NCBI RefSeq assembly: GCF_000423705.1
Contig: NZ_AUIM01000004.1
Location: forward strand, 848,587-912,586
DNA length: 64,000 bases
Reading direction: 5' to 3'
Origin: Stappia stellulata DSM 5886
GTDB lineage: Bacteria; Pseudomonadota; Alphaproteobacteria; Rhizobiales; Stappiaceae
Each line of letters opens with the position of its first letter. The first letter of the stretch is position 1. The notes under the pieces were generated by a model that worked only from the letters and a program-made list of their open reading frames with translations, was not told the DNA's origin and did not search any database. Position numbers and translations under genes: made by a program. Of this stretch, positions 1 to 64,000 are shown in pieces.

Positions 1-1042
1 AGAAGCCCGCTCCACCGGCGATACCCAACGCCTGAAGGCGATCCGCCACGGCGTCGAAGGGCAGCCTGTGCACCAGGCGAGCGTTGAGCGGACGCAAGTC
101 CTCGGGATTGAACTTGGCGGCCGAGCGCGAAACATCGGCGAGCGACACCATCTCGGCCAGCGCCGCCATCGTGTCCGCCGGCTCGATTGAATGGCTGGTG
201 CCGCTCAGGACCGCAAGCGAGGCGACCGCCATCGGCTCGAAGCCCGCCTCGCGCAAGGAGCGCAGGGAGAGCGCGCCCTTGCGCTTCGACAGCCCCTCGC
301 CCGACACGGTGGTCAGCAGGTTGTGATGGGCGAAGACAGGCGGGGCCGCATCGAGCGCCTTGAAGATCGCAAGCTGCACCGCCGTGTTGGCCACATGGTC
401 CTCGCCCCGGATCACATGGGTGATGCCCGACGCGATGTCGTCGACGATCGAGGGGAGCGTATAGAGATAGCTGCCGTCAGCGCGGATCAGGACCGGGTCG
501 GAGAGCGAGGCAAGGTCGATGGTCTGCTCACCGCGACACAGGTCCGACCAGCTGACGTCGGCTCGACGCGTGACAAAGGGATCGCCGTCGTGATTGGGCA
601 GCAGGAACCGCCAATGCGGCTGGCGCCCCTCGGCTTCAAGGGCGGATCGCTCTGCATCCGTGAGTTTCAGCGCCGCACGATCATAGATCGGCGGACGTCC
701 GAGCGCGCGCGCGCGTCCACGGCGGCGCTCCAGTTCCTCCGCCGTCTCGTAACAGGGATAGAGAAGCCCTGCGGCACGCAGCTTTTCGGCCGCTGCGTCA
801 TATTGCGCAATTCGCTCCGACTGACGGAAGCTCTCGTGCGGGCGGATGCCGAGCCAGGCGAGATCCTCGCCGATCGCGTCGGCGAACTCGGCGGTCGAGC
901 GGTCGCGGTCGGTGTCGTCGTAGCGCAGTACGAACCGTCCGCCTTCACGCAGTGCGAAGAGCCAGTTCATCAGCGCCGGACGGGCATTGCCGATGTGGAG
1001 AAAACCTGTCGGCGAGGGAGCAAATCTAACTGTTACGGTCAT
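1..1042 (-). CDS. gltX: Glutamate--tRNA ligase, 3' end cut by the window edge
   Basis: Charges tRNA-Glu with glutamate in the cytoplasm (class I aminoacyl-tRNA synthetase). The protein begins [20 protein letters not shown]. The HIGH-type motif (HIGN) is at residues 16-19, and a KMSKS-type motif (LSKRKG) lies about 240 residues in. About 347 residues are visible; the family is usually near 450-480, so the C-terminal anticodon-binding part lies beyond position 1. The ATG at 1042-1040 is chosen because the family motif starts straight after it. Many alphaproteobacteria carry two GltX copies, one of which can act on tRNA-Gln; which copy this is cannot be decided here. The MFS gene ends only 9 bp upstream. 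Confidence 0.93.
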
Positions 1043-1051
1043 GCGCCTGTC

Positions 1052-2308
1052 TTAGGGTGTGGGTGATCGCTCGGCAATACCGGGCGTGCCCGCCGCCTCG
1101 GATCGGCGACGAACGCGGATGGAGACGACCGCCATCGCGATTGCCGTGACAAAACAATAGGCCGCCATGGCCAGGATCTGCGTTTCATAGGCGACGCCGA
1201 GATCGATGAGCGTGCCGGTCAGCCCGGGACCGATGGCGGAAGCCAGCACCATCATCGCAACGGTCACGGAGCGAACCGCGCCCAGATGACGCGTGCCGTA
1301 TATCTCCGGCCAGAGCGACCCGAAGAGGGTGGAACTGAACCCGTAGCTGACACCCAGAAGCGCCATGAACCCAAAGGCCGCCCAGGGAGCCGTCACCGTG
1401 GCGAGCAACACGCAGGCCGCGCCGAGCGGCAGCAGGAACACCGGCAGGATCCGGACCGCCGTGACCTTGTCGATCAGCCAGCCGGCAAGCAACGCGCAGG
1501 TGATGGTCATCGACGACATGGCGACAAAGGCGGAGGCAAACAGCTCCATCGTCCAGCCGCGCAGCTCCACCAGATAGACCTGGTTGAAGAAAATCGTGGT
1601 GCCGATGAAGGGAGGCGCAAGCGTGCCGGCGGAAATGACCCAGAACGCGGGATCGCGAAGAACCTCGCGCCGGGTCCAGTGTCGCAGGATCTTCGGGCCG
1701 TCGTCGGGCGAGGCCTGCCCCCGGGGAATGCGTTCCACCTTCAAGAGCAATAGCAGCGCCGGCAGGGCAACCACGACAAGGGCGGCCGCGCCAAGCCACC
1801 AGGCGCCGCGCCAGCCGACCAACGCCGACACGGCAACGAAAGCGAGCGGCAAGGATGCCTCTCCGCACTGGATCCCAAGGGCTGCAATGGACACCGCCCG
1901 CCCCCGCTGCGCCGCATACCAGCGCCCCATCGCGGTCATCGCCACATGGGTCATCATGCCCTGCCCGAACAACCGCAGCCCGTAGAGCACCACGAAAAGC
2001 ATCGCGACCGACGAAACGCTCGCCATGCCGACGGTAAACAGTGCCAATCCGCAAACGATCGCGGCCGACACCAGCGCGAGCGGCTGCGTGTCGACGACCT
2101 TGCCGATGACCGTCAAAGAGGCGGCCGACAGCAGCGTCGCGGCCATGTAGAGACCGCCGAACGCACCATGTGACAGACCGAACTCGCTCCGCAGGTCGCC
2201 GGCAACCAGCGAAATGAAGAACGTCTGGCCGAAGCTGGAAAAAAACGTCAGCAGCAGGCCGGCAAGGAGCCAGCGCAGGTTCTCTCGAACGAAGGTGAAA
2301 TACGACAT
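1052..2308 (-). CDS. Major facilitator superfamily transporter
   Basis: An inner-membrane secondary carrier of 418 residues, the usual size for a 12-helix MFS protein. After a short basic N-terminus (MSYFTFVRENLRW), hydrophobic segments follow in two bundles separated by a polar loop with RIPRGQASPDDGPK. The cytoplasmic loop after TM2 reads GKVVD, a weak version of the MFS loop motif. The ATG at 2308 is preceded by a GGAAAG stretch; longer in-frame starts would run into nadE. It lies 65 bp downstream of nadE and may be read with it. The substrate cannot be inferred; the pattern resembles MFS proteins annotated as monocarboxylate or drug carriers. Confidence 0.8.
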   Translation of the reverse strand: MSYFTFVRENLRWLLAGLLLTFFSSFGQTFFISLVAGDLRSEFGLSHGAFGGLYMAATLLSAASLTVIGKVVDTQPLALVSAAIVCGLALFTVGMASVSSVAMLFVVLYGLRLFGQGMMTHVAMTAMGRWYAAQRGRAVSIAALGIQCGEASLPLAFVAVSALVGWRGAWWLGAAALVVVALPALLLLLKVERIPRGQASPDDGPKILRHWTRREVLRDPAFWVISAGTLAPPFIGTTIFFNQVYLVELRGWTMELFASAFVAMSSMTITCALLAGWLIDKVTAVRILPVFLLPLGAACVLLATVTAPWAAFGFMALLGVSYGFSSTLFGSLWPEIYGTRHLGAVRSVTVAMMVLASAIGPGLTGTLIDLGVAYETQILAMAAYCFVTAIAMAVVSIRVRRRSEAAGTPGIAERSPTP

Positions 2309-2373
2309 TGCACGGTCTTTCCGCACGAAAAGGCGCCGGGGCACCGCATGGCTTGCAAGACTCTGAAGTCCGC

Positions 2374-4062
2374 CTAGCTGCGGTCGCGGAACCGGTTGGT
2401 AATCGGATAGCGTCGGTCGCGGCCGAAATTCTTGCGGGTGATCTTCACCCCCGGCGCCGACTGACGCCGCTTGTACTCCGCGACATAGAGCAGATGTTCG
2501 ATCCGGTGGATCAACGCACGGTCGTGCCCGCGCGCCTCGATATCGCCGACGGACATTTCGTATTCCACCAGGCATTCCAGAATGTCGTCGAGAACATCGT
2601 AGTCGGGAAGCGAATCCTGATCGGTCTGATTTTCCCGCAATTCGGCCGATGGAACCTTGGTAAGGATATTGGCCGGGATGACCTCGCCCTCCGGCCCGAG
2701 AAGGCCGTCCGGCCGGTTGGCGTTGCGCCAGGCCGCGAGATGATAGACCTGGGTCTTGTAGAGATCCTTGATCGGATTGAACCCGCCGTTCATGTCGCCA
2801 TAGATCGTGGCATATCCAACCGACATCTCCGACTTGTTGCCGGTGGTGGCGACCATGTGGCCGAACTTGTTGGAAATCGCCATCAGGATCACGCCACGGG
2901 CGCGCGACTGGATGTTTTCCTCCGTCACGCCGCTCTCGGTCCCGTCAAAGAGCTCCGACAGGGCCGCCTGGAAACCTTCCACGGCCGGCGCGATGCCGAC
3001 GGTGTCGTAGCGCAGCTTCAGGGCATCGGCACAAGCCTTTGCATCCGCGAGGCTTTCTTCCGATGTGTAGCGATAGGGAAGCATCACGCAATGCACCCGT
3101 TCCGGCCCGAGCGCATCCACGGCCATTGCGGCGACGATGGCGCTGTCGATACCGCCGGACAAACCGAGCACGACACCGGAAAAGCCGTTCTTTTCCACAT
3201 AGTCCCGAAAACCCATGACGCAGGCACACCAGCGCGCGGCATCGGCATCGGGCAGCGCCGCAGCCGGACCGGCCGTGCAGATCCAGCTCCCGTCCCGCTC
3301 ACGCTGCCAGTCGCTGACCTCCAGCGTCTCGGCGAATTCGGGCATCTGAAATGCAAGACTGCGGTCGGCCTGAAGCGCGAAGGACGCTCCGTCGAACACC
3401 AGTTCGTCCTGTCCGCCGACCTGATTGCAATAAACCAGCGGCAGGCCCGTTTCCACGACGCGCGACACCATGACCTGCAACCGGACGTCCGGCTTTCCCG
3501 CGTAAAACGGCGATCCGTTCGGCACCAGCAACAGCTCGGCACCGGTTTCCGCCAGACACTCGCAGACCTCGTCCGACCACGCGTCCTCGCAGACCGGAAT
3601 GCCGAGGCGAATACCGCGAAACCCGACCGGCCCGGGCAACGGCCCCGGCTGAAAAACGCGCTTTTCGTCAAACTCGCCGTAGTTCGGCAGGTCCACCTTG
3701 AACCGGACCCCCTCGATTCGCCCGCCATCAACCAGGGCCACGGCGTTGTGCAGCTTGTCCCCCTCGCGCCAGGGCAGACCGACGATGATCCCGGGGCCGC
3801 CATCGGCTGTGTCGGCGACAAGCGCATCGAGCGCGGCGCGACACGCGGAGACGAAGGCAGGCTTGAGGACAAGATCCTCCGGCGGATAGCCCGACAGGAA
3901 CAATTCGGAAAACAGAACGAGGTCCGCGCCCGCGGCCGCCGCGCGGTCACGGCCCCGGCGCACAAGTTCCAGGTTGCCGGCGACGTCTCCCACCGTCGGA
4001 TTGAACTGTGCAATGGCGAGGCGGAGCCGGTCGGAAAGCGCGGGCGTGGAAGGTTCTGTCAT
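2374..4062 (-). CDS. nadE: Glutamine-dependent NAD+ synthetase
   Basis: Last step of NAD synthesis: amidates deamido-NAD+ using ammonia released from glutamine, with ATP. At 562 residues it has the two-domain form. The N-terminal nitrilase-type glutaminase (about 1-260) shows the Glu-Lys-Cys triad: E53 in FSELFLSGYPPE, K122 in FKVDLPNYGEF and C158 in GIPVCEDAW. The C-terminal synthetase domain carries the P-loop SGGIDS at 302-307 and the NKSE and GDMNGGFNPIKDLYKT blocks that bind NAD and ATP. The start follows a GGAG only 2 nt upstream, so translation initiation is weak or the start is slightly off. No truncation is seen. Confidence 0.96.
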   Translation of the reverse strand: MTEPSTPALSDRLRLAIAQFNPTVGDVAGNLELVRRGRDRAAAAGADLVLFSELFLSGYPPEDLVLKPAFVSACRAALDALVADTADGGPGIIVGLPWREGDKLHNAVALVDGGRIEGVRFKVDLPNYGEFDEKRVFQPGPLPGPVGFRGIRLGIPVCEDAWSDEVCECLAETGAELLLVPNGSPFYAGKPDVRLQVMVSRVVETGLPLVYCNQVGGQDELVFDGASFALQADRSLAFQMPEFAETLEVSDWQRERDGSWICTAGPAAALPDADAARWCACVMGFRDYVEKNGFSGVVLGLSGGIDSAIVAAMAVDALGPERVHCVMLPYRYTSEESLADAKACADALKLRYDTVGIAPAVEGFQAALSELFDGTESGVTEENIQSRARGVILMAISNKFGHMVATTGNKSEMSVGYATIYGDMNGGFNPIKDLYKTQVYHLAAWRNANRPDGLLGPEGEVIPANILTKVPSAELRENQTDQDSLPDYDVLDDILECLVEYEMSVGDIEARGHDRALIHRIEHLLYVAEYKRRQSAPGVKITRKNFGRDRRYPITNRFRDRS

Positions 4063-4164
4063 GGCTCCGGTTTAGCCCGGTCTCGAACCACGGTCCAGTG
4101 CCCAGGGCGGCCAACCTGACGGTCGAGCGGAACAGCGTGCGCGCACGCCTGACGATCGTCCGTC

Positions 4165-4671
4165 TTAAAGAAAAACCATTTCCTGCGCGGGCGGAACCGA
4201 GGGCATTGAAGGCCCCGGCGGCGGCCCGCCTCCCCGTGGCGCCGGGCCGAAGAAGGTACCGTGCCGGACGAAGGGCCGGTGTTCGGTCAACACCCGGTAG
4301 AGACGCTCGTAAAGCATTGCCGGCGACACGGGCTTGGCGATAAACTCGTGGATGCCCAGCTCGAGCGCGCGGAGGATCACCGGCTTGCGCGCATCCGCGC
4401 TGACCATGATCACGGGCGTCGTCGCGACGAGTTCGTCGGAATCGCCGCGCAGGATGGACAGGAATTCGCTTCCCGACAGCGGCGCCATCACCCAGTCGCA
4501 GATCACCACGTCGGGTTTTCGGTCGACCAGCACGGCCAGTCCATCGGATCCGTCGCCTGCCTCGAATATCCGGCGCGCCCCGAACCCGTTCAAGATCGCG
4601 CGAAAAAGCGCGCGCATATGGGTGTTGTCGTCAATTACAAGGATCGACACATCCGAAAGGTCAATTTGCAT
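4165..4671 (-). CDS. Single-domain CheY-like response regulator
   Basis: A 168-residue receiver domain with no output domain. Acidic pocket D14/D15, phosphoacceptor D59 (VICDWVM), a Thr/Ser at T85-P86 and the conserved lysine K113 (AKPVS) are all present, so it should be phosphorylated. After the receiver (about 1-125) comes a Pro/Gly-rich tail of about 40 residues (PRGGGPPPGPSMPSVPP). The start is supported by GGGAGGGG about 9 nt upstream. It stands alone, with no kinase nearby; a role as a phosphotransfer or protein-binding switch is inference. The upstream DNA (4705-4760) is notably AT-rich for this genome and is the likely promoter. Confidence 0.88.
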   Translation of the reverse strand: MQIDLSDVSILVIDDNTHMRALFRAILNGFGARRIFEAGDGSDGLAVLVDRKPDVVICDWVMAPLSGSEFLSILRGDSDELVATTPVIMVSADARKPVILRALELGIHEFIAKPVSPAMLYERLYRVLTEHRPFVRHGTFFGPAPRGGGPPPGPSMPSVPPAQEMVFL

Positions 4672-4842
4672 GCCGTCTCGGTCCCCTCCCGATTGGCGTT
4701 GGAAAACCTAATACAAAAAAGCCTCAATATTTCCTTTAAGAAAAAACGGTTTCGGCCGGCAGGGCCACCGGTTCACGCAAATGTGACCTTCTGCGGTGCT
4801 GATCCGCAACGGGATCGCGCGCCGGGGCTCCGGCGCAACGGG

Positions 4843-4869
4843 CGAACGGCCGGCGGGACCGGCCGTTCG
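4843..4869 (-). terminator. Strong hairpin after the DAHP synthase gene
   Basis: Perfect inverted repeat with 11-bp arms (CGAACGGCCGG / CCGGCCGTTCG) and a 5-nt loop, 32 bp past the stop codon on the minus strand. A second GC-rich stem (GCGCCGG/CCGGCGC) lies just beyond. No T-run follows, so it may protect the mRNA end rather than terminate intrinsically. Confidence 0.5.
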
Positions 4870-4900
4870 AGAACAGCGTCGAAAACGCGCCGTATCCGCG

Positions 4901-6283
4901 TCAGCTGGCCGCGGCCTGGCGCTCCGCCGAACGGGCATCGCGCTCCTTGCGAACGTTTTCCGCCACGAGAAACGCGAGCTCGATTGCCTGTTCCGCATTG
5001 AGGCGCGGATCGCAGTAGGTGTGATAGCGGTCGGCCAGGTCCTCGGCGGTCAAAGCGCGGGCGCCGCCGGTGCACTCGGTGACATTGTTGCCGGTCATCT
5101 CGACGTGGATCCCGCCGGCGTAGGTGCCTTCGGCGCGATGCACCGCAAAGAAGACCTCCACCTCGCGCAGGATGCGGTCGAAGGGCCGCGTCTTGTAGCC
5201 GTTCGCGGTGATCGTGTTGCCATGCATGGGATCGCAGGACCACACGACCTTGCGCCCCTCGCGCTCCACCGCCCGCACAAGCGCCGGCAGGTGCTCGAAC
5301 ACCTTGTCGGCGCCGAAGCGGCAGATCAACGTCAGCCTGCCCGCCTGGTTGTCGGGATTCAGCGTGTCGATCAGTTCCAGCAGACCGTCCGGCGTCAGGC
5401 TCGGACCGCACTTCAGGCCGATCGGATTCTTGATGCCACGGAAGAACTCCACATGGGCGTGATCGGGCTGGCGCGTGCGGTCGCCGATCCACAGCATGTG
5501 GCCGGAGGTCGCGTACCAGTCGCCCGAGGTGCTGTCGACACGCGTCAGCGCCTGCTCGTATCCGAGCAGGAGCGCCTCGTGGCTGGTGAAGAAATCCGTC
5601 GAGCGCAACTGCGGCGCGGTGTCGGGGTCGATGCCGCAGGCCCGCATGAAATCGAGGCTTTCCGAAATCCGGTCGGCCAGCACCTGATAGCGATGGCTTT
5701 GCGGGCTGTCCTTGACGAAGGAGAGCATCCAGCGATGGACATGGTCGAGATTGGCGAAACCGCCCTGGGCGAATGCCCGCAGCAGGTTCAGCGTCGCGGC
5801 GGACTGACGATAGGCCATGATCTGGCGCTGCGGATCCGGCTCGCGCGTTTCCGGCGTGAACTCGATGTCGTTGACGATGTCGCCCCGGTAGCTGGGCAGC
5901 TCGATGTCGCCCTTCTTTTCCATCGGAGAGGACCGCGGCTTGGCGAACTGGCCGGCAATGCGCCCGACCTTCACCACCGGCTGCGAGGAGGCGTAGGTCA
6001 GAACGACCGCCATCTGGAGGAAGACGCGGAAAAAATCGCGAATATGATCGGCATGGTGCTCGGCGAAGCTCTCGGCGCAATCGCCGCCCTGCAGAAGGAA
6101 CCCGCGCCCTTCCGAAACGTCGGCGAGCTGATCGGTCAGCTTTCGCGCCTCACCTGCAAATACGAGCGGGGGAAAGTCGGAAAGACGGCCTTCGACCGCC
6201 GCAAGCGCCTCGGCGTCACGATAATCGGGAACCTGTACGACCGGTTTCGACCGCCAGCTGTCAGGTGTCCAGTTCTGCGCCAT
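4901..6283 (-). CDS. aroG: 3-deoxy-7-phosphoheptulonate synthase, class II
   Basis: First step of the shikimate pathway: joins phosphoenolpyruvate and erythrose 4-phosphate to DAHP. The 460-residue length and the sequence ([52 protein letters not shown]) place it in the class II (plant/actinobacterial-type) family. The metal ligands expected for the family are visible: C69, the His of DPMHGNT, the Glu of HVEMTG and the Asp of CDPRLN. GGGAG 9 nt before the ATG supports the start. It is flanked by a hairpin downstream and a 270-bp leader upstream, and is probably monocistronic. The symbol follows common rhizobial usage; aroF or aroH labels are also used for this family. Confidence 0.95.
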
Positions 6284-6553
6284 AGTTCCAACTCCCGCAC
6301 AATTCCGCTATCGGCGTTCTGGTGAGGCGCCGATGCCCTGCTCCAACGATATTCGCAATGCGGCGCCACCAGTCGGCCGCATCAGACCGTCGGCGTCGGA
6401 AACGACACCGAAAGGCGGCCCGGCTTCGCCCCGGCAACGCCGCCAGCCCAGCCGGCTGGGGTTATACACGCCGCCACCCGGCGAGGCCACACCTAATGCC
6501 CACCGCATTCCGTTACGGAAGCCATCGGGACTGTGCGATCTGTTGCGGTGCTT
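6284..6553. other. Intergenic region between DAHP synthase and the AsmA-like gene
   Basis: 270 bp with no convincing coding potential; it should carry the DAHP synthase promoter. A small stem (CCAGCC/GGCTGG, around 6446-6462) is visible. I see no clear attenuator or terminator. Confidence 0.4.
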
Positions 6554-9500
6554 TCAACGGTACTCGAAGATCTTCCGGAAGATGCCGGGAGCCATCGCCG
6601 AGGCCGGATTCACCGTCAACACCGGATCGGAAATCGGACCTGTCAGTTTGAAGGTCACGCCGATCAGCCCCTCGTCCGAGCCCCCGCCCAGCGCAAAGCC
6701 GAGGATCGGGATCTTGGCAAAGAGATTGTTGAGGGCAAAAACCGGAACGAAGGTGCCGGTCAGGTCCAGCAGACGGCTTTCCAGATCGACCTCACCGCTT
6801 ACCGTTCCGCCGATGGTTGCGCCGGTCAGGGTGCCGTCGGTGATCGTCAGCCTGTCGCCCTGGCGCTGGAACACGAGATCGAGCGCGGTAAAGGATGCCT
6901 CGCCGCGCTGCGCCGACCCTGTGAGGCCGGCACGTCTCCGCCGGTCCGGGTCGGACATGTCCGGTGCACGCGCCAGCGCGCGGATCGCGGGATCCTCGGT
7001 TATGGAGAGCCGCTTGACCCTGAAACGGCCGTTCCAGGCGCCGTTCGACGGCATGGCGACCGACAGGGAGCCTTCTCCTCCGCGCATGCGTTCGTAAAGA
7101 TTGGCAAACCGCAGCAGCGCGCCCGTGTCCTGCATCGACCCGGTCAGGACGCGGTCCGCCCCCTCCCCGGACATCGTCAGCTTGAACGGGGACTTCCCAC
7201 CCGTCTGCCCGCTCAGCGACAGGGCCCGCATGTCTCCGCCGACACTGGACATGTTCAGCGAGAGATTGGCCACATTGACTCCGTTGAAGCCGGTCATCTG
7301 GTCGACCGTCGCCTGAATGCGAACCGCGCCGCCTTGTCCCTTTCTGGCTGCAGTCTTGCCATTCGCCAGATTGGCGAGCATTCCGCGCCCGTCGAAGCGC
7401 CGCGCACGCATCTCGGCCACGACTTGGTTTCCCCGCCTGGAAACCCGCAATGTGGCGTCATCGCTGGGGCGCAGCGCAAAGCGGGAGAACCGGGCGCTGG
7501 TGAAGCCCCCCTTCGCGTCGAGCGCTATCGTGCCCGCGATATCCACGCCTTCCGATGTCAGTTGGAAACCGCGCACCTCCCGGCCGCCCTCAACCTCTGC
7601 CAGCGTGAAGCTCGCCTTCGCGGAAACGCCCGGACTCTTGCTCCATCCGACCTGCGGCAGGCTGATTCGCGCGCGCGACAGGTCGATCTCGTAGCTCTGG
7701 CCGGAGGCGGTCTCGTTGGACGACAGGCGCATCTGACCGGAAACGAAATCGCGCAGATCAATGCCGCGATCGGCAAGCTGTTTCGCTGTGGCGTCGATCA
7801 CCACGCCCTGGCGGGCTGCAACCGATGCTTCCCCGTCGTCGCCGATCGGAACGACCAGATCGATGTTTGCCGGCAGACCGTCGAGCTCCCCGCGCCCGGT
7901 CAGCGCGATGCGCCCCGGATCGACCTCGAACGACAGATCCGCGCGGCGCATCCTGTGACCGCGGATCGGCTTGGCATTGGAAAACCCCTCAAGCGCGCCC
8001 TCAAGCGCCCAGTCGACGTCTTCCAGCGGCACATCCTTTTCCAGCGCAAATCGGGCGGACAGCGAGAGCGATCCGCGACCGTCGAGGTCTACGGGCGCGA
8101 TCTCGTTCTTTGACAGCACCTGGAAGGGCTCGCTGTCGAGGACGCCGCCAAGGGAGGCCGCGGGACCTGCAAGCGTCAAGGCGAGAACACCGGTCTTCAC
8201 ACCGCTCTTGCGCAGATCGGGGATCGAAAAATCGACGCTGCCGATGCTGAGCTGCTCGTCCGGCCGCACCACCATCATGCCCTGGCCGGAGGAAACGGTC
8301 AGGATCTCGTCCACCACCTGCAGACGCCCGGCGAGACCCTGGGCAACCGGCACCGTGCCAACGCTCTTCAGGCTCACATCGTCGAAGGCGATGTCGACGG
8401 ACATCTCATCCCCCGACCAGCCGGGATCGGGATCGAGGTGATCGAAAGCCGGCGGTTCCAGGGCGACCGTGACATTGCCGCCGAGAACCCGCCCGTCGAT
8501 CAGATGCTCGATCACCCAGGCGCGCGCGGGCGGCGCCACCGTGATCGGCCAGATCCGCTTCATTGTGGCAACAGGCATCGCACCGCTTGCCATGGCCAGT
8601 GCCAGATACGGACCGTCGGCGCCAAGCCGCAGCGACCCCGCACCATCAAGCTGGGCCGTTCCCGAACGCAGGGCGATAGTGTCGAAATGCAGCTCGCGCT
8701 GGGTGAGATCGGCGCGTCCCTCGACCATGAGAACGTTCATCGCGAAAGGCGGCCCCGGGACGTCGCTCGGTCCGATCCGGCCGTTTCGCGAAACGAGCTC
8801 GTAGGACCACAGCTCCTGCCATTCGCGCGGCGGCTCCACCGTCCCCTCGAAGGGCACGATCGTATTGCCGCGCACATAGGCGGACGGCGCCACGCGGAAA
8901 CCGGGTCGGTCCGCCTCCCAGACGAGCTGAAGGTCGAACCGGTCGAAACTGACGACGGTCCGTCCGGTGTTGATCCATCCCGGCGAGACAGACACGCCGG
9001 CCCGGCTCGAAATGAAAGCACCATCGGCGTCGAGGCTGGTGTCGAAGCGCACGCGCACCGGAACGCCCAGTCCGCGCCCCGCGCGCATCTGGGTTTCGAG
9101 CGGCATGAACTCGCCGAGGGTGACATCCTGGATGTCGAGACCGAGCAACCGCTCCCCGGTGCCGGGATCGATGCTCCTGCGCAGGTTCGCGCGCCAACGC
9201 CCCATGCGTCCGGCGACGTCCGCCTCCATCTGCAACGTGTCGCGGCCCTCCCGCCGCAGCACCGCGTCGATGCCGCTGGTCCTGTAGGTCTGCCCGGCAT
9301 GGGCAACAACCTCCCCTGACACGACCTCGATCCGCTGGATGCCGCGCGCGGAGAGCTGCGCAAGCGCGAGCCGAGCGAGCCTGTCTCCGGTCTCGGCAAG
9401 CGCCGACATGTCGGGAATGTCGCTCGGCGTCGTTCCTGTCGGCTGGATTTGCAGTTTTGGCTGCTCCAGCACCACCTCATCCAGAACCACCTCGCCGCGC

Positions 9501-9844
9501 AATGCCGCCGACACCTCGAGCGGCGCCGAAATTCGCGGCAGGATCAGCGTGACGGGGCTTTCTCCCGGCATCTCGATGGCCGCGTTTTCAAGCTCGATAC
9601 GAACCGGCAGCCCGCGCGACAGATCCACTGTGGCAATGCCGATCGTCAACTGGGCCTCATCGGTGGACACCTGCTCCTCGATGACACGCGCAAGTTGCGG
9701 CACCGACACCGGCCCTTGCGCGAGATAAACCGCCACTCCCGCAATCGAGACGAGCATGATCACAAGCAGGGCGGCCGCAGGCGCAACCCACCGGCCGCGA
9801 CGCCGGCGCAACGTCACGCGCAAGGGTTTATCGCGGCGGATCAA
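6554..9844 (-). CDS. AsmA/YhdP-like envelope protein (DUF3971 type)
   Basis: A 1096-residue inner-membrane-anchored protein. A basic N-terminus (RRRRGRW) is followed by one transmembrane segment at about 20-42; the rest should lie in the periplasm and consists of repetitive beta-rich sequence. The C-terminus (LTGTFVPVFALNN, IPILGFALGGGSDEGLIGVTFKLTGPISDPVLTVNP) is the hallmark of the AsmA-like C-terminal domain found in YhdP/TamB-type proteins. In E. coli such proteins help move phospholipid to the outer membrane; the same role here is inference. The start is uncertain: a TTG at 9844 is the longest reasonable choice, but AGAAGG lies directly against it, closer than a normal ribosome binding site. 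It is divergent from bcp. Confidence 0.82.
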   Translation of the reverse strand: MIRRDKPLRVTLRRRRGRWVAPAAALLVIMLVSIAGVAVYLAQGPVSVPQLARVIEEQVSTDEAQLTIGIATVDLSRGLPVRIELENAAIEMPGESPVTLILPRISAPLEVSAALRGEVVLDEVVLEQPKLQIQPTGTTPSDIPDMSALAETGDRLARLALAQLSARGIQRIEVVSGEVVAHAGQTYRTSGIDAVLRREGRDTLQMEADVAGRMGRWRANLRRSIDPGTGERLLGLDIQDVTLGEFMPLETQMRAGRGLGVPVRVRFDTSLDADGAFISSRAGVSVSPGWINTGRTVVSFDRFDLQLVWEADRPGFRVAPSAYVRGNTIVPFEGTVEPPREWQELWSYELVSRNGRIGPSDVPGPPFAMNVLMVEGRADLTQRELHFDTIALRSGTAQLDGAGSLRLGADGPYLALAMASGAMPVATMKRIWPITVAPPARAWVIEHLIDGRVLGGNVTVALEPPAFDHLDPDPGWSGDEMSVDIAFDDVSLKSVGTVPVAQGLAGRLQVVDEILTVSSGQGMMVVRPDEQLSIGSVDFSIPDLRKSGVKTGVLALTLAGPAASLGGVLDSEPFQVLSKNEIAPVDLDGRGSLSLSARFALEKDVPLEDVDWALEGALEGFSNAKPIRGHRMRRADLSFEVDPGRIALTGRGELDGLPANIDLVVPIGDDGEASVAARQGVVIDATAKQLADRGIDLRDFVSGQMRLSSNETASGQSYEIDLSRARISLPQVGWSKSPGVSAKASFTLAEVEGGREVRGFQLTSEGVDIAGTIALDAKGGFTSARFSRFALRPSDDATLRVSRRGNQVVAEMRARRFDGRGMLANLANGKTAARKGQGGAVRIQATVDQMTGFNGVNVANLSLNMSSVGGDMRALSLSGQTGGKSPFKLTMSGEGADRVLTGSMQDTGALLRFANLYERMRGGEGSLSVAMPSNGAWNGRFRVKRLSITEDPAIRALARAPDMSDPDRRRRAGLTGSAQRGEASFTALDLVFQRQGDRLTITDGTLTGATIGGTVSGEVDLESRLLDLTGTFVPVFALNNLFAKIPILGFALGGGSDEGLIGVTFKLTGPISDPVLTVNPASAMAPGIFRKIFEYR

Positions 9845-10022
9845 CCTTCTATACAGGGGTCTGGTCCTTGTTCGAGGCGGGCATTAATGGCGCGATTCGC
9901 GCAGAACATATTACTGCATGCGGCCGATCGAATGCGCTTTGCGGCCGCCTGCATCCGCTTTCATGGCGACCGCGTAACAGTTTGACAGTTGTTTCCTCCA
10001 CTCGTGACGAAAGGAAGGCAAT

Positions 10023-10493
<471 letters not shown>

Positions 10494-10575
10494 CCTGCGT
10501 CGCGGAAGCCTGCGCACGGCACCTCCGCGACGCCTCGTCCTGCCAACCGTCCCCTACCGAGCCACTGGAGCCCGC

Positions 10576-11427
10576 TTGCGAATTTCCCCCACGCGACAGA
10601 CGTCTCTCGACGCCGCCCCCGCCTCGCTTGCCGAGGGCGCGCGCCGCATCGTCGGCACCGCCGACCTTGACGAGAAGGTCCGGCTGTCGCACGCCACCGC
10701 CAGGAGCTGGTTCGCCCGCGCCCTCTCCTTGCGCGAGCGAACCGGCGGTCAGCCGATGCCGGCCCAGCCCGGACGCCCGGACACGCCGGTTCTTCTGCCG
10801 CCCAGGGACATGCCCAAGCGCGCCGTCGGCGGCCAGGCCGGCCGGATCGCCTTGCTGCATTCGCTCGCGCATATCGAGCTGAATGCCGTTGACCTCACCT
10901 GGGATCTTGTCGGCCGTTTCGCAGGCCACCGCGTTCCACGCTCCTTTTTCGACGATTGGGTGCGCGTCGGACTGGAGGAGGCAAAGCACTTCTCCTTGCT
11001 GCGCAAGCGCCTTGCCGACGTCGGTTCCGCTTACGGGGCCCTGCCGGCCCATCATGGCCTCTGGGAGGCAGCCGAAAGCACCGGAAACGACCTCACGGCG
11101 CGTCTGGCGGTGATCCCACTGGTGCTGGAAGCGCGCGGCCTCGACATTTCGCCGAACATGATCGCCAAGGCCCGCAAGACCGGCGACGGGGAAACCGCCG
11201 ACATCCTCGAAATCATCTACCGCGACGAAAAACGTCACGTCGCTTTCGGTGCAAAATGGTTCCGCTTCCTGTGCGACCGCGAGCGCACCGATCCGGAGGC
11301 CCGGTTTCAGGACCTTGTGCGCCGGCACTTCAAGGGCGGGCTCAAGCCGCCGTTCAACGATCGGGCCCGTGCGGAGGCCGGATTGACGCCGGGGTTCTAT
11401 CGCCCGCTGGTCCGCCTGACCGGGTGA
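10576..11427 (+). CDS. DUF455 ferritin-like protein
   Basis: 283 residues, family DUF455, a ferritin-like four-helix protein of unknown substrate. Likely di-metal ligands are in HIELNAVDL, GLEEAKHF, VLEARGLD and YRDEKRHVAFG: two ExxH motifs plus separate glutamates, as in di-iron carboxylate proteins. The TTG at 10576 is preferred over an upstream in-frame ATG at 10459 because the latter lies inside bcp, while a GGAG sits about 7 nt before the TTG. Linkage to bcp could suggest an oxidative-stress or iron role, but that is only inference from context. Confidence 0.8.
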   Translation: MRISPTRQTSLDAAPASLAEGARRIVGTADLDEKVRLSHATARSWFARALSLRERTGGQPMPAQPGRPDTPVLLPPRDMPKRAVGGQAGRIALLHSLAHIELNAVDLTWDLVGRFAGHRVPRSFFDDWVRVGLEEAKHFSLLRKRLADVGSAYGALPAHHGLWEAAESTGNDLTARLAVIPLVLEARGLDISPNMIAKARKTGDGETADILEIIYRDEKRHVAFGAKWFRFLCDRERTDPEARFQDLVRRHFKGGLKPPFNDRARAEAGLTPGFYRPLVRLTG

Positions 11428-11565
11428 CGTCCGTCCCGGCAGGGCCAAAAAGACCGTTTGAGCGTCTAACCCTTAGCATTTGTTAACCTTAATCATCTCT
11501 AATCGATTCCAAGGATATCCGGTCGAGTGTGTGATCGGAAACGTCAGGAATGGGTCCGGAGAGTG

Positions 11566-12915
11566 ATGACAGGACACGCAGCAAACGGACAGAAGGTGTT
11601 CGGAAAACGCAAGGAACCCCATCGGGTTATCATCGCCAAGGGCGATCACGTGCGCAGTTTCACGATATCGCCCTGGATCGCCGGTGCAGCCACCGCCATC
11701 GGCGTCATGCTTGCAGTCGGCTATGTCGGCGCGACCGCCTATCTCGTTCTGCGCGACGACATCATACACTCCTCGGCCGAACGCCAGGCGCAGATGCAGC
11801 TCTCCTACGAAGACCGCATCGCATCGCTTCGCTCGCGCATCGACCAGTTGACCAGCCGCAGCGTCCTGGAGCGCCAGAGCCTGGAAGCGCAGCTTGAAGG
11901 CGTCGTCGCGCGTCAGCAAAACCTCGACACCCGTCAGTCGCGTGTCGCCGCGCTCCTGCAAAAAGCAGCCGCAAGCGGTATCCGCGTGGCGGTCGGCGGC
12001 CCGGTCCCGCAAACCAAGCCCGATGTGGCCGATCCGCTCCTGGCGCTTGACGCGGAACTGACCGGAACCGGCATCGGCGGAACGCCGGAACCGATCGCCA
12101 TCACGCCGGAGCTCAATCTGCGCGGATCGCAGAGCGAGACCCCCGCCGCAACCGTCAACCGCCCCGCAGCCGCACCGGCACACCAGGCCGCGCTCGACGG
12201 CAAGACGACGCTGATCGAAACAGTAAACGGAAACCTGCAGCGCATGGACAGGGAAGCCCATCTGGCCCTGGACGTGATTGCGGTGACTGCCGAACGCGAT
12301 GCCGAACGGATTTCCGAGACCGTTGACAAGCTCGGCTTGCAACTGGCAGCCGCCGCCCCTCCCCAGAGCGATGCGCCGGCAAAGGCGAGCGGCGGGCCGT
12401 ATGTACCGCTTGGCGCCACCGACTTCGACGCCCGCCTGGAACGGGCGGAGCGCGCACTCGCGGCGCTCGACACGCTGAAGACGGCCGCGCGCGGCATTCC
12501 CTTCGACAGGCCGGTCGCCGGCGCGCCCGTTTCCTCCTCCTTCGGTCCCCGCCTCGATCCCTTCCTGGGGCGCATGGCGATGCACACCGGAACCGACTTC
12601 AAGGCGCCGCGCGGTGCCAGCATTCGCGCTCCGGGCCCGGGCACCGTGGTCTTTTCCGGGCGCAACGGCGGCTACGGAAAATCCGTCGAGATCGAACATC
12701 CGAGCGGCGTGGTCACCCGGTTTGCCCACATGAGCCGGATCCTGGTGAAGAAGGGGCAGACGGTAACCGCGCGCGAACCGATCGGGCGCGTCGGTTCGAC
12801 AGGACGCTCGACGGGGCCGCACCTTCATTACGAGGTGCGCATGGACGACCGGCCGATGAATCCGACACGCTTCATGGACGCCGGTGAGCGGATCAAGCCC
12901 CTCCTGGAAAACTGA
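11566..12915 (+). CDS. M23 family murein metallopeptidase, membrane-anchored
   Basis: A predicted zinc endopeptidase acting on peptidoglycan cross-links. The 449 residues comprise a short cytoplasmic tail, a transmembrane segment (SPWIAGAATAIGVMLAVGYVGATAYLVL), a coiled-coil-like region (ERQAQMQLSYEDRIASLRSRIDQL), an Ala/Pro linker and a C-terminal M23 domain. The zinc motifs HTGTDF (HxxxD) and HLHYEV (HxH) are intact, so it should be active rather than an EnvC-like activator. The ATG at 11566 has GGAG 7 nt upstream; a GTG at 11527 is possible. The upstream region (11470-11525) is AT-rich and contains GTTAACCTT. A strong terminator follows. Confidence 0.9.
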   Translation: MTGHAANGQKVFGKRKEPHRVIIAKGDHVRSFTISPWIAGAATAIGVMLAVGYVGATAYLVLRDDIIHSSAERQAQMQLSYEDRIASLRSRIDQLTSRSVLERQSLEAQLEGVVARQQNLDTRQSRVAALLQKAAASGIRVAVGGPVPQTKPDVADPLLALDAELTGTGIGGTPEPIAITPELNLRGSQSETPAATVNRPAAAPAHQAALDGKTTLIETVNGNLQRMDREAHLALDVIAVTAERDAERISETVDKLGLQLAAAAPPQSDAPAKASGGPYVPLGATDFDARLERAERALAALDTLKTAARGIPFDRPVAGAPVSSSFGPRLDPFLGRMAMHTGTDFKAPRGASIRAPGPGTVVFSGRNGGYGKSVEIEHPSGVVTRFAHMSRILVKKGQTVTAREPIGRVGSTGRSTGPHLHYEVRMDDRPMNPTRFMDAGERIKPLLEN

Positions 12916-12938
12916 CCGCCCCACAAGACTGACACATC

Positions 12939-12965
12939 AACGGCGCCCAATGGGCGCCGTTTTTC
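12939..12965 (+). terminator. Rho-independent terminator after the M23 gene
   Basis: Inverted repeat AACGGCGCCCA / TGGGCGCCGTT followed by TTTTCG, 24 bp after the stop codon. It separates the M23 gene from the phn operon. Confidence 0.85.
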
Positions 12966-13041
12966 GTTTGCAGGCCCCGCGCGCCCCGCATCGCCCCCTC
13001 GCCAGTGTGCCATCGAGCGTTATCCCCCGGCATGCCCGCTA

Positions 13042-13059
13042 CTGTCATGTAGCTGCAAC
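13042..13059 (+). promoter_or_regulatory. Candidate PHO box upstream of phnC
   Basis: CTGTCAT, a 4-nt spacer (GTAG), then CTGCAAC. The first half is a perfect match to the PhoB half-site CTGTCAT and the second matches 5 of 7 at the canonical 11-bp spacing. It lies about 40-58 bp before the phnC ATG. This fits phosphate-starvation control of phosphonate uptake genes. Confidence 0.65.
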
Positions 13060-13090
13060 ACTCCTTGCGTACCTCCGCATCGCAAGGAGT
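13060..13090 (+). promoter_or_regulatory. Inverted repeat that covers the phnC ribosome binding site
   Basis: Perfect 10-bp arms ACTCCTTGCG (13060-13069) and CGCAAGGAGT (13081-13090) with an 11-nt loop. The right arm contains AAGGAG, the Shine-Dalgarno of phnC, 10 nt before its ATG. In mRNA the stem would hide the ribosome binding site. As DNA it could instead be a dyad operator next to the PHO box. Confidence 0.6.
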
Positions 13091-13099
13091 ACACAGCAC

Positions 13100-13963
13100 A
13101 TGCCAGCAATCGAAACCCGCTTCGTCTCAAAAGCGTTCGAGCGCAACAAGCCGGTTCTCAACGATGTTTCGCTTTCGATCCAGGACGGCGAAATGGTCGC
13201 GCTCATCGGCGCCTCCGGCTCCGGAAAGTCGACGCTTCTGCGCCTGATTTCCGGACTGGAAACCATAGACCGTGGCGACGCGCGCGCCATCTGCCTGCTT
13301 GACCGCACGGTCCAGGCCGACGGCGGGCGAACGGCCGAGGCCCGTCGCATCCGCCGGGACGTGGGGGTGATTTTCCAGCAGTTCAATCTGGTCAACCGCC
13401 TCAGCGTATTGCGCAACGTACTCGCCGGCCGTCTGGGCAAGACCCCGTTCTGGCGTGGCACGCTGGGCCTCTTTACCCGCGCGGACCGCATTCGTGCGCT
13501 TCAGGCGCTCGAGCGGGTCGGCATCATCGACTTCGCCCACCGCCGCGCCTCGCGCCTGTCCGGCGGCCAGCAACAACGCGCCGCCATCGCACGCGCCCTC
13601 ACGCAGGAAGCCCGCGTGATCCTTGCCGACGAGCCGATCGCCTCGCTGGACCCGGCGTCTGCGGACAAGGTGATGGAGACCCTCGCGCGCATCAACCGCG
13701 AGGACGGTGTGACGGTGGTGGTGTCGCTGCACCAGATCGATCACGCCTTTCGCCATTGCCGGCGGATCATCGCGCTGAAGCAGGGAACGCTGGTTTACGA
13801 CGGCCCGGTCGGCGGCATCAGCCGTGCCGATCTCGCAACCCTTTACGACAGCGAAACGCTGTCGACCCCGGACATGCCTTCCGGCCCGAGACGGGTCGGG
13901 CATGGCGGCGCGGCGCCGGAAGCCGCACCGAAAGTGGCCGCCCTTGCGGTGGCAAACGCGTGA
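13100..13963 (+). CDS. phnC: Phosphonate-type ABC transporter, ATP-binding protein
   Basis: ATPase subunit of a phosphonate (or phosphite/phosphate ester) importer, on the cytoplasmic face of the membrane. 287 residues with Walker A GASGSGKST at 37-45, a Q-loop in VIFQQFNLV, the ABC signature LSGGQQQR, Walker B VILADEPIASLDP and the switch His in VVSLHQIDHA. The family-typical NRLSVLRNVLAGRLG block supports the PhnC subfamily. A short Ala-rich tail of about 30 residues follows the ATPase core. The ATG at 13100 is set by AAGGAG 10 nt upstream. It is first in a phnC-phnD-phnE operon; no C-P lyase genes are nearby, so breakdown enzymes must be elsewhere. Confidence 0.93.
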   Translation: MPAIETRFVSKAFERNKPVLNDVSLSIQDGEMVALIGASGSGKSTLLRLISGLETIDRGDARAICLLDRTVQADGGRTAEARRIRRDVGVIFQQFNLVNRLSVLRNVLAGRLGKTPFWRGTLGLFTRADRIRALQALERVGIIDFAHRRASRLSGGQQQRAAIARALTQEARVILADEPIASLDPASADKVMETLARINREDGVTVVVSLHQIDHAFRHCRRIIALKQGTLVYDGPVGGISRADLATLYDSETLSTPDMPSGPRRVGHGGAAPEAAPKVAALAVANA

Positions 13964-14006
13964 GCCGCAGTGGCGCGCGACCAACAGGTCAATCAGGAGA
14001 TCTCCC

Positions 14007-15011
14007 ATGTTGAACAAAGTCCTTGTGGCGGCTGCATTCGCGCTGTCCGCAACCGGCATCGCCCAGGCTGAAGACAAGGGCGCCATGCCCGAAACCATCA
14101 ATTTCGGCATTATCTCCACCGAAAGCGCGTCGGTGCTGGAAAAGAACTTCCAGCCGTTCCTGGATGACATGGCGGCCTCGCTCGGCGCCAAGGTCAAACC
14201 GTTCTTCGCGTCCGACTACGCGGGCGTTATCGCCGGCATGGGCGCAAAGCAGGTCGATGTCGCCTGGTTCGGCAACAAGTCGGCCATCCAGGCGGTGGAC
14301 AAGGCCGGCGGCGAAGTCTTCGCCCAGACCATCAAGGACGACGGCTCGCGCGGCTACTACTCGCTCCTGATCACCCAGAAGGACAGCCCGCTGGACTCGC
14401 TCGACGACGTTCTGAAATGCGACAAGACGCTGACCTTCGGCAACGGCGATCCCAACTCGACCTCCGGCTTCGCCATCCCCGGCTATTACGTCTGGGCGCT
14501 GAACGGAAAGACGCCGGAAGAGTGCTTCGCCCGCGTGACCTCCGCCAATCATGAAGGCAATGCGCTCGCCGTTGCCGCCGGCCAGGTCGACGTTGCAACC
14601 AACAACACCGAATCCATCTACGCCCGCCTCGCCAAGTCCAATCCGGACGCCGCCGCACAGGTCAAGGAAATCTGGCGCTCGCCGCTGATCCCCTCCGACC
14701 CGATGGTCTGGCGCGCCGATCTGCCGTCCGCCGCAAAGGAGAAGCTCTACTATTTCTTCATGCAGTACGGCCGCTTTGGTGACCTGGAAAAGGTCGAGCG
14801 CGAGCGCGCTATTCTGGCCAACCTGTCCGACGGCTGGGGCCCGTTCCTCGCCTCCTCCAACGCACAGCTGCTCGACGTGCGCCAGATCGAGGCCTTCAAG
14901 GCCAAGCTGAAGGCCGAAGCCGCCGAGGACGCCGATGCAATCGAGGCCGCCGACGCGCTGCTCGCCGACCTGGCCAAGCAGGCCGAGGTTGTCGGCAAGG
15001 GCGGTTACTGA
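14007..15011 (+). CDS. phnD: Phosphonate-type ABC transporter, periplasmic binding protein
   Basis: Binds the phosphonate-type ligand in the periplasm and delivers it to PhnE. 334 residues. A signal peptide is clear (MLNKVLVAAAFALSATGIAQA, cut after about residue 22). The mature part has PhnD-family blocks: NFGIISTESA, FFASDYAGVIAGM, VAWFGNKSA and GDPNSTSGFAIPGYY. The last supplies the Ser/Thr ligand-oxyanion contacts known in the family. CAGGAG precedes the ATG by about 11 nt. It starts 43 bp after phnC and is followed by a strong hairpin before phnE, which would favour extra copies of this subunit. Confidence 0.93.
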   Translation: MLNKVLVAAAFALSATGIAQAEDKGAMPETINFGIISTESASVLEKNFQPFLDDMAASLGAKVKPFFASDYAGVIAGMGAKQVDVAWFGNKSAIQAVDKAGGEVFAQTIKDDGSRGYYSLLITQKDSPLDSLDDVLKCDKTLTFGNGDPNSTSGFAIPGYYVWALNGKTPEECFARVTSANHEGNALAVAAGQVDVATNNTESIYARLAKSNPDAAAQVKEIWRSPLIPSDPMVWRADLPSAAKEKLYYFFMQYGRFGDLEKVERERAILANLSDGWGPFLASSNAQLLDVRQIEAFKAKLKAEAAEDADAIEAADALLADLAKQAEVVGKGGY

Positions 15012-15063
15012 GCCTGAACGAACCGGCGACCGGCATCATGCCGGTGCCGGACACCGGAACTGC

Positions 15064-15089
15064 CGGGCCGCGGGAGATCCCGCGGCCCG
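15064..15089 (+). other. Intercistronic hairpin between phnD and phnE
   Basis: Perfect 11-bp arms CGGGCCGCGGG / CCCGCGGCCCG with a 4-nt loop and no following T-run. Such stems after binding-protein genes stabilise the upstream mRNA segment and raise its share of protein. Confidence 0.6.
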
Positions 15090-15113
15090 TCTGCCAACAG
15101 GAAGGATGAGACG

Positions 15114-15947
15114 ATGACTGCCGAAACCGGGCACCTGGGCGCCGAGGCGGCCCTATCGGAAGCCGTGCGCGCGCAGATGCAACCACGCTGGTCGAACCTG
15201 CTGCGCCTGGCCGCCATCACCGGCGTGATCGTGATCCTGTTGGCCCTGTCGTATTATCCGGCGGAAATCAACAACTGGACGCGCCTGTTCACCGGGAACG
15301 ACTTTCTCTACGGGATGGTCGGCCAGTTTCTCGATCCGAACTTCAACGACCTCGACCTGTATCTCCGCAAGATGCTGGAAACGGTCCAGATCGCCCTGTG
15401 GGGCACCGTCCTGTCGGTCATTTTCGGCGCGCCGCTTGCCCTTCTCGCGTCCAGCAACATTGCCCCGGCCTGGGTCGTCTTCCCGATGCGCCGGCTGATG
15501 GATGCAAGCCGCGCCATCAACGACCTGGTGTTCGCGGTGCTGTTCGTCGCCGTCGTCGGGCTCGGCCCCCTGCCCGGCGTTCTGGCGATCTTCGTGCACA
15601 ACCTCGGCATCATCTCCAAGCTGTTTTCGGAGGCGGTCGAGGCCATCGACGAACGGCCGGTGGAAGGCATTCGCACCACCGGCGCCGGCCGGATCCAGGA
15701 AATCGTCTACGGCGTGATCCCGCAGGTCATCCCGTTGTGGTCGAGCTTCTCGCTCTACCGCTTCGAGACCAACGTGCGCTCCGCCACCGTGCTCGGCATC
15801 GTCGGCGCGGGCGGCATCGGCTTCACCTTCAACGAGGCCTTCAAGGGGTTTCGGTTCGAGGAAGCGAGCGCGATCATCATCGTCATGGTGCTTACCGTGA
15901 CCGTGATCGACATGATCTCCAGCCGCCTGCGCAAGATGCTGATCTAG
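15114..15947 (+). CDS. phnE: Phosphonate-type ABC transporter, permease
   Basis: Inner-membrane channel subunit of the importer. 277 residues with a basic N-terminus, a first transmembrane helix at about 30-47 (AAITGVIVILLALSYYP), and later helices including VLSVIFGAPLALLASS, INDLVFAVLFVAVVGLGPLPGVLAIFVHNLG and SAIIIVMVLTVTVIDMISS. The EAA-type loop that docks on the ATPase reads EAVEAIDERPVEGIRTTGAGRIQEI. AGGAAGG 8 nt before the ATG supports the start. Some phn operons carry two permeases; here there is one, so it presumably forms a homodimer. Confidence 0.93.
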   Translation: MTAETGHLGAEAALSEAVRAQMQPRWSNLLRLAAITGVIVILLALSYYPAEINNWTRLFTGNDFLYGMVGQFLDPNFNDLDLYLRKMLETVQIALWGTVLSVIFGAPLALLASSNIAPAWVVFPMRRLMDASRAINDLVFAVLFVAVVGLGPLPGVLAIFVHNLGIISKLFSEAVEAIDERPVEGIRTTGAGRIQEIVYGVIPQVIPLWSSFSLYRFETNVRSATVLGIVGAGGIGFTFNEAFKGFRFEEASAIIIVMVLTVTVIDMISSRLRKMLI

Positions 15948-15966
15948 CTTTCAGCCCCCTCGATCT

Positions 15967-16010
15967 CGCGGGGATCTGCCGGCAGCCGGCGAGCCGGCGG
16001 TCCCCTCGCG
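15967..16010 (+). terminator. GC-rich hairpin after phnE, possible operon end
   Basis: Imperfect long stem: outer arms CGCGGGGA and TCCCC..CGCG, inner GCCGGC/GCCGGC. No T-run follows, so termination is uncertain; some read-through into the ATP-grasp genes is possible. Confidence 0.35.
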
Positions 16011-16092
16011 CAATTCTGCACATTGAAATCTTCGCGTGTGTCCGTCAGAAATTGGAGCCGATCCGGCCTCTGTTGTCTCGGCACAGCGAAAA

Positions 16093-16977
16093 ATGCGACG
16101 CACCTCCCCCATCCTGTCGGCAACCCTCGACTGCCTGAGCGCCGTCGCACCGAAAACGCGGTTCTTCGACAAGCAGCTCTCGACCCTGCAGTTCCTCATC
16201 GCCCACGGCCGGCTGCCCGAGATGCGTCCCTTGCTGAACGACGCGCTTTTCCGCATCAAGACAAGCGACGAAATCCTGCGTCCCGAACGGGTGTTCACCT
16301 CCGACAAGGAACTGGCGAAGGAGTTCATCCGACAACGCATAGACGAAAGACACGTCGTTCCCTCGCTGGCAGTCCTGCGCAGCAAGCAAGAAATCCGCGA
16401 CTTCACGTTTCCACAGCGGTGCGTGATCAAGCCGACCCACACCAGCGGCGACGTTGTCCTGCGACATGGCGGCGAGCGGGTCGACATGGCGAAAATCCTC
16501 GGCTGGATGGACAAGAACTATTACCGGAGCTGGCGGGAGGTGAACTACCGATACCTCGCCCCGAAAATCATCGTCGAACCATTCGTTTTCGATGCCGACA
16601 CCGCCGACGACATGAAGATCTTCTGCTTCCGGGGCAAGGCAAGGGTCATCCACTGGGACTTCGATCGCGGGTCCGCGATCAGCCGCATGCTCTACACCCG
16701 CGACTGGCAACCGCTCGATGCATCGCTCAAGTACCCGGTGGCCACCAAGCAAAAGGCGCGCCCGGCAAATCTCGATGCCATGATCGAGGCGGCGGAATGC
16801 CTCGCCTCACCCTTCGATCTCGTTCGCATCGACATGTACACAAACGATGTGGATTTCCATGTCGGAGAAATCACGCATGTGGCAGGCAACGCCACCAACC
16901 CGTTCCTCCCCCCTTCGGCGGAAGAGCGGGTTTCGGCGCTGCTCTTCGTCGAGGACCCGCCCGGGACGCAGACATGA
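16093..16977 (+). CDS. TupA-like ATP-grasp protein, copy 1 of 3
   Basis: Predicted ATP-dependent amide-bond ligase of the TupA-like ATP-grasp family, whose named member is linked to teichuronopeptide (amino-acid-decorated polysaccharide) synthesis. 294 residues. Family blocks are TSDKELAKEFI, CVIKPTHTSGD at 110-120 (nucleotide-binding strand with its lysine), NYYRSWREVNYR, PKIIVEPFVF, DDMKIFCFRGKARVIHWD, LVRIDMY and VGEITH (acidic metal/ATP ligands). The start is uncertain: ATG 16093 aligns best with the next copy, but the ribosome site is weak, and a GTG at 16036 would add 19 residues. No signal peptide. The amino acid and acceptor are unknown; two paralogues follow directly. Confidence 0.78.
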   Translation: MRRTSPILSATLDCLSAVAPKTRFFDKQLSTLQFLIAHGRLPEMRPLLNDALFRIKTSDEILRPERVFTSDKELAKEFIRQRIDERHVVPSLAVLRSKQEIRDFTFPQRCVIKPTHTSGDVVLRHGGERVDMAKILGWMDKNYYRSWREVNYRYLAPKIIVEPFVFDADTADDMKIFCFRGKARVIHWDFDRGSAISRMLYTRDWQPLDASLKYPVATKQKARPANLDAMIEAAECLASPFDLVRIDMYTNDVDFHVGEITHVAGNATNPFLPPSAEERVSALLFVEDPPGTQT

Positions 16978-17126
16978 GGAGCCCCTGGCAGCCGCTGCCC
17001 AAACCCCCGGCACCCGCACCGGGCGCCGTATTCCGGCCGCTGGAGACACGGGGAAAATCTGGCGTTGCAACCGTGCGGAATTTCACCTAAAGCGCTCGCT
17101 TCGGGGTTGGAACCGGGCCGCATGCG

Positions 17127-17993
17127 ATGATTGCCAAGTCTTTGATCGACATCATGATGAGGATCGCGCCCGAAACGCGCCCGTTCGACAAGGTCCTGTC
17201 GCATGCCCACTTCCTTGCGACACACGGCCGTCTGGCACGCCGGAAGAACTCGCTGAACGATGCCCTTCTTGCCCTCAAGACATCGGACGAGATCCTGTCC
17301 CCGCTTCGGGTCACGACGACCGACAAGGAGCTTGCCAAGGCCTATCTCCGTGGCTGCATCGACGCCGCTCACATCGTGCCGACCTTTGCCGTGCTGAAAT
17401 CACGCGCGGAGATCGCTTCCTACGCCTTCCCGACACGCTGCGTGATCAAGCCGACCCACATGAGCGGCCAGGTCATCCGCCGACGCAACGGCGCCCCACT
17501 TGATCTCGAACGAATTTCACGGTGGCTGGACACGAATTACTACCGCGCCTGGCGCGAGGCGAACTACCGGCACTTGACCCCGAAGGTCATTGTCGAACCG
17601 TTCGTCTTCGACCAGGAGGATCCCTGCGAGGTAAAATTCTTTTGCTTCAAGGGAAAGGTCAAGATCATCAAATGGACCTATGACAAGAGCACCAGCCCGC
17701 ACAGGATGCTCTACGAGCGCAACTGGACAGCGCTCGATGCATCCATGAACTATCCCGTCACGACCTTGAAAAAGGCCCGGCCGGCAAATCACGATGCCAT
17801 GATCGCCGCGGTCGAGCAGGTGGCGGCCCCCTTCGGTCTCGTGCGTGTCGACGTTTACACCGATGGTGCCGACTTCTATCTCGGCGAAATCACGCATACC
17901 TCGAACAACGCAACCTTGAGATTCATCCCCCCTGGTTCGGAACGCCGGATATCGGCGATCATTTTCAACGAAGAAGGCGACCGCTGCGCATGA
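17127..17993 (+). CDS. TupA-like ATP-grasp protein, copy 2 of 3
   Basis: 288 residues and clearly paralogous to its two neighbours. Shared blocks in the same order: TTDKELAKAYL, CVIKPTHMSGQ, NYYRAWREANYRHLTPKVIVEPFVF, EVKFFCFKGKVKIIKW, LVRVDVYTDGADFYLGEITH. The ATG at 17127 follows GGTTGG weakly. The last 4 nt overlap the start of copy 3 (ATGA), so the two are translationally coupled. The loop after the ATP-binding strand (MSGQVIRRRNGAPL) and the C-terminal lid differ from copy 1, which could mean different amino-acid or acceptor specificity; that is inference. Proteins of this family are cytoplasmic and act on precursors or surface glycans. Confidence 0.78.
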   Translation: MIAKSLIDIMMRIAPETRPFDKVLSHAHFLATHGRLARRKNSLNDALLALKTSDEILSPLRVTTTDKELAKAYLRGCIDAAHIVPTFAVLKSRAEIASYAFPTRCVIKPTHMSGQVIRRRNGAPLDLERISRWLDTNYYRAWREANYRHLTPKVIVEPFVFDQEDPCEVKFFCFKGKVKIIKWTYDKSTSPHRMLYERNWTALDASMNYPVTTLKKARPANHDAMIAAVEQVAAPFGLVRVDVYTDGADFYLGEITHTSNNATLRFIPPGSERRISAIIFNEEGDRCA

Positions 17994-18904
17994 CCTCCAC
18001 AGCCATTCCCGAACCGGAGCCGGAGGACACGCGCATATTGCCACCGACAACCGGCCCCTTGTGGTCGATCCATCATTGGCTGAACGGGATCACACCCAAG
18101 ACCCGGCGTTTCGACAGACTGATTTCCTGCCTGCAGTTCCGCCTCGCGCATGGTCGCTGGCCGGGACACCGGGCAACCTTGCAGGACGCATTGCTCGCCC
18201 TCAAGGTCGGCGACGAGATCCTCTCGCGGGACCGGGTGCGCACCACCGACAAGGAGCTCGCCAAGCACTTCATCGAGGAGCACGCCGGTCCAGGACTTGC
18301 CGTTCCGACCATCGCGGTGCTTCACAGCAAGAAGGAAGCGGCCGGCTACGCCTTTCCCTCGCGCTGCGTGATCAAACCGACCCATTCCAGCGGTTCGATC
18401 ATCATTCGCCGCAACGGCGAAGCACTCAACTTGAACCGGATTCTGGGCTGGTTCGACCACAACTACTACCGGGTCTGGCGCGAAGCCAATTACCGGGACC
18501 TCCCCCCCAAGGTGATCGTCGAACCTGTTCTCTTCGATGCCGATCCGAACACCGAACTCAAGGTTTTCTGCTATCGCGGGCGCGTGAAATGCATCAAATG
18601 CTACCTCGGTGCGCCCGTGAACACGACATCGATGCTCTTCACCGCCGACTGGCAGCCGCTGCATGCGACCCTTGGAACGCCGGTCTCACCGGAGGTTCGC
18701 GCCAGACCCGAAATCCTGGAGCGGATCGTCGCGATTGCGGAAGCGCTGGCGGCCCCCTTCAGCCTGGTCCGCGTCGATTTCTACTGGCAGGGCACGGAGC
18801 TTTTCGTTGGGGAACTGACCCACATCGATCACAATGCGACCGGGCAGTTCTTCCCGCTCGAGGAAACAGACCGCATTTCCCGCATCATCCTCGAGCCAGC
18901 CTGA
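17990..18904 (+). CDS. TupA-like ATP-grasp protein, copy 3 of 3
   Basis: 304 residues, with about 25 extra N-terminal residues (acidic and proline-rich, EPEPEDTRILPPTTGP) compared with copies 1 and 2. Core blocks: TTDKELAKHFI, CVIKPTHSSGSIIIRRNGE, NYYRVWREANYRDLPPKVIVEPVLFD, ELKVFCYRGRVKCIKCY, LVRVDFYWQGTELFVGELTHID. Its start overlaps copy 2 by 4 nt. It is followed at once by a strong bidirectional terminator, so it is the last gene of the run. All expected ATP-grasp acidic and lysine positions appear kept, so all three copies look active. Confidence 0.78.
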   Translation: MTSTAIPEPEPEDTRILPPTTGPLWSIHHWLNGITPKTRRFDRLISCLQFRLAHGRWPGHRATLQDALLALKVGDEILSRDRVRTTDKELAKHFIEEHAGPGLAVPTIAVLHSKKEAAGYAFPSRCVIKPTHSSGSIIIRRNGEALNLNRILGWFDHNYYRVWREANYRDLPPKVIVEPVLFDADPNTELKVFCYRGRVKCIKCYLGAPVNTTSMLFTADWQPLHATLGTPVSPEVRARPEILERIVAIAEALAAPFSLVRVDFYWQGTELFVGELTHIDHNATGQFFPLEETDRISRIILEPA

Positions 18905-18910
18905 CACGCA

Positions 18911-18938
18911 AAAACGGCGCCCGATAGGGCGCCGTTTT
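18911..18938. terminator. Bidirectional terminator between the ATP-grasp genes and prfB
   Basis: Perfect 12-bp arms AAAACGGCGCCC / GGGCGCCGTTTT with a GATA loop. The A-run on the left and T-run on the right let it end transcription from both convergent units. Confidence 0.88.
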
Positions 18939-18971
18939 CTGACATTGTCGCCGATGAAGCGAAGCTGTTGC

Positions 18972-20103
18972 CTACTCGACGTCGGCGATCTCTTCCGCCT
19001 GGCCGCCGAAGGCACGCTGCGCCAGCGTCGCTTCCATGAAGCCATCCAGGTCGCCGTTCAAGACGTCCTGAGGGCTGGTGCTTTCCACGCCGGTCCGCAA
19101 GTCCTTCACAAGCTGATAGGGCTGCAGCACGTAGGAGCGGATCTGGTGGCCCCAGCCGATCGACGTCTTCGAAGACGCTTCCGCATTGGCCTTTTCCTCC
19201 CGCTTCTGCAGCTCCAGCTCGTAGAGACGCGCCTTCAGCATCGACCAGGCACTTGCCCGGTTCTTGTGCTGGGAGCGTTCGCTCTGGCACTGCACCACGA
19301 TCCCGGTCGGCTGGTGGGTGATGCGCACGGCCGAGTCGGTCGTGTTCACATGCTGCCCGCCCGCACCGGACGCCCGATAGGTATCGATCCGGCAGTCGCT
19401 TTCGGCAATATCCACCTCGATGGAATCGTCGATCACGGGATAGACCCAGGCCGAGGCAAAGCTCGTGTGACGACGCGCCTGACTGTCATAGGGCGAAATC
19501 CGCACGAGACGATGCACGCCCGACTCGGTCTTGAGCCAGCCGTAGGCGTTGTCGCCCCTGATCTTGAGCGTCGCGGACTTGATGCCCGCCTCTTCGCCGT
19601 CGTGGATCTCGAGAACCTCGACCTTGTGCCCGTGCTGCTCCGCCCAGCGGGTGTACATGCGAAACAGCATGTTCGCCCAGTCCTGGCTTTCCGTACCGCC
19701 GGCACCGGCGTTGATCTCCAGATAAGCGTCGTTGCCATCGGCCTCGCCGGACAACAGCGACGCGATCTGACGCCGCTGCACATCCGTGCGCAGCGCCTTC
19801 AGCGCGGTTTCCGCCTCGGACACCACGTCGGTGTCACCTTCCGCATCGCCAAGCTCGATGAGTTCGAGATTGTCGTTGAGGTCGGCCTCGAGCTGACGCA
19901 CCCCGTTGATGCTGTCGTCGAGATGCTGACGCTCGCGCATCAGTTTCTGGGCCTGCGTCGGATCGTCCCAAAGGGTCGGGTCCTCGGACGCAGCGTTCAG
20001 TTCGTCGAGTCTGGCAATCGCTTGATCCCAGTCAAAGATGCCTCCTCAGCAGGCTTATGGCCTGCTTGATTTCATCGACCACGGCCTCTGTTTCGGCGCG
20101 CAT
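18972..20103 (-). CDS. prfB: Peptide chain release factor 2, made by programmed +1 frameshift
   Basis: Recognises UGA and UAA stop codons and releases the finished peptide. The gene is in two frames. From ATG at 20103, 23 codons ([20 protein letters not shown] and on to HL) lead to an in-frame TGA at 20034-20032. Skipping the T at 20034 joins the main frame, which runs from 20033 to 18972 (353 residues), giving about 376 residues in total, normal for RF2. The GGQ motif is in SGAGGQHVN. The stop-recognition loop reads SPY (RISPYDS) instead of the SPF of E. coli. The frameshift makes RF2 control its own level. The gene lies upstream of, and convergent with, the ATP-grasp genes. Confidence 0.95.
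20031..20046 (-). promoter_or_regulatory. prfB programmed frameshift signal
   Basis: On the minus strand the DNA reads AGGAGG CAT CTTTGAC: an internal Shine-Dalgarno, 3 nt, then the slippery CTT TGA C. This is the standard RF2 autoregulatory arrangement; low RF2 slows reading of UGA and allows the +1 shift. Confidence 0.95.
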
Positions 20104-20222
20104 CGCAAGTCCTCGCGTTGGTGTTGAATGTGTCGCCATCCGGTTGGATGGAAAGAGGTATCCGGCGAAAGCGCCCCTGCGAACGCCGGAATGGGCGCGA
20201 CCATAGTTGATCCGAAAGTGAC

Positions 20223-20254
20223 GTGCAAACCATCCCGAACCGGGTGGTTTGCAC
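20223..20254 (-). terminator. Hairpin after the PBP1a gene
   Basis: Near-perfect 13-bp stem, GTGCAAACCA.. paired with ..TGGTTTGCAC (one G-T pair), with a 6-nt loop, 14 bp past the mrcA stop. No clear T-run follows. Confidence 0.55.
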
Positions 20255-20267
20255 ATTGGTTTGAGGA

Positions 20268-22727
20268 TCAGTAGAGCCCGCCGGTTCCCGTCATCACCGC
20301 CTGCCCGGCTTCCGGGGAAACCGTGCGCGGAATGCCGATATCGTCCTGGAACCCGATGATCGAATACTCGTCCGGCGGTGCCGTTCCCGGCTTGAAGGCT
20401 TCCAGAATGGTTCCCGGTGTTCCGGCCGCGGCGCGCAAGCCCGTGCGACGGTTGATAGGGATGAGCTGCAGGCCCTTGGGAACGCGGAATTCGACCGGCG
20501 GCTGGTCGGCCAGCGCGTTCTTGACGAACTCGGTGAAGATCGGCGCTGCGACCTGACCACCCGTAGCTCCCCGGCCCATCGACTTGGGATTGTCGTAGCC
20601 GACGAAGACGCCGACGGTCAGGTCGGGCGTAAAGCCGACGAACCAGGCGTCCTTCTCGTCGTTGGTCGTGCCGGTCTTGCCGGCGACCGGGCGGTTGACG
20701 GCCTGGACCTTGGTGGCCGTGCCCCGCAGGACCACACCCTCCATCATGGAGGTGATCTGATAAGCCGTCATCGGGTCGAGCACCTGCTCGCGGTTGTCGA
20801 TCAGCTCGGGCTCGGGCTGGCTTTCCCAGTGATCGGTCGCACAGGTTTCGCAGGTACGCTCCTCGTGGCGGAACACGGTTTTGCCATAGCGATCCTGAAT
20901 GCGATCGATCAGCGTCGGCGTAACCTTGCGCCCACCGTTGGCGATCATCGCGTAGGCGGTGACCATGCGCATGACGGTGGTCTCACCCGCGCCGAGAGAC
21001 ATCGACAGCACCGGCATCATGTCGTCGTAAATGCCGAAGCGCTTGGAGTATTCCGCCACCAGCGGCATCCCCATGTCCTGCGCAAGGCGCACGGTCATGA
21101 CGTTTCGCGACCGTTCAATGCCGAGACGCAGGGTCGACGGACCATAGAACTTTCCGCCGTAGTTCTTCGGTCGCCACATGGGAAGACCGGGCCCCTGGGC
21201 GATCTCGACCGGCGCATCGAGCACAACGCTGGAGGGCGTGTAGCCATTGTCGAGCGCAGCCGCATAAATGAAGGGCTTGAAGGCCGAGCCCGGCTGGCGA
21301 TACGCCTGCGTCGCGCGGTTGAATTCGCTCTGCGCGAAGGAGAAACCGCCGACCATCGCAAGCACGCGACCGGTAAAGGGATCCATTGCGACCAGCGCGC
21401 CCGACACCTTCGGGAACTGACGCAGCTCATAGACCGGCCCGGCGGGGCCGTCGATGGCCTCCACGAAGATCACATCGCCGGGATTGAGCACATCGTTCGC
21501 GCTCTTGGGCGCGCGGCCGCTGACCCGGGCCCACTTCATGCCGGCGAACGGCAGCGAGACGCGTTTGCGCTCGGTGGACAAGTCGCCGCTGATGAGCGTC
21601 TCCGGCTTCAGACCAATCTCGGCCGCCTCCCCGGACACCGACAGCACGACAGCGGTCTGCCACTCGGGGACGTCGGAATAGCCCGGGATTTCGGCAAGAG
21701 CCGCTCCCCAGTCGCCGGCGCCAAGCTCAATCGTCTTTTCCGCGCCGCGCCAGCCGCCCCGCCGGCGGTCAAACGCGATCAGGCCGTCCATCAGCGCCTT
21801 GCGGGCCTTGACCTGCAACTCCGGATCGAGCGTGGAGCGAACCGAAAGCCCGCCCTCGTAGAGACGGTCTTCGCCGTACATCTCGAAAATGCGGCGGCGC
21901 ACCTCCTCGGCGAAATACTCGGACCCGAACAGCTGGGATCCGCGGGTGCGCGGCGTCACGTTGAGCGGCTTGGCCTTGGCTTCCTCGCCGGCGGTGGAAT
22001 CGACAAAGCCGTTCTGCACCATCCGGTCGATCACCCAGTTGCGACGCTCGATCGCGCGCTCGCGATCACGGAACGGGTGATAATTGCTCGGCGCCTTGGG
22101 CAGGGCCGCGAGATAGGCCGCCTCTTCAAGGGTGAGCTCATGCACGGACTTGTCGAAATACAGCAGCGACGCCGCCGCGACGCCATAGGCGCCGAGTCCC
22201 AGATAGATCTCGTTCAGATAGAGTTCGAGGATCTCGTCCTTCGTGTAGGCCTGCTCGATCCTGAGCGACAGGATCGCCTCCTTCACCTTGCGCTCGATGG
22301 ACACCTCGTTGGTCAGAAGAAAGTTCTTCGCAACCTGCTGCGTGATCGTCGAGGCGCCCTGGGGCCGGCGGCCGGTCCCGTAATTCTTGATGTAGGCGAA
22401 GGCAGCGCGCGCGATGCCCTCCGGATCGACGCCCAGATGCGTGTAGAAGTTCTTGTCCTCGGCAGACATGTAAGCCTGCTTGAGCATCTCCGGCACGGCC
22501 TGGATCGGCAGGAACAGGCGGCGTTCCTTGGCGTACTCCGCCATCAACTGGCCGTCAGCGGCATGCACACGCGTCATCACCGGCGGCTCGTAGTTCTTCA
22601 GGGTGGTGTAATCCGGCAGGTCGTCGGTCATTTCCTGCAGATAGATCCACACGCCACCCGCCACCAGAAGCGCGAACACGGCGCCGATGCCGAAGAGATA
22701 GCCGAATAGCTTGATCAGGACTTTCAT
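20268..22727 (-). CDS. mrcA: Penicillin-binding protein 1A (bifunctional)
   Basis: Builds and cross-links peptidoglycan at the periplasmic face. 819 residues: one transmembrane anchor (about 5-28, IKLFGYLFGIGAVFALLVAGGVWIY), a glycosyltransferase domain with the catalytic Glu in SAEDKNFYTHLGVD and the GASTITQQVAKN block, an OB-type insert, and a transpeptidase domain with SxxK as GSAFKPF, SxN as SRN and KTG as AGKTGTTND. A CETC motif (two cysteines) lies before the LDPMTAYQ block, as is common in rhizobial PBP1a. ATG 22727 is chosen because the anchor begins right after it; an ATG 13 codons upstream is possible. It lies between amiC and prfB, a conserved order. Confidence 0.95.
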   Translation of the reverse strand: MKVLIKLFGYLFGIGAVFALLVAGGVWIYLQEMTDDLPDYTTLKNYEPPVMTRVHAADGQLMAEYAKERRLFLPIQAVPEMLKQAYMSAEDKNFYTHLGVDPEGIARAAFAYIKNYGTGRRPQGASTITQQVAKNFLLTNEVSIERKVKEAILSLRIEQAYTKDEILELYLNEIYLGLGAYGVAAASLLYFDKSVHELTLEEAAYLAALPKAPSNYHPFRDRERAIERRNWVIDRMVQNGFVDSTAGEEAKAKPLNVTPRTRGSQLFGSEYFAEEVRRRIFEMYGEDRLYEGGLSVRSTLDPELQVKARKALMDGLIAFDRRRGGWRGAEKTIELGAGDWGAALAEIPGYSDVPEWQTAVVLSVSGEAAEIGLKPETLISGDLSTERKRVSLPFAGMKWARVSGRAPKSANDVLNPGDVIFVEAIDGPAGPVYELRQFPKVSGALVAMDPFTGRVLAMVGGFSFAQSEFNRATQAYRQPGSAFKPFIYAAALDNGYTPSSVVLDAPVEIAQGPGLPMWRPKNYGGKFYGPSTLRLGIERSRNVMTVRLAQDMGMPLVAEYSKRFGIYDDMMPVLSMSLGAGETTVMRMVTAYAMIANGGRKVTPTLIDRIQDRYGKTVFRHEERTCETCATDHWESQPEPELIDNREQVLDPMTAYQITSMMEGVVLRGTATKVQAVNRPVAGKTGTTNDEKDAWFVGFTPDLTVGVFVGYDNPKSMGRGATGGQVAAPIFTEFVKNALADQPPVEFRVPKGLQLIPINRRTGLRAAAGTPGTILEAFKPGTAPPDEYSIIGFQDDIGIPRTVSPEAGQAVMTGTGGLY

Positions 22728-22963
22728 GTAACCGGCTCGTTTGCCCCAATTAGAATTCCAAGACACGCGGGATGTTTCCCCCGTGCGAAACGGCGCCAGG
22801 ACGCGGACGAAGCGGCGGCATACAGGATTCGCCCCCTGCCCCGCCAGCTTCTTAGAGGCCCGTCCGGTGCACCCCGCCGGCCAGCGCCGGCCGAATGACA
22901 GAAACCCTGTCTTTCAACGCACTCTGTCGGCGAGCAATATGGCGATGCTGAGGCGTTTCGGCA

Positions 22964-24262
22964 TCATTGCTCCGCCGGCGCATCCGTGTCGTCGGCCTTG
23001 CCCGCATCCGCGGTCTGCGACAGCGTCATGTTCGCCGCACCGAACCGCCTGGCGAAATAACGGTCGATGGCCGCCACGATGGCGCCGGACATCCGGTCGC
23101 GCCACGCATCGGTCGCCATCAGCTTCTCGTCGAGCTTGTGCGACAGATAGCCCAATTCGACCAGCGCCGAGGGCACATCATGGGCCGTCAGAACCCGGAA
23201 ACCCGCAGAACGATGCGGATTCTTGACGAGCTCCGCCGAGCCGCGCAATTCATCCACCAGCGTACGTGCAAAGAAAAACGAGAATTTCTTCGTCTCCATG
23301 CGCGCCAGGTCGATCAGGATGTCGGTGACGTCGTCAGCCTCGTCCGCAAGGTCGATCCCGGCAATGACATCGGACCGGTTTTCCCGCTCCGCCAGTGCCG
23401 CGGCGATCTCGTCGCTGGCGTTTTCCGAAAGCGTGTAGACACCCGCTCCCCGAACCTGGCTGCGCCCGACGCGCACCGAATCAGCATGAACCGAGACCAG
23501 AAGATCCGCCTGATGGCCACGCGCGATCTTCACCCGCTCGCGAAGCGGGATGAAGATGTCCGTATCGCGGGTCATGCGCACGTCATAGCGGCCGCTTTCC
23601 ATGAGCTTGTCGCGAAGCAGAAGCGAAAAATCGAGGACCACCGCCTTTTCCAGGGTCCCCGCCGTGCCGGTGGCGCCGGTATCAAGACCGCCGTGGCCGG
23701 GATCGAGCACGATCAGCGGACGGCTTGCGTCGGCCTGCGGCTTCAGGCGATCGCCCTTGCGCGCAACGGCCGCGTTTGCAGCACGCGCTTCCGCTGCCGA
23801 GGCCTCCGCCTCGTCGAGGAAAGCCGCACGAGTGGTTTTCACCAGATCGATCACGAAACGGGCCGGCTGATCGGACACCGAAGGAAGCACGAACACCTTG
23901 TCGACCGAAACGGGCTCTGTTGCATCGAGAACGATCCGCGACTTGCCGGCGGCGAACAGGCCGAACCGCCAGTCGGAGACGAGTCCCCGTCCGTCGCGCC
24001 CCGCGACCGGATCAAGGTCGAACGAAACGTGCGGAAGGTCGATGACCACCCGATAGGGATCGGACAGCGTCGAAACCGCGAACTCCACCGGCTTCGTAAG
24101 GTCCATGACGAACCGCGTACGCAGTTCGTCGCCGGCAAGGCGCGCATCGCGCGCCACCGCCGTCACGTCGCTGTCGGCCTGAGCCGAGAAAGCGGCTGTC
24201 CCGAGCCATGCGATCATCGCGGCCGCAACAAGCCGGCTAGCCATGCGCCGAACCAATGCCAT
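22964..24262 (-). CDS. amiC: N-acetylmuramoyl-L-alanine amidase, AMIN plus Amidase_3
   Basis: Cleaves the glycan-peptide bond of peptidoglycan during cell separation. 432 residues: signal peptide (MALVRRMASRLVAAAMIAWL.., Ala-rich, cut near AFSAQA), an AMIN domain (about 35-150) that localises the enzyme, and an Amidase_3 domain (about 180-410). Zinc and catalytic residues are visible: the His of DPGHGG, the Glu of TLEKAVVLD, the His of VSVHAD and the Glu of LVELGYLS. A regulatory helix usually covering the active site lies in the DIAAALAERENRSDVIAGI-like stretch. It is divergent from rne; GTTAACCTT occurs about 80 bp upstream of its start. Confidence 0.94.
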   Translation of the reverse strand: MALVRRMASRLVAAAMIAWLGTAAFSAQADSDVTAVARDARLAGDELRTRFVMDLTKPVEFAVSTLSDPYRVVIDLPHVSFDLDPVAGRDGRGLVSDWRFGLFAAGKSRIVLDATEPVSVDKVFVLPSVSDQPARFVIDLVKTTRAAFLDEAEASAAEARAANAAVARKGDRLKPQADASRPLIVLDPGHGGLDTGATGTAGTLEKAVVLDFSLLLRDKLMESGRYDVRMTRDTDIFIPLRERVKIARGHQADLLVSVHADSVRVGRSQVRGAGVYTLSENASDEIAAALAERENRSDVIAGIDLADEADDVTDILIDLARMETKKFSFFFARTLVDELRGSAELVKNPHRSAGFRVLTAHDVPSALVELGYLSHKLDEKLMATDAWRDRMSGAIVAAIDRYFARRFGAANMTLSQTADAGKADDTDAPAEQ

Positions 24263-24991
24263 TTAAAGTCCGTTTCCAAGAGCGTTTCGCGAAGCGCCAC
24301 CCCACAACACCCCCGACCAAGACTTAGTCATAGGCAAGTTAACCTTTCATTGACAATAGACGGATCAACGCACGCGCCGCAAACCGCGCGGGCCGGCCTT
24401 GCGAGCATACTTGCCATCGCCGGCTCACGCCCGTAAAAGGAAGTGAACGGGTCCCGGTCTCGGAGTTGATTCCAGCCGGGATGTCTTGGTCCCTTGAACG
24501 GCGTCCCGTCAAGCCAACTGTCCTTGCGTCATCCGCGAAAGATCAATTGGCTGCGGAACCCGATCGGGCGAACGAACCGCGTGCACGCTTGCCGCAACCG
24601 CCGCCGACGCCGCCATCGAACATGCGGCCAGGTGGACGGAGCGGTGAAAGCGGTCACACGGAGCGGTGGATCCGGAGGCAACCGTTCGCGCCCGCCAGTT
24701 GCAGGCGCCCATCAGCAGACGCGAATCGTCTGCCTTTTTCAATACCGGCCGGTCGTTTAGGCAGGCACGCGATACATATGGTCAGAATAGGCGCTGCAAT
24801 GAACCTTTGCGCGAAGACGATCCGCAACGGACAAGGACCTGCCCTCTGCGGCACGGGCTCCTCCGTTCGCATCGCCGCGCAGCGCGCCACACCGTCAACA
24901 TTCACAATGAAGAACAGAACGGCCGGTGTTTCGCACATTCGGGCGCGCAATCAGCGCCGCCCCGACGCGACGGTCGTGGAGATCCCCATCT
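24263..24991 (+). other. Long non-coding region: amiC promoter and probable rne leader
   Basis: 729 bp with no supported gene. The part near amiC (24320-24360) is AT-rich and contains GTTAACCTT and a TTGACA hexamer. The rest is GC-rich and precedes rne. An 11-bp direct repeat ACGGAGCGGTG occurs at 24636-24646 and 24658-24668, exactly 22 bp apart. Long 5' leaders used for autoregulation are known for RNase E genes, so a leader here is plausible but not shown. Confidence 0.5.
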
Positions 24992-27553
24992 ATGGCAAAC
25001 AAAATGCTGATCGACGCCGCGCACCCGGAGGAGACCCGGGTTGTCGTCGTGCGTGGCAACAGGGTCGAAGAGTTTGATTTCGAGGCCGCGAATCGCAAAC
25101 AGCTGCGCGGCAACATTTATCTGGCGAAGGTAACCAGGGTCGAGCCGTCGCTTCAGGCGGCGTTCGTCGACTACGGCGGCAACCGCCACGGGTTCCTCGC
25201 CTTCGGCGAAATTCATCCCGACTATTATCAGATCCCGGTCGCCGACCGTCAGGCGCTTCTCGAGGAAGAAGAAGCCGACGCCCGGCGTAACGACGCGGAC
25301 GAGGCGCCCGAAAAGCCGGCCAAACCGTCGCGCCGCCGGGGCAAGGCCGCCAAGGCCGAGACCGAGGACGCAAGCGTGTCCGGCGACGAGACGCCGTCGG
25401 ACGACGACGCCGGCTCCGATACGGAAAACAGCTCCGACGACGAAACCGACGTGGAATCGGTCGGCGCCGAGGACGCGATGGAAGAAGTGCCGCAGCGCGC
25501 ACGCCGCCATCGCAAGCAGTACAAGATCCAGGAAGTGATCAAGCGCCGGCAGGTCCTGCTGGTTCAGGTCGTCAAGGAAGAGCGCGGCAACAAGGGTGCT
25601 GCGCTGACGACTTATCTGTCGCTCGCCGGCCGCTATTCGGTCCTGATGCCGAACACCGCACGTGGTGGCGGGATTTCCCGCAAGATCACCAATCCGACCG
25701 ACCGCAAGCGGCTGAAGAAGATCGCATCGGAACTGGAAGTGCCGCAGGGCATGGGCGTGATCCTGCGCACCGCGGGCGCAAGCCGCACCAAGGCCGAGAT
25801 CAAGCGCGATTTCGAATATCTGATGCGGCTTTGGGAGAATGTTCGAGACCTGACGCTGCAGTCTTCGGCCCCCTATCTCGTCTATGAGGAGGGGTCGCTG
25901 ATCAAGCGTTCGATCCGCGATCTCTACAACAAGGATATCGACCAGGTCCTTGTCGCGGGCGACGAGGGCTACCGCGAGGCCAAGGACTTCATGCGCATGC
26001 TCATGCCGAGCCATGCCAAGAACGTCCAGCCCTACAAGGACGCCACCCCGGTCTTTTCGCGCTTCATGGTCGAATCGCAGCTCGATGCGATGTTCTCGCC
26101 GCAGGTGACGCTGAAATCCGGCGGCTACATCGTCATCAACCAGACGGAAGCGCTAGTCGCCATCGACGTGAACTCGGGCAAGTCGACGCGCGAGCACAAC
26201 ATCGAGGACACCGCCGTCCAGACCAATCTGGAAGCGGCGGAGGAAGTCGCCCGTCAGCTGCGGCTGCGCGATCTTGCCGGTCTCATCGTGATCGATTTCA
26301 TCGACATGGAAGAGAACAAGAACAATCGCGCCGTCGAACGCAAGATGAAGGATTGCCTGAAGAACGACCGCGCCCGCATCCAGGTCGGGCGGATCTCGCA
26401 CTTCGGCCTTCTGGAGATGTCGCGCCAGCGCATCCGCACGGGCGTTCTGGAAAGCTCCATGACCCCCTGCCCGCATTGCCACGGCACGGGCATGATCCGG
26501 TCGGTGGAATCGGTGGCCTTGCATGTTCTGCGCTCGCTGGAAGACCAGCTCCTGAAGGGCGCCACGCACAATCTGATCGTCCGTACGACGACGGAAGCCG
26601 CGCTCTACATTCTCAATCAGAAGCGCTCGCATCTGTCGGATCTCGAAGCGCGCTTCGGCCTCGAGATCGATGTTCAGGCCGGTGCCATGGACAACGGCCA
26701 GCATTACGCCCTGGAGCGCGGCGAGCTTATCGAAGCCCGCCCGGACGATGCCCCGCCGATGGTCCAGCCGTCGAGCATCGAGCCGATCGTGATCGAGCAC
26801 GAAGACGAGGATGAGGGTCAGGACCAGGAGGAGGCTCCGCGCGAACGCTCCGCGCGCGAGGACACCCAGGACGAGGACGGCAACAACCGCAAGCGTCGGC
26901 GCCGGCGCCGGCGCCGCAAGCCTTCGGGCGATGACGCACAGCAGGCCGATGCCGAGACAAATGGCGACGACGACCAGTCGACCGGCGATGCCGGTGCTGC
27001 CTCCGAAAGCGCTGGCGAGGACGAAAGCGACGAGGATCGCGCTCGCCGCAAGCGTCGCCGTGGCCGTCGCGGCGGACGCCGCAGCCGGCGCGATGGCGAG
27101 GGCAACGAGACGTCCGCCGAGGCCTCGGACGGCTCCGGCAATGGCGAGGTCAATGCCGAAGCCGTGACACCGGCAAGCGACGAAGCCCAGTCCGCCGAGC
27201 CACAGGACGCACCGCAGGAGACGCAGACCGCGACTTCCGGCGGCGACGCTGAAACGAGCGAAGCAGCACCCGCAGAACCGGCAGCGGCGGAAGAGCCGGC
27301 TGCGACCGAAGAGCCCATGGCAGCGGCCGCGGACGAGACTGTCGCAGCGCCAGAAGAACCGGCTGCGCCGGCAATGCCGGACAGCGAAGAACCCGCTGTC
27401 GCAGAAAACCCGGCCGCAGAACCGGTCGAACCGGTGGCACCGGCCGAGCCCGTGGTGGTCCGTGAGACCGTCGCCGGTGACGGATCCACTGAAAAAGATG
27501 AAGATCCGGAGCCGAAGCGCTCTGGCTGGTGGCAGCGCCGCAGCTTCTTCTGA
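24992..27553 (+). CDS. rne: Ribonuclease E
   Basis: Single-strand endoribonuclease that starts mRNA decay and processes rRNA and tRNA. 853 residues from ATG 24992 (GGAGA upstream; earlier in-frame codons are not conserved). The S1 domain (MANKMLIDAAHPEETRVVVV..) is split by an acidic insert at about 90-175 (DDDAGSDTENSSDDETDVES), as in other alphaproteobacteria. The catalytic core has the magnesium-binding block around DFIDMEENKNNRAVERKMKDCL and a zinc link CPHC. The second half of the protein (from about 610) is low-complexity: Arg-rich patches (RRRRRRRKPSGDD) that should bind RNA, then a long Ala/Glu/Pro region that scaffolds the degradosome, ending in the conserved SGWWQRRSFF. Confidence 0.95.
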   Translation: MANKMLIDAAHPEETRVVVVRGNRVEEFDFEAANRKQLRGNIYLAKVTRVEPSLQAAFVDYGGNRHGFLAFGEIHPDYYQIPVADRQALLEEEEADARRNDADEAPEKPAKPSRRRGKAAKAETEDASVSGDETPSDDDAGSDTENSSDDETDVESVGAEDAMEEVPQRARRHRKQYKIQEVIKRRQVLLVQVVKEERGNKGAALTTYLSLAGRYSVLMPNTARGGGISRKITNPTDRKRLKKIASELEVPQGMGVILRTAGASRTKAEIKRDFEYLMRLWENVRDLTLQSSAPYLVYEEGSLIKRSIRDLYNKDIDQVLVAGDEGYREAKDFMRMLMPSHAKNVQPYKDATPVFSRFMVESQLDAMFSPQVTLKSGGYIVINQTEALVAIDVNSGKSTREHNIEDTAVQTNLEAAEEVARQLRLRDLAGLIVIDFIDMEENKNNRAVERKMKDCLKNDRARIQVGRISHFGLLEMSRQRIRTGVLESSMTPCPHCHGTGMIRSVESVALHVLRSLEDQLLKGATHNLIVRTTTEAALYILNQKRSHLSDLEARFGLEIDVQAGAMDNGQHYALERGELIEARPDDAPPMVQPSSIEPIVIEHEDEDEGQDQEEAPRERSAREDTQDEDGNNRKRRRRRRRRKPSGDDAQQADAETNGDDDQSTGDAGAASESAGEDESDEDRARRKRRRGRRGGRRSRRDGEGNETSAEASDGSGNGEVNAEAVTPASDEAQSAEPQDAPQETQTATSGGDAETSEAAPAEPAAAEEPAATEEPMAAAADETVAAPEEPAAPAMPDSEEPAVAENPAAEPVEPVAPAEPVVVRETVAGDGSTEKDEDPEPKRSGWWQRRSFF

Positions 27554-27604
27554 AAGGGCATCCGTCGTCTCTTCAAGAGCCACGGGCATCGCCCACGACG
27601 ATAA

Positions 27605-27648
27605 ATGCAAAAAGGGGCGGATCGATTGCGATCCGCCCCTTTTTGCAT
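27605..27648. terminator. Bidirectional terminator between rne and the aminotransferase gene
   Basis: Perfect 20-bp arms (27605-27624 and 27629-27648) with an ATTG loop. The core is AAAAAGGGGCGGATCG with its complement ending in TTTTT, so it works in both directions for the two convergent genes. Confidence 0.93.
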
Positions 27649-27679
27649 GCGTCGCGAGGATTTGCGCTGGCGCGCGCTC

Positions 27680-28840
27680 CTAACCAGCCGTGGGCAACCA
27701 CTCTTCCAGCCGGGCCATTGCCTTCTCAATCACCGCATTGTCGCCGGCGAAGGAAAACCGGATGTAGGAGCGGCCGTTGACGGGATCGAAATCCGGTCCC
27801 GGCGTCGCCGCAATCCCGGCCTCGTTGAGCATCCGTTCTGCGAAGGCAACGCTGTCGTTGGAGAACGGCCGAACGCTGGCGTAGCAGTAGAAGGCCCCGT
27901 CGACGGGCAGCATCTCGGTGAAGCCGAGCGCCGGGAGGCGCTTGAGCAGAAGCTCGCGGTTCGCCGCATATCCGGCCTTGATCGCCTCGAGTTCCGCGGT
28001 CGCCTCGAAGGCAACGGCCGCGGCGCGCTGCGACAGCTCCGGCGGCGAAATGTAAAGCGACTGGGCGATGCGCTCGACCGGACGCACCAGCGCTTCGGGC
28101 AGCACCATCCAGCCGATGCGCCAGCCGGTCATGCAGTAATACTTGGAAAAACTGTTGAGGATGATCGCCTTGTCGCTATAGGCGAGCGCCGTTTCCTGTC
28201 GGCCGTTGAACACCAGGCCGTGATAGATCTCGTCGGACAGGAACCAGAGTCCCATGTCGTCGCAGGCCCGAACCAGCGCCTTGAGCGCCTCGGGCGTCAT
28301 CATGGTGCCGGTGGGATTGGCGGGCGATGCAACGAGCACGCCCTTGAGCGGCGCCTCGCGGTGCGCGGCCTCCAGAAGCTCCGGCGTCAAGGCCCAGCGG
28401 GTGTCGGCGCCGACCTCGATCTCGACGGGAATGATGCCAAGTGCCTTGAGAATATTGCGATAGGCGGGGTAGCCGGGGGCCGCGATGGCGATCCGGTCGC
28501 CCGGATCGAAGGCCGCCAGAAAGGCCAGATTGAACCCGGCGGAAGACCCCGTCGTTGCCAGAATGCGTCCATCCGGTACATCGACGCCGTAGGTGTCACG
28601 GTAATGGGCGGCGATCGCCGAGCGAAGCACCGGCAGTCCCCTTGCTTCCGTATAGCCAAGCCGCCCGGCGGAGAGCGCTGCCTGTGCCGCCTCGACCACC
28701 CGTGCCGGCGCATTGGCGCCCGGCTGCCCGACCTCCATGTGCAAGATCTCGTGCCCGGCAGCTTCCAGTGCGTTGGCCTTGGCCAACACGTCCATTGCAA
28801 GGAACGGTTCGACTTCGGAACGTCTGGAGGACTGCGGCAT
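27680..28840 (-). CDS. Class I/II PLP-dependent aminotransferase
   Basis: Transfers amino groups between an amino acid and a 2-oxoacid; fold type I PLP enzyme of 386 residues. Visible motifs: GYTEARGLPVLR, SPANPTGTMM (substrate and PLP contact Asn), SDEIYHGLVF (Asp and Tyr contacting PLP), NSFSKYYCMTGWRIGW (Schiff-base Lys and phosphate-binding Arg) and the C-terminal RFSFAGD (Arg for the alpha-carboxylate). It resembles aspartate or aromatic/branched-chain aminotransferases; the exact substrate is unclear. ATG 28840 is preferred over a TTG nine codons upstream, with GAGG about 10 nt before it. Convergent with rne and divergent from the M48 gene. Confidence 0.88.
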   Translation of the reverse strand: MPQSSRRSEVEPFLAMDVLAKANALEAAGHEILHMEVGQPGANAPARVVEAAQAALSAGRLGYTEARGLPVLRSAIAAHYRDTYGVDVPDGRILATTGSSAGFNLAFLAAFDPGDRIAIAAPGYPAYRNILKALGIIPVEIEVGADTRWALTPELLEAAHREAPLKGVLVASPANPTGTMMTPEALKALVRACDDMGLWFLSDEIYHGLVFNGRQETALAYSDKAIILNSFSKYYCMTGWRIGWMVLPEALVRPVERIAQSLYISPPELSQRAAAVAFEATAELEAIKAGYAANRELLLKRLPALGFTEMLPVDGAFYCYASVRPFSNDSVAFAERMLNEAGIAATPGPDFDPVNGRSYIRFSFAGDNAVIEKAMARLEEWLPTAG

Positions 28841-29146
28841 CCTGTGTAACCTCGCGCGAGAAGACAAGAACGGAAACCGAGACGCGTGAACACGACGCCC
28901 TTGTCAAGGTAACGCCGCATTCCCGACGTCTATGAGACAGGGAAACATTCGCATGTTCTGGCGGCTCGGTTGACCGTCGAGATGCGGCTCCCTACCCTCC
29001 CGGAGCGTCCGTGTCCAGATCCGCGCGTCGCCGGCAGCCGATCGCAAGGCACAGGCGATTGGCCAGGAACCGGCGAGACGTCGACCGATGCCAGAGCCGG
29101 ACACCCGCCGGGAGATGTGCCAGTTGCAGACGAGGAAACCCGATTG
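28841..29146. other. Divergent promoter region
   Basis: 306 bp between the aminotransferase and the M48 protease gene. No coding signal or clear repeat is seen; it presumably holds both promoters. The frame of the M48 gene stays open upstream to 28970 but without sequence resembling the family. Confidence 0.4.
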
Positions 29147-30595
29147 ATGAGCCGTTGCCAGTCCGCCCCCGGATCGCCCGTCATCCATAGCTGCACATGC
29201 GAAAAGCGCTCCCGCAGGCCGGGCGCCCCGGTCCGCCTGCCGCTGGGTCGACGGATCGCCGCAGTTGCGGCCGCCGCACTCATCGGCGTGACGTCGATCA
29301 TGCAACCGGCGCAGGCGCAACGCAGCCTGCCGCTCGTGCGCGATGCCGAAACCGAGGAACTGATGCGCGACTACGCCGCGCCGATCTTCGATGCGGCCGG
29401 CATTTCAAGGCAGCAGGTCGAGATCATTCTCGTCAACCAAAACGACTTCAACGCCTTCGTCGCCGATGCGCGACGCATTTTCATCAACGTTGGCGTGATC
29501 CTCGACGCGGAGACACCGGGCGAGGTGATCGGCGTGCTCGCACATGAGACCGGCCATATCACCGGCAATCATCTGGTTCGCCTGCGCCAGGCGCTGGCGA
29601 ACGCCCAGATCATGGCCGCCATCGGCGCCCTTCTCGGCGCGGGGGCCGCTGCGGCGGGCTCGGCAAGCGGTGGCGCGGGCGCGGTGACCGCCGGCGCCGG
29701 ACTGGCGCAGCGCACGCTGCTTGCCTATCGTCGGGGCGAGGAAGCCGTCGCCGACCGCGCCGCGCTCACATTCCTGGAGAAGACCGGACAATCGGCCAGG
29801 GGCATGCTGAAGACCTTCAGCCGCTTCGCCGACCAAAACCTGTTTTCCGCACAATACACCGATCCCTATTCCATCAGCCATCCGATGCCGCGCGAGCGCC
29901 TCAAGGCCCTCGAAACGCTGGCGCGCCAGAGCCGCCACTTCAACAAGCCGGCGGATCCGGCGCTCCAGGCCCGGCACGACATGGTGCGCGCGAAGCTCAT
30001 GGCCTTCACCAGCCACCCCAATGCGGTGGCACGCGCCTATCCGCGCTCCGACCGCTCGCTTGCCGCCGACTACGCCCGCGCGGTCGCGACCATGCGCACC
30101 AGCGGCCGGCGCGAAGCGGTCGAGGCCATCGACGCCCTCATCCGCCGGCAGCCGAACAATCCCTATTTTCATGAATTGAAGGGACAGGCCCTGCTGGAAT
30201 CGGGAAATCCGAAGGCGGCCGTCGCTCCGTTCCGGAAGGCTGTAGCCTTGCGCCCGCGCGAGGGCCAGCTCAACATCTGGCTCGGGTTCGCACTTGTCGC
30301 CTCCAACACGGACAGCCTGCTGCCCGAGGCCGAACGCATTCTCAAGGCCGGCCTTCAGATGGACCCGAATTCGCCGATCGGATATTCGCAGCTCGCCATT
30401 GCGCAAGGCCGGCAGGGCAAGACGGCGGATGCGGACCTGTCGACCGCACGCGGACTGATGGCACGCGGCGATTTCCGCGCTGCCAAACGCTATGCCGCCC
30501 GCGCACAAAAAAAATTGAAGCGCGGAACGCCCGCGTGGCTACAGGCAGATGATATCGTGTCGTATAACCCGCCCGACTTCGCAAAGCGGCGCTAG
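29147..30595 (+). CDS. M48 metalloprotease with TPR repeats (BepA/YfgC-like)
   Basis: Predicted periplasmic zinc protease and chaperone that checks outer-membrane protein assembly. 482 residues: an unusually long N-terminal extension, a signal sequence (RRIAAVAAAALIGVTSIMQPAQAQ), an M48 domain with HETGH (HExxH) and the third ligand Glu in RRGEEAVADRAA, then TPR-type helices (NPYFHELKGQALLESGNPKAAVAPFRKAV and following). The ATG at 29147 has GAGGA about 11 nt upstream; it leaves about 45 residues before the signal core, so the true start may be later. In E. coli the homologue BepA works with the Bam and Lpt machinery; the same role is inferred here. Confidence 0.88.
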   Translation: MSRCQSAPGSPVIHSCTCEKRSRRPGAPVRLPLGRRIAAVAAAALIGVTSIMQPAQAQRSLPLVRDAETEELMRDYAAPIFDAAGISRQQVEIILVNQNDFNAFVADARRIFINVGVILDAETPGEVIGVLAHETGHITGNHLVRLRQALANAQIMAAIGALLGAGAAAAGSASGGAGAVTAGAGLAQRTLLAYRRGEEAVADRAALTFLEKTGQSARGMLKTFSRFADQNLFSAQYTDPYSISHPMPRERLKALETLARQSRHFNKPADPALQARHDMVRAKLMAFTSHPNAVARAYPRSDRSLAADYARAVATMRTSGRREAVEAIDALIRRQPNNPYFHELKGQALLESGNPKAAVAPFRKAVALRPREGQLNIWLGFALVASNTDSLLPEAERILKAGLQMDPNSPIGYSQLAIAQGRQGKTADADLSTARGLMARGDFRAAKRYAARAQKKLKRGTPAWLQADDIVSYNPPDFAKRR

Positions 30596-30710
30596 TCGCG
30601 CGAAACCGGACCTCACGGTCCCGATCAGGGGTCGGCACACCATCGCCGGCTTAGCCACGCCCTCGACCCGGACAATCCGTCCGGCACCTCACATCGGGCC
30701 ATGGAGCCCC

Positions 30711-30730
30711 ACGGGTCTGGACCCGTTTTT
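30711..30730 (+). terminator. Small terminator-like hairpin before dsbA
   Basis: ACGGGTC TG GACCCGT followed by TTTT, ending 10 bp before the dsbA ATG. It may end M48 transcription or act on dsbA, because the dsbA ribosome site (GGAG) follows it directly. Confidence 0.6.
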
Positions 30731-30740
30731 GGAGACACAG

Positions 30741-31523
30741 ATGAACACCAATCTTGCAACCGCCCTCACGGCGCCGCTGAAGCTGGCCATGCTGACGCTG
30801 ATGACGGTTGTCATGCTGCAGGCACCTGCCCAGGCACAGGACGCACCGCTGAAGCGCGGCGACGTGGAAACGATCGTCCGCGAGTACATTCTGGAAAACC
30901 CGGACATCATTCGAGAAGCCTTCGAGGAACTCGAACGGCGGGAGGTCGCGGCCGCCAACGAAGCGCGCGCACAGGCCGTCTCCACCGTTTCCGACGTGCT
31001 GTTCAATTCCACCCGTCAGGTGGAACTCGGCAATCCGGACGGCGACGTGACGCTCGTCGAGTTCTTCGACTACAACTGCGGTTACTGCAAGCGGGCCATG
31101 ATTGACATGATGCGCCTGCTCGAGGAAGACGACAAACTCCGCATCGTCCTCAAGGAGTTCCCGGTTCTGGGCGAAGGATCCGTCGAGGCGGCCCGGGTGG
31201 CCGTTGCCGTCAATGCGGTGGCACCGGAGAAGTACCTGGAGTTCCACCGCGAACTCATGAGCGCGCGCGGACAGGCGAACCGCGCATCTGCAATCGAGGC
31301 GGCGAAAAACACCGGTCTCGAGATCGAAGCCCTTGACGCCGCGATGAACGACCCGGAAGTCAATGCCACGATCGAGGAAGTCTACACGCTGGCCCGCCGC
31401 CTCGGCCTCAACGGCACGCCCGCCTATGTGATCGGCGACGAGGTGATGATGGGAGCGGTCGGCTACGACCGGTTGAAGCAGGGCATTGAGGCCACGCGGA
31501 ATTGCGGCGAAGCGGCCTGCTGA
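30741..31523 (+). CDS. DsbA family thiol:disulfide oxidoreductase
   Basis: Periplasmic thioredoxin-fold protein that forms or isomerises disulfides. 260 residues: signal peptide (about 1-33, ending PAQAQ), an N-terminal helical extension (LENPDIIREAFEELERREV, as in DsbG/ScsC/BdbD-type proteins that oligomerise), then a DsbA fold with active site CGYC at C113/C116 and cis-Pro in NGTPAYVIGDE. Two more cysteines occur at the C-terminus (RNCGEAAC) and could form a structural disulfide. GGAG 7 nt before the ATG supports the start. It precedes aroQ, a common alphaproteobacterial arrangement. Confidence 0.9.
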   Translation: MNTNLATALTAPLKLAMLTLMTVVMLQAPAQAQDAPLKRGDVETIVREYILENPDIIREAFEELERREVAAANEARAQAVSTVSDVLFNSTRQVELGNPDGDVTLVEFFDYNCGYCKRAMIDMMRLLEEDDKLRIVLKEFPVLGEGSVEAARVAVAVNAVAPEKYLEFHRELMSARGQANRASAIEAAKNTGLEIEALDAAMNDPEVNATIEEVYTLARRLGLNGTPAYVIGDEVMMGAVGYDRLKQGIEATRNCGEAAC

Positions 31524-31661
31524 GACACGAAAACCCGGCTTTGTCCTGATTCGAATGCGGATGCAGGCAATGTCGGGTCTTTTCCTTGCCTCATGGAGTG
31601 CCTATAAGGGGCGTTGATCATCGCGCCGTGTCAGCGCGGCGCGGCCCCTTGCGGAGTAGGC

Positions 31662-32102
31662 ATGTCCGCTTCTGTATTCGTTCTCAACGGTCCGAACCTC
31701 AACAGGCTCGGGACACGCGAACCGTCGACATACGGCTCGGCGACGCTCGGCGACATCGAGCGCCTGTGCCGGGATGTCGGCGAGGATCTCGATATCGAGA
31801 TCGACTTTCGCCAGACCAACCATGAAGGCGTGCTTGTCGACTGGATCCAGGAAGCGGGCGACCTCGCCCAGGGCCTGCTGATCAACCCGGCCGCCTTCAC
31901 CCATACCTCCGTCGCGGTGCATGATGCGATCCGGGCGGCGGAAATACCCACCGTCGAGGTGCATCTGTCCAACGTCTTTGCGCGCGAGGCATTTCGACAC
32001 CACTCATACGTATCGCCGGTCGCCCTGGGCGTGATCTGCGGTTTCGGCGCCACGGGCTATCGACTCGCGCTGGAAGCGCTCTCGACAGTCATCAGGCCGT
32101 GA
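31662..32102 (+). CDS. aroQ: 3-dehydroquinate dehydratase, type II
   Basis: Third step of the shikimate pathway: removes water from 3-dehydroquinate. 146 residues, the usual dodecamer-forming type II size. Conserved: [19 protein letters not shown] (catalytic Arg and Tyr), [17 protein letters not shown] (Asn and His lid), [16 protein letters not shown] and [22 protein letters not shown] 7 nt before the ATG at 31662 supports this start over an upstream frame extension. A TATAAG hexamer lies near 31605, but its -35 partner is poor. Followed 39 bp later by accB. Confidence 0.95.
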
Positions 32103-32141
32103 CGCCGGCATCTGCCAACCGAGAAAAGTTCAAGAAAGCCA

Positions 32142-32600
32142 ATGTCGGACAAGAAAAACAAATTCGATCAGGATCTCATTCGCCAGCTCGCTGTGTTGCT
32201 CGACGAAACCAACCTGAGTGAAATCGAGCTGGAGCGCGACGATTTCCGCGTCCGCGTGGCCCGTCAGATCAGCATCGAAGCCCCCGTCGCCGCCCCCGCA
32301 GCCAGCGCCCCGGCGCCGGCGGCGCCTGCGGCACCGGCCGAGGCGACCTCGGACCCGGCCGGGCATCCCGGTGCCGTGCCCTCACCGATGGTTGGCACGG
32401 CCTATCTCGCCGCAGAGCCGGGCGCACGCAACTTCGTCGAGATCGGCGATACGGTTGCCGCCGGCGATCCGCTGCTCATCGTCGAGGCGATGAAGACGAT
32501 GAACCAGATTCCCGCCCCGCGCGCCGGCCGTGTCACGGCCATTCTTGTCGAAGACGGGCAGCCGGTGGAATACGGCGAGCCACTGGTCATCCTCGAGTGA
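32142..32600 (+). CDS. accB: Acetyl-CoA carboxylase, biotin carboxyl carrier protein
   Basis: Carries the carboxyl group between AccC and the carboxyltransferase in fatty acid synthesis. 152 residues: an N-terminal helix pair ([22 protein letters not shown]), a flexible Ala/Pro linker (about 48-72) and a C-terminal biotinyl domain with the attachment lysine K118 in EAMKTMNQI. AccC follows 14 bp later, the standard accBC operon. Confidence 0.96.
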
Positions 32601-32614
32601 CGGGGAGCCAGACA

Positions 32615-33964
32615 ATGTTTTCCAAAATCCTCATTGCCAACCGGGGCGAGATCGCGCTGCGCGTCCTGCGCGCCTGCAAGGAACTCGGCATCCAGACCGT
32701 CGCGGTGCATTCCACCGCCGACGCCGACGCGATGCATGTGCGTCTTGCCGACGAAAGCGTGTGCATCGGCCCGCCGGCGGCGCGCGACAGCTATCTGAAC
32801 ATCCCGCAGCTTCTCGCCGCCTGCGAGATCACCGGTGCAGATGCCGTCCACCCAGGCTACGGCTTCCTGTCGGAAAATGCCCGTTTCGCGGAAATCCTGG
32901 AGGCGCACAAGATCGCCTTCATCGGCCCGACGGCCGAGCATATCCGCATCATGGGCGACAAGATCGAAGCGAAGCTGACCGCCAAGAAGCTCGGCATCCC
33001 GGTGGTTCCAGGCTCCGACGGTGCCGTTACGCCCTCCGACGATGCTCACGCGATTGCCCGCGAAATCGGATATCCCGTGCTCGTGAAGGCCGCCGCCGGC
33101 GGCGGCGGCCGCGGCATGAAGGTTGCTCTGAGCGAAGCCGACCTCGATACGGCGCTTTCCACGGCCCGTTCCGAGGCCAAGGCCGCCTTCGGCGACGATG
33201 CGCTCTATATGGAGAAGTATCTCGGCAAGCCGCGCCATATCGAAATCCAGGTGCTGGGCGACGGACGCGGCAACGCCATCCATCTGGGCGAGCGCGACTG
33301 CTCCCTGCAGCGGCGGCACCAGAAGGTCTGGGAAGAGGCGCCCTCCCCGGCGCTGAATGCCGAAAGCCGAAAGAAGATCGGCGAAGTCGTCGCCGCGGCG
33401 ATGCGCAAGCTCAAGTACCGTGGTGTCGGCACCATCGAGTTTCTTTACGAGAACGGCGAGTTCTATTTCATCGAAATGAACACCCGTCTCCAGGTCGAGC
33501 ATCCGGTGACGGAGATGATCACCGGCATCGATCTGGTCAACGAGCAGATCCGCATCGCTTCGGGCGCCGAATTGCAGCTGCGCCAGGAGGACATCACCTT
33601 CGAGGGCCACGCCATCGAGTGCCGGATCAATGCCGAAAACCCGAGGACCTTCGCCCCCTCGCCGGGCCGCATCAGCTACTATCACCCGCCGGGCGGGCTG
33701 GGGGTTCGCGTCGATTCCGGCGTCTATCAGGGCTACAAGATTCCGCCACATTACGACAGCCTGATCGGCAAGCTGATCGTGCACGGCCGCAACCGCGTGG
33801 AATGCATGATGCGTCTGCGCCGCTGCCTCGATGAGTTCGTCGTGGACGGAATCGACAGCACGATCCCTTTGTTCCGCGATCTGGTGGACAATCAGGACAT
33901 CGCCAACGGCATGTATGATATCCATTGGCTCGAGAAGTATCTGGCGGTCGACGAGACGGACTGA
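32615..33964 (+). CDS. accC: Acetyl-CoA carboxylase, biotin carboxylase subunit
   Basis: ATP-dependent carboxylation of the biotin on AccB. 449 residues with the ATP-grasp fold: an N-terminal [20 protein letters not shown] block, the glycine-rich ATP lid [20 protein letters not shown], the catalytic [12 protein letters not shown] block, [16 protein letters not shown] (metal-binding Glu/Asn and catalytic Arg) and a C-terminal domain ending near [14 protein letters not shown] 9 nt before ATG 32615 fixes the start; an upstream in-frame start at 32597 overlaps accB and lacks support. Confidence 0.97.
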
Positions 33965-34126
33965 CGCCGAACGCGCGAGAAACGGTCAGGAAGCGCGAAG
34001 CGGCTGAACGGCATTGCGGGAGCGTCATCATGGCATGGCGCTTCCGGATGCGGCGCCAACGCGTGGTTCATGCGCATCATCGGGTCACGCTCTTGCATGG
34101 CGACGTTGCCCGACGGGAAGGATCCA

Positions 34127-34807
34127 ATGGCCGCCAACACGTCCGATCAGCTGGTCATCACTCCGCAGGTGCTCCTGAAAGCCTATGCCTGCGGGATCTT
34201 CCCGATGGCAGAATCGGCGGATGATCCGAACCTCTTCTGGATCGAACCGGAGCACAGGGGTGTGCTTCCGCTGGAGACTTTCCATATTCCCAAGCGCTTG
34301 CGCCGGACTGTCCGCCAGGACGTCTTCGAGGTACGGGTCGACACCGACTTCCAGCTGGTGATCGACGGTTGCGCCGAGCCGCAGGACGACAGAAAAAAGA
34401 CCTGGATCAACTCCGAAATCCGCCGGCTCTACGGCGCACTTTTCGACATGGGCCACTGCCACACTGTCGAGGTCTGGCGTGACGGGCTGCTGGTCGGCGG
34501 CCTGTACGGTGTGTCCCTGGGCGCGGCCTTCTTTGGCGAGAGCATGTTTTCCCGCGAGCGCGACGCGTCCAAGATCGCGCTTGTCCATCTGGCGGCACGC
34601 CTCATCGCAGGCAACTACACGCTACTGGACACGCAATTCGTGACCGGACACCTCTCCCAATTCGGCGCCCGCGAAGTCCCCAAGACCCGTTACGACCGAA
34701 TGCTGGAAGCCGCGTTGCACCGCCACGCCGATTTCCTTGAACTGCCTGATGCGCTGAACGGCGACGCGGTCCTGGACATTCTGGACAAGGCCGCCCGGCA
34801 GGGGTGA
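34127..34807 (+). CDS. aat: Leucyl/phenylalanyl-tRNA--protein transferase
   Basis: Adds Leu or Phe from tRNA to proteins with N-terminal Lys or Arg, marking them for ClpAP (N-end rule). 226 residues with the family blocks [67 protein letters not shown] and [19 protein letters not shown] 34127 is chosen because GGGAAGGA lies just upstream. It follows accC after a 160-bp gap. Confidence 0.95.
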
Positions 34808-34835
34808 TCGCCCTACAGCCGACGCGCCCCCCCGA

Positions 34836-35483
34836 TCAGTCGAGATCCAGCATGTCGGCGATTTCGACCGCCAGAGCCACCGTTTCCTCCGCCGCCCTGC
34901 CGCGCGCATCGGTCTCTTGAACCGTAAGGCCCCGCCCCATGGACGCCGCAAAGGCGGTCCGATTGCCAAGACGTGCAGCCGCGGTGTGAAATCCGTGCTC
35001 CGCGATGGCCTCCAGCATTTCCAAGGTCAGGGCCGCCCGCGGCGGCACCCGGTTGAGGACAACGAGCGCGTCGGTCCCCTCCCGCCGGGCAATCTCCACC
35101 GTTTGACCGGTGGCCCAGATGTCCACGGGCGTCGGCTGCACCGGGATCGCCACGAGATTGGCCGCCTCAATGGCCGGGCGCACATCGGAATCCGTCTTCG
35201 GAGGCGTATCGACGATGACCACGCCATGATCGCGGGCGAGCGTTCTGGCCTCACGTCGCGCGCCCCATCCGCTGGAGGTCCGAAAGGTCAGACCCGTCTG
35301 GTTCTCGCCAAGAACCTCCTCGCGCGCCTCGAACCACGTGCCGAGCGACCCTTGCGGATCGACATCGATCAACGCCACGGGAAATTCGCCACGCCGCGCA
35401 AGCGCGACGGCAAGATGGGCCGCAAGCGTCGTCTTGCCGGACCCGCCCTTTTGCTGCGCTACGGAAACGATACAACCGCTCAT
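34836..35483 (-). CDS. Orphan ParA-family ATPase
   Basis: A deviant-Walker P-loop ATPase of the ParA/MinD/Soj group, 215 residues. KGGSGKTT at 12-19 is the Walker A with the signature lysine; LIDVDPQGS is Walker A' and VIVDTPPKTDS is Walker B. Start ATG 35483 puts the P-loop at the usual distance. There is no ParB partner gene and no obvious parS-like repeat beside it, so chromosome partitioning is unlikely. Orphan ParA proteins often position chemotaxis clusters, carboxysomes or division proteins; the cargo here is unknown. Confidence 0.85.
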   Translation of the reverse strand: MSGCIVSVAQQKGGSGKTTLAAHLAVALARRGEFPVALIDVDPQGSLGTWFEAREEVLGENQTGLTFRTSSGWGARREARTLARDHGVVIVDTPPKTDSDVRPAIEAANLVAIPVQPTPVDIWATGQTVEIARREGTDALVVLNRVPPRAALTLEMLEAIAEHGFHTAAARLGNRTAFAASMGRGLTVQETDARGRAAEETVALAVEIADMLDLD

Positions 35484-35665
35484 GTCACCACCCCTGCTGG
35501 AAAGGGCAGTGTTGCACTGCAACAGCCTGATTACAATGGGCGCTTCCCGAGCGGCGGGAGGGTTGCAGCGCTGGACCGGGGCACGGAACTCTCCTAAGAA
35601 AACGGGCTTCCTTTTCGCGTCCGCCGTTTTCGCAAGTGCGGACCGCCCCTGCCAAGGAGACCGCG

Positions 35666-36364
35666 GTGACGTCCTTCGTATTTGCTCCCCTGCCTCAGCC
35701 TAGCGTCGCGATTTCGGGGATGGCCGAGCGTTTTCCGGTGCGCCGCGTGTTTTGCGTCGGCCGCAATTACGCCGCTCATGCCCGGGAAATGGGCAAGGAT
35801 CCGGATCGCGAACCGCCGTTCTTTTTCACCAAGCCCGCGGATGCGGTCTGCGATGCCGGCGGGGTCATCCCTTATCCGCCGCTGACGGAAGACCTGCATT
35901 TCGAGATGGAGCTCGTCGTCGCCATCGGTCGCGGCGGTGCCGACATTTCACCGGACGCGGCCGAGTCGCACATCTGGGGCTATGGCGCGGGCATCGATCT
36001 GACCCGGCGCGACCTTCAGAAGATGGCAAAGGAGATGGGGCGCCCCTGGGACTGGGCGAAAGGCTTCGATCGATCGGCGCCCGTGTCGCCACTGGTGCCG
36101 GCGGCGCGGATCGGCCACCCCACGACCGGCCGCATCACACTTTCGGTCAACGACGAAGTCCGCCAGGACGCGGATCTTGCCGACCAGATCTGGCCCGTTC
36201 GCGATGTCGTCTCCCTGTGCAGCACGTCTGTCACCCTTGCGCCGGGTGACCTGATCTTCACCGGCACCCCGGCCGGCGTTGGAGCGATCCGTCCCGGAGA
36301 TCGGCTGAAGGGAATGATCGAGGGCGTCGCCGACATCGCAATCGAGATCGGGCCGCGGGCATGA
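35666..36364 (+). CDS. Fumarylacetoacetate hydrolase family protein
   Basis: Predicted metal-dependent hydrolase of 1,3-dioxo acids, related to fumarylpyruvate hydrolase and acylpyruvases. 232 residues from a GTG at 35666, selected because AAGGAG lies 6 nt upstream. Motifs: FCVGRNYAAHA, EPPFFFTKPADAV, LHFEMELVVAIG (metal-binding Glu pair), GYGAGIDLTRRDLQ (third acidic ligand) and LIFTGTPAGVGAI. Size and pattern fit the one-domain FAHD1-like group (acylpyruvate or oxaloacetate handling). Divergent from the ParA gene; plsC follows 49 bp later. Confidence 0.87.
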   Translation: MTSFVFAPLPQPSVAISGMAERFPVRRVFCVGRNYAAHAREMGKDPDREPPFFFTKPADAVCDAGGVIPYPPLTEDLHFEMELVVAIGRGGADISPDAAESHIWGYGAGIDLTRRDLQKMAKEMGRPWDWAKGFDRSAPVSPLVPAARIGHPTTGRITLSVNDEVRQDADLADQIWPVRDVVSLCSTSVTLAPGDLIFTGTPAGVGAIRPGDRLKGMIEGVADIAIEIGPRA

Positions 36365-36413
36365 CCGTCGAAGCCGCCCGCACCCCTGCCGTCAGATAGC
36401 GGGGCTGAACCCG

Positions 36414-37211
36414 ATGGACAGACATGCGCCAGGGTCAAGCGAAATGCTCCCTGCTCCGCGCGCACGCCGCTGGCCGGGCTTGGGCGTGGCCTTGCGCTCG
36501 CTCGTGTTTCTGGCGCTCGTGCTGACGACCCTGGTGCTCGCAGCCCCTTTCACGGTCCTGCTTGTGCTGCCGCGCAGCTGCTGCCTGGCCGTCGTCCGGC
36601 GCCTCGTTCGCTTCTGGCTCTGGGCCCTGAAGGTCCTGACCGGATTGTCCTACGAAGTGCGCGGGCGGGAAAACCTGCCGACTACCCCCTGCCTGATCGC
36701 CTCCAAACACCAGTCGGCCTTCGAGACGATCGCCCTTCAAGTCATCCTGGATGACCCGGCTTTCGTGCTGAAACGCGAATTGACCCTGATCCCGGTGGCC
36801 GGATGGGCCATGTGGCGGCTGAACCATATCCGCATCGATCGGGCAGCCGGCGCGGCCGCGCTGATGAACCTGATGCGCGACGCACGAAAGCGGCTCGACG
36901 AGGGACGCAGCGTCGTCATCTTTCCCGAGGGCACCCGCAGAACCCCGCTTGCTCCGCCGGACTACAAGCCCGGCCTCATTGCTCTTTACCGCTCTCTCAA
37001 GGCGCCTTGTGTTCCGGTGGCGCTGAATTCGGGCGTGTTCTGGCCGCGGCGGAGCCTGTGGCGTTATCCCGGACGCATTGTTGTGGAAGTGCTGCCACCA
37101 ATTGCACCCGGTCTCAACGCGAAGGCGTTCGAGACGCGGTTGCAGGATGCCATCGAAAGCCGAAGCGCGGAGCTTGCACGCGCCGCCACCACACCGTCCG
37201 CGCAAGACTGA
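36414..37211 (+). CDS. plsC: 1-acylglycerol-3-phosphate O-acyltransferase
   Basis: Second acylation in phospholipid synthesis, making phosphatidic acid at the inner membrane. 265 residues: hydrophobic N-terminal segments (about 25-55), then acyltransferase motifs. Motif I reads HQSAFE (H99 to E104, Glu in place of the usual Asp, a variant seen in rhizobial PlsC). Motif II region is KRELTLIPVAGW and motif III is FPEGTR at 170-175. The start is not firm: a second ATG ten codons later is possible. Convergent with the following membrane protein gene. Confidence 0.88.
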   Translation: MDRHAPGSSEMLPAPRARRWPGLGVALRSLVFLALVLTTLVLAAPFTVLLVLPRSCCLAVVRRLVRFWLWALKVLTGLSYEVRGRENLPTTPCLIASKHQSAFETIALQVILDDPAFVLKRELTLIPVAGWAMWRLNHIRIDRAAGAAALMNLMRDARKRLDEGRSVVIFPEGTRRTPLAPPDYKPGLIALYRSLKAPCVPVALNSGVFWPRRSLWRYPGRIVVEVLPPIAPGLNAKAFETRLQDAIESRSAELARAATTPSAQD

Positions 37212-37269
37212 CACCGCCCGACCCGAGCGGACGCCAGCAAACGGCGGAGGCGATATCCGGTGCCGTGCG

Positions 37270-38064
37270 CTATTGGCTTGCGGCCTGGGGCGCTGTGCGC
37301 ATGGCATGAAGCGAGCGACCGATTGCAAAGATATCGGGCGCGAACAGAGCGAGATAGACGATGAAGGAGGAAATCGTGAGGATCTCCTGAACGGTATAGA
37401 CGTAATAGATCGTGTATTCCGGTACCGGCAGCTCGATGCCCTTGATGGCGAAGAGCACCAGATATGCGGCGGCCATGCCAGCAACGACCTGCGCGGCCCG
37501 TTTGCGCACACGGCTCATATGCGGCAGCAATGCAAACGGCGCGTCGGGCGCAAGATGCCCGGCGGTCGCGATCCGGGCGCAAAGGAAGCCGCTCGTTGCG
37601 ATAGCGCCGGCTTGTCCGACGAAAAACAAGTAGCTGCCGAACATATGAAGGTCGTGGTTGTTCGCGAAGGTGTATTGAGTGCAAACAACCATCCCGGCGC
37701 TGCCAATAACCTGCAGGCCGATCGCCAGCCACACGCGCGCGGTCAGCAAACGGCGCAGCGCCGGATCCTGCGCGAACCGGGTTTCGATCGCCATCCGGTA
37801 GCCATGGAAGATCGGAACCAGCGCCAGCAGCACCACCACCGTGACTGCCAGGATCATCATCGAAAAGGGTCCCCCGATGGCGGGATCGGAAATTGCACGG
37901 CTAATGGTTGGAGCGCTATGCTGGACGTAGTCGGGGTGGCGCTGATAAAAGGACCAGCGAGCCCAGATCATCATTGGAATTTGAAACAGGGGAATGGCAA
38001 CGACCGGCACGCTGAGCAACAATCCGAGAAGCACACCTTCGCTTGCCCCGCCACGTCGTGACAT
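37270..38064 (-). CDS. Multi-pass membrane protein, probably Frag1/DRAM/Sfk1-like
   Basis: 264 residues with about six hydrophobic segments. After the first helix (EGVLLGLLLSVPVVAIPLF) comes a loop with APTISRAISDPAIGGPF, then helices around MMILAVTVVVLLALVPIFHGY, VWLAIGLQVIGSAGMVV, HDLHMFGSYLFFVGQAGAIATSGFL, VVAGMAAAYLVLFAIKG and QEILTISSFIVYLALF. The PTIS loop, the central His pair and the topology fit the Frag1/DRAM/Sfk1 family of lipid-linked membrane proteins; this is pattern memory, not a search. ATG 38064 has AGGG/GAGG upstream. It is divergent from the ACP-ketosynthase cassette, which may hint at a shared lipid function. Confidence 0.55.
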   Translation of the reverse strand: MSRRGGASEGVLLGLLLSVPVVAIPLFQIPMMIWARWSFYQRHPDYVQHSAPTISRAISDPAIGGPFSMMILAVTVVVLLALVPIFHGYRMAIETRFAQDPALRRLLTARVWLAIGLQVIGSAGMVVCTQYTFANNHDLHMFGSYLFFVGQAGAIATSGFLCARIATAGHLAPDAPFALLPHMSRVRKRAAQVVAGMAAAYLVLFAIKGIELPVPEYTIYYVYTVQEILTISSFIVYLALFAPDIFAIGRSLHAMRTAPQAASQ

Positions 38065-38352
38065 CCTCGCCCTTTCCCGCATTCGAGACAACCTGCGTCA
38101 CATGCCGCATATCGCGACCGACCACCCAAGCACCGCCCTGCCGCTTCGCTTTTGTTGCGAGACGGCACCGTCGATTGTGAATAGCGGACGAAACAATGCG
38201 ATGACAAGACCTCTCGGCACGGCTTTTCGCGGGCAAGCCCTCGGGAAATCGCGGCCAACCGCCGGTTTTGTGAAAATTCGTTGTGGAACCGGGGCGCGCG
38301 ACCTTTTATGACAGCCGACAAGAATTCGGAACATCAGGGAACAAGGCACGAG
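38065..38352. other. Divergent promoter region of the lipid cassette
   Basis: About 290 bp between the Frag1-like gene and the acyl carrier protein gene. In-frame upstream ATGs for the ACP exist (38308), so part may be translated. No strong repeat is seen. Confidence 0.4.
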
Positions 38353-38625
38353 ATGGAACAGATGGCCGAAGGGATTGACCCCGCGACGCTTGATCGCTTG
38401 CTGGATCTCGTCGCGAAGGAAGGCATGGTCGAGCGTGAGAAGCTCAAGCCGGATGCGACGTTCGAGGAACTCGGCATCCAGTCCGCCGACATGGTCGTCG
38501 TTCTGATGGCAATCGAAGAAGAATTCGGCGTCTATATTCCCGTCGATGGCGATCTGGCAGATGCGGAGACGGTGGGCGATTTCCTGAAGGTTCTCGCGGC
38601 TCGTATGAAGGAAGACGCTGCGTGA
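38353..38625 (+). CDS. Acyl carrier protein, atypical
   Basis: 90 residues from ATG 38353 (AAGG 6 nt upstream); an ATG at 38308 would add 15 residues. The protein is acidic and helical, ending in IEEEFGVYIPVDGDLADAETVGDFLKVLAARM, a clear ACP C-terminal half. The phosphopantetheine serine is S44, but the usual DSL is QSA (ELGIQSADMV), losing the acidic residue just before the serine that helps bind carrier synthase. It overlaps the ketosynthase gene by 4 nt, so the two are coupled. It is not the housekeeping AcpP, whose DSLD motif differs; a dedicated carrier for this cassette is inferred. Confidence 0.85.
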   Translation: MEQMAEGIDPATLDRLLDLVAKEGMVEREKLKPDATFEELGIQSADMVVVLMAIEEEFGVYIPVDGDLADAETVGDFLKVLAARMKEDAA

Positions 38626-39842
38626 CCAATCAGACACGCCGAATTGTTGTCACCGGCATGGGGGCGATCACGGCTGCAGGACGTGGAGTGGAAAGCCTCT
38701 GGACGGCCGTGCGCGACGGGCGAAGCGGCGTATCGGACATCCGTTTCGACCGCTACCCCCGCCAGAGGATCACCAAGGCAGCCCATATCAAGGGTTTCGA
38801 ACCTTCGGATCACCTGACCCCTCAGCAGATCAAGACCACCGATCGCTTCGCCCAGCTGGCACTTGTCGCTGCCGAGGAAGCGCTGCGGAATGCCGGCATC
38901 GACACCGCAACGCCGCTCGGGCCGCGCACCGGCGCGATCATCGGGTCCGGGATTGGCGGCGCCTGGACGACGGATGATGGCAACTACAACTTCTATGTCG
39001 CCAACGACCGCACCGATCTGATGACAATCGCCAAGGTGATGCCCAATGCGGCCGCCTCTCAGATCAGCATGCGGTATGGCGTGCGCGGACCGTCGCTTGC
39101 AATCTCCAGCGCCTGTGCCTCGGGCACCCAATCGGTCGGCTACGGCCTTCAGATGATTCGCGCCGGCATCATCGACGCGGCCCTGGTCGGTGGCAGCGAG
39201 GCCCTGTTGACGCCCTCCACCTTCCGCGCGTGGGAAGTCCTGCGGGTGATGGCTCCCGAAGCCTGTCGACCGTTCTCGGACAAACGAAACGGCATGGTGC
39301 TCGGCGAGGGGGCGGCCGTCCTGATGATCGAGGAACTGGAACACGCGCTTGCCCGTGGGGCGACACCGCTTGCCGAGATCGCCGGTTATGGCACGACGAG
39401 CGACGCGGCCGACCTTCTTCGCCCCACGGTCGAAGGCCCTGCCGGATCCATTGCCGCCGCGCTCCAGGACGCCGGACTGGCTCCCGACGAGATCGACTAC
39501 GTGAATGCCCATGGCACCGGCACGATCCTCAACGACATTTCCGAGACCCGGGCACTGCGTCAGGTGTTCGGCGACCGGCTCTCGTCCCTTTCGGTCTCCT
39601 CGACCAAGCCGATCCACGGTCACGCACTCGGCGCGGCCGGGGCCATCGAACTGGTCGTGACCGTGGAGGCATTGCGTGCCCAGATCGCGCCGCCGACGAT
39701 CAACTGGCTGGCTCCCGATCCCAAGTGCGACCTCGACCCCGTTCCGAACGAGGCACGCGCGCATTCCATGTCGGCAGCGATCAGCAACTCCTTCGCCTTC
39801 GGCGGCATCAATGCCACGCTGGCGTTGCGCGCCTTCCGCTGA
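38622..39842 (+). CDS. Beta-ketoacyl-ACP synthase, FabF (KAS II) type
   Basis: Condenses an acyl chain with malonyl-ACP. 406 residues with the Cys-His-His triad: C165 in SSACASGTQ, H297 in NAHGTG and H334 in IHGHALGAAG. Start is a GTG inside the ACP stop region. It is somewhat diverged from housekeeping FabF (the GNYNFYVANDRTDLMTIAKVMPN insertion-like stretch differs) but looks catalytically complete. Placed between a dedicated ACP and two hot-dog proteins, it probably works in a special acyl chain pathway rather than bulk fatty acid synthesis. Confidence 0.92.
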   Translation: MTNQTRRIVVTGMGAITAAGRGVESLWTAVRDGRSGVSDIRFDRYPRQRITKAAHIKGFEPSDHLTPQQIKTTDRFAQLALVAAEEALRNAGIDTATPLGPRTGAIIGSGIGGAWTTDDGNYNFYVANDRTDLMTIAKVMPNAAASQISMRYGVRGPSLAISSACASGTQSVGYGLQMIRAGIIDAALVGGSEALLTPSTFRAWEVLRVMAPEACRPFSDKRNGMVLGEGAAVLMIEELEHALARGATPLAEIAGYGTTSDAADLLRPTVEGPAGSIAAALQDAGLAPDEIDYVNAHGTGTILNDISETRALRQVFGDRLSSLSVSSTKPIHGHALGAAGAIELVVTVEALRAQIAPPTINWLAPDPKCDLDPVPNEARAHSMSAAISNSFAFGGINATLALRAFR

Positions 39843-39852
39843 AGGAACCACC

Positions 39853-40278
39853 TTGCCCGAAACACGCGAACCGCAGTGGACCGCCTTGCCCGATGCGGTG
39901 CTCGACACCGCCTCCGCCAAAATCGACGCGTTCGCCGCCGCGCTTTCCGGCGGGGCGACAGCACCGTTTTCGCCCCCCCACGTGCCGGCGACCTATGCCT
40001 TCACGGTCTTTGCAGGCGCTGAATCCGGCGGGCGGATCGAGGCGATCGCACGCGAACGCGGTGCCATGCTCGTTCACCAGGCACAGGCTTTCACCTATCA
40101 CGTCGCGCTCGAGCGCGACCGCCGCTACCGGGTTGCGCTCGACTGGCACACCAATCCCGACCGCGACGACCGACTGGTCCTGCGCGGTCGTGTCCATGAC
40201 GATAACGGCACGCTCCTTCAAGAATTCACCGCCGAGATCGTCTTGTATGTGAACCGCAAGGAGCAGGCGGATGGGTGA
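39853..40278 (+). CDS. Hot-dog fold protein, probable dehydratase partner
   Basis: 141 residues from a TTG at 39853 with AAGGAA upstream. The sequence has features of N-terminal MaoC-like (FAS1-type dehydratase) subunits: FVPATYAFT-like strand (PATYAFTVFAG), MLVHQAQAFTYHVALERDRRYRVALDW and a C-terminal strand RGRVHDDNGTLLQEFTAEIVLYV. The usual dehydratase Asp/His catalytic pair is not evident here, as expected for the non-catalytic half of a heterodimer. It overlaps the next gene by 8 nt, so both halves are made together. Confidence 0.7.
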   Translation: MPETREPQWTALPDAVLDTASAKIDAFAAALSGGATAPFSPPHVPATYAFTVFAGAESGGRIEAIARERGAMLVHQAQAFTYHVALERDRRYRVALDWHTNPDRDDRLVLRGRVHDDNGTLLQEFTAEIVLYVNRKEQADG

Positions 40279-40675
40279 GGTACGCCCTGCGTTCGCCGTC
40301 GGAGATCGGCTGCCCGCGAGTGAACCGCGCACGCTCTCCTCACAAGAGGTTGCGGCCTACGCTGAAGCCTCCGGGGATCGCAATCCCATCCATCTTGATG
40401 ACGCCGCCGCACAAAGCGTCGGCCTGCCCGGCACCATCGTGCATGGCATGCTGGTGATGGGCCAGTTCGAGGCAGCCCTGCTGGCCTGGCGCCCGGACCT
40501 CACGATCCACACGCTTCAGACCCGTTTTCTCAGGCCGCTCCCCGTGGGCGCCTCGATCCATGTCGAAGGGCGCATTGCCAAGGTGCTCGATCACAAAAAC
40601 GCAATCGTCCGCCTCAGCGTGCGCGACGGTGACGCCCACGCGATCTGCGTGGGCGATGCCACCGTCACGGATTGA
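40271..40675 (+). CDS. MaoC-like dehydratase / (R)-hydratase subunit
   Basis: 134-residue hot-dog protein with the hydratase-2 motif: YAEASGDRNPIHLDDAAAQSVGLPGTIVHGML, giving the catalytic Asp and His. In this fold the reaction is removal or addition of water on a 3-hydroxyacyl thioester. It overlaps the preceding hot-dog gene, and the pair resembles split heteromeric dehydratases in which one half has lost catalysis. It ends the ACP-KAS cassette; a bidirectional hairpin follows 130 bp later. Confidence 0.85.
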   Translation: MGEVRPAFAVGDRLPASEPRTLSSQEVAAYAEASGDRNPIHLDDAAAQSVGLPGTIVHGMLVMGQFEAALLAWRPDLTIHTLQTRFLRPLPVGASIHVEGRIAKVLDHKNAIVRLSVRDGDAHAICVGDATVTD

Positions 40676-40804
40676 CGCACGCTCGCGGGCCAGGCGTCAT
40701 ACCGTCGTTCAAATCCTGAAATGACAGCGCCCCACCGCACTGCTTCCGGTGTGGCCCGGCCGCTCGTCTAGGCGCCGGGCGGCCCGCAGATGGAGGCGCG
40801 TGGA

Positions 40805-40833
40805 TGCAAAACCGGGCTCATCCCGGTTTTGCA
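40805..40833. terminator. Bidirectional terminator between the lipid cassette and the rhodanese gene
   Basis: Perfect 12-bp arms TGCAAAACCGGG / CCCGGTTTTGCA with a CTCAT loop; A- and T-runs lie within the stem on both sides. Confidence 0.75.
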
Positions 40834-40860
40834 CGAAGACACGGAAATCGATGCGGATGC

Positions 40861-41241
40861 CTATCCCGCTGTCATGCGTTTGGGCGCCCCCGTCGACATG
40901 TCCGTCCCGACGAAAGGCTGTCCGGCGGATTTCCATGCACCCATGCCGCCACCCAGATGCGCGATCCGCTCGAAGCCGGCCTCCAGGCAGGCGCGCGCGG
41001 CCTTTTCCGAGCGCATTCCGGACCCGCAATGCAGGACGATCCGCCGGTCCGTGTCGCGCGGAAGAAAACTCGGATCGAAGAAGGCGATGGGCGAGAGCAA
41101 GGCCCCCTCGATGTGCTCGATCAGGAATTCCTGCGGGCTGCGCACATCGATGAGAACGATATCGTGACGCCCCAATGCGCCGGCAACCTCGTCCACATCC
41201 CAGGTTTCCAGGCTCGCACCGTTCACGTTTTCGGATTTCAT
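40861..41241 (-). CDS. Rhodanese-like domain protein
   Basis: Single rhodanese domain (126 residues) that can carry sulfur as a cysteine persulfide. C72 in LHCGSGMRS is the active-site cysteine, with the loop GSGMRS and the earlier IDVRSPQEFLIEHIEGA block typical of the family. AAAGGA about 12 nt before the ATG supports the start. Isolated cytoplasmic rhodaneses have no fixed role; here it sits between the lipid cassette and the ABC operon. Confidence 0.87.
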   Translation of the reverse strand: MKSENVNGASLETWDVDEVAGALGRHDIVLIDVRSPQEFLIEHIEGALLSPIAFFDPSFLPRDTDRRIVLHCGSGMRSEKAARACLEAGFERIAHLGGGMGAWKSAGQPFVGTDMSTGAPKRMTAG

Positions 41242-41265
41242 ATCTCAAAGGTCCTTTCGCAATGA

Positions 41266-41303
41266 AATGAAAAGGCCGACAGTTCGCCACGAGACCGTCG
41301 GCC
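41266..41303 (-). terminator. Terminator at the end of the ribose-type ABC operon
   Basis: On the minus strand GGCCGAC ... GTCGGCC (7-bp stem, 16-nt loop) followed by TTTTCATTT, 107 bp after the ThuA stop codon. Confidence 0.55.
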
Positions 41304-41409
41304 GCCTTTTCGCCGCAGGGCGGCATCCTGTCTGCGAACGCAGTCCGGCAACGAAAAGTTCCGAAAACGTGAATGTTCATTGCGTCGAGAATATGCCCCG
41401 CAGCCGGTT

Positions 41410-42126
41410 TCAGTCGGCAAGCGCCTTGCCTTCGGCCGCCCAAACCGCTCCGCGACGAATAATCTCGCTCACCTGCGGCACCTTGAGATCGTCCAGTGTG
41501 TGGCCGATGGAGCAGTAGAACACCCGCCCCTTGTCCCAGCGCCGCTTCCACACGACGGGGATGACCGTTCCTTCGATCCACCACAGGTGATCGCCTGAGA
41601 AGGTCGTGGTCGCCAGCACTTCGTTGGAGGGATCGACGAGCATGTAGTATTGTTCGGAATGCAGGCGGAAGCTCCGGATGCCCTGAACGACAGGGTCGCC
41701 GGGGCGCGTGATCGTCACGTCGTAGTCGACGAAGTCGTCCGAGGGGACCGCATTGTCCGGCCAGCCCGGCGGATGCGCGACGAACTGCCCGCCAATCAGG
41801 AAGTGATAGGTGGGGCGGTCGCGAAACGCATCGCCCATGTGCCCGTGCCATCCCGCAAGACCGCATCCGTTGGCAATCAGACGCAGGAGGCCATCTTCCT
41901 CGGCCTTCGTCATGTTGCCGAATTCGGGTTGATGCGACGAACGCGCCGACGACCAGATCGGGACGATCAGGTCGACATCGGAAAGGCTTTCGGGATCGGC
42001 CAAGGGCGCGAGCGTGTCGTGAACCACGACTTCGAAACCTTCCTTGCGCAAAAGATCCTCGCACCAGTCGGAAAAGGTGGTGGGTGCATGTCCTTCCCAT
42101 CCGCCTACGAACAAAACCGCTTTCAT
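41410..42126 (-). CDS. ThuA-like domain protein
   Basis: 238 residues, ThuA family (glutamine-amidotransferase-like fold), known from trehalose/sugar utilisation loci in rhizobia. Blocks: VLFVGGWEGHAPTTFSDW, LIVPIWSSARSSH, GCGLAGWHGHMGDAFRD and PVVWKRRWDKGRVFYCSIGH. A biochemical function for the family is mostly inferred; ThuA/ThuB of rhizobia are involved in converting trehalose or related sugars to keto-sugars. It is last in the minus-strand operon and overlaps the preceding dehydrogenase gene by 4 nt. In this context a role in oxidised-sugar handling is plausible. Confidence 0.82.
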   Translation of the reverse strand: MKAVLFVGGWEGHAPTTFSDWCEDLLRKEGFEVVVHDTLAPLADPESLSDVDLIVPIWSSARSSHQPEFGNMTKAEEDGLLRLIANGCGLAGWHGHMGDAFRDRPTYHFLIGGQFVAHPPGWPDNAVPSDDFVDYDVTITRPGDPVVQGIRSFRLHSEQYYMLVDPSNEVLATTTFSGDHLWWIEGTVIPVVWKRRWDKGRVFYCSIGHTLDDLKVPQVSEIIRRGAVWAAEGKALAD

Positions 42127-42992
42127 TGATTCTCCTCACGCATGAAATTCACCATCGCCGCCATGTCGCGGCCTTCATAGCCGCGACGCTCCGCCGCGCG
42201 CAGCCTGTCGAGCGTGACCTTTCCCTGCGGAATGGCGACACCCAATGTGTCGGCAAGGTTCGCTGTGACCTCCATGTCCTTGCGCGCAAGCGCCACTGTG
42301 AAGGTCACGGCATGTGCCTGCTCGTCGAGATAGAGCGGCCGGCGATACTTGAGCATCGGCGCACAGGCGGCCGACGCCTCGATGGCGTCGAAAGCCAGCT
42401 CCGGTGCGATACCGGAGGCCTCGGCAAGTGTCAGCGCTTCGGCAAGCGTCTGGTTGAGACCGTGGATAAGTGAATTGACGGCAAGCTTCATCACAGCGCC
42501 AGCGCCGGCTCGGCCCAGGTGGATGGTCTTGCGGCCGACCGCGTCGAAAAGCGGTCGAAGCTCCGCCCCCTCGCGTTCGCTGCATCCCGCCATGATCATC
42601 AACTGCGCGTCGGCGGCCGCCTGTGTCGCGCCGGAAACAGGCGCATCAACCACCTTCACCCCCTGCGGCGCATTCTGGACCAGCGCCTCGATATGCGCGG
42701 GACTCATTGTTCCCATTTCGACAATCCAGCGCGCGCCCGCGCCGGCAAAAAGCCCGTCGGCCGCTTCATGCACAGCCTGCGAGGCCGCATCGTCGGCGAG
42801 CATCGTCATGACCGCGTCCGTCTCCGATGCCAGCGCGCGCGGCGTGGTCGCCACCCCACAACCGATTTCGGCGGCCAGCGCCTCTGCCTTGTCGCGGGAG
42901 CGGTTCCAGACGCTAACCTCGTGCCCGGCGCGGACCAGATTGCGCACCATGTGCGCGCCCATCCTGCCAAGACCTGCAAATCCGACCCGCAT
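42123..42992 (-). CDS. NAD(P)-dependent oxidoreductase, 3-hydroxyisobutyrate dehydrogenase family
   Basis: 289 residues of the beta-hydroxyacid dehydrogenase family (3-HIBADH, tartronate semialdehyde reductase). Rossmann motif GFAGLGRMGAHMV at the N-terminus, substrate-binding DAPVSGATQAAA and catalytic Lys in GAGAVMKLAVNSL. The start overlaps the ABC ATPase stop (TGATG). In sugar-acid loci such enzymes reduce or oxidise small hydroxy acids; the exact substrate is unknown. Confidence 0.88.
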   Translation of the reverse strand: MRVGFAGLGRMGAHMVRNLVRAGHEVSVWNRSRDKAEALAAEIGCGVATTPRALASETDAVMTMLADDAASQAVHEAADGLFAGAGARWIVEMGTMSPAHIEALVQNAPQGVKVVDAPVSGATQAAADAQLMIMAGCSEREGAELRPLFDAVGRKTIHLGRAGAGAVMKLAVNSLIHGLNQTLAEALTLAEASGIAPELAFDAIEASAACAPMLKYRRPLYLDEQAHAVTFTVALARKDMEVTANLADTLGVAIPQGKVTLDRLRAAERRGYEGRDMAAMVNFMREENQ

Positions 42993-44503
42993 CACGCCAC
43001 CTTCTCTGCTCGGATACCGGAAATCGCCTGAACGAGATTGTCCTCGTTCACCTCCGCTGCAGTGAATTCGCGGATGATCTCGCCGCTGTACATCGCGATG
43101 ACCCGGTCGGAGACATGCAACACTTCCGGCATTTCCGAAGAGATCACGATGACCGCATAGCCGCTGCGCGCCAGTTCGCGGATCAGATTGTGGATCTCCG
43201 CCTTTGACCCGACATCGATGCCGCGCGTCGGCTCGTCGACGATGAGCACGTTGGGGCGCATCGCCAGCCACTTGCCGATCACGATCTTCTGCTGGTTTCC
43301 GCCTGAAAGATTCTTGACCGCCTGCCGCCAGCTCGGCGTCTTGATCTCTAGCCGGTCGCGATATTGCTCGAAAATTGCCAGCTCTGCGCCGTCGGAGACG
43401 AAGGGGCCTGCGGTCAGATCATCCACCTGGGGCAAGGTGATGTTGTCCCGGCAGTTCATGCCGAGCACCAGCCCTTGCTCCTTGCGGCTTTCGGGAACAA
43501 GCGAGATCCCGTTGGCAATCGCATCGACGGGAGAGGACAGGCGCACCTCCTTGCCTTCCAGAAGGACCGTCCCGGAGCTCGGTGTGCGCAGACCGAAAAG
43601 CGTTTCCGCAATCTCCGTGCGGCCGGCACCGACAAGGCCGTAGAAGCCGACAACCTCGCCGGATCGCACGTGAAAGCTGATGTCCCGGTAGAGCGATCCG
43701 CAGCTGAGAGCGCGCACCTCAAGGGCCACACCGCCAAACTCGACATGTTCCTCGTTGCGCGACAGATCGAGGCTGCGCCCGATCATCAACTGCGTCACCT
43801 CGTCCTCGTTTGTATCCGACGTGATCAGCGTGCCGCGATAGGTGCCGTCGCGCAGGACGCTGATCCGGTCGGAGATGGTGAAAATCTCCTCCATACGATG
43901 CGAGATGTAGACGATGCCCACGCCACGAGCCTTGAGATCGCGAATGATCTCGAAGAGCACAACCTTCTCCGCATCCGTCAGCGACGCAGTCGGTTCGTCG
44001 AAGATCACCGCCTTGGCGTTCACGGTGAGCGCACGCGCGATTTCCACCATCTGCTTGTTGGCGATCGACAGGTCCCCCACCCGGGTTTGCGGACCGAACT
44101 TGCAGTTCAGCCGCGTGAGGATCTCGCCGGCTTTGGCGAAAAGCGTCTTCCAGTCGACCCGTCCGAAGCTTTTCCTGGGAAGTTCGCCGAGGTAGATGTT
44201 TTCCGCCGCCGACATTTCCTCCACCAGGCTCAGCTCCTGGTGGATCAGCACCACGCCCTTGGCCTTCGCCTCAAGCGGCGTGCGCATCTCCACTTGCTTT
44301 TCCTCGATGTAGATACGCCCCTCGTTCGGCTGATGCATTCCGGCAAGCGTCTTCATCAGGGTCGACTTGCCGGCCCCGTTTTCGCCGAGAAGCGCGTGAA
44401 CCTCGCCGGGAAGCACCTCGAAGCTGACGCCGTCGAGCGCGCGCACGCCGGGAAAGGTCTTGACGATGCCCTCGAGCCGCAGGGCGGGAACCGGCGCCAT
44501 CAT
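42992..44503 (-). CDS. Ribose-type sugar ABC transporter, ATP-binding protein
   Basis: Double-domain ATPase (RbsA/MglA/XylG type), 503 residues. First half: Walker A GENGAGKST, signature LSIANKQMVEIARAL (degenerate), Walker B VIFDEPTASL. Second half: GLVGAGRTE as the altered P-loop, LSGGNQQKIVIGKWLAM and VLIVDEPTRGIDVG. This asymmetry is normal for the family. ATG 44503 overlaps the permease stop by 4 nt. It energises uptake through the two permeases encoded just upstream. Confidence 0.95.
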   Translation of the reverse strand: MMAPVPALRLEGIVKTFPGVRALDGVSFEVLPGEVHALLGENGAGKSTLMKTLAGMHQPNEGRIYIEEKQVEMRTPLEAKAKGVVLIHQELSLVEEMSAAENIYLGELPRKSFGRVDWKTLFAKAGEILTRLNCKFGPQTRVGDLSIANKQMVEIARALTVNAKAVIFDEPTASLTDAEKVVLFEIIRDLKARGVGIVYISHRMEEIFTISDRISVLRDGTYRGTLITSDTNEDEVTQLMIGRSLDLSRNEEHVEFGGVALEVRALSCGSLYRDISFHVRSGEVVGFYGLVGAGRTEIAETLFGLRTPSSGTVLLEGKEVRLSSPVDAIANGISLVPESRKEQGLVLGMNCRDNITLPQVDDLTAGPFVSDGAELAIFEQYRDRLEIKTPSWRQAVKNLSGGNQQKIVIGKWLAMRPNVLIVDEPTRGIDVGSKAEIHNLIRELARSGYAVIVISSEMPEVLHVSDRVIAMYSGEIIREFTAAEVNEDNLVQAISGIRAEKVA

Positions 44504-45489
44504 GTCTTCAACTCCTGTTTTCCGCGTCGGTTGAGCTGCTTGTCGAGGAACAGCACCGCAATCAGGATCATGCCGAGAATGACAAGGACGTAGAAGGCAG
44601 GAACCTGCATCAGGTTCATGCCGTTGCGCAGGATGCCGATCGCGAGGACGCCGCCGAACGTACCGATGATGTTGCCCGCGCCGCCGGTCAGTTTCGTTCC
44701 GCCGAGCACAGTCGCGGTGATCACCCAAAGCTCGTAATCGCGCCCGAGATTGGGCGTGGCTGCGCCCATCTGCGACGAGAGCGTCACGCCTGCAAGTGCC
44801 GCGAAAAAGCCGACGATCATGAAGTTGATCATCATGTGAGGCCCGACCCGGATGCCGGCGTTCACGGCGGCGTCCCGGTTGCCGCCAACCGCATAGGTGT
44901 TGCGCCCGTGGACGGTGCGCGACAGCAGAAGGTGCGTTGCGACGGTGAAGAGCAGGAAGAGCACGGCGAGCGTCGGCAACGGGCCGACCGAGCTCGCGCC
45001 GAAGTCGGAATAGGCGAAGTTCATCGCGAAGAAGGATTCCTCGCGGGTGTAGATGAACACCAATCCGCGCACGCCGATCATCGCCCCCAGTGTCACGATG
45101 AAGGCGTCGACGCCCGTTTTCCAGACAATGAACCCGTTGAGCGCGCCGAGCACGATGCCGGAGGCCAGCGCCGCCGCCACCGCCGGCAGGATCGCCCAGT
45201 TGCCCCAGGCGGCGAAGACGCCCCAGCTTTGCAGGTCGACGGCAAGGCTTGCCGCCAGCGCAACCACGGCCCCGACGCTGAGGTCGATGTTGCCGTTGAT
45301 CATGACGAGCGTCATGCCCAGCGCGATCAGGCCTATCGTCGACGTCTGGACGAGGATGTTCTGGAAATTTTGCAGGTCGAAGAAATATTCGTTCGAAAAG
45401 CTGAAGAACGCAAAGATGAGGACGATGAAGCCCCAGATCGGATTGCGCGTCAGCCATGTCACGAAAGCGTTTTTCGAGGTGTCCGCCAT
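44500..45489 (-). CDS. Ribose-type sugar ABC transporter, permease 1
   Basis: 329-residue inner-membrane permease (RbsC type). The family signature MINGNIDLSVGAVVALAASLAVDL and the C-terminal GGTKLTGGAGNIIGTFGGVLAIGILRNGMNL are clear, with about eight to ten hydrophobic helices. GAGGA about 7 nt before ATG 45489 supports the start. Two different permeases are present, so the channel is probably a heterodimer, as in some carbohydrate importers of this type. Confidence 0.94.
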   Translation of the reverse strand: MADTSKNAFVTWLTRNPIWGFIVLIFAFFSFSNEYFFDLQNFQNILVQTSTIGLIALGMTLVMINGNIDLSVGAVVALAASLAVDLQSWGVFAAWGNWAILPAVAAALASGIVLGALNGFIVWKTGVDAFIVTLGAMIGVRGLVFIYTREESFFAMNFAYSDFGASSVGPLPTLAVLFLLFTVATHLLLSRTVHGRNTYAVGGNRDAAVNAGIRVGPHMMINFMIVGFFAALAGVTLSSQMGAATPNLGRDYELWVITATVLGGTKLTGGAGNIIGTFGGVLAIGILRNGMNLMQVPAFYVLVILGMILIAVLFLDKQLNRRGKQELKT

Positions 45490-45499
45490 GGTGTCCTCC

Positions 45500-46474
45500 T
45501 CAGGCGATCGGCGACAGCAGCCGGCCGCGTTTCGCCGCGATGTCCAGCCAGACCGCAAGAATGATGACCACCCAGGTCACGAGCCACTGGGCGTAGTAGG
45601 GATAGCCCATGAGCAGCAGTCCATTCTGGATAAACCCGAGAATGAGAACGCCAATCACGGTCTTGAGAATGTTGCCGGAGCCGCCGAGAAGCGACGTTCC
45701 GCCCAGGATCACGCCGGCGAGAACCAATAGTTCGTAGCCCTGTCCCACGTTGTTCTGACTGCCCATCACCCGGCTTCCCAGGATCAAGGCCGCGATCCCC
45801 GTGGTCAAGGCGGAAATCAGATAGGTGGAAAACACCAGGCGCGAGCGGCGAATGCCGGAAAACACCGCCGCCGTCGGGTTGCCGCCGACCGCATAGACCC
45901 GGCGCCCGAACGGAGTGTAGGCCATCACCACATGCATGAAGAGCGCAAGGCCGAGGAACATGACGATCGGCGTCGCGATGCCGGCAACGTAGCCGCGCCC
46001 GAAGATCGCAAACCAGGTGGTCTCCTGATCGAGAATATCGACGTTCTTGCCGCCGGTGTAGATCAGGGTCAGCCCCTGGATCGCCGAGAGCATCCCCAAC
46101 GTGACAATCAACGAATTCAGTCGCGCCACACCGACCAGAAACCCGTTGACCGCCCCAAGCACAAGCGTCGCACCGAGCATCACGACAATCGCCAGTTCCG
46201 GACCGATCTTGTCGTGGAGATCAACGACGAGAACGGTGGAAAACGACAGCATGGACCCGACCGACAGGTCCAGGTTTCCGCCGATGACCACGACGGTCAC
46301 GCCGACGGCCATGACACCGATGATGGCGGCCTGCCGGATCACCGTGGCAAGGTTTTCAGGTGTCATGAAACGATCGCTGAAAACCGCGAAGCCGATCAAG
46401 AATATTGCAAAGGCGATCAGGATGCCTTGTCGAGCAAGCAACTCGCCGATGGTTTTCAGGCGTGTGTCCGCCAT
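45500..46474 (-). CDS. Ribose-type sugar ABC transporter, permease 2
   Basis: 324 residues, paralogous to permease 1: VIGGNLDLSVGSMLSFSTVLVVDL, FGRRVYAVGGNPTAAVFSGI and LGGTSLLGGSGNILKTVIGVLILGFIQNGLLLMG. The gene ends 10 bp before permease 1 begins. Starts with MADTRLKTIGELLARQG and a first helix at about 18-35. Confidence 0.94.
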   Translation of the reverse strand: MADTRLKTIGELLARQGILIAFAIFLIGFAVFSDRFMTPENLATVIRQAAIIGVMAVGVTVVVIGGNLDLSVGSMLSFSTVLVVDLHDKIGPELAIVVMLGATLVLGAVNGFLVGVARLNSLIVTLGMLSAIQGLTLIYTGGKNVDILDQETTWFAIFGRGYVAGIATPIVMFLGLALFMHVVMAYTPFGRRVYAVGGNPTAAVFSGIRRSRLVFSTYLISALTTGIAALILGSRVMGSQNNVGQGYELLVLAGVILGGTSLLGGSGNILKTVIGVLILGFIQNGLLLMGYPYYAQWLVTWVVIILAVWLDIAAKRGRLLSPIA

Positions 46475-46546
46475 CCGGTTTCCTCCCCTATGTCCCGCCG
46501 GTCTTTGCAGCGGTTATACCCGCCGGTCCGTGCGGCGGTTTCGGCG

Positions 46547-47344
46547 TCAGACCAGTGTCATTCCGCCGTCAATCATGACGATCTGCCCCGTCATGTAGTC
46601 GCTGTCGCGTGACGCGAGAAAAGTCGTTGTCCCTGTGATGTCGGCCGGCGTTGCAACCCGCCCCTTGAGAATCTCGGAAGAAAACTCCTCCATCGCCTGG
46701 CCCGGTCGTTCGGAGGCGCCGATCGCCATCAGATCCCGGTCGACCTCCTCCCACATTTCCGTCGCCACCACCCCGGGCGCAAACCCCGTCACGGTGATGT
46801 CATGCCGCGCAAGATCGCGGGCGCCGGACTGCGTGAGCGAGACCACCGCCCACTTCGATGCACAGTAGGGCGCGACATTGTCGAACCCCTGACGGCTGGC
46901 GATAGAGGCGGTGTTGACGATCTTTCCGCCTCCCCCCTGCGCAATCATCTGGCGCGCCGCCTCCTGCATGCCGATGAGAACGCCAAGCCCGTTCACGTCC
47001 ATGATGAACCGCCAATTTTCCTCCGTCACATCCAGGAAGTTCATCGGCCGATTGACGCCGGCATTGTTGAATTTCACATCGATCCGGCCGAAGGCATCCG
47101 CGGCACGCGCGATCATGTCGCGCACCTCGTTGCGTTGCGTCACATCGACCTTGGCGGACATGACCTTGCCGCCACCCGTCGACGCGCGTTCGGCATTTTC
47201 CGCTGCAACATGCGCCGCTTTCTCGCCGTTGATATCGGCGAAACAGACATCCGCGCCCTCCTCCAGCAGCGCCTCCGCAATGGCACGGCCGATTCCCTGC
47301 GCGGCGCCGGTCACAAGACAGGCGCGCCCCGAGACACGTCCCAT
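46547..47344 (-). CDS. Short-chain dehydrogenase/reductase inserted in the ABC operon
   Basis: 265 residues, classical SDR. NAD(P) motif TGAAQGIGRAIAEAL, NNAGVN, catalytic Ser in NTASIASRQ and YCASK (Tyr/Lys). An acidic residue after the second strand (FADING) favours NAD. It resembles sorbitol/polyol-type SDRs and is similar to the SDR at 50419 on the other side of the divergence (shared DVT..R, NAGVN, W..IMD/NVNG.G, GMQEAARQMIAQG, DYMTGQ.VMIDGGM), so the two look like paralogues. Sitting between the binding-protein gene and permeases ties it to the transported substrate. Confidence 0.9.
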   Translation of the reverse strand: MGRVSGRACLVTGAAQGIGRAIAEALLEEGADVCFADINGEKAAHVAAENAERASTGGGKVMSAKVDVTQRNEVRDMIARAADAFGRIDVKFNNAGVNRPMNFLDVTEENWRFIMDVNGLGVLIGMQEAARQMIAQGGGGKIVNTASIASRQGFDNVAPYCASKWAVVSLTQSGARDLARHDITVTGFAPGVVATEMWEEVDRDLMAIGASERPGQAMEEFSSEILKGRVATPADITGTTTFLASRDSDYMTGQIVMIDGGMTLV

Positions 47345-47376
47345 GACGCACCTCCCTTCATTGGAAGAACGAGATA

Positions 47377-47409
47377 GAAAACGGCGCGGATCCGACAGGG
47401 ACCCGCGCC
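47377..47409 (-). terminator. Intercistronic hairpin after the binding-protein gene
   Basis: In the minus-strand transcript GGCGCGGGUCC pairs with GGAUCCGCGCC (11 bp including one G-U), loop of 5, then GUUUUCU. It sits 14 bp past the binding-protein stop and before the SDR. It probably ends part of the transcripts, so the binding protein exceeds the downstream genes. Confidence 0.7.
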
Positions 47410-47422
47410 ACAGGCGGGAGGA

Positions 47423-48367
47423 TCAAAAGACGGGCTTGTCGAACTCGTCCATGTTCGCCTTGGTGATCTTCGGCGTGTCGAAATAGTTGAGATCCGGCAC
47501 GTCCTTGCCTTCCAGAACGTCGAGCGCGGTCTTCAATGCGGCCTCCGCATCGTCCACCGGCGACTGGTAGATCGATCCGTAGTACTCGCCACGTGCCATC
47601 GCCTCGTATCCGACGGCGAAGTTGGTTGCCCCGACAAAGGCAATATCACCGGCGCGTCCGGCCGCCTTGGCCGCGTTGAGCGCGCCGACGCCCATGTTGT
47701 CGTCACCGGCATAGACACCATCGATAGTGTCGTACTTCACCAGGAAGCTTTCCATGACACGCTGGGACTTTTCACGGTTCCAGTCGCCCGGCTGCGTTTC
47801 CATCAGTTCGACATCGGGGCACACCTCCGGAAGGCGGTCCTCGAAGCCCTTGGCGCGTTCGATCGCCGTCGTGTAACCGGGCTGCCCGGAGATCTGGACA
47901 ATCTGGCCCTTGCCGTCCAGCGCCTCGCACATCAGTTCGGCGGAGCGCGCGCCCTGCGTGATGTTGTCCGGACCGGAGAAGGAAGCGATGAAGTCGAAGC
48001 CTTCCTCGGCGATATTGGAATTCGTGACGATCACCGGGATGCCCGCCTGGTGGGCCTTGCGCACGGCCGGAACCACCGCCTTGCCGTTGGTCGGCCAGAT
48101 GATGATGGCGTCCACGTTCTGCTGGATGAGATCCTGGATCTGGGCAATCTGGCGGGCGACGTCGCCGCCGGCATCGAGCACGACCGCCTCGACATTCTCG
48201 TTTTCTTCGGCGGCTGCGATGAAGGCCTTCTCATAGGTGGTCTGGTAGCTGTCGACACCGACGTTGTTCTGCGTGATGCCAATCTTGTAGGTCTCCGCCT
48301 GTGCAACACCGGAAGCGCCGATGAGGGCGGTGGTCGCGACGAGCGCGGCTGCGAGCTTGAGCGTCAT
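47423..48367 (-). CDS. Sugar ABC transporter, periplasmic binding protein (RbsB type)
   Basis: Captures the sugar-like ligand in the periplasm. 314 residues: signal peptide MTLKLAAALVATTALIGASGVAQA, then the type I periplasmic-binding fold (YKIGITQNNVGVDSYQTTYEKAFIAAAEE, DVARQIAQIQDLIQQNVDAIIIWPTN, IPVIVTNSNIAEE, GVYAGDDNMGVGALNA). ATG 48367 is picked because GGGAGGAAA lies upstream; the frame is open further but lacks a signal there. First gene of the operon; its promoter region holds the large inverted repeat at 48496-48539. The ligand is not predictable from sequence. Confidence 0.93.
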   Translation of the reverse strand: MTLKLAAALVATTALIGASGVAQAETYKIGITQNNVGVDSYQTTYEKAFIAAAEENENVEAVVLDAGGDVARQIAQIQDLIQQNVDAIIIWPTNGKAVVPAVRKAHQAGIPVIVTNSNIAEEGFDFIASFSGPDNITQGARSAELMCEALDGKGQIVQISGQPGYTTAIERAKGFEDRLPEVCPDVELMETQPGDWNREKSQRVMESFLVKYDTIDGVYAGDDNMGVGALNAAKAAGRAGDIAFVGATNFAVGYEAMARGEYYGSIYQSPVDDAEAALKTALDVLEGKDVPDLNYFDTPKITKANMDEFDKPVF

Positions 48368-48587
48368 GATGGTGTTTCCTCCCATGGAAAATCTTTCGTG
48401 CTGATTGCGCCTCATCCTCCAGGGCCAAGGGTTCGCACCCCTTTGCAATCAGATACCAAGATCATTCTCCCGACGCCGCTTCCATACCGCAGAAGTTTTA
48501 TCCGTTTTGGACAGTTGATTATCCAAAACGGATAAAACGACGGTAACGTCACAATCCCGGAAATGACCATTTTGAAAGAACACCGAC
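48368..48587. promoter_or_regulatory. Divergent promoter region of the catabolic regulon
   Basis: 220 bp between the binding-protein gene and the regulator gene. It contains the 17-bp inverted repeat at 48496-48539, the main candidate operator. No confident -35/-10 pair is seen on either strand. Confidence 0.6.
48496..48539. promoter_or_regulatory. Perfect 17-bp inverted repeat, candidate operator
   Basis: Arms GTTTTATCCGTTTTGGA (48496-48512) and TCCAAAACGGATAAAAC (48523-48539) match perfectly, 10 nt apart. Each arm also contains TCC-N5-GGA, a smaller dyad. The site is centred about 70 bp upstream of the regulator start and about 150 bp upstream of the binding-protein start. AT-rich symmetry in GC-rich DNA makes it a likely regulator target. 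Confidence 0.8.
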
Positions 48588-50399
48588 ATGAAACGTCATT
48601 CTCGCTCCGGATTCAACACGACAACGGGACCCAAAGTGACCGCGCTGCAAGCCACGGACATCCAAAGCGGATATTCAGCTGACGCCCTAGCGGCGGCGCA
48701 GTCCGGCGACAACCGAGCCGAAATGCTCGATGTGATCGGCTTTCTCGAAGCCTTCACGGGCGAGGTGGAAACCAGCATAGAGCCGAGCGCGCCGAACCCC
48801 TACTTCAACATGGCAATGCACCTGATGCGCAGTCATCTGGAAGGACGGGTCGTGACGGCGTCGGCACTGGTCGCCGCCTCCGGCGTTCCCTATGCGACTG
48901 CCATGCGCAAGTTGGCCGAGATGCAAAAGGGCGGCCTGATCGAGCAGCGTCCGCGCACGAGAAGCGGGCGGAGCTTTTCGCTGCATCCGAGCGCCGACCT
49001 GATCCAGAAATGGAGCCAGCTCTCCGACCGTCTTCAGCGCATTGCGCAACAGACCTTCGGCGGTGGCCCGGCCACCACCGAGGAAGCCGACTACTACTAC
49101 GGCGGATCCTACATGGCCGGTCATTCGATCCAGCCGCCGCAGGTCCTGCCCGAGCCGCTGGCTCTGCCCGGGGGCTTGCGGATCCTGGTTCACGGCGATC
49201 CAACCTTCATGGTCATGGAGAACCTGAAGCGCCAGTTCGAGCAACTGGTTGGCAGCAAGATCAACCAGCGCGCCTTTTCCATCGACCGGCTCCACGAAGA
49301 GACCCTGCGCAATTCCGAAAGAGCGACCAGCCGCTACGACCTGATCGCCGTCGACCTTCCCTGGATCGGCGAATTCGTGAAAAAGGGCATCCTGCTTCCC
49401 CTCGATGACGTCCTGGACGTGGACCGGCTCGATCCCGGCGACTTCCATACTGCCGGCTGGCGCGCCGCGCATTGGAACGGGCGTCCCTATGGCGTCCCCA
49501 GCCAGACCACTCCGGAACTGTTCTTCTATCGCCGCGATCTCTTCGCCGAGGCAGGTCTCGAGCCCCCAACAACGACCGACGCCGTGCTGGAAGCGGCACG
49601 CGCGCTGCACGATCCCACGCAAGGACGCTACGGCATCGCCTGGAACGCCGCACGCGGCACGGCCCTCGGTCATACCTTCATCATGACCTGCGCGGACTTC
49701 GGCCAGCCGATCGTCAACATGAAGCGGATCGCCGGGGGCTACGATGCCGATCATCTGGACCGGACCGACCTCGAGCCGACCATCGACACGCCCCGCGCCC
49801 TCGAGGCGGCGGAATATCTCAAGGCGCTGCTGGACTTCTCGCCGCCCGATATCCTCTCCATGTCCTGGTACGAGCGCGTGCGCCCCTATGCATCGGGCCG
49901 CGTTGCCATGGCCTATGGCTACACGCTGCTTGCCCCCTACTTCGAGCAGGATCCCAGTTCGCCCGCGTGCGGGCAGACCGGCTATCTGCCTCATCCGCCG
50001 GGACCGAAAGGCTCCCCGGTCGCGCCGGTCGGCGGCTATGTCCTCGCCCTGCCCGCAAACCTTCCCGAGGAACGGCGGGCCGCGGCAGGAGAAGCCCTGA
50101 TCGCCTTCACGTCGCCGGAAGCGCAGAAGCTCTATGTCGTCAACGGCAGCCGCACAGCACCGCGCTATTCGGTCGGCGCGGACCCGGAGGTGCGGCGGCT
50201 CTCGACCATCTTCGAAGCCGTGGACGCCATGTCCTGGCGCGACGAGCTTCAGTTCTGGCCACGCCCGCCGATCCCCGAAATCTCGAAGATCATCAGCATC
50301 TGCGGACAGGAGATGCACGACATGCTGCGGGGCGTCATCCCCCCGCGCGATGCCCTGGAGCGCGCCCAGGCAAGGGCAGCCCAGGTCATGAGACAATAA
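48588..50399 (+). CDS. Fusion of winged-helix DNA-binding domain and family-1 solute-binding protein
   Basis: 603 residues with no signal peptide or membrane segment. Residues about 71-135 form a MarR-like winged helix: HLMRSHLEGRVVTASALVAA, SGVPYATAMRKLAEMQKGGLIEQ (recognition helix) and a wing RPRTRSGRSFSL. From about 196 to 590 the sequence is a full family-1 extracellular binding protein: RYDLIAVDLPWIGEFVKKGILLPLDD, PYGVPSQTTPELFFYRRDLFAEAGLEPP, ASGRVAMAYGYTLLAP, PVGGYVLALP. So the binding fold is probably a cytosolic ligand sensor. It is transcribed away from the ABC operon and towards the dehydrogenase genes, next to the inverted repeat. Activator or repressor is not known. Confidence 0.85.
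   Translation: MKRHSRSGFNTTTGPKVTALQATDIQSGYSADALAAAQSGDNRAEMLDVIGFLEAFTGEVETSIEPSAPNPYFNMAMHLMRSHLEGRVVTASALVAASGVPYATAMRKLAEMQKGGLIEQRPRTRSGRSFSLHPSADLIQKWSQLSDRLQRIAQQTFGGGPATTEEADYYYGGSYMAGHSIQPPQVLPEPLALPGGLRILVHGDPTFMVMENLKRQFEQLVGSKINQRAFSIDRLHEETLRNSERATSRYDLIAVDLPWIGEFVKKGILLPLDDVLDVDRLDPGDFHTAGWRAAHWNGRPYGVPSQTTPELFFYRRDLFAEAGLEPPTTTDAVLEAARALHDPTQGRYGIAWNAARGTALGHTFIMTCADFGQPIVNMKRIAGGYDADHLDRTDLEPTIDTPRALEAAEYLKALLDFSPPDILSMSWYERVRPYASGRVAMAYGYTLLAPYFEQDPSSPACGQTGYLPHPPGPKGSPVAPVGGYVLALPANLPEERRAAAGEALIAFTSPEAQKLYVVNGSRTAPRYSVGADPEVRRLSTIFEAVDAMSWRDELQFWPRPPIPEISKIISICGQEMHDMLRGVIPPRDALERAQARAAQVMRQ
48661..48672. promoter_or_regulatory. Extra half-site inside the regulator gene
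   Basis: TCCAAAGCGGAT differs by one base from TCCAAAACGGAT in the upstream operator. It lies at codons 25-29 of the regulator gene, about 120 bp from the operator centre, and could allow looping or autoregulation. Confidence 0.4.
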
Positions 50400-50418
50400 T
50401 CCACTCAGGGAGGAAAAA

Positions 50419-51225
50419 ATGGACCCCAATCGTCTCAAGGGAAAAAACATCATGATCACCGGCGCCGCCCAGGGCATGGGCGCGGCCAATGCCGAGTACT
50501 TCGCTGCACAGGGCGCGAATGTCTGCATCGGTGACATCAATGTCGACGGGGTCCGCGAGGTCGCGGAGCGTATCAATGCCGCCGGCAACGGCAAGGCCGT
50601 GGCCGTAAAGCTCGACGTGACCAAGCGCGAGGACAACACCGCAGCCGTTGCAAAGACGGTCGAGGCCTTCGGCTCGATCAATGTCGCGCTTCTCAACGCA
50701 GGGGTGAACAAGCCCAGGATGTTCCTCGATATCGACGAGGAAAACTGGGACATGATCATGAACATCAATGCCAAGGGCCAGCTTTTCGGCATGCAGGAAG
50801 CCGCCAGGCAGATGATCGCCCAGGGCAAGGAGCACGGGCCCTACAAGATCGTCAACGTCGGCAGCATCGTGTCGCGCACGGCCTTTCTCGACGTGATCCC
50901 CTACTCCTGCTCCAAATACTGCTCTCTTGCCCTGATCATCGGCGGCGCAAAGGCTCTGGCGGAGCACAACATCACGGTCAACGGATACGGACCGGGCGTT
51001 GTGCGGACGGAGCTTTGGGAACAACTCGACAAGGATCTGGTCGAGATCGGCATGTTCGAGGAGGAAGGTCAGTCGATGGACCACCTCGCCAAGACCATGA
51101 TCACGATGAAGCGCTACTCGTATCCCGATGACGTGAAGGGAACGGCAGCCTTCCTGTGCTCCCACGAGAGCGACTACATGACCGGCCAGCTGATCATGAT
51201 CGACGGCGGCATGATCATGCAGTGA
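50419..51225 (+). CDS. Short-chain dehydrogenase/reductase
   Basis: 268 residues, classical SDR: TGAAQGMGAANAEYF, NAGVNKP, VNVGSIVSR (catalytic Ser) and YSCSK (Tyr/Lys). The acidic residue in IGDINVD favours NAD. GGGAGG 8 nt before the ATG gives a strong ribosome site. Its closest relative in the window is the SDR of the left-hand operon. The gene starts 19 bp after the regulator stop, so it is probably co-transcribed with it. A polyol or hydroxy-sugar dehydrogenase is the natural reading. Confidence 0.9.
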   Translation: MDPNRLKGKNIMITGAAQGMGAANAEYFAAQGANVCIGDINVDGVREVAERINAAGNGKAVAVKLDVTKREDNTAAVAKTVEAFGSINVALLNAGVNKPRMFLDIDEENWDMIMNINAKGQLFGMQEAARQMIAQGKEHGPYKIVNVGSIVSRTAFLDVIPYSCSKYCSLALIIGGAKALAEHNITVNGYGPGVVRTELWEQLDKDLVEIGMFEEEGQSMDHLAKTMITMKRYSYPDDVKGTAAFLCSHESDYMTGQLIMIDGGMIMQ

Positions 51226-51344
51226 CGCGAGGCGCGCGACCGGGCGGCACGTTTCGCCCACGCGCCTGCACGACTTTCTTTTCTCAAGGACAGACCGGCC
51301 GGTCCACGCGTCATCGCGTGCGCCGCCAAGGGAGGTTTACAACC

Positions 51345-52643
51345 ATGACCAATGCCCTCAATCCCCGCATCCTGCAGCCCGGCGACATCGATCCCAACTG
51401 GCGTTGGGACCGGCATATTCCCGCGCTCGGCCACACGGCCGTCGACTTCGAGCGCCGCGTCGACCACGACCGGCTGCGCCGCTACCGCCTGTCGCGCACC
51501 AAGGATGCGCTGAAGAAGTCGGGCTGCGGGTCGCTGCTGACCTTCGACGTCAACAACATCCGCTACATCACCGGCACCAAGATCGGCGAGTGGGAACGCG
51601 ACAAGATGTGCCGCTTCGCGCTTCTCGCGGGCGACGAGGAGCCCTACGTCTGGGACTTCGGCTCGGCGGCCGTGCACCACAAGGAATACTGCGACTGGCT
51701 CGATCCGGAGCGCTGCCGCGCCGGCGTGGTGGGCATGCGCGGCACCATCCCGCCGAGCTTCGGGCTGATGAAGCGCTACGCGGAAGAGATCGCCTCGCTG
51801 ATCAAGAAGGCCGGCATGGCCGACATGCCGGTGGGCGTCGACTACGCCGAAACCGCCATGTTCTTCGCTCTCCAGGAGGCCGGCCTCAACGTCGTGGACG
51901 GCCAGCAGGTCATGCTGAGCGCGCGCGAGATCAAGAACATCGACGAGATCCAGCTGCTCAACCAGGCGGCCAGCATGGTGGACGGCGTCTACGACATGAT
52001 CTGGCACGAGTTGCGCCCCGGCATTCGCGAAAACGACATCGTCGCCAGGGCCAACAAGATGCTCTACGAAATGGGGTCCGACGATGTGGAGGCGATCAAC
52101 GCGATTGCCGGCGAGCGCTGCAATCCGCACCCGCACAACTTCACGGACCGTCTGTTCCGCCCCGGCGACCAGGCCTTCTTCGACATTCTGCAGAGCTATC
52201 AGGGCTACCGCACCTGCTACTACCGCACGTTCAACATCGGCCGGGCAACGCCCGCGCAGAACGACGCTTATGTGCGTTGCCGCGAATGGCTGGACAATGC
52301 CATCGCCCTGATCAAGCCGGGCGTCACGACGGATACGGTCGCCAAGGCCTTTCCCAAGGCGGAGGAATTTGGCTTCCCGGACGAGCTCTCGGCCTTCGGC
52401 CTGCAGTTCGGCCACGGTCTCGGCCTTGCCCTGCACGAGCGTCCGATCATCAGCCGCGCGGTTTCGCTCGACAATCCGATGGAGATCCAGACCGGCATGG
52501 TCTTCGCACTGGAAACCTATTGTCCGGCCGCCGACGGATACTCCGCAGCCCGCATCGAGGAAGAGGTCGTCGTCACCGACAAGGGCTGCACGGTGATCAG
52601 CCTGTTCCCGGCCGAGGATCTTCCGATCGCCAACCGCTACTGA
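51345..52643 (+). CDS. M24 (creatinase/prolidase-fold) protein lacking a metal ligand
   Basis: 432 residues with the pita-bread fold: N-terminal creatinase-like domain (DALKKSGCGSLLTFDVNNIRYITGTKIGEWERD) and C-terminal M24 domain. Expected ligands: D280 (FFDIL) is kept, but the second aspartate of the GYxSD..RT motif is C291 (GYRTCYYRTF); H357 (GHGLGLALHE), E390 (LETYC) and E407 (EEEVV) are kept. A classical two-metal peptidase is therefore unlikely. The N-terminal part resembles the DMSP-lyase-like/creatinase branch of non-peptidase M24 enzymes. GGGAGG lies 11 nt before the ATG. It sits among dehydrogenase genes, so a small-molecule lyase or hydrolase role is inferred. Confidence 0.82.
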   Translation: MTNALNPRILQPGDIDPNWRWDRHIPALGHTAVDFERRVDHDRLRRYRLSRTKDALKKSGCGSLLTFDVNNIRYITGTKIGEWERDKMCRFALLAGDEEPYVWDFGSAAVHHKEYCDWLDPERCRAGVVGMRGTIPPSFGLMKRYAEEIASLIKKAGMADMPVGVDYAETAMFFALQEAGLNVVDGQQVMLSAREIKNIDEIQLLNQAASMVDGVYDMIWHELRPGIRENDIVARANKMLYEMGSDDVEAINAIAGERCNPHPHNFTDRLFRPGDQAFFDILQSYQGYRTCYYRTFNIGRATPAQNDAYVRCREWLDNAIALIKPGVTTDTVAKAFPKAEEFGFPDELSAFGLQFGHGLGLALHERPIISRAVSLDNPMEIQTGMVFALETYCPAADGYSAARIEEEVVVTDKGCTVISLFPAEDLPIANRY

Positions 52644-52694
52644 CGACCACGGGCGCCGGCCCCGCGCCGGCGCCGGCCAGGGAGGAGGCCAGAC

Positions 52695-53690
52695 ATGAGT
52701 GCCGCACGAAAGAAGAAGACGAATACGGACGACTATCTGCGCATGTACCGGCAGATGGTGCGCATTCGCGCCTTCGAGGACAGGGCAAACCAGCTCTATC
52801 TCTCCGCCAAGATGCCGGGTCTGACCCACATGTACTCCGGCCAGGAGGCCGTGGCGGTGGGCATTTGCGAGGCTCTGACAGAGACCGACAAGATCACCTC
52901 GACCCATCGCGGCCACGGCCACTGCGTTGCCAAGGGCGCGAACTTCAAGGAGATGTTCTGCGAGCTCCTGGGCAAGGAGGAAGGCTACTGCCGGGGCAAG
53001 GGCGGCTCGATGCATATCGCCGACCAAAGCAACGGCAACCTCGGTGCCAACGCCATTGTCGGCGGCTCGATGGGTATCGCCACCGGCGCGGCCCTAAGCG
53101 CCAAGCGTCTGGGAACGGGCGACGTCACGGTCTGCTTCTTCGGCGACGGGGCAACCGCGCAGGGGCTTTGGTACGAGGTCATGAACATGGCGGCGCTCTG
53201 GGGCCTGCCGGTGATCTACGCCTGCGAGAACAACGGCTACTCGGAATACACCAAGACCGAGGAGATCGCAGCCGGCTCGCTCACCGCGCGGGCCGAAGCC
53301 TTCGGCATCGAGGCGCATGTCGTCGACGGACAGGACGTGCTTGCCGTCAACGACCTGACCCAAAAGCTGGTCGCCCGGGCACGCAAGGGCGAAGGCCCCT
53401 TCTTCATCCAGCTCGACACCTACCGCTACCACGGCCACCACGTCGGCGACATCAACCGCGAATACTACCGGGCCAAGGACGAGGAAGCGCTATGGAAGGC
53501 CGAGCGCGACCCGATCGTCAATTTCGGCAAGTGGCTGACGGATCAGGGCATTACGACCTCCGACGACCTCGACAAGCTCAAGAGCGAGGTTGAAGCCGAC
53601 GCCGAAGCTGCCGTCGCCTACGCGGAAGCCGCCCGCTATCCCGATACGCGCGAAGTGGACATGCATGTCTACGCGCCCAATGCTGCTTGA
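52695..53690 (+). CDS. 2-oxoacid dehydrogenase E1 component, alpha subunit (AcoA/PdhA-like)
   Basis: Thiamine-diphosphate-dependent decarboxylase half of a dehydrogenase complex. 331 residues. Motifs: YSGQEAVAVGICEAL, STHRGHGHCVAKG, GKGGSMHIAD, the ThDP fold GDG..NN as FGDGATAQG...CENNGYSEYT, and DTYRYHGHHVGD phosphorylation-type loop. The pattern is closest to acetoin dehydrogenase AcoA. GGAGGAGG before the ATG is a strong ribosome site. E1 beta follows 11 bp later. The oxo-substrate (pyruvate-like, acetoin or a sugar-derived 2-oxoacid) is not determined by sequence. Confidence 0.92.
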   Translation: MSAARKKKTNTDDYLRMYRQMVRIRAFEDRANQLYLSAKMPGLTHMYSGQEAVAVGICEALTETDKITSTHRGHGHCVAKGANFKEMFCELLGKEEGYCRGKGGSMHIADQSNGNLGANAIVGGSMGIATGAALSAKRLGTGDVTVCFFGDGATAQGLWYEVMNMAALWGLPVIYACENNGYSEYTKTEEIAAGSLTARAEAFGIEAHVVDGQDVLAVNDLTQKLVARARKGEGPFFIQLDTYRYHGHHVGDINREYYRAKDEEALWKAERDPIVNFGKWLTDQGITTSDDLDKLKSEVEADAEAAVAYAEAARYPDTREVDMHVYAPNAA

Positions 53691-53701
53691 GGAGGCGCGA
53701 G

Positions 53702-54697
53702 ATGAGAGAGATCACCCTGTCGAAGGCGGTGAACGAAGCCATCGCCGAGGAAATGCGCCGCGACGAAACCGTGTTCCTGCTGGGCGAGGATGTCGCGGAA
53801 GCCGGCACGCCCTTCAAGGTCCTCTCGGGGCTCGTGGAGGAATTCGGCACCGAGCGCATCATCGACACGCCGATTTCCGAACCCGGCTTTACCGGGATTG
53901 CCGTCGGTGCCGCGCTGACGGGCTCGCGGCCGATCGTCGACCTGATGTTCGGGGACTTCCTGTTCCTGATCATGGACCAGCTCTGCAATCAGGCCGCCAA
54001 GGCCTATTACATGTCCGGCGGCAAGTTGAACGTGCCGATGGTGCTGCGCACCAACCTCGGCGCGACGCGCCGCTCCGCCGCCCAGCACTCGCAGTCGCTG
54101 CATGCGCTCGTCGCGCATATCCCGGGTCTCAAGGTCGCCCTTCCCTCCTCCGCCTATGAGGCAAAGGGCCTGATGAAGACCGCGATCCGCGACAACAACC
54201 CGGTCGTCATCTTCGAAGACAAGCTGATGTACCAGGACAAGGCCCCGGTGCCGGAGGAGGAATATCTGATCCCCTTCGGTGTGGCGAACGTGAAGCGCGA
54301 GGGAAAGGACATCACCCTGATCGGCACCTCCTCCATGGTGCAGGTGGCGGAGGCCGCCGCCGAGGCGCTGGCAAAGGAAGGTATTGAGGCGGAGGTGATC
54401 GATCCGCGCACCATCGTGCCTCTCGACGAGGAGACCCTGCTTAAGTCGGTCAAGAAAACCTCGCGCGCCATCGTCATCGACGAGGGCCACCAGAGCTACG
54501 GCGTGACGGGGGAGATCGCGAGCCGGCTGAACGAGAAAGCCTTCTATCACCTCGACGCGCCGGTGGTGCGCATGGGGGCGATGGACGTGCCGGTGCCGTT
54601 CTCGCCCGCGCTTGAGGATCTGACCGTTCCCACGGTCGATGCCGTGACGGCCATGGCCCGCAGGCTGGTGGCCGGGGAGATGATCCATGCCGCATGA
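53702..54697 (+). CDS. 2-oxoacid dehydrogenase E1 component, beta subunit (AcoB/PdhB-like)
   Basis: 331 residues. Provides the catalytic Glu and the pyrimidine pocket for ThDP: VFLLGEDVAEAGTPFKV, IIDTPISEPGFTGIAVGAAL, DLMFGDFLFLIMDQLCNQAAK and the C-terminal DPRTIVPLDEETLLKSVKKTSRAIVIDEG. ATG 53702 follows GGAGG. Its last 11 nt overlap the lipoyl-protein gene, so all three are coupled. Confidence 0.93.
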   Translation: MREITLSKAVNEAIAEEMRRDETVFLLGEDVAEAGTPFKVLSGLVEEFGTERIIDTPISEPGFTGIAVGAALTGSRPIVDLMFGDFLFLIMDQLCNQAAKAYYMSGGKLNVPMVLRTNLGATRRSAAQHSQSLHALVAHIPGLKVALPSSAYEAKGLMKTAIRDNNPVVIFEDKLMYQDKAPVPEEEYLIPFGVANVKREGKDITLIGTSSMVQVAEAAAEALAKEGIEAEVIDPRTIVPLDEETLLKSVKKTSRAIVIDEGHQSYGVTGEIASRLNEKAFYHLDAPVVRMGAMDVPVPFSPALEDLTVPTVDAVTAMARRLVAGEMIHAA

Positions 54698-56018
54698 CGT
54701 CATCATGCCGGCTCTCGGCATGGCGCAGGACTCAGGCCTTATCGTCTCCTGGCTGAAAAGCCCGGGCGACGCGGTCAAGGCCGGGGATGCGCTGATGGAG
54801 GTGGAGACGGACAAGGCGACGATGGAGGTCGAGGCACAGGCCGACGGCTTTCTCACCAGGGTCACGGCCGCCGCCGGCGACACTATCCCGGTCGGAAACG
54901 TGGTCGCGGTGATCGCCGAGACGGCCGAAGCTGCCGACGAGGATCCCCCGGCGCCCGTTGCGGAATCGAAAGCGCCTGCGGAGGCCGAAAGCGAGCCTGC
55001 GCCGGCAGAACTCCCGGACGGCAAATCCGTGATCATGCCGGCGCTCGGCATGGCGCAGGACACCGGCCTGCTGGTCTCATGGGCCAAAGCACCGGGCGAT
55101 CAGGTCGCGGCCGACGATGTGCTCTTCGAGGTGGAGACCGACAAGAGCACGATGGAAGTCCCCGCCGGCCACGACGGATATGTCGCCGCTCTTCTGGCGG
55201 AGGCCGGCGACACTGTGCCGGTCGGCGAGAGCGTGGCGATCATTTCCGCCGACAAGCCAGCCGATCCGCAGCGCCGAAGCGCGGGGCCAAGCGCCAAACC
55301 CACGGCAGCGCCATCGGACCCCGCTGCAAAGACGGAAGAGGCAATTGCCACAAAGGCGACCGCTCCCGCCCGGCCCTCGCCGACAAAGGCGGCAGCGGTC
55401 GAGGGCGTCATCCTCGCCTCGCCCAAGACGCGGCGGCTGGCGCTGGAGGAAGGTCTCGATCTTGCCCGTCTCGCGGAGGCGGGACATCCGCAGCCCTTCC
55501 ATGTCCGCGACCTCGAAACGCTGCGGACAATGCCGGCGCGTGGCACGGGATCGGCGGCACCTGTCGAAGCGGCACCGGCCCGGCACCTGTCGGCGCGCGT
55601 GTCTTCGGACGGGCTTGCCGGATTTCTCGCATGGGCGCGGGCGGAAACCCAGGGTTCGGTCGATCAATCCACATTGCTGGCTGGCTTCGCGCGCGCAAGC
55701 CTGCGGTCCCTGGACGGCAACCCGGACCCTGTGATCGAGGTGGAAACGCTGCATGGCTCGACACGCTTCCCCGAGGCAGCCGAAGACGATGCGACGAACG
55801 GCAAACCGGACCTGATCCTTCGCGATCTGCGTGCCTCCCCGCTCAACGGTTTGCGCATGGGCGCGGAAGCCGCCCCCGTCCTGACCCTCGTGCAGGAGGA
55901 TGAAACACTCACGCTGACGCTGGAATGCGGCGCCGGTCAACTCGACGCACGCGCCGCGATCTCGCTCGTCTCCGGTTTTGCCGGGCGGCTTGAGGATCCC
56001 TTGCGCCACCTGCTTTGA
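54687..56018 (+). CDS. Lipoyl carrier protein with two lipoyl domains, E1/E3-binding domain and degenerate E2 core
   Basis: 443 residues. Two lipoyl domains (about 2-78 and 113-188) with attachment lysines K43 and K153 in EVETDKATMEV and EVETDKSTMEV. An E1/E3-binding domain (about 242-280: ILASPKTRRLALEEGLDLARLAEAG) follows a Pro/Ala linker. The last about 140 residues look like the E2 acyltransferase fold in outline (LSARVSSDGLAGFLAWARAE ... VSGFAGRLEDPLRHLL), but where the catalytic DHRVxDG should be it reads ECGAGQLDARAA, with no His. So it carries acyl groups but cannot transfer them to CoA itself; the E2 core encoded at 57488 probably does. Confidence 0.85.
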   Translation: MPHDVIMPALGMAQDSGLIVSWLKSPGDAVKAGDALMEVETDKATMEVEAQADGFLTRVTAAAGDTIPVGNVVAVIAETAEAADEDPPAPVAESKAPAEAESEPAPAELPDGKSVIMPALGMAQDTGLLVSWAKAPGDQVAADDVLFEVETDKSTMEVPAGHDGYVAALLAEAGDTVPVGESVAIISADKPADPQRRSAGPSAKPTAAPSDPAAKTEEAIATKATAPARPSPTKAAAVEGVILASPKTRRLALEEGLDLARLAEAGHPQPFHVRDLETLRTMPARGTGSAAPVEAAPARHLSARVSSDGLAGFLAWARAETQGSVDQSTLLAGFARASLRSLDGNPDPVIEVETLHGSTRFPEAAEDDATNGKPDLILRDLRASPLNGLRMGAEAAPVLTLVQEDETLTLTLECGAGQLDARAAISLVSGFAGRLEDPLRHLL

Positions 56019-56046
56019 TTTTTGGCTCTGACCCTTGGAGTTCCCA

Positions 56047-57477
56047 ATGGACCACACCGATCTCTACATCAACGGCGACTGGCGTCCCGGAGCCGAGAAC
56101 GTCCGCTTCGACGTCATCAATCCGGCGACGGAAGAAGTTCTGGCCTCCGTCGCTTCCGCAGAAATCGCCGACGCGGATGCCGCCCTCGATGCGGCGCAAG
56201 GCGCTTTCGCGGAATGGGCCGGTTACACGCCGCGCCAGCGGTCGGAAGTGCTGCGCAAGGCGTGGGAACTGATGACCGCGCGCATCGAGGATTTCGCGCG
56301 CCTGATCACGCTGGAAAACGGCAAGGCGCGCGGCGATGCCATCGGCGAGGCCACCTATGCAGCGGAATTCTTCCGCTGGTTCGCCGAGGAAGCCGTGCGC
56401 GCCGACGGGATGATCACCCATGCGCCGGCCTCGGGTGCACGCATTCTCGTCCAGCACAAGCCGGCCGGGATCGCGGTTCTCGTCACACCGTGGAACTATC
56501 CGGCCGCCATGGGCACCCGCAAGATCGCGCCAGCGCTTGCCGCCGGCTGTCCGGTGATCATCAAGCCGGCGTCGGAAACCCCGCTGACCATGCTCGCGCT
56601 GATGCCGCTTCTGGAGGAAGCCGGCGTTCCCAAGGGGCTGGTCAACGTGCTGCCGTCGCGGCGCACCGGCGCATTGGTCGACCACATGCTGCACGACCCG
56701 CGCGTGCGGGTGATCTCCTTCACCGGCTCCACGCAGGTCGGGCGCAAGCTTCTGCATTCGGCCGCCGACCAGGTCCTGAAACCGGCGATGGAGCTTGGCG
56801 GCAATGCCCCGCTGATCGTCTTCGAGGACGCCGACCTGGATGTCGCGGTGGAAGGCGCGATGCTCGCCAAGATGCGCAATCTCGGCGAGGCCTGCACCGC
56901 CGCCAACCGCTTCTACGTCCATGAAAGCGTGGCGCAGGCCTTTACCGAGAAATATGTCGCGGCAATGCGCAAGCTGAAGCTCGGCAATGGCATCGAGGAC
57001 GGCGTGGACGTCGGTCCGCTGGTCAATGCGGAGACCCGCGACAAGGTGGCGGAATTCGTCGAGGATGCCGTCAAAAAGGGCGCGAAGATCGAGCTTGGCG
57101 GCAAGGCGCCCGACGGCAGGGGGTTCTACTACCCGCCCACGGTGCTGTCCGGCGTGCCGGAAACCGCCGACTGCGTGCATGACGAGATCTTCGGCCCCGT
57201 CGCGGCCATCCAGACCTTCACCGACCAGGAAGACGTTATTCGACGCGCCAATGCGACCGAATACGGCCTCGTCGCCTATGTCTTTTCCGAAAACATGAAA
57301 CGCGCATTGCAGGTCTGCGAGCGGCTGGAATACGGCATGGTCGGCCTGAACCGGGGTCTCGTCTCGGATCCGGCCGCCCCCTTCGGCGGCGTGAAGCAAT
57401 CCGGCCTCGGCCGCGAGGGCGGACACGAGGGCATGCTGGAATTCATGGAAACCCAGTATATTTCCGCAAGCTGGTAG
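56047..57477 (+). CDS. NAD(P)-dependent aldehyde dehydrogenase
   Basis: 476 residues, oxidises an aldehyde to the acid. Catalytic C283 (GEACTAANRF) and general base E249 (MELGGNAP) are present, with N150 (TPWNYPAAM) and K173 (VIIKPASETP). Like succinate-semialdehyde and other sugar-acid semialdehyde dehydrogenases. GGAG 7 nt before ATG 56047 supports the start. It sits between the two halves of the E2 system, so the aldehyde is probably an intermediate of the same route; the identity is unknown. Confidence 0.92.
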   Translation: MDHTDLYINGDWRPGAENVRFDVINPATEEVLASVASAEIADADAALDAAQGAFAEWAGYTPRQRSEVLRKAWELMTARIEDFARLITLENGKARGDAIGEATYAAEFFRWFAEEAVRADGMITHAPASGARILVQHKPAGIAVLVTPWNYPAAMGTRKIAPALAAGCPVIIKPASETPLTMLALMPLLEEAGVPKGLVNVLPSRRTGALVDHMLHDPRVRVISFTGSTQVGRKLLHSAADQVLKPAMELGGNAPLIVFEDADLDVAVEGAMLAKMRNLGEACTAANRFYVHESVAQAFTEKYVAAMRKLKLGNGIEDGVDVGPLVNAETRDKVAEFVEDAVKKGAKIELGGKAPDGRGFYYPPTVLSGVPETADCVHDEIFGPVAAIQTFTDQEDVIRRANATEYGLVAYVFSENMKRALQVCERLEYGMVGLNRGLVSDPAAPFGGVKQSGLGREGGHEGMLEFMETQYISASW

Positions 57478-57487
57478 GAGGCCCGCA

Positions 57488-58396
57488 ATGTCCATCAATG
57501 CCTCTCCCTCGACCCGCGCCTATGCGCGCCAGCAGGGCGTCGATCTCGACGCCCTGGGCGCGGCGACCGGTCGCAACACGCTGGCGCGCGAGGATGTCGA
57601 CTGGCACCTGAGCGGTGAAACGTCGGCGCCCGCGACCGACCACAGCCGGTACTGGGACGTCGATCATTCCACCTATGGCGCGGTGAGCGAGGAACCGCTT
57701 GCGCGCATGGCCCAGGTCGCCGCGAAAAACCTGGCCGCGGCCAATGCAATGATCCCGCAGGTGACCCATCACGACCGCGCCGACATGCGCGCGGTCGAGA
57801 CCTTTCGCGCAAGCCTCAAGGCCGAAGCGCAGGAACGCGGCACCCGCCTGACGGCACTGGCCTTCCACGTGAAGGCACTGGCGCAATGCCTCATCGAGTT
57901 TCCCCGCTTCAACGCGTCGCTGTCGGCGGATGGCGATACCCTGATCCTCAAGCATTTCGCGCATGTCGGCGTTGCGGTCGACACGCCGCACGGGCTGATG
58001 GTTCCGGTCGTGCGCGATGCCGACCGCAAGGGCCTGTGGCAGATCGCTGCGGACATCATGGATCTCGCGGGACGCGCGCAGGCCCGAAAGATCCGTTCGG
58101 AGGAAATGGGCGGCGCGTCGATGTCGATTTCCAGCCTCGGCGGGATCGGCGGCACGGCCTTCACTCCGATCGTCAACCCGCCGGAACTCGCGATCCTCGG
58201 CCTGACGCGCATGGAGACGGTGCCGGTCTGGGAAGACGGCGACTGGACGCCCGTTGCCATGGTGCCGCTCGATCTCAGCTACGATCACCGGGTGCTCAAC
58301 GGCGCGGACGCGGCGCGCTTCCTGACCCGCTATGCAGCCCTGATCGGCGACCCGCGCAAACTCGTGCTGGCGAGCACGCTCCGGAAGGCAGCCTGA
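57488..58396 (+). CDS. Lipoyl-less 2-oxoacid dehydrogenase E2 acyltransferase core
   Basis: 302 residues: a short peripheral-subunit-binding-type segment (STRAYARQQGVDLDALGAA, about 7-40) and an acyltransferase core (about 65-300). No lipoyl domain. The catalytic block reads LSYDHRVLNGADAARFL, so the His is kept but the usual Asp of HxxxD is Asn, a change also tolerated in some E2p enzymes. FNASLSADGD.. and the GGIGGTAFTPIVNPPE block are normal. GAGG lies 8 nt before the ATG. Together with the lipoyl protein at 54687 it makes a split E2. No lipoamide dehydrogenase (E3) gene is in the window. Confidence 0.88.
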   Translation: MSINASPSTRAYARQQGVDLDALGAATGRNTLAREDVDWHLSGETSAPATDHSRYWDVDHSTYGAVSEEPLARMAQVAAKNLAAANAMIPQVTHHDRADMRAVETFRASLKAEAQERGTRLTALAFHVKALAQCLIEFPRFNASLSADGDTLILKHFAHVGVAVDTPHGLMVPVVRDADRKGLWQIAADIMDLAGRAQARKIRSEEMGGASMSISSLGGIGGTAFTPIVNPPELAILGLTRMETVPVWEDGDWTPVAMVPLDLSYDHRVLNGADAARFLTRYAALIGDPRKLVLASTLRKAA

Positions 58397-58398
58397 CC

Positions 58399-59178
58399 GT
58401 GACCCATCCGACCTCCGCCTCGCCATTCGACCTCAGCGGGCGCACGGCGCTGGTCACCGGATGCAGCCGGGGCATCGGGCGCGCGATTACCGAAGCGCTC
58501 GCCCGCGCCGGGGCGGATGTTGTGGGCGTCAGCACCAGCCTGCCCGACGATGGCGGCGAGACGGGTGAGACGGTCCGTGCGCTCGGGCGGACCTTCCGGC
58601 ACTATCGCGCGGATCTTGGCGAACGCGATGCGGTCGCAGGTCTCATTGCCCGGCTGGATGAGGCCGACGAACGGATCGACATTCTGGTCAACAACGCCGG
58701 GATCATCCGCCGCGAGCCGCTTGCCAGCCATTCCGATGGCGACTGGGACGATGTTCTGGCCGTGAACCTCACCGCGCCCTTTCAACTCGCCCGCGATCTG
58801 GGTGCGAAGATGGTGGCGCGCGGCAGCGGGAAGGTCATCTTTCTTGCCTCCGTTCTAAGCTTTCAGGGTGGCCTCACGGTGCCGGGTTACGCCGCCGCCA
58901 AGGGCGCGGTCGCCAACCTGGTGAAATCTTTCGCCAACGAATGGGCGGCCTCCGGCGTCAACGTCAACGCCGTCGCGCCCGGTTACGTCGCTACCGACAA
59001 CACCGCGGCCCTCAGAGACGACGACGAACGCTCGAAAGCCCTCCTCGCCCGCGTGCCGGCCGGACGCTGGGGCCGTCCGGACGAGATTGCCGACCCGGTG
59101 GTGTTCCTGGCAAGCGACGCCGCGCGCTTCGTGCACGGAACGACATTGATTGTCGACGGCGGCTGGCTCGCACGCTGA
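58399..59178 (+). CDS. kduD: KduD-like 2-deoxy-D-gluconate 3-dehydrogenase family SDR
   Basis: 259 residues from a GTG at 58399 immediately after the E2 gene. TGCSRGIGRAI, NNAGIIRREP, VIFLASVLSFQGGLTVPGYAAAKGA (catalytic Ser, Tyr, Lys), ANEWAASGVNVNAVAPGYVATDNTAALR and the C-terminal IVDGGWLAR match KduD closely. KduD oxidises 2-dehydro-3-deoxy-D-gluconate to its 5-dehydro form in pectin/alginate-type uronate breakdown. Here the partner KduI and the kinases KdgK/KdgA are absent, so another deoxy-sugar acid may be the substrate. It is the last gene of the run. Confidence 0.75.
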   Translation: MTHPTSASPFDLSGRTALVTGCSRGIGRAITEALARAGADVVGVSTSLPDDGGETGETVRALGRTFRHYRADLGERDAVAGLIARLDEADERIDILVNNAGIIRREPLASHSDGDWDDVLAVNLTAPFQLARDLGAKMVARGSGKVIFLASVLSFQGGLTVPGYAAAKGAVANLVKSFANEWAASGVNVNAVAPGYVATDNTAALRDDDERSKALLARVPAGRWGRPDEIADPVVFLASDAARFVHGTTLIVDGGWLAR

Positions 59179-59280
59179 TCCGCGGCTCACGGGTTGCCCT
59201 GCCCCGGCGAAGCGCCGATAAGGGAACAACGGCGTTCGCGAACGATGCGGGCTGGCCGAAACCCGCAGGGAGCCGAACGC

Positions 59281-60000
59281 GTGAGCGCATTGTTTGAGGA
59301 ACTGGATTATCGGCCGACTCCCATCGGCGCGCTGTCGCTGCGTCGCCGGCGGCTTCTTGCGCTCGATGTCGACGTCTTCGAGATCATCCTCGGCGACGAA
59401 CACCTGATGTCGAGCCTGTTCACGGCATCGGAGATCGCGCTTGCGAAACTGGGCCTCGACGCCTGCACGGGCGATGCGCTCGACGTCGTCGTCGGCGGGC
59501 TTGGCCTCGGCTATACCGCCAAGGCCGCGCTCGACCACCCGCGTCTCGCGTCGCTCTGTGTGGTGGAAATGCTGGAGCCCGTGCTCGACTGGCACCGCGA
59601 GGGCCTGTTGCCGCTCGGCGCGGAGCTGACGGCCGATCCCCGCTCTCGGCTGGTGCAGGGCGATTTCTTTGCACTCGCGCAAGGGTCGACCGGTTTTGCG
59701 GGCGAACGCCCGGCCCGCCGGCTCGACGCGATCCTTGTCGACATCGACCACACGCCGGACGCGCTTCTGGACGAGCGCAGCACGGGGTTTTACGCCACGC
59801 CCGGACTGACCGCACTTGCCGCTCACCTGAAGCCCGGCGGCATCTTCGGCCTGTGGTCGGATGCACGCGAGGATGACGCCTTCACCGAACGCCTGCGAAG
59901 CGTCTTTGCCGAGGCCTGGGCGGAACCGGTAACCTTCCACAATCCACTGCAGGACAAGCCCTTCACCCAGACCGTTTATCTGGCGCGCAAAGGCGGATGA
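59281..60000 (+). CDS. Spermidine-synthase-like (class I SAM fold) protein
   Basis: 239 residues from a GTG at 59281 with GGGAG about 9 nt upstream. Pattern of spermidine-synthase-like proteins: LDVDVFEIILGDEHLMSS (replacing the usual Q..D/E..H), VVVGGLGLGYTAKAAL (glycine-rich), VVEMLEPVLDWH (acidic residue ending strand 2) and DAILVDIDHTPDALL. It may transfer aminopropyl or another alkyl group, but the polyamine-binding residues are not clear. A 12-bp palindrome CGTTCGCGAACG lies at 59233-59244 in the short upstream gap. Confidence 0.7.
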   Translation: MSALFEELDYRPTPIGALSLRRRRLLALDVDVFEIILGDEHLMSSLFTASEIALAKLGLDACTGDALDVVVGGLGLGYTAKAALDHPRLASLCVVEMLEPVLDWHREGLLPLGAELTADPRSRLVQGDFFALAQGSTGFAGERPARRLDAILVDIDHTPDALLDERSTGFYATPGLTALAAHLKPGGIFGLWSDAREDDAFTERLRSVFAEAWAEPVTFHNPLQDKPFTQTVYLARKGG

Positions 60001-60671
60001 CGGCACGCATGCCGCCTGATGCCTGTCCGGTGTGCCGCTGCGCGACCGTTCACACGCTCGCCCCCATCGACGGGCTGACGTACTGGCGCTGCGACACCTG
60101 CGAAGCAACCGTCCTCGATCCCCGGCACTACCTGTCGGCAGAGGCGGAACACGCCCACTACCTCACCCATGAGAACGCACCCGACGACCCGGGATACCGG
60201 CAGTTCATGATGCGCCTTGCCGTCCCGTTGCTGGCGCGGCTCTCTCCCAGGTCGAAGGGGCTCGATTTCGGCAGCGGCCCCGGGTCGGCGCTTGCCGCGA
60301 TCCTGCGCGAGGCCGGCCATGCGGTCACGCTTTACGACCCCTTCTTTCACGACGATCCGGCGGCCCTGAAAACCTCCTATGATTTCGTGGCCTGCAGCGA
60401 GACGGCAGAGCATTTTCATGCCCCCTTCACGGAGTTCGACCGGATGGGCGCACTCCTGCGACCAGGCGGGATCCTCGCTGTCATGACCCTGTTCCAGACC
60501 GACGATGCGCGGTTTGCCGGCTGGCGCTACCGGCGCGACCCGACCCATGTGGTCTTCTACAGGGAGAAGACCCTGCGCCATGTCGCGAACAGCCGTGGAT
60601 GGTCCTGCGAAATCCCGGACAAGGATATCGCGCTGATCCGGCTGCCCGCGCCGGCCTCAGGACACTTCTGA
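59997..60671 (+). CDS. Class I SAM-dependent methyltransferase with N-terminal zinc ribbon
   Basis: 224 residues. N-terminal CPVCRC ... WRCDTCEA (two CxxC pairs, likely zinc), then a Rossmann methyltransferase: LDFGSGPGSALAAIL (SAM-binding), VTLYDPFF, VACSETAEHFHAPFTEF and LLRPGGILAVMT. Zinc ribbons of this kind occur on sugar/nucleotide-sugar C-methyltransferases. It overlaps the upstream spermidine-synthase-like gene by 4 nt. The 3' end overlaps the convergent racemase gene by 15 bp. Confidence 0.82.
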   Translation: MTARMPPDACPVCRCATVHTLAPIDGLTYWRCDTCEATVLDPRHYLSAEAEHAHYLTHENAPDDPGYRQFMMRLAVPLLARLSPRSKGLDFGSGPGSALAAILREAGHAVTLYDPFFHDDPAALKTSYDFVACSETAEHFHAPFTEFDRMGALLRPGGILAVMTLFQTDDARFAGWRYRRDPTHVVFYREKTLRHVANSRGWSCEIPDKDIALIRLPAPASGHF

Positions 60672-61394
60672 CAGACGCCCGAACCCGGCCGGAATCCGCG
60701 CACCTCCCAGCCGGCACAGATGCCAGGCCAACACCTGATTGCTGGAAAACACAGGCTTGCCGATGCGCGCCTCCACGTCCTCCAGAAGATCGAGCGTGCG
60801 CAGGTTGGTGCAGGACAGGAACACCGCCTGCACCGACGGATCGGCGCCAAGCCGGGTGGCGGCATCGATCACCGAGGCCGGCGCGATGCGCGCGACCTTG
60901 GCCTCTTCCGCCACGTTGAAGGAGCCGAAGACGGGCGTCTCCACGCCGCCGTCCGCGAGCCGTTGCCGCAGCTTGTCGGAGACGTCCTCCACATAGGGCG
61001 ACAGCAGCGCGAGGCGGGTGACACCGGATGCCCGGCACGCCGCGATCAGCGCCTGCACCGGGTCCGTGACCGCCTCCACATTCGCCCCTGCGCGGATCAG
61101 TTCCGCGACCCGCGCGCTGCCGATCACCGAGGCCCCCGAGGTGCAGGCATAGCCGATGGCGTCGAAACGAAGCGCATCGGGAAACAGGCTCGCGGCGGTC
61201 GGCAGATGCGCCTGCATCGCAAGCAGGGTCTCCTGCGTCACCTCAAGTCCGCTTGGAACGCGTGAAAAATGAACCGCGGTCTCCATGGACAGGAGGCGGC
61301 GGAAGTCGCGCTCGATCGTTTCATCCGCCTGCAGGATGACAAGCCCGAGACGCAAGGGGGCGGGCGTCTCTAGATCAAACGAAAAGACCGTCAT
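60657..61394 (-). CDS. Asp/Glu racemase superfamily (maleate isomerase / arylmalonate decarboxylase-like)
   Basis: 245 residues with the two active-site cysteine motifs of the family: GYACTSGASVIG and FLSCTNLRTL. Family members racemise, isomerise or decarboxylate small acids. The N-terminus LRLGLVILQADETIERDFRRLL and VHFSRVPSG fit maleate isomerase/EutA-type proteins. ATG 61394 overlaps the stop of the M24 gene by 4 nt, so translation is coupled. Confidence 0.85.
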   Translation of the reverse strand: MTVFSFDLETPAPLRLGLVILQADETIERDFRRLLSMETAVHFSRVPSGLEVTQETLLAMQAHLPTAASLFPDALRFDAIGYACTSGASVIGSARVAELIRAGANVEAVTDPVQALIAACRASGVTRLALLSPYVEDVSDKLRQRLADGGVETPVFGSFNVAEEAKVARIAPASVIDAATRLGADPSVQAVFLSCTNLRTLDLLEDVEARIGKPVFSSNQVLAWHLCRLGGARIPAGFGRLSEVS

Positions 61395-62563
61395 GGGCGC
61401 GCCTCGAGACACAGGATGTCGGGCGCCGCAGGGCTGGAGAGGAACTCCGCGCCATGATCGCCGATGACAATGTTTTCCTCATGCACGAGGATCTTTCCCA
61501 TTCCCACCTCGATCCCCGGTTCCAGCGTCAGCACCATGCCGGCCTCAATCGATGTGTGATCCTGCGGGATCAGCGAAGGCCACTCGGTCAATTGCATGCC
61601 AAGCCCATGCCCGAGCCGTCCGGTGTCGCTGCCGCCCTGGCCTCCGGTGACGATCCGGTCCATCGCATGAAACAGATCCGCGGCCGTCACGCCCGGGCGT
61701 GCGATCTCCATGGCGGCATCGACGGCCTCGAGAAGCTGGCGATGCGCCGCCTGAACCTCCGGCGACGGCGCGCCGATGGAGTAGTTCCGGTCGAAATCGC
61801 AAAAATACCCGTCCCGCACCAGACCGGTGTCCAGCATGAGCACATCGCCGGGCGAGAACACATGCCCGTCGGCGGGCGAAATCACATCGGAATAGCCCCC
61901 CGGCCCGCACGGACAGGCAAGATAGGGCACCCAGTCCGCTCCTTCCTCCAGACACAGCATCTGAAAACGGCGGGCCACTTCGTCGAGCCTCGCGCCTTCG
62001 CCCGCGATTTCCCGGACACGGTCGAACGCACGGTCCGCGATCCGGCAGGCGGTGCGGATCTTGTCGACTTCCGCCGGTGACTTGCGGATGCGCAGCGCAC
62101 GCATGATCCCGGCGTCGCCGACAAGTGTGACCGGGGACAGCACGGCTTCCAGCCGTTTGAAATCGGCCAAAGGCATGCGCAGGGAGGATTCAGCGCCCAT
62201 CGGCAGGCCGACCCGGGCGTTTGCGCCCGCAACCTCACGCAGGGCCTCCGCCAGCAGCGAGACGCCATCGTCTTCAAGGTCCGGCGAGCGCCAGCTGCGG
62301 ATATCCTCGATCCAGGTTTGCGCCATCAGGCTGGCGCCGATGGAGGGGATCACCGCCACAGGATCGCCGCCCGCCGGCACCACCAGAAACCAGGGCCGCG
62401 TCGGGCTTTCCCAGAAGCGCGTCAGAAAGCCCGAGAAATAGCGCACATCCGCCTCGCCGGTGAGAAGCAGCGCATCCAGTCCCGCGTCCTCCATCGCGGC
62501 CTGGGCCCGCGCAACGCGGCCGCGGTATTCTTCGAGGGGAAAGCCGCGCGCAGCCCAGCTCAT
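61391..62563 (-). CDS. M24 family Xaa-Pro peptidase-like metallohydrolase
   Basis: 390 residues with a creatinase N-terminal domain (LEEYRGRVARAQAAMEDAGLDALLLTGEADVRYFSGF) and an M24 domain. All metal ligands are visible: Asp of MLDTGLV, Asp of YFCDFDRN eleven residues on, His of GHGLGMQLTE, Glu of LEPGIEV and Glu of VHEENIVI. So it should bind two metals and be active, unlike the M24 protein at 51345. ATG 62563 overlaps the upstream PLP-enzyme stop by 4 nt. Substrates could be a dipeptide or a cyclic amide. Confidence 0.9.
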   Translation of the reverse strand: MSWAARGFPLEEYRGRVARAQAAMEDAGLDALLLTGEADVRYFSGFLTRFWESPTRPWFLVVPAGGDPVAVIPSIGASLMAQTWIEDIRSWRSPDLEDDGVSLLAEALREVAGANARVGLPMGAESSLRMPLADFKRLEAVLSPVTLVGDAGIMRALRIRKSPAEVDKIRTACRIADRAFDRVREIAGEGARLDEVARRFQMLCLEEGADWVPYLACPCGPGGYSDVISPADGHVFSPGDVLMLDTGLVRDGYFCDFDRNYSIGAPSPEVQAAHRQLLEAVDAAMEIARPGVTAADLFHAMDRIVTGGQGGSDTGRLGHGLGMQLTEWPSLIPQDHTSIEAGMVLTLEPGIEVGMGKILVHEENIVIGDHGAEFLSSPAAPDILCLEARP

Positions 62564-63714
62564 GCCTCGGCCTCCTCGCTGAGGATGGCAAGAACCCGGC
62601 TTTGCGGGCCAATGCCGAGCGCATGCTTTTCCGCGTCGCCGGCCATCAGCAGCGCGGCACATCCCGCCGCGCCCGAGGGCGTCGTCGCAAGCCCCGTCTC
62701 CGCAAGCCGTGGCAGGACGGCCTCGACGTCGGCGTCACCGACGGTGACGAAGAAGTCCGCGTCGCGGGAGAGCCCTTTCAGCGCAATCAGCGATGGCACC
62801 TTGCAATCGAGCCGTCCCATCGAGGACACGCCGCCTATCGCCTCCAGGACGGCTCCGGCGCGAATGGAGCCCTGAAGCGCGGCAGCCTCCGACGGCTCCA
62901 CGACGACAATCGCCGGCCCGTCCCGCCAGACGGTGCGCGCAAGCGCCGCCGCGGACGCCGCCAGCCCGCCGACACCCGCCTGAAGAAAAACATGCGTCGG
63001 TGGGGCCGGCATTTGCGCGAAGACCTCTTCCATCAACGCCAGATAGCCCTCCATCAAGCGCCAGGGGCGCTCCAGGTAGCCGGGCCAGGAACTGTCGGAA
63101 AGCAACCGCCACCCGTTCGCCTCGGCCGCCTCCAGTGCCGCCGCCATGCTGGCCTCATAGTCGGCACCCTCGCGCTTCACCTCCGCGCCCTTGGCGCGCA
63201 GCCTCGCGGCAAATCCCTCCGGCACCGTCTCGGCGATATAGACCACGGCCCGCGCGCCGAAGATGCGCGCACCTGCTGCGACCGAGAGGCCGTGATTTCC
63301 AGCGCTTGCGGTCACATAAGTGACGCCGTCGAGCGCCCGGTCCGGCTGGTCGCAGCCCGTGTCCGTGGCCTCGCGGGCAACCACATAGGCCGCGCCCAGC
63401 GCCTTGAAGCTGCCAAGCCCCATGCGGCCGCGCTCGTCCTTGACGTGGAGGCTGGTCACACCGGCGGTTCGGGCGAGATCGGCCGCCTCGCGCAAGGGCG
63501 TGGGTTTGGCGGCCGGGCATTGACCGAGAAGCGAGAGCACCGCATCGACATCGACGCTCGGCACAGGCACGCCCTCAAGACTTGCGATCGTGTCCTCGCG
63601 GCCCCTCCCCGCATTTTTCAAAATCTCCACCAGCGCCTCCCCTTCGCATGGTTTCGCAATCAGTGGAGGCACGGTCGCGCGGATCACGGCGAATGTCGAG
63701 CCTTGGAGAGGCAC
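62560..63714 (-). CDS. PLP-dependent diaminopropionate ammonia-lyase-like enzyme
   Basis: 384 residues, fold type II PLP enzyme. Lys in GLGSFKALGAAY (Schiff base), SAGNHGLSVAAGARIFGA (PLP-contact Asn), DSSWPGYLERPWRLMEGY and PPTHVFLQAGVGGLAAS match diaminopropionate ammonia-lyase more than threonine dehydratase. It should release ammonia from a 2,3-diamino or hydroxy amino acid. The start is a GTG at 63714 and uncertain, as the first about 20 residues have no family match that I can see. First gene of a three-gene cassette with overlapping stops and starts. Confidence 0.83.
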   Translation of the reverse strand: MPLQGSTFAVIRATVPPLIAKPCEGEALVEILKNAGRGREDTIASLEGVPVPSVDVDAVLSLLGQCPAAKPTPLREAADLARTAGVTSLHVKDERGRMGLGSFKALGAAYVVAREATDTGCDQPDRALDGVTYVTASAGNHGLSVAAGARIFGARAVVYIAETVPEGFAARLRAKGAEVKREGADYEASMAAALEAAEANGWRLLSDSSWPGYLERPWRLMEGYLALMEEVFAQMPAPPTHVFLQAGVGGLAASAAALARTVWRDGPAIVVVEPSEAAALQGSIRAGAVLEAIGGVSSMGRLDCKVPSLIALKGLSRDADFFVTVGDADVEAVLPRLAETGLATTPSGAAGCAALLMAGDAEKHALGIGPQSRVLAILSEEAEA

Positions 63715-63723
63715 GGGCGCAGC

Positions 63724-64000
63724 TCAAGGCGTCGGCTGACAGACCTCGCAGGCAAAGGCCCGCCGCGTGTCGATCTCCATGCGGACAATCGCCCCGTCGC
63801 AATAGGGGCAGCGCTCCTTGTTGAAGATGTTCACCCGCTCGCGGTAGCGGCTGCGGCCCGGCGGAGCATTGTCGACCGTGACAATCGCATTCTTGCGAAG
63901 GCCGATTTCCAGCAAGTGCACCGCGTCGCTCCAGATCGCGTCGAATTCCTTGCGCGAAATCTCGCGCCCCGGCCGGTCTGGATGGATGCGCTGCCGCCAG
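63724..64000 (-). CDS. Fpg/Nei family DNA glycosylase, C-terminal part
   Basis: Only the last about 90 residues are in the window; the start lies past position 64000. The visible part includes EISRKEFDAIWSDAVHLLEIGLRKNAIVTV (H2TH-region helices) and a zinc finger with CPYC ... CEVC, as in formamidopyrimidine/endonuclease VIII glycosylases that remove oxidised bases. The arginine that inserts into DNA (NRERVNIFNK-like stretch) cannot be judged fully. It ends 9 bp before the PLP-enzyme gene begins, so they may be one transcript. Confidence 0.78.
   Translation of the reverse strand, partial: WRQRIHPDRPGREISRKEFDAIWSDAVHLLEIGLRKNAIVTVDNAPPGRSRYRERVNIFNKERCPYCDGAIVRMEIDTRRAFACEVCQPTP

Follow-up and report, generated by a model that had tools for sequence, protein, structure and literature searches.

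The genome of Stappia stellulata DSM 5886 encodes a protein in which a putative DNA-binding head precedes a domain of the kind found in ABC solute-binding proteins. This combination raises the question of whether the protein captures solutes outside the cell or regulates transcription inside it and, if the latter, which genes it controls. The protein (603 amino acids) is encoded by the open reading frame at positions 48588-50399 (forward strand) of the window, by which we mean the whole 64,000-nucleotide stretch of contig NZ_AUIM01000004.1 that was analyzed. An initial annotation, made from the letters of the sequence, had read it as a cytosolic regulator.

Architecture of the protein

48588-50399, + strand: regulator gene, MarR-like winged helix-turn-helix (wHTH) plus family-1 solute-binding domain, 603 amino acids (open reading frame list, Pfam, orthologues, model)
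48705-49058, + strand: DNA-binding module, residues 40-157 (structure models, Foldseek, alignment); elements in the model are a long helix (40-63), helices 71-85 and 91-97, a recognition helix (102-114), wing strands (118-122 and 130-134) and a helix (136-157)
49059-49172, + strand: linker, residues 158-195 (model; residues 158-182 have pLDDT below 50)
49173-50393, + strand: family-1 solute-binding domain, residues 196-602 (Pfam, model, sequence and fold matches)

The MarR-like winged helix and the complete family-1 fold that the initial annotation had proposed can both be found in the protein. SBP_bac_1 (PF01547) matches residues 240-514 with 101.3 bits against a Pfam cut-off of 26, SBP_bac_8 matches the same part, and the wHTH modelled alone (123 residues, 38-160) has a mean pLDDT of 89.6, with the fold order helix-helix-helix-strand-strand-helix preceded by a long first helix. 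The suggested check by domain search and structure model thus bore out SBP_bac_1 and, by model, the wHTH, but the head fell short in family score and fold statistics: MarR_2 (residues 85-128) scores 21.9 bits, under its Pfam cut-off of 27, and none of the 50 Foldseek matches listed for the wHTH model reaches E ≤ 0.001, the best being HcaR at 0.0011. MarR-family proteins make up most of these 50, in part by title and in part by our own assignment where the title does not name a family; two we take to be of ArsR type. When 35 family members (the window protein and 34 of the 80 genome-contig loci described below) were scanned singly at E 0.01, SBP_bac_1 was found in all 35 and MarR_2 in 11. Assignment of the head as a wHTH is therefore based on structure rather than on a family score.

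The full-length AlphaFold2 model, built from 35 sequences, has a mean pLDDT of 69.6 and a pTM of 0.54, with a confident wHTH part and a solute-binding part (about residues 196-602) of moderate confidence. For the latter, the top three Foldseek matches are 5iai, 4rya and 1eu8, with TM scores to the target of 0.48-0.51, which fits the moderate confidence of the model. The best solved relative, by both sequence and fold, is 5iai (Arad_9887 of Agrobacterium radiobacter), and homology points to sugars or polyols as the probable ligands of the domain.

By Kyte-Doolittle hydropathy, no signal-peptide-like stretch was found in residues 1-60, where the best 12-residue mean is 1.46, compared with 2.31 in the neighbouring RbsB-type protein; the earlier claim that the protein lacks a signal peptide and is cytosolic is thus supported at the sequence level. 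According to sequence and model, DNA-binding and ligand-sensing domains are combined in one soluble protein, which is the organization of a one-component regulator. At 603 amino acids and with a solute-binding domain, the protein is not a single MarR domain.

Distribution and gene neighbourhood

The regulator is present as one copy in its genome, where a single further match, of low significance (2.8e-5), is confined to residues 301-534. At E 1e-30, it was detected in 23/87 genomes of the same family (own genome counted). Comparisons were made with 80 of the 81 confirmed genome-contig loci, which share 61-95% identity and include, by name, many Rhodobacterales, Stappia and Roseibium; the family thus occurs in numerous bacteria of sea and soil. 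Among plasmid records, 32 matched at E 1e-40, with approximately 35-70% identity in those listed (30). Profile searches gave matches in 8/385 genomes of the class at E 1e-60 and 6/398 genomes of the phylum at E 1e-45 (own genome counted in each), one of the latter (G591) coming from another class. A chance fusion or assembly error is ruled out by the 23 genomes, 80 of 81 loci and 32 plasmid records.

The entire locus, from the ThuA gene to lpdA, is carried by an 82-kb plasmid of Phaeobacter gallaeciensis (pP73_d, NZ_CP010640.1; L105) that is typed as conjugative, and such carriage fits the patchy spread of the locus (23/87 genomes). One genome (G757; L141 and L142) contains three regulator paralogues, two of them less than 10 kb apart, with different gene sets beside them.

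An alignment of 18 diverse members has 30 positions of the window protein identical in all, and the wHTH region is conserved across the aligned members, with T104 and R107 of the recognition helix identical in 18/18. In the binding domain, W259, P304, R315, D317, W557 and R559 are likewise identical in 18/18, down to approximately 32% identity. These residues bear on the idea that the solute-binding part has ceased to bind ligand and serves as a body for dimerisation or for interaction with other proteins, such as the ABC ATPase. Consistent with that idea, no ligand could be named, and model confidence is low in the linker and in parts of the domain. We nevertheless consider it very unlikely, as the entire fold has been retained with an SBP_bac_1 score far over the cut-off, many residues of this part are invariant among 35 orthologues, and the six residues listed above, some of which may line a pocket, do not vary.

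The genes on either side of the regulator in the window are as follows:

41410-42126, - strand: ThuA-domain protein (domain scan)
42123-42998, - strand: 3-hydroxyisobutyrate-dehydrogenase-like oxidoreductase (domain scans)
42992-44521, - strand: RbsA/AraG-type ABC ATPase (domain scans)
44500-45489, - strand: ABC permease (name from Phaeobacter orthologue)
45500-46474, - strand: ABC permease (name from Phaeobacter orthologue)
46547-47344, - strand: short-chain dehydrogenase SDR1 (domain scans)
47423-48367, - strand: exported binding protein of RbsB type (Peripla_BP_4), encoded at the head of the divergent transport operon (domain scan, hydropathy)
50419-51225, + strand: short-chain dehydrogenase SDR2, directly downstream of the regulator (domain scan)
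51339-52643, + strand: M24-family enzyme, distantly like the DMSP lyase DddP (106.6 bits against a family cut-off of 600)
52695-53690, + strand: thiamine-dependent 2-oxoacid (PDH-like) dehydrogenase E1 alpha (NCBIfam, under that family's cut-off)
53702-54697, + strand: E1 beta (NCBIfam)
54687-56018, + strand: lipoyl protein with two lipoyl domains (domain scan)
56047-57477, + strand: aldehyde dehydrogenase (name from Phaeobacter orthologue)
57488-58396, + strand: separate E2 acyltransferase catalytic domain (domain scans)

Relatives of 16 window proteins were sought in the 80 genome-contig loci, and only loci with enough sequence on the relevant side were counted. The position that the initial annotation had given the gene, at the divergence of a transport operon and a dehydrogenase operon, was confirmed: in 73/73 testable loci the regulator gene is adjacent to, and divergent from, the RbsB-type gene, and SDR2 is next downstream in 78/78. 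The M24 enzyme follows SDR2 in 72/72 testable loci, and E1 alpha lies downstream of the regulator in 58/68. Without the filter for contig sequence, the gap between regulator and SDR2 is 23-100 nt in 80/80 loci and that between regulator and RbsB is 243-462 nt in 77/80, the other three (L080, L090 and L097) having little or no contig before the regulator. Because the binding protein encoded next door belongs to Peripla_BP_4, which has a different fold from that of SBP_bac_1-type sensors, the sensor of the regulator is not a copy of it.

The conserved neighbourhood also bears on the database name of the protein. Of the 30 listed plasmid records, 25 call it an "extracellular solute-binding protein", a name that together with the SBP_bac_1 match would suggest an exported binding protein with a chance N-terminal extension. 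The adjacent transporter, however, already has its own RbsB-type binding protein, and conserved sites can be found at the promoter of the gene (see below). We rejected this identity, which we regard as scarcely credible, on the grounds that a signal-peptide-like stretch is absent by hydropathy and that the wHTH is conserved in aligned relatives. On present evidence, some entries bearing this name are misnamed regulators.

Several features of the neighbouring enzymes were observed in passing. The E2 of the dehydrogenase complex is split over two genes, one with the two lipoyl domains (54687-56018) and one with the catalytic domain (57488-58396), and in Phaeobacter, too, the annotation lists the lipoyl protein apart from the E2 subunit. 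For the M24 enzyme, 73/73 orthologues from the 80 genome-contig loci have the sequence FFDILQSYQGYRTC; Cys presumably takes the place of the Asp that commonly serves as second metal ligand in M24 peptidases, and the enzyme, distantly DddP-like, is probably not an ordinary peptidase. When 10 neighbour proteins were compared with NCBIfam at E 1e-20, no equivalog reached its cut-off among the best 25 matches of each, where only the broad E1-beta subfamily model passed. Naming of the ligand or pathway from these neighbours was thus without success among the matches listed.

In distant members, the transporter varies and the core enzymes are kept. L127, with a regulator of 47% identity, has a different RbsB transporter and M24, E1 and aldehyde dehydrogenase proteins at 80-84%. 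In three genomes of 1.4 Mb (L121-L123), the regulators have 31-32% identity, SDR2 64-66% and the M24 enzyme 67-69%. The regulator, SDR2 and M24 genes are retained there beside RbsB-type transporters. Other distant regulators adjoin intradiol dioxygenases, Gfo/Idh/MocA oxidoreductases or sugar-isomerase-like genes. On a plasmid of Agrobacterium tumefaciens (CP039918.1; L111), the regulator gene lies between two ABC gene sets, one with a separate substrate-binding protein and the other of the UgpC/family-1 sugar type, an arrangement that is useful for the question of the origin of the sensor domain.

Predicted operator sites

Upstream regions were taken from 103 orthologue loci; after removal of L090 and L097, which have a cut 5' end, 101 regions remained, of which 94 are distinct. 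An in-frame ATG or GTG can be found at the equivalent start position in 87/94 distinct regions, and 73 of these 87 have a Shine-Dalgarno-like motif of at least four bases. By the same scan, the motif is absent at ATG 48588 of the window; relatives L003 and L005 (95% identical) do have one at their starts. The later starts GTG 48636 and ATG 48726 are less likely after this survey.

The repeat at 48496-48539 that the initial annotation had reported upstream of the gene is real, but it consists of two predicted operators rather than one, with a third inside the gene (all given without strand):

48495-48538: perfect 17-nt inverted repeat spanning O1 and O2 (arms 48495-48511 and 48522-48538, 17/17 complementary)
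48499-48513: predicted operator O1, TATCCGTTTTGGACA (repeat and motif comparison)
48520-48534: predicted operator O2, TATCCAAAACGGATA, 21 bp from O1 (repeat, motif comparison, genome scan)
48659-48673: predicted operator O3, CATCCAAAGCGGATA, within regulator codons 24-29 (motif comparison)

The inverted repeat is thus made up of two 15-bp palindromes with centres 21 bp apart, and the predicted operator averaged across regions is TATCCAWWWTGGATA. With up to two mismatches to TATCCN5GGATA, a site can be found upstream of the regulator in 82/94 distinct regions and is missing from 12/94, compared with a mean of 9.7 and a maximum of 17 site-bearing regions in 20 Markov shuffles, and with 3/94 in a coding control. 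Pairs exactly 21 bp apart occur in 46/94 regions (48 have none at this mismatch limit), the next commonest spacing being found in 6. A number of other orthologues have a third site within the same 5' region of the gene. Genome-wide, 27 sites have at most one mismatch, three of which are at the regulator locus, and O2 is the only perfect match, a distribution that suggests a local regulon. The backward control pattern is commoner (38 against 27), and isolated one-mismatch sites elsewhere in the genome are therefore noise.

Measured from their centres, O2 is 61 nt away from ATG 48588 and O1 is 139 nt away from the start codon of RbsB (48367). A promoter scan of 48370-48700 found no sigma-70-like promoter, so the position of the sites relative to -35 and -10 elements, and hence repression, is not fixed by these data. 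The same protein and sites could instead act mainly in activation, the ligand-bound form bringing RNA polymerase to the promoters for transport and catabolism; O1 and O2 do lie upstream of both start codons, and the scan showed no canonical promoter that overlaps with them. Against this, the third site is inside the gene, a usual place for a repressor site, and MarR-type proteins are mostly repressors. We consider activation as the main mode rather unlikely.

Distant loci were scanned with a position matrix derived from relatives with at least 55% identity and compared with 20 shuffles. The best site exceeded the shuffle maximum in 8/16 loci (L106, L107, L109, L111, L124, L125, L127 and L140) and did not rise above the shuffles in the other 8/16 (L108, L110, L121, L122, L123, L126, L128 and L141). 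A pair with the 21-bp spacing adjoins the regulator gene of L140, a locus from a different class of the phylum. L124 has sites in the SDR2-RbsB intergenic region and upstream of its M24 gene; the regulator gene adjoins neither of these places and is found further along the run of genes headed by RbsB. The best-scoring site of L125 falls inside a coding region. In L121-L123, whose regulators are approximately 32% identical, TATTCAN3TGAATA can be found between regulator and RbsB and again just before the SDR2-M24 operon; it is a variant by one base per half and scores within the shuffle range there. L122 and L123 have a further variant site between divergent Gfo/Idh- and TIM-barrel-like genes (named by eye).

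These comparisons support the addition of a conserved predicted operator at the promoter of the regulator and, in some relatives, at sister pathway promoters as well. An N-terminal wHTH, no signal peptide and TATYCAN3TGRATA at the promoter could together serve as a recognition test for the family.

Proposed regulation and relation to known systems

The architecture, the lack of a signal-peptide-like segment, the conserved neighbourhood, the sites with their spacing, and the recurrence of sites at other pathway promoters in some relatives support a one-component, ligand-responsive transcription regulator that would act at TATCCAWWWTGGATA sites, the conserved sites being indirect support for operator binding, and we consider it likely that the protein is of this kind and a probable repressor of both operons. 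The MarR-like winged helix would form a dimer through its flanking helices and bind the 15-bp palindromes. The transport operon and the divergent regulator-SDR-M24-dehydrogenase operon are separated by a region with two of the sites, 21 bp or two helical turns apart, and two dimers, possibly forming a tetramer, would thus sit on the same face of the DNA; the third site follows shortly after the start of the regulator gene. In the cytosol, the MalE-type domain may close around a sugar- or polyol-like compound that has been imported, or around an early (first) product of its breakdown, and closure would alter the affinity for DNA. Most likely, both operons would be repressed without ligand and released when it binds, a reading favoured by two features, the intragenic site and the tandem pair that lies between the two start codons.

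We give about even weight to the broader proposal of an undescribed regulator family, in which a MalE-type intracellular sensor on a MarR-like head would control an SDR/M24/PDH-like pathway, from roseobacters to 1.4-Mb genomes, through dimer pairs on tandem palindromes and a possible loop to an intragenic operator, its sensor fold being unrelated to the binding protein of the adjacent transporter. Judged from its predicted regulon, the regulator would serve a catabolic pathway, the substrate of which can be sought via the ligand of the sensor. As solute-binding proteins have many known ligands, such regulators could also be natural biosensor scaffolds.

By model, the protein resembles the MarR family in its winged helix and flanking helices, and MarR operators are palindromes at divergent promoters, as are the sites predicted here. 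MarR proteins have approximately 140-150 amino acids and bind their ligand within the DNA-binding dimer or close to it; the present regulator differs in the separate 400-amino acid sensor that follows its DNA-binding part. Reuse of a periplasmic-binding-protein fold as a cytosolic sensor for sugar operons is known from LacI/GalR proteins, which join the RbsB-type fold to a LacI HTH. The regulator has this reuse in common with them; neither the LacI HTH nor an RbsB-type sensor (Peripla_BP_1, 3 or 4) was found in it by Pfam at E up to 5, a limit at which HMMER filters discard most matches above about 0.1, although an RbsB-type binding protein belongs to the neighbouring transporter. LysR-family proteins resemble it in combining a wHTH with a binding fold, in their case a type-II periplasmic-binding fold with a small LysR_substrate domain; HTH_1 and LysR_substrate were not detected in the regulator at E up to 5, with the same loss of matches to the HMMER filters. 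Family-1 ABC solute-binding proteins such as 5iai are exported partners of ABC permeases. They have the sequence and fold of the sensor domain in common with the regulator, which differs from them in its DNA-binding head and in having no signal-peptide-like segment.

A known parallel in layout is SgrR, for which the source is reportedly work by Vanderpool and Gottesman from 2007, cited in a later paper on SgrR/DsvR. As described in that later paper, SgrR/DsvR regulators combine an HTH with SBP_bac_5 in one protein, and SgrR represses itself by negative autoregulation (PMC13060122). They resemble the present regulator in having an N-terminal HTH and a C-terminal solute-binding domain and differ in the sensor, which is SBP_bac_5 rather than SBP_bac_1; SgrR governs a small RNA stress response, whereas the present protein is encoded, with palindromic sites nearby, where genes for uptake and for catabolism diverge. 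Membership of the SgrR family was rejected, since SBP_bac_5 is absent and the only solute-binding models matching the regulator at E up to 5 are SBP_bac_1 and SBP_bac_8. A survey reports that sensor domains of receptors, transcriptional regulators among them, account for many of the domains recognised by SBP Pfam signatures (PMC9602780). The description of the architecture as non-standard, made in the initial annotation, thus holds in part: no description of a natural wHTH-SBP_bac_1 regulator was found in the open-licence literature, covered mostly by abstracts, but solute-binding sensors have a precedent in SgrR/DsvR. In light of this precedent and of the survey, the family-1 regulator is a variant and no new principle. 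It would add another large binding-protein family to those turned into intracellular sensors, besides LacI with its RbsB-type fold and SgrR with SBP_bac_5.
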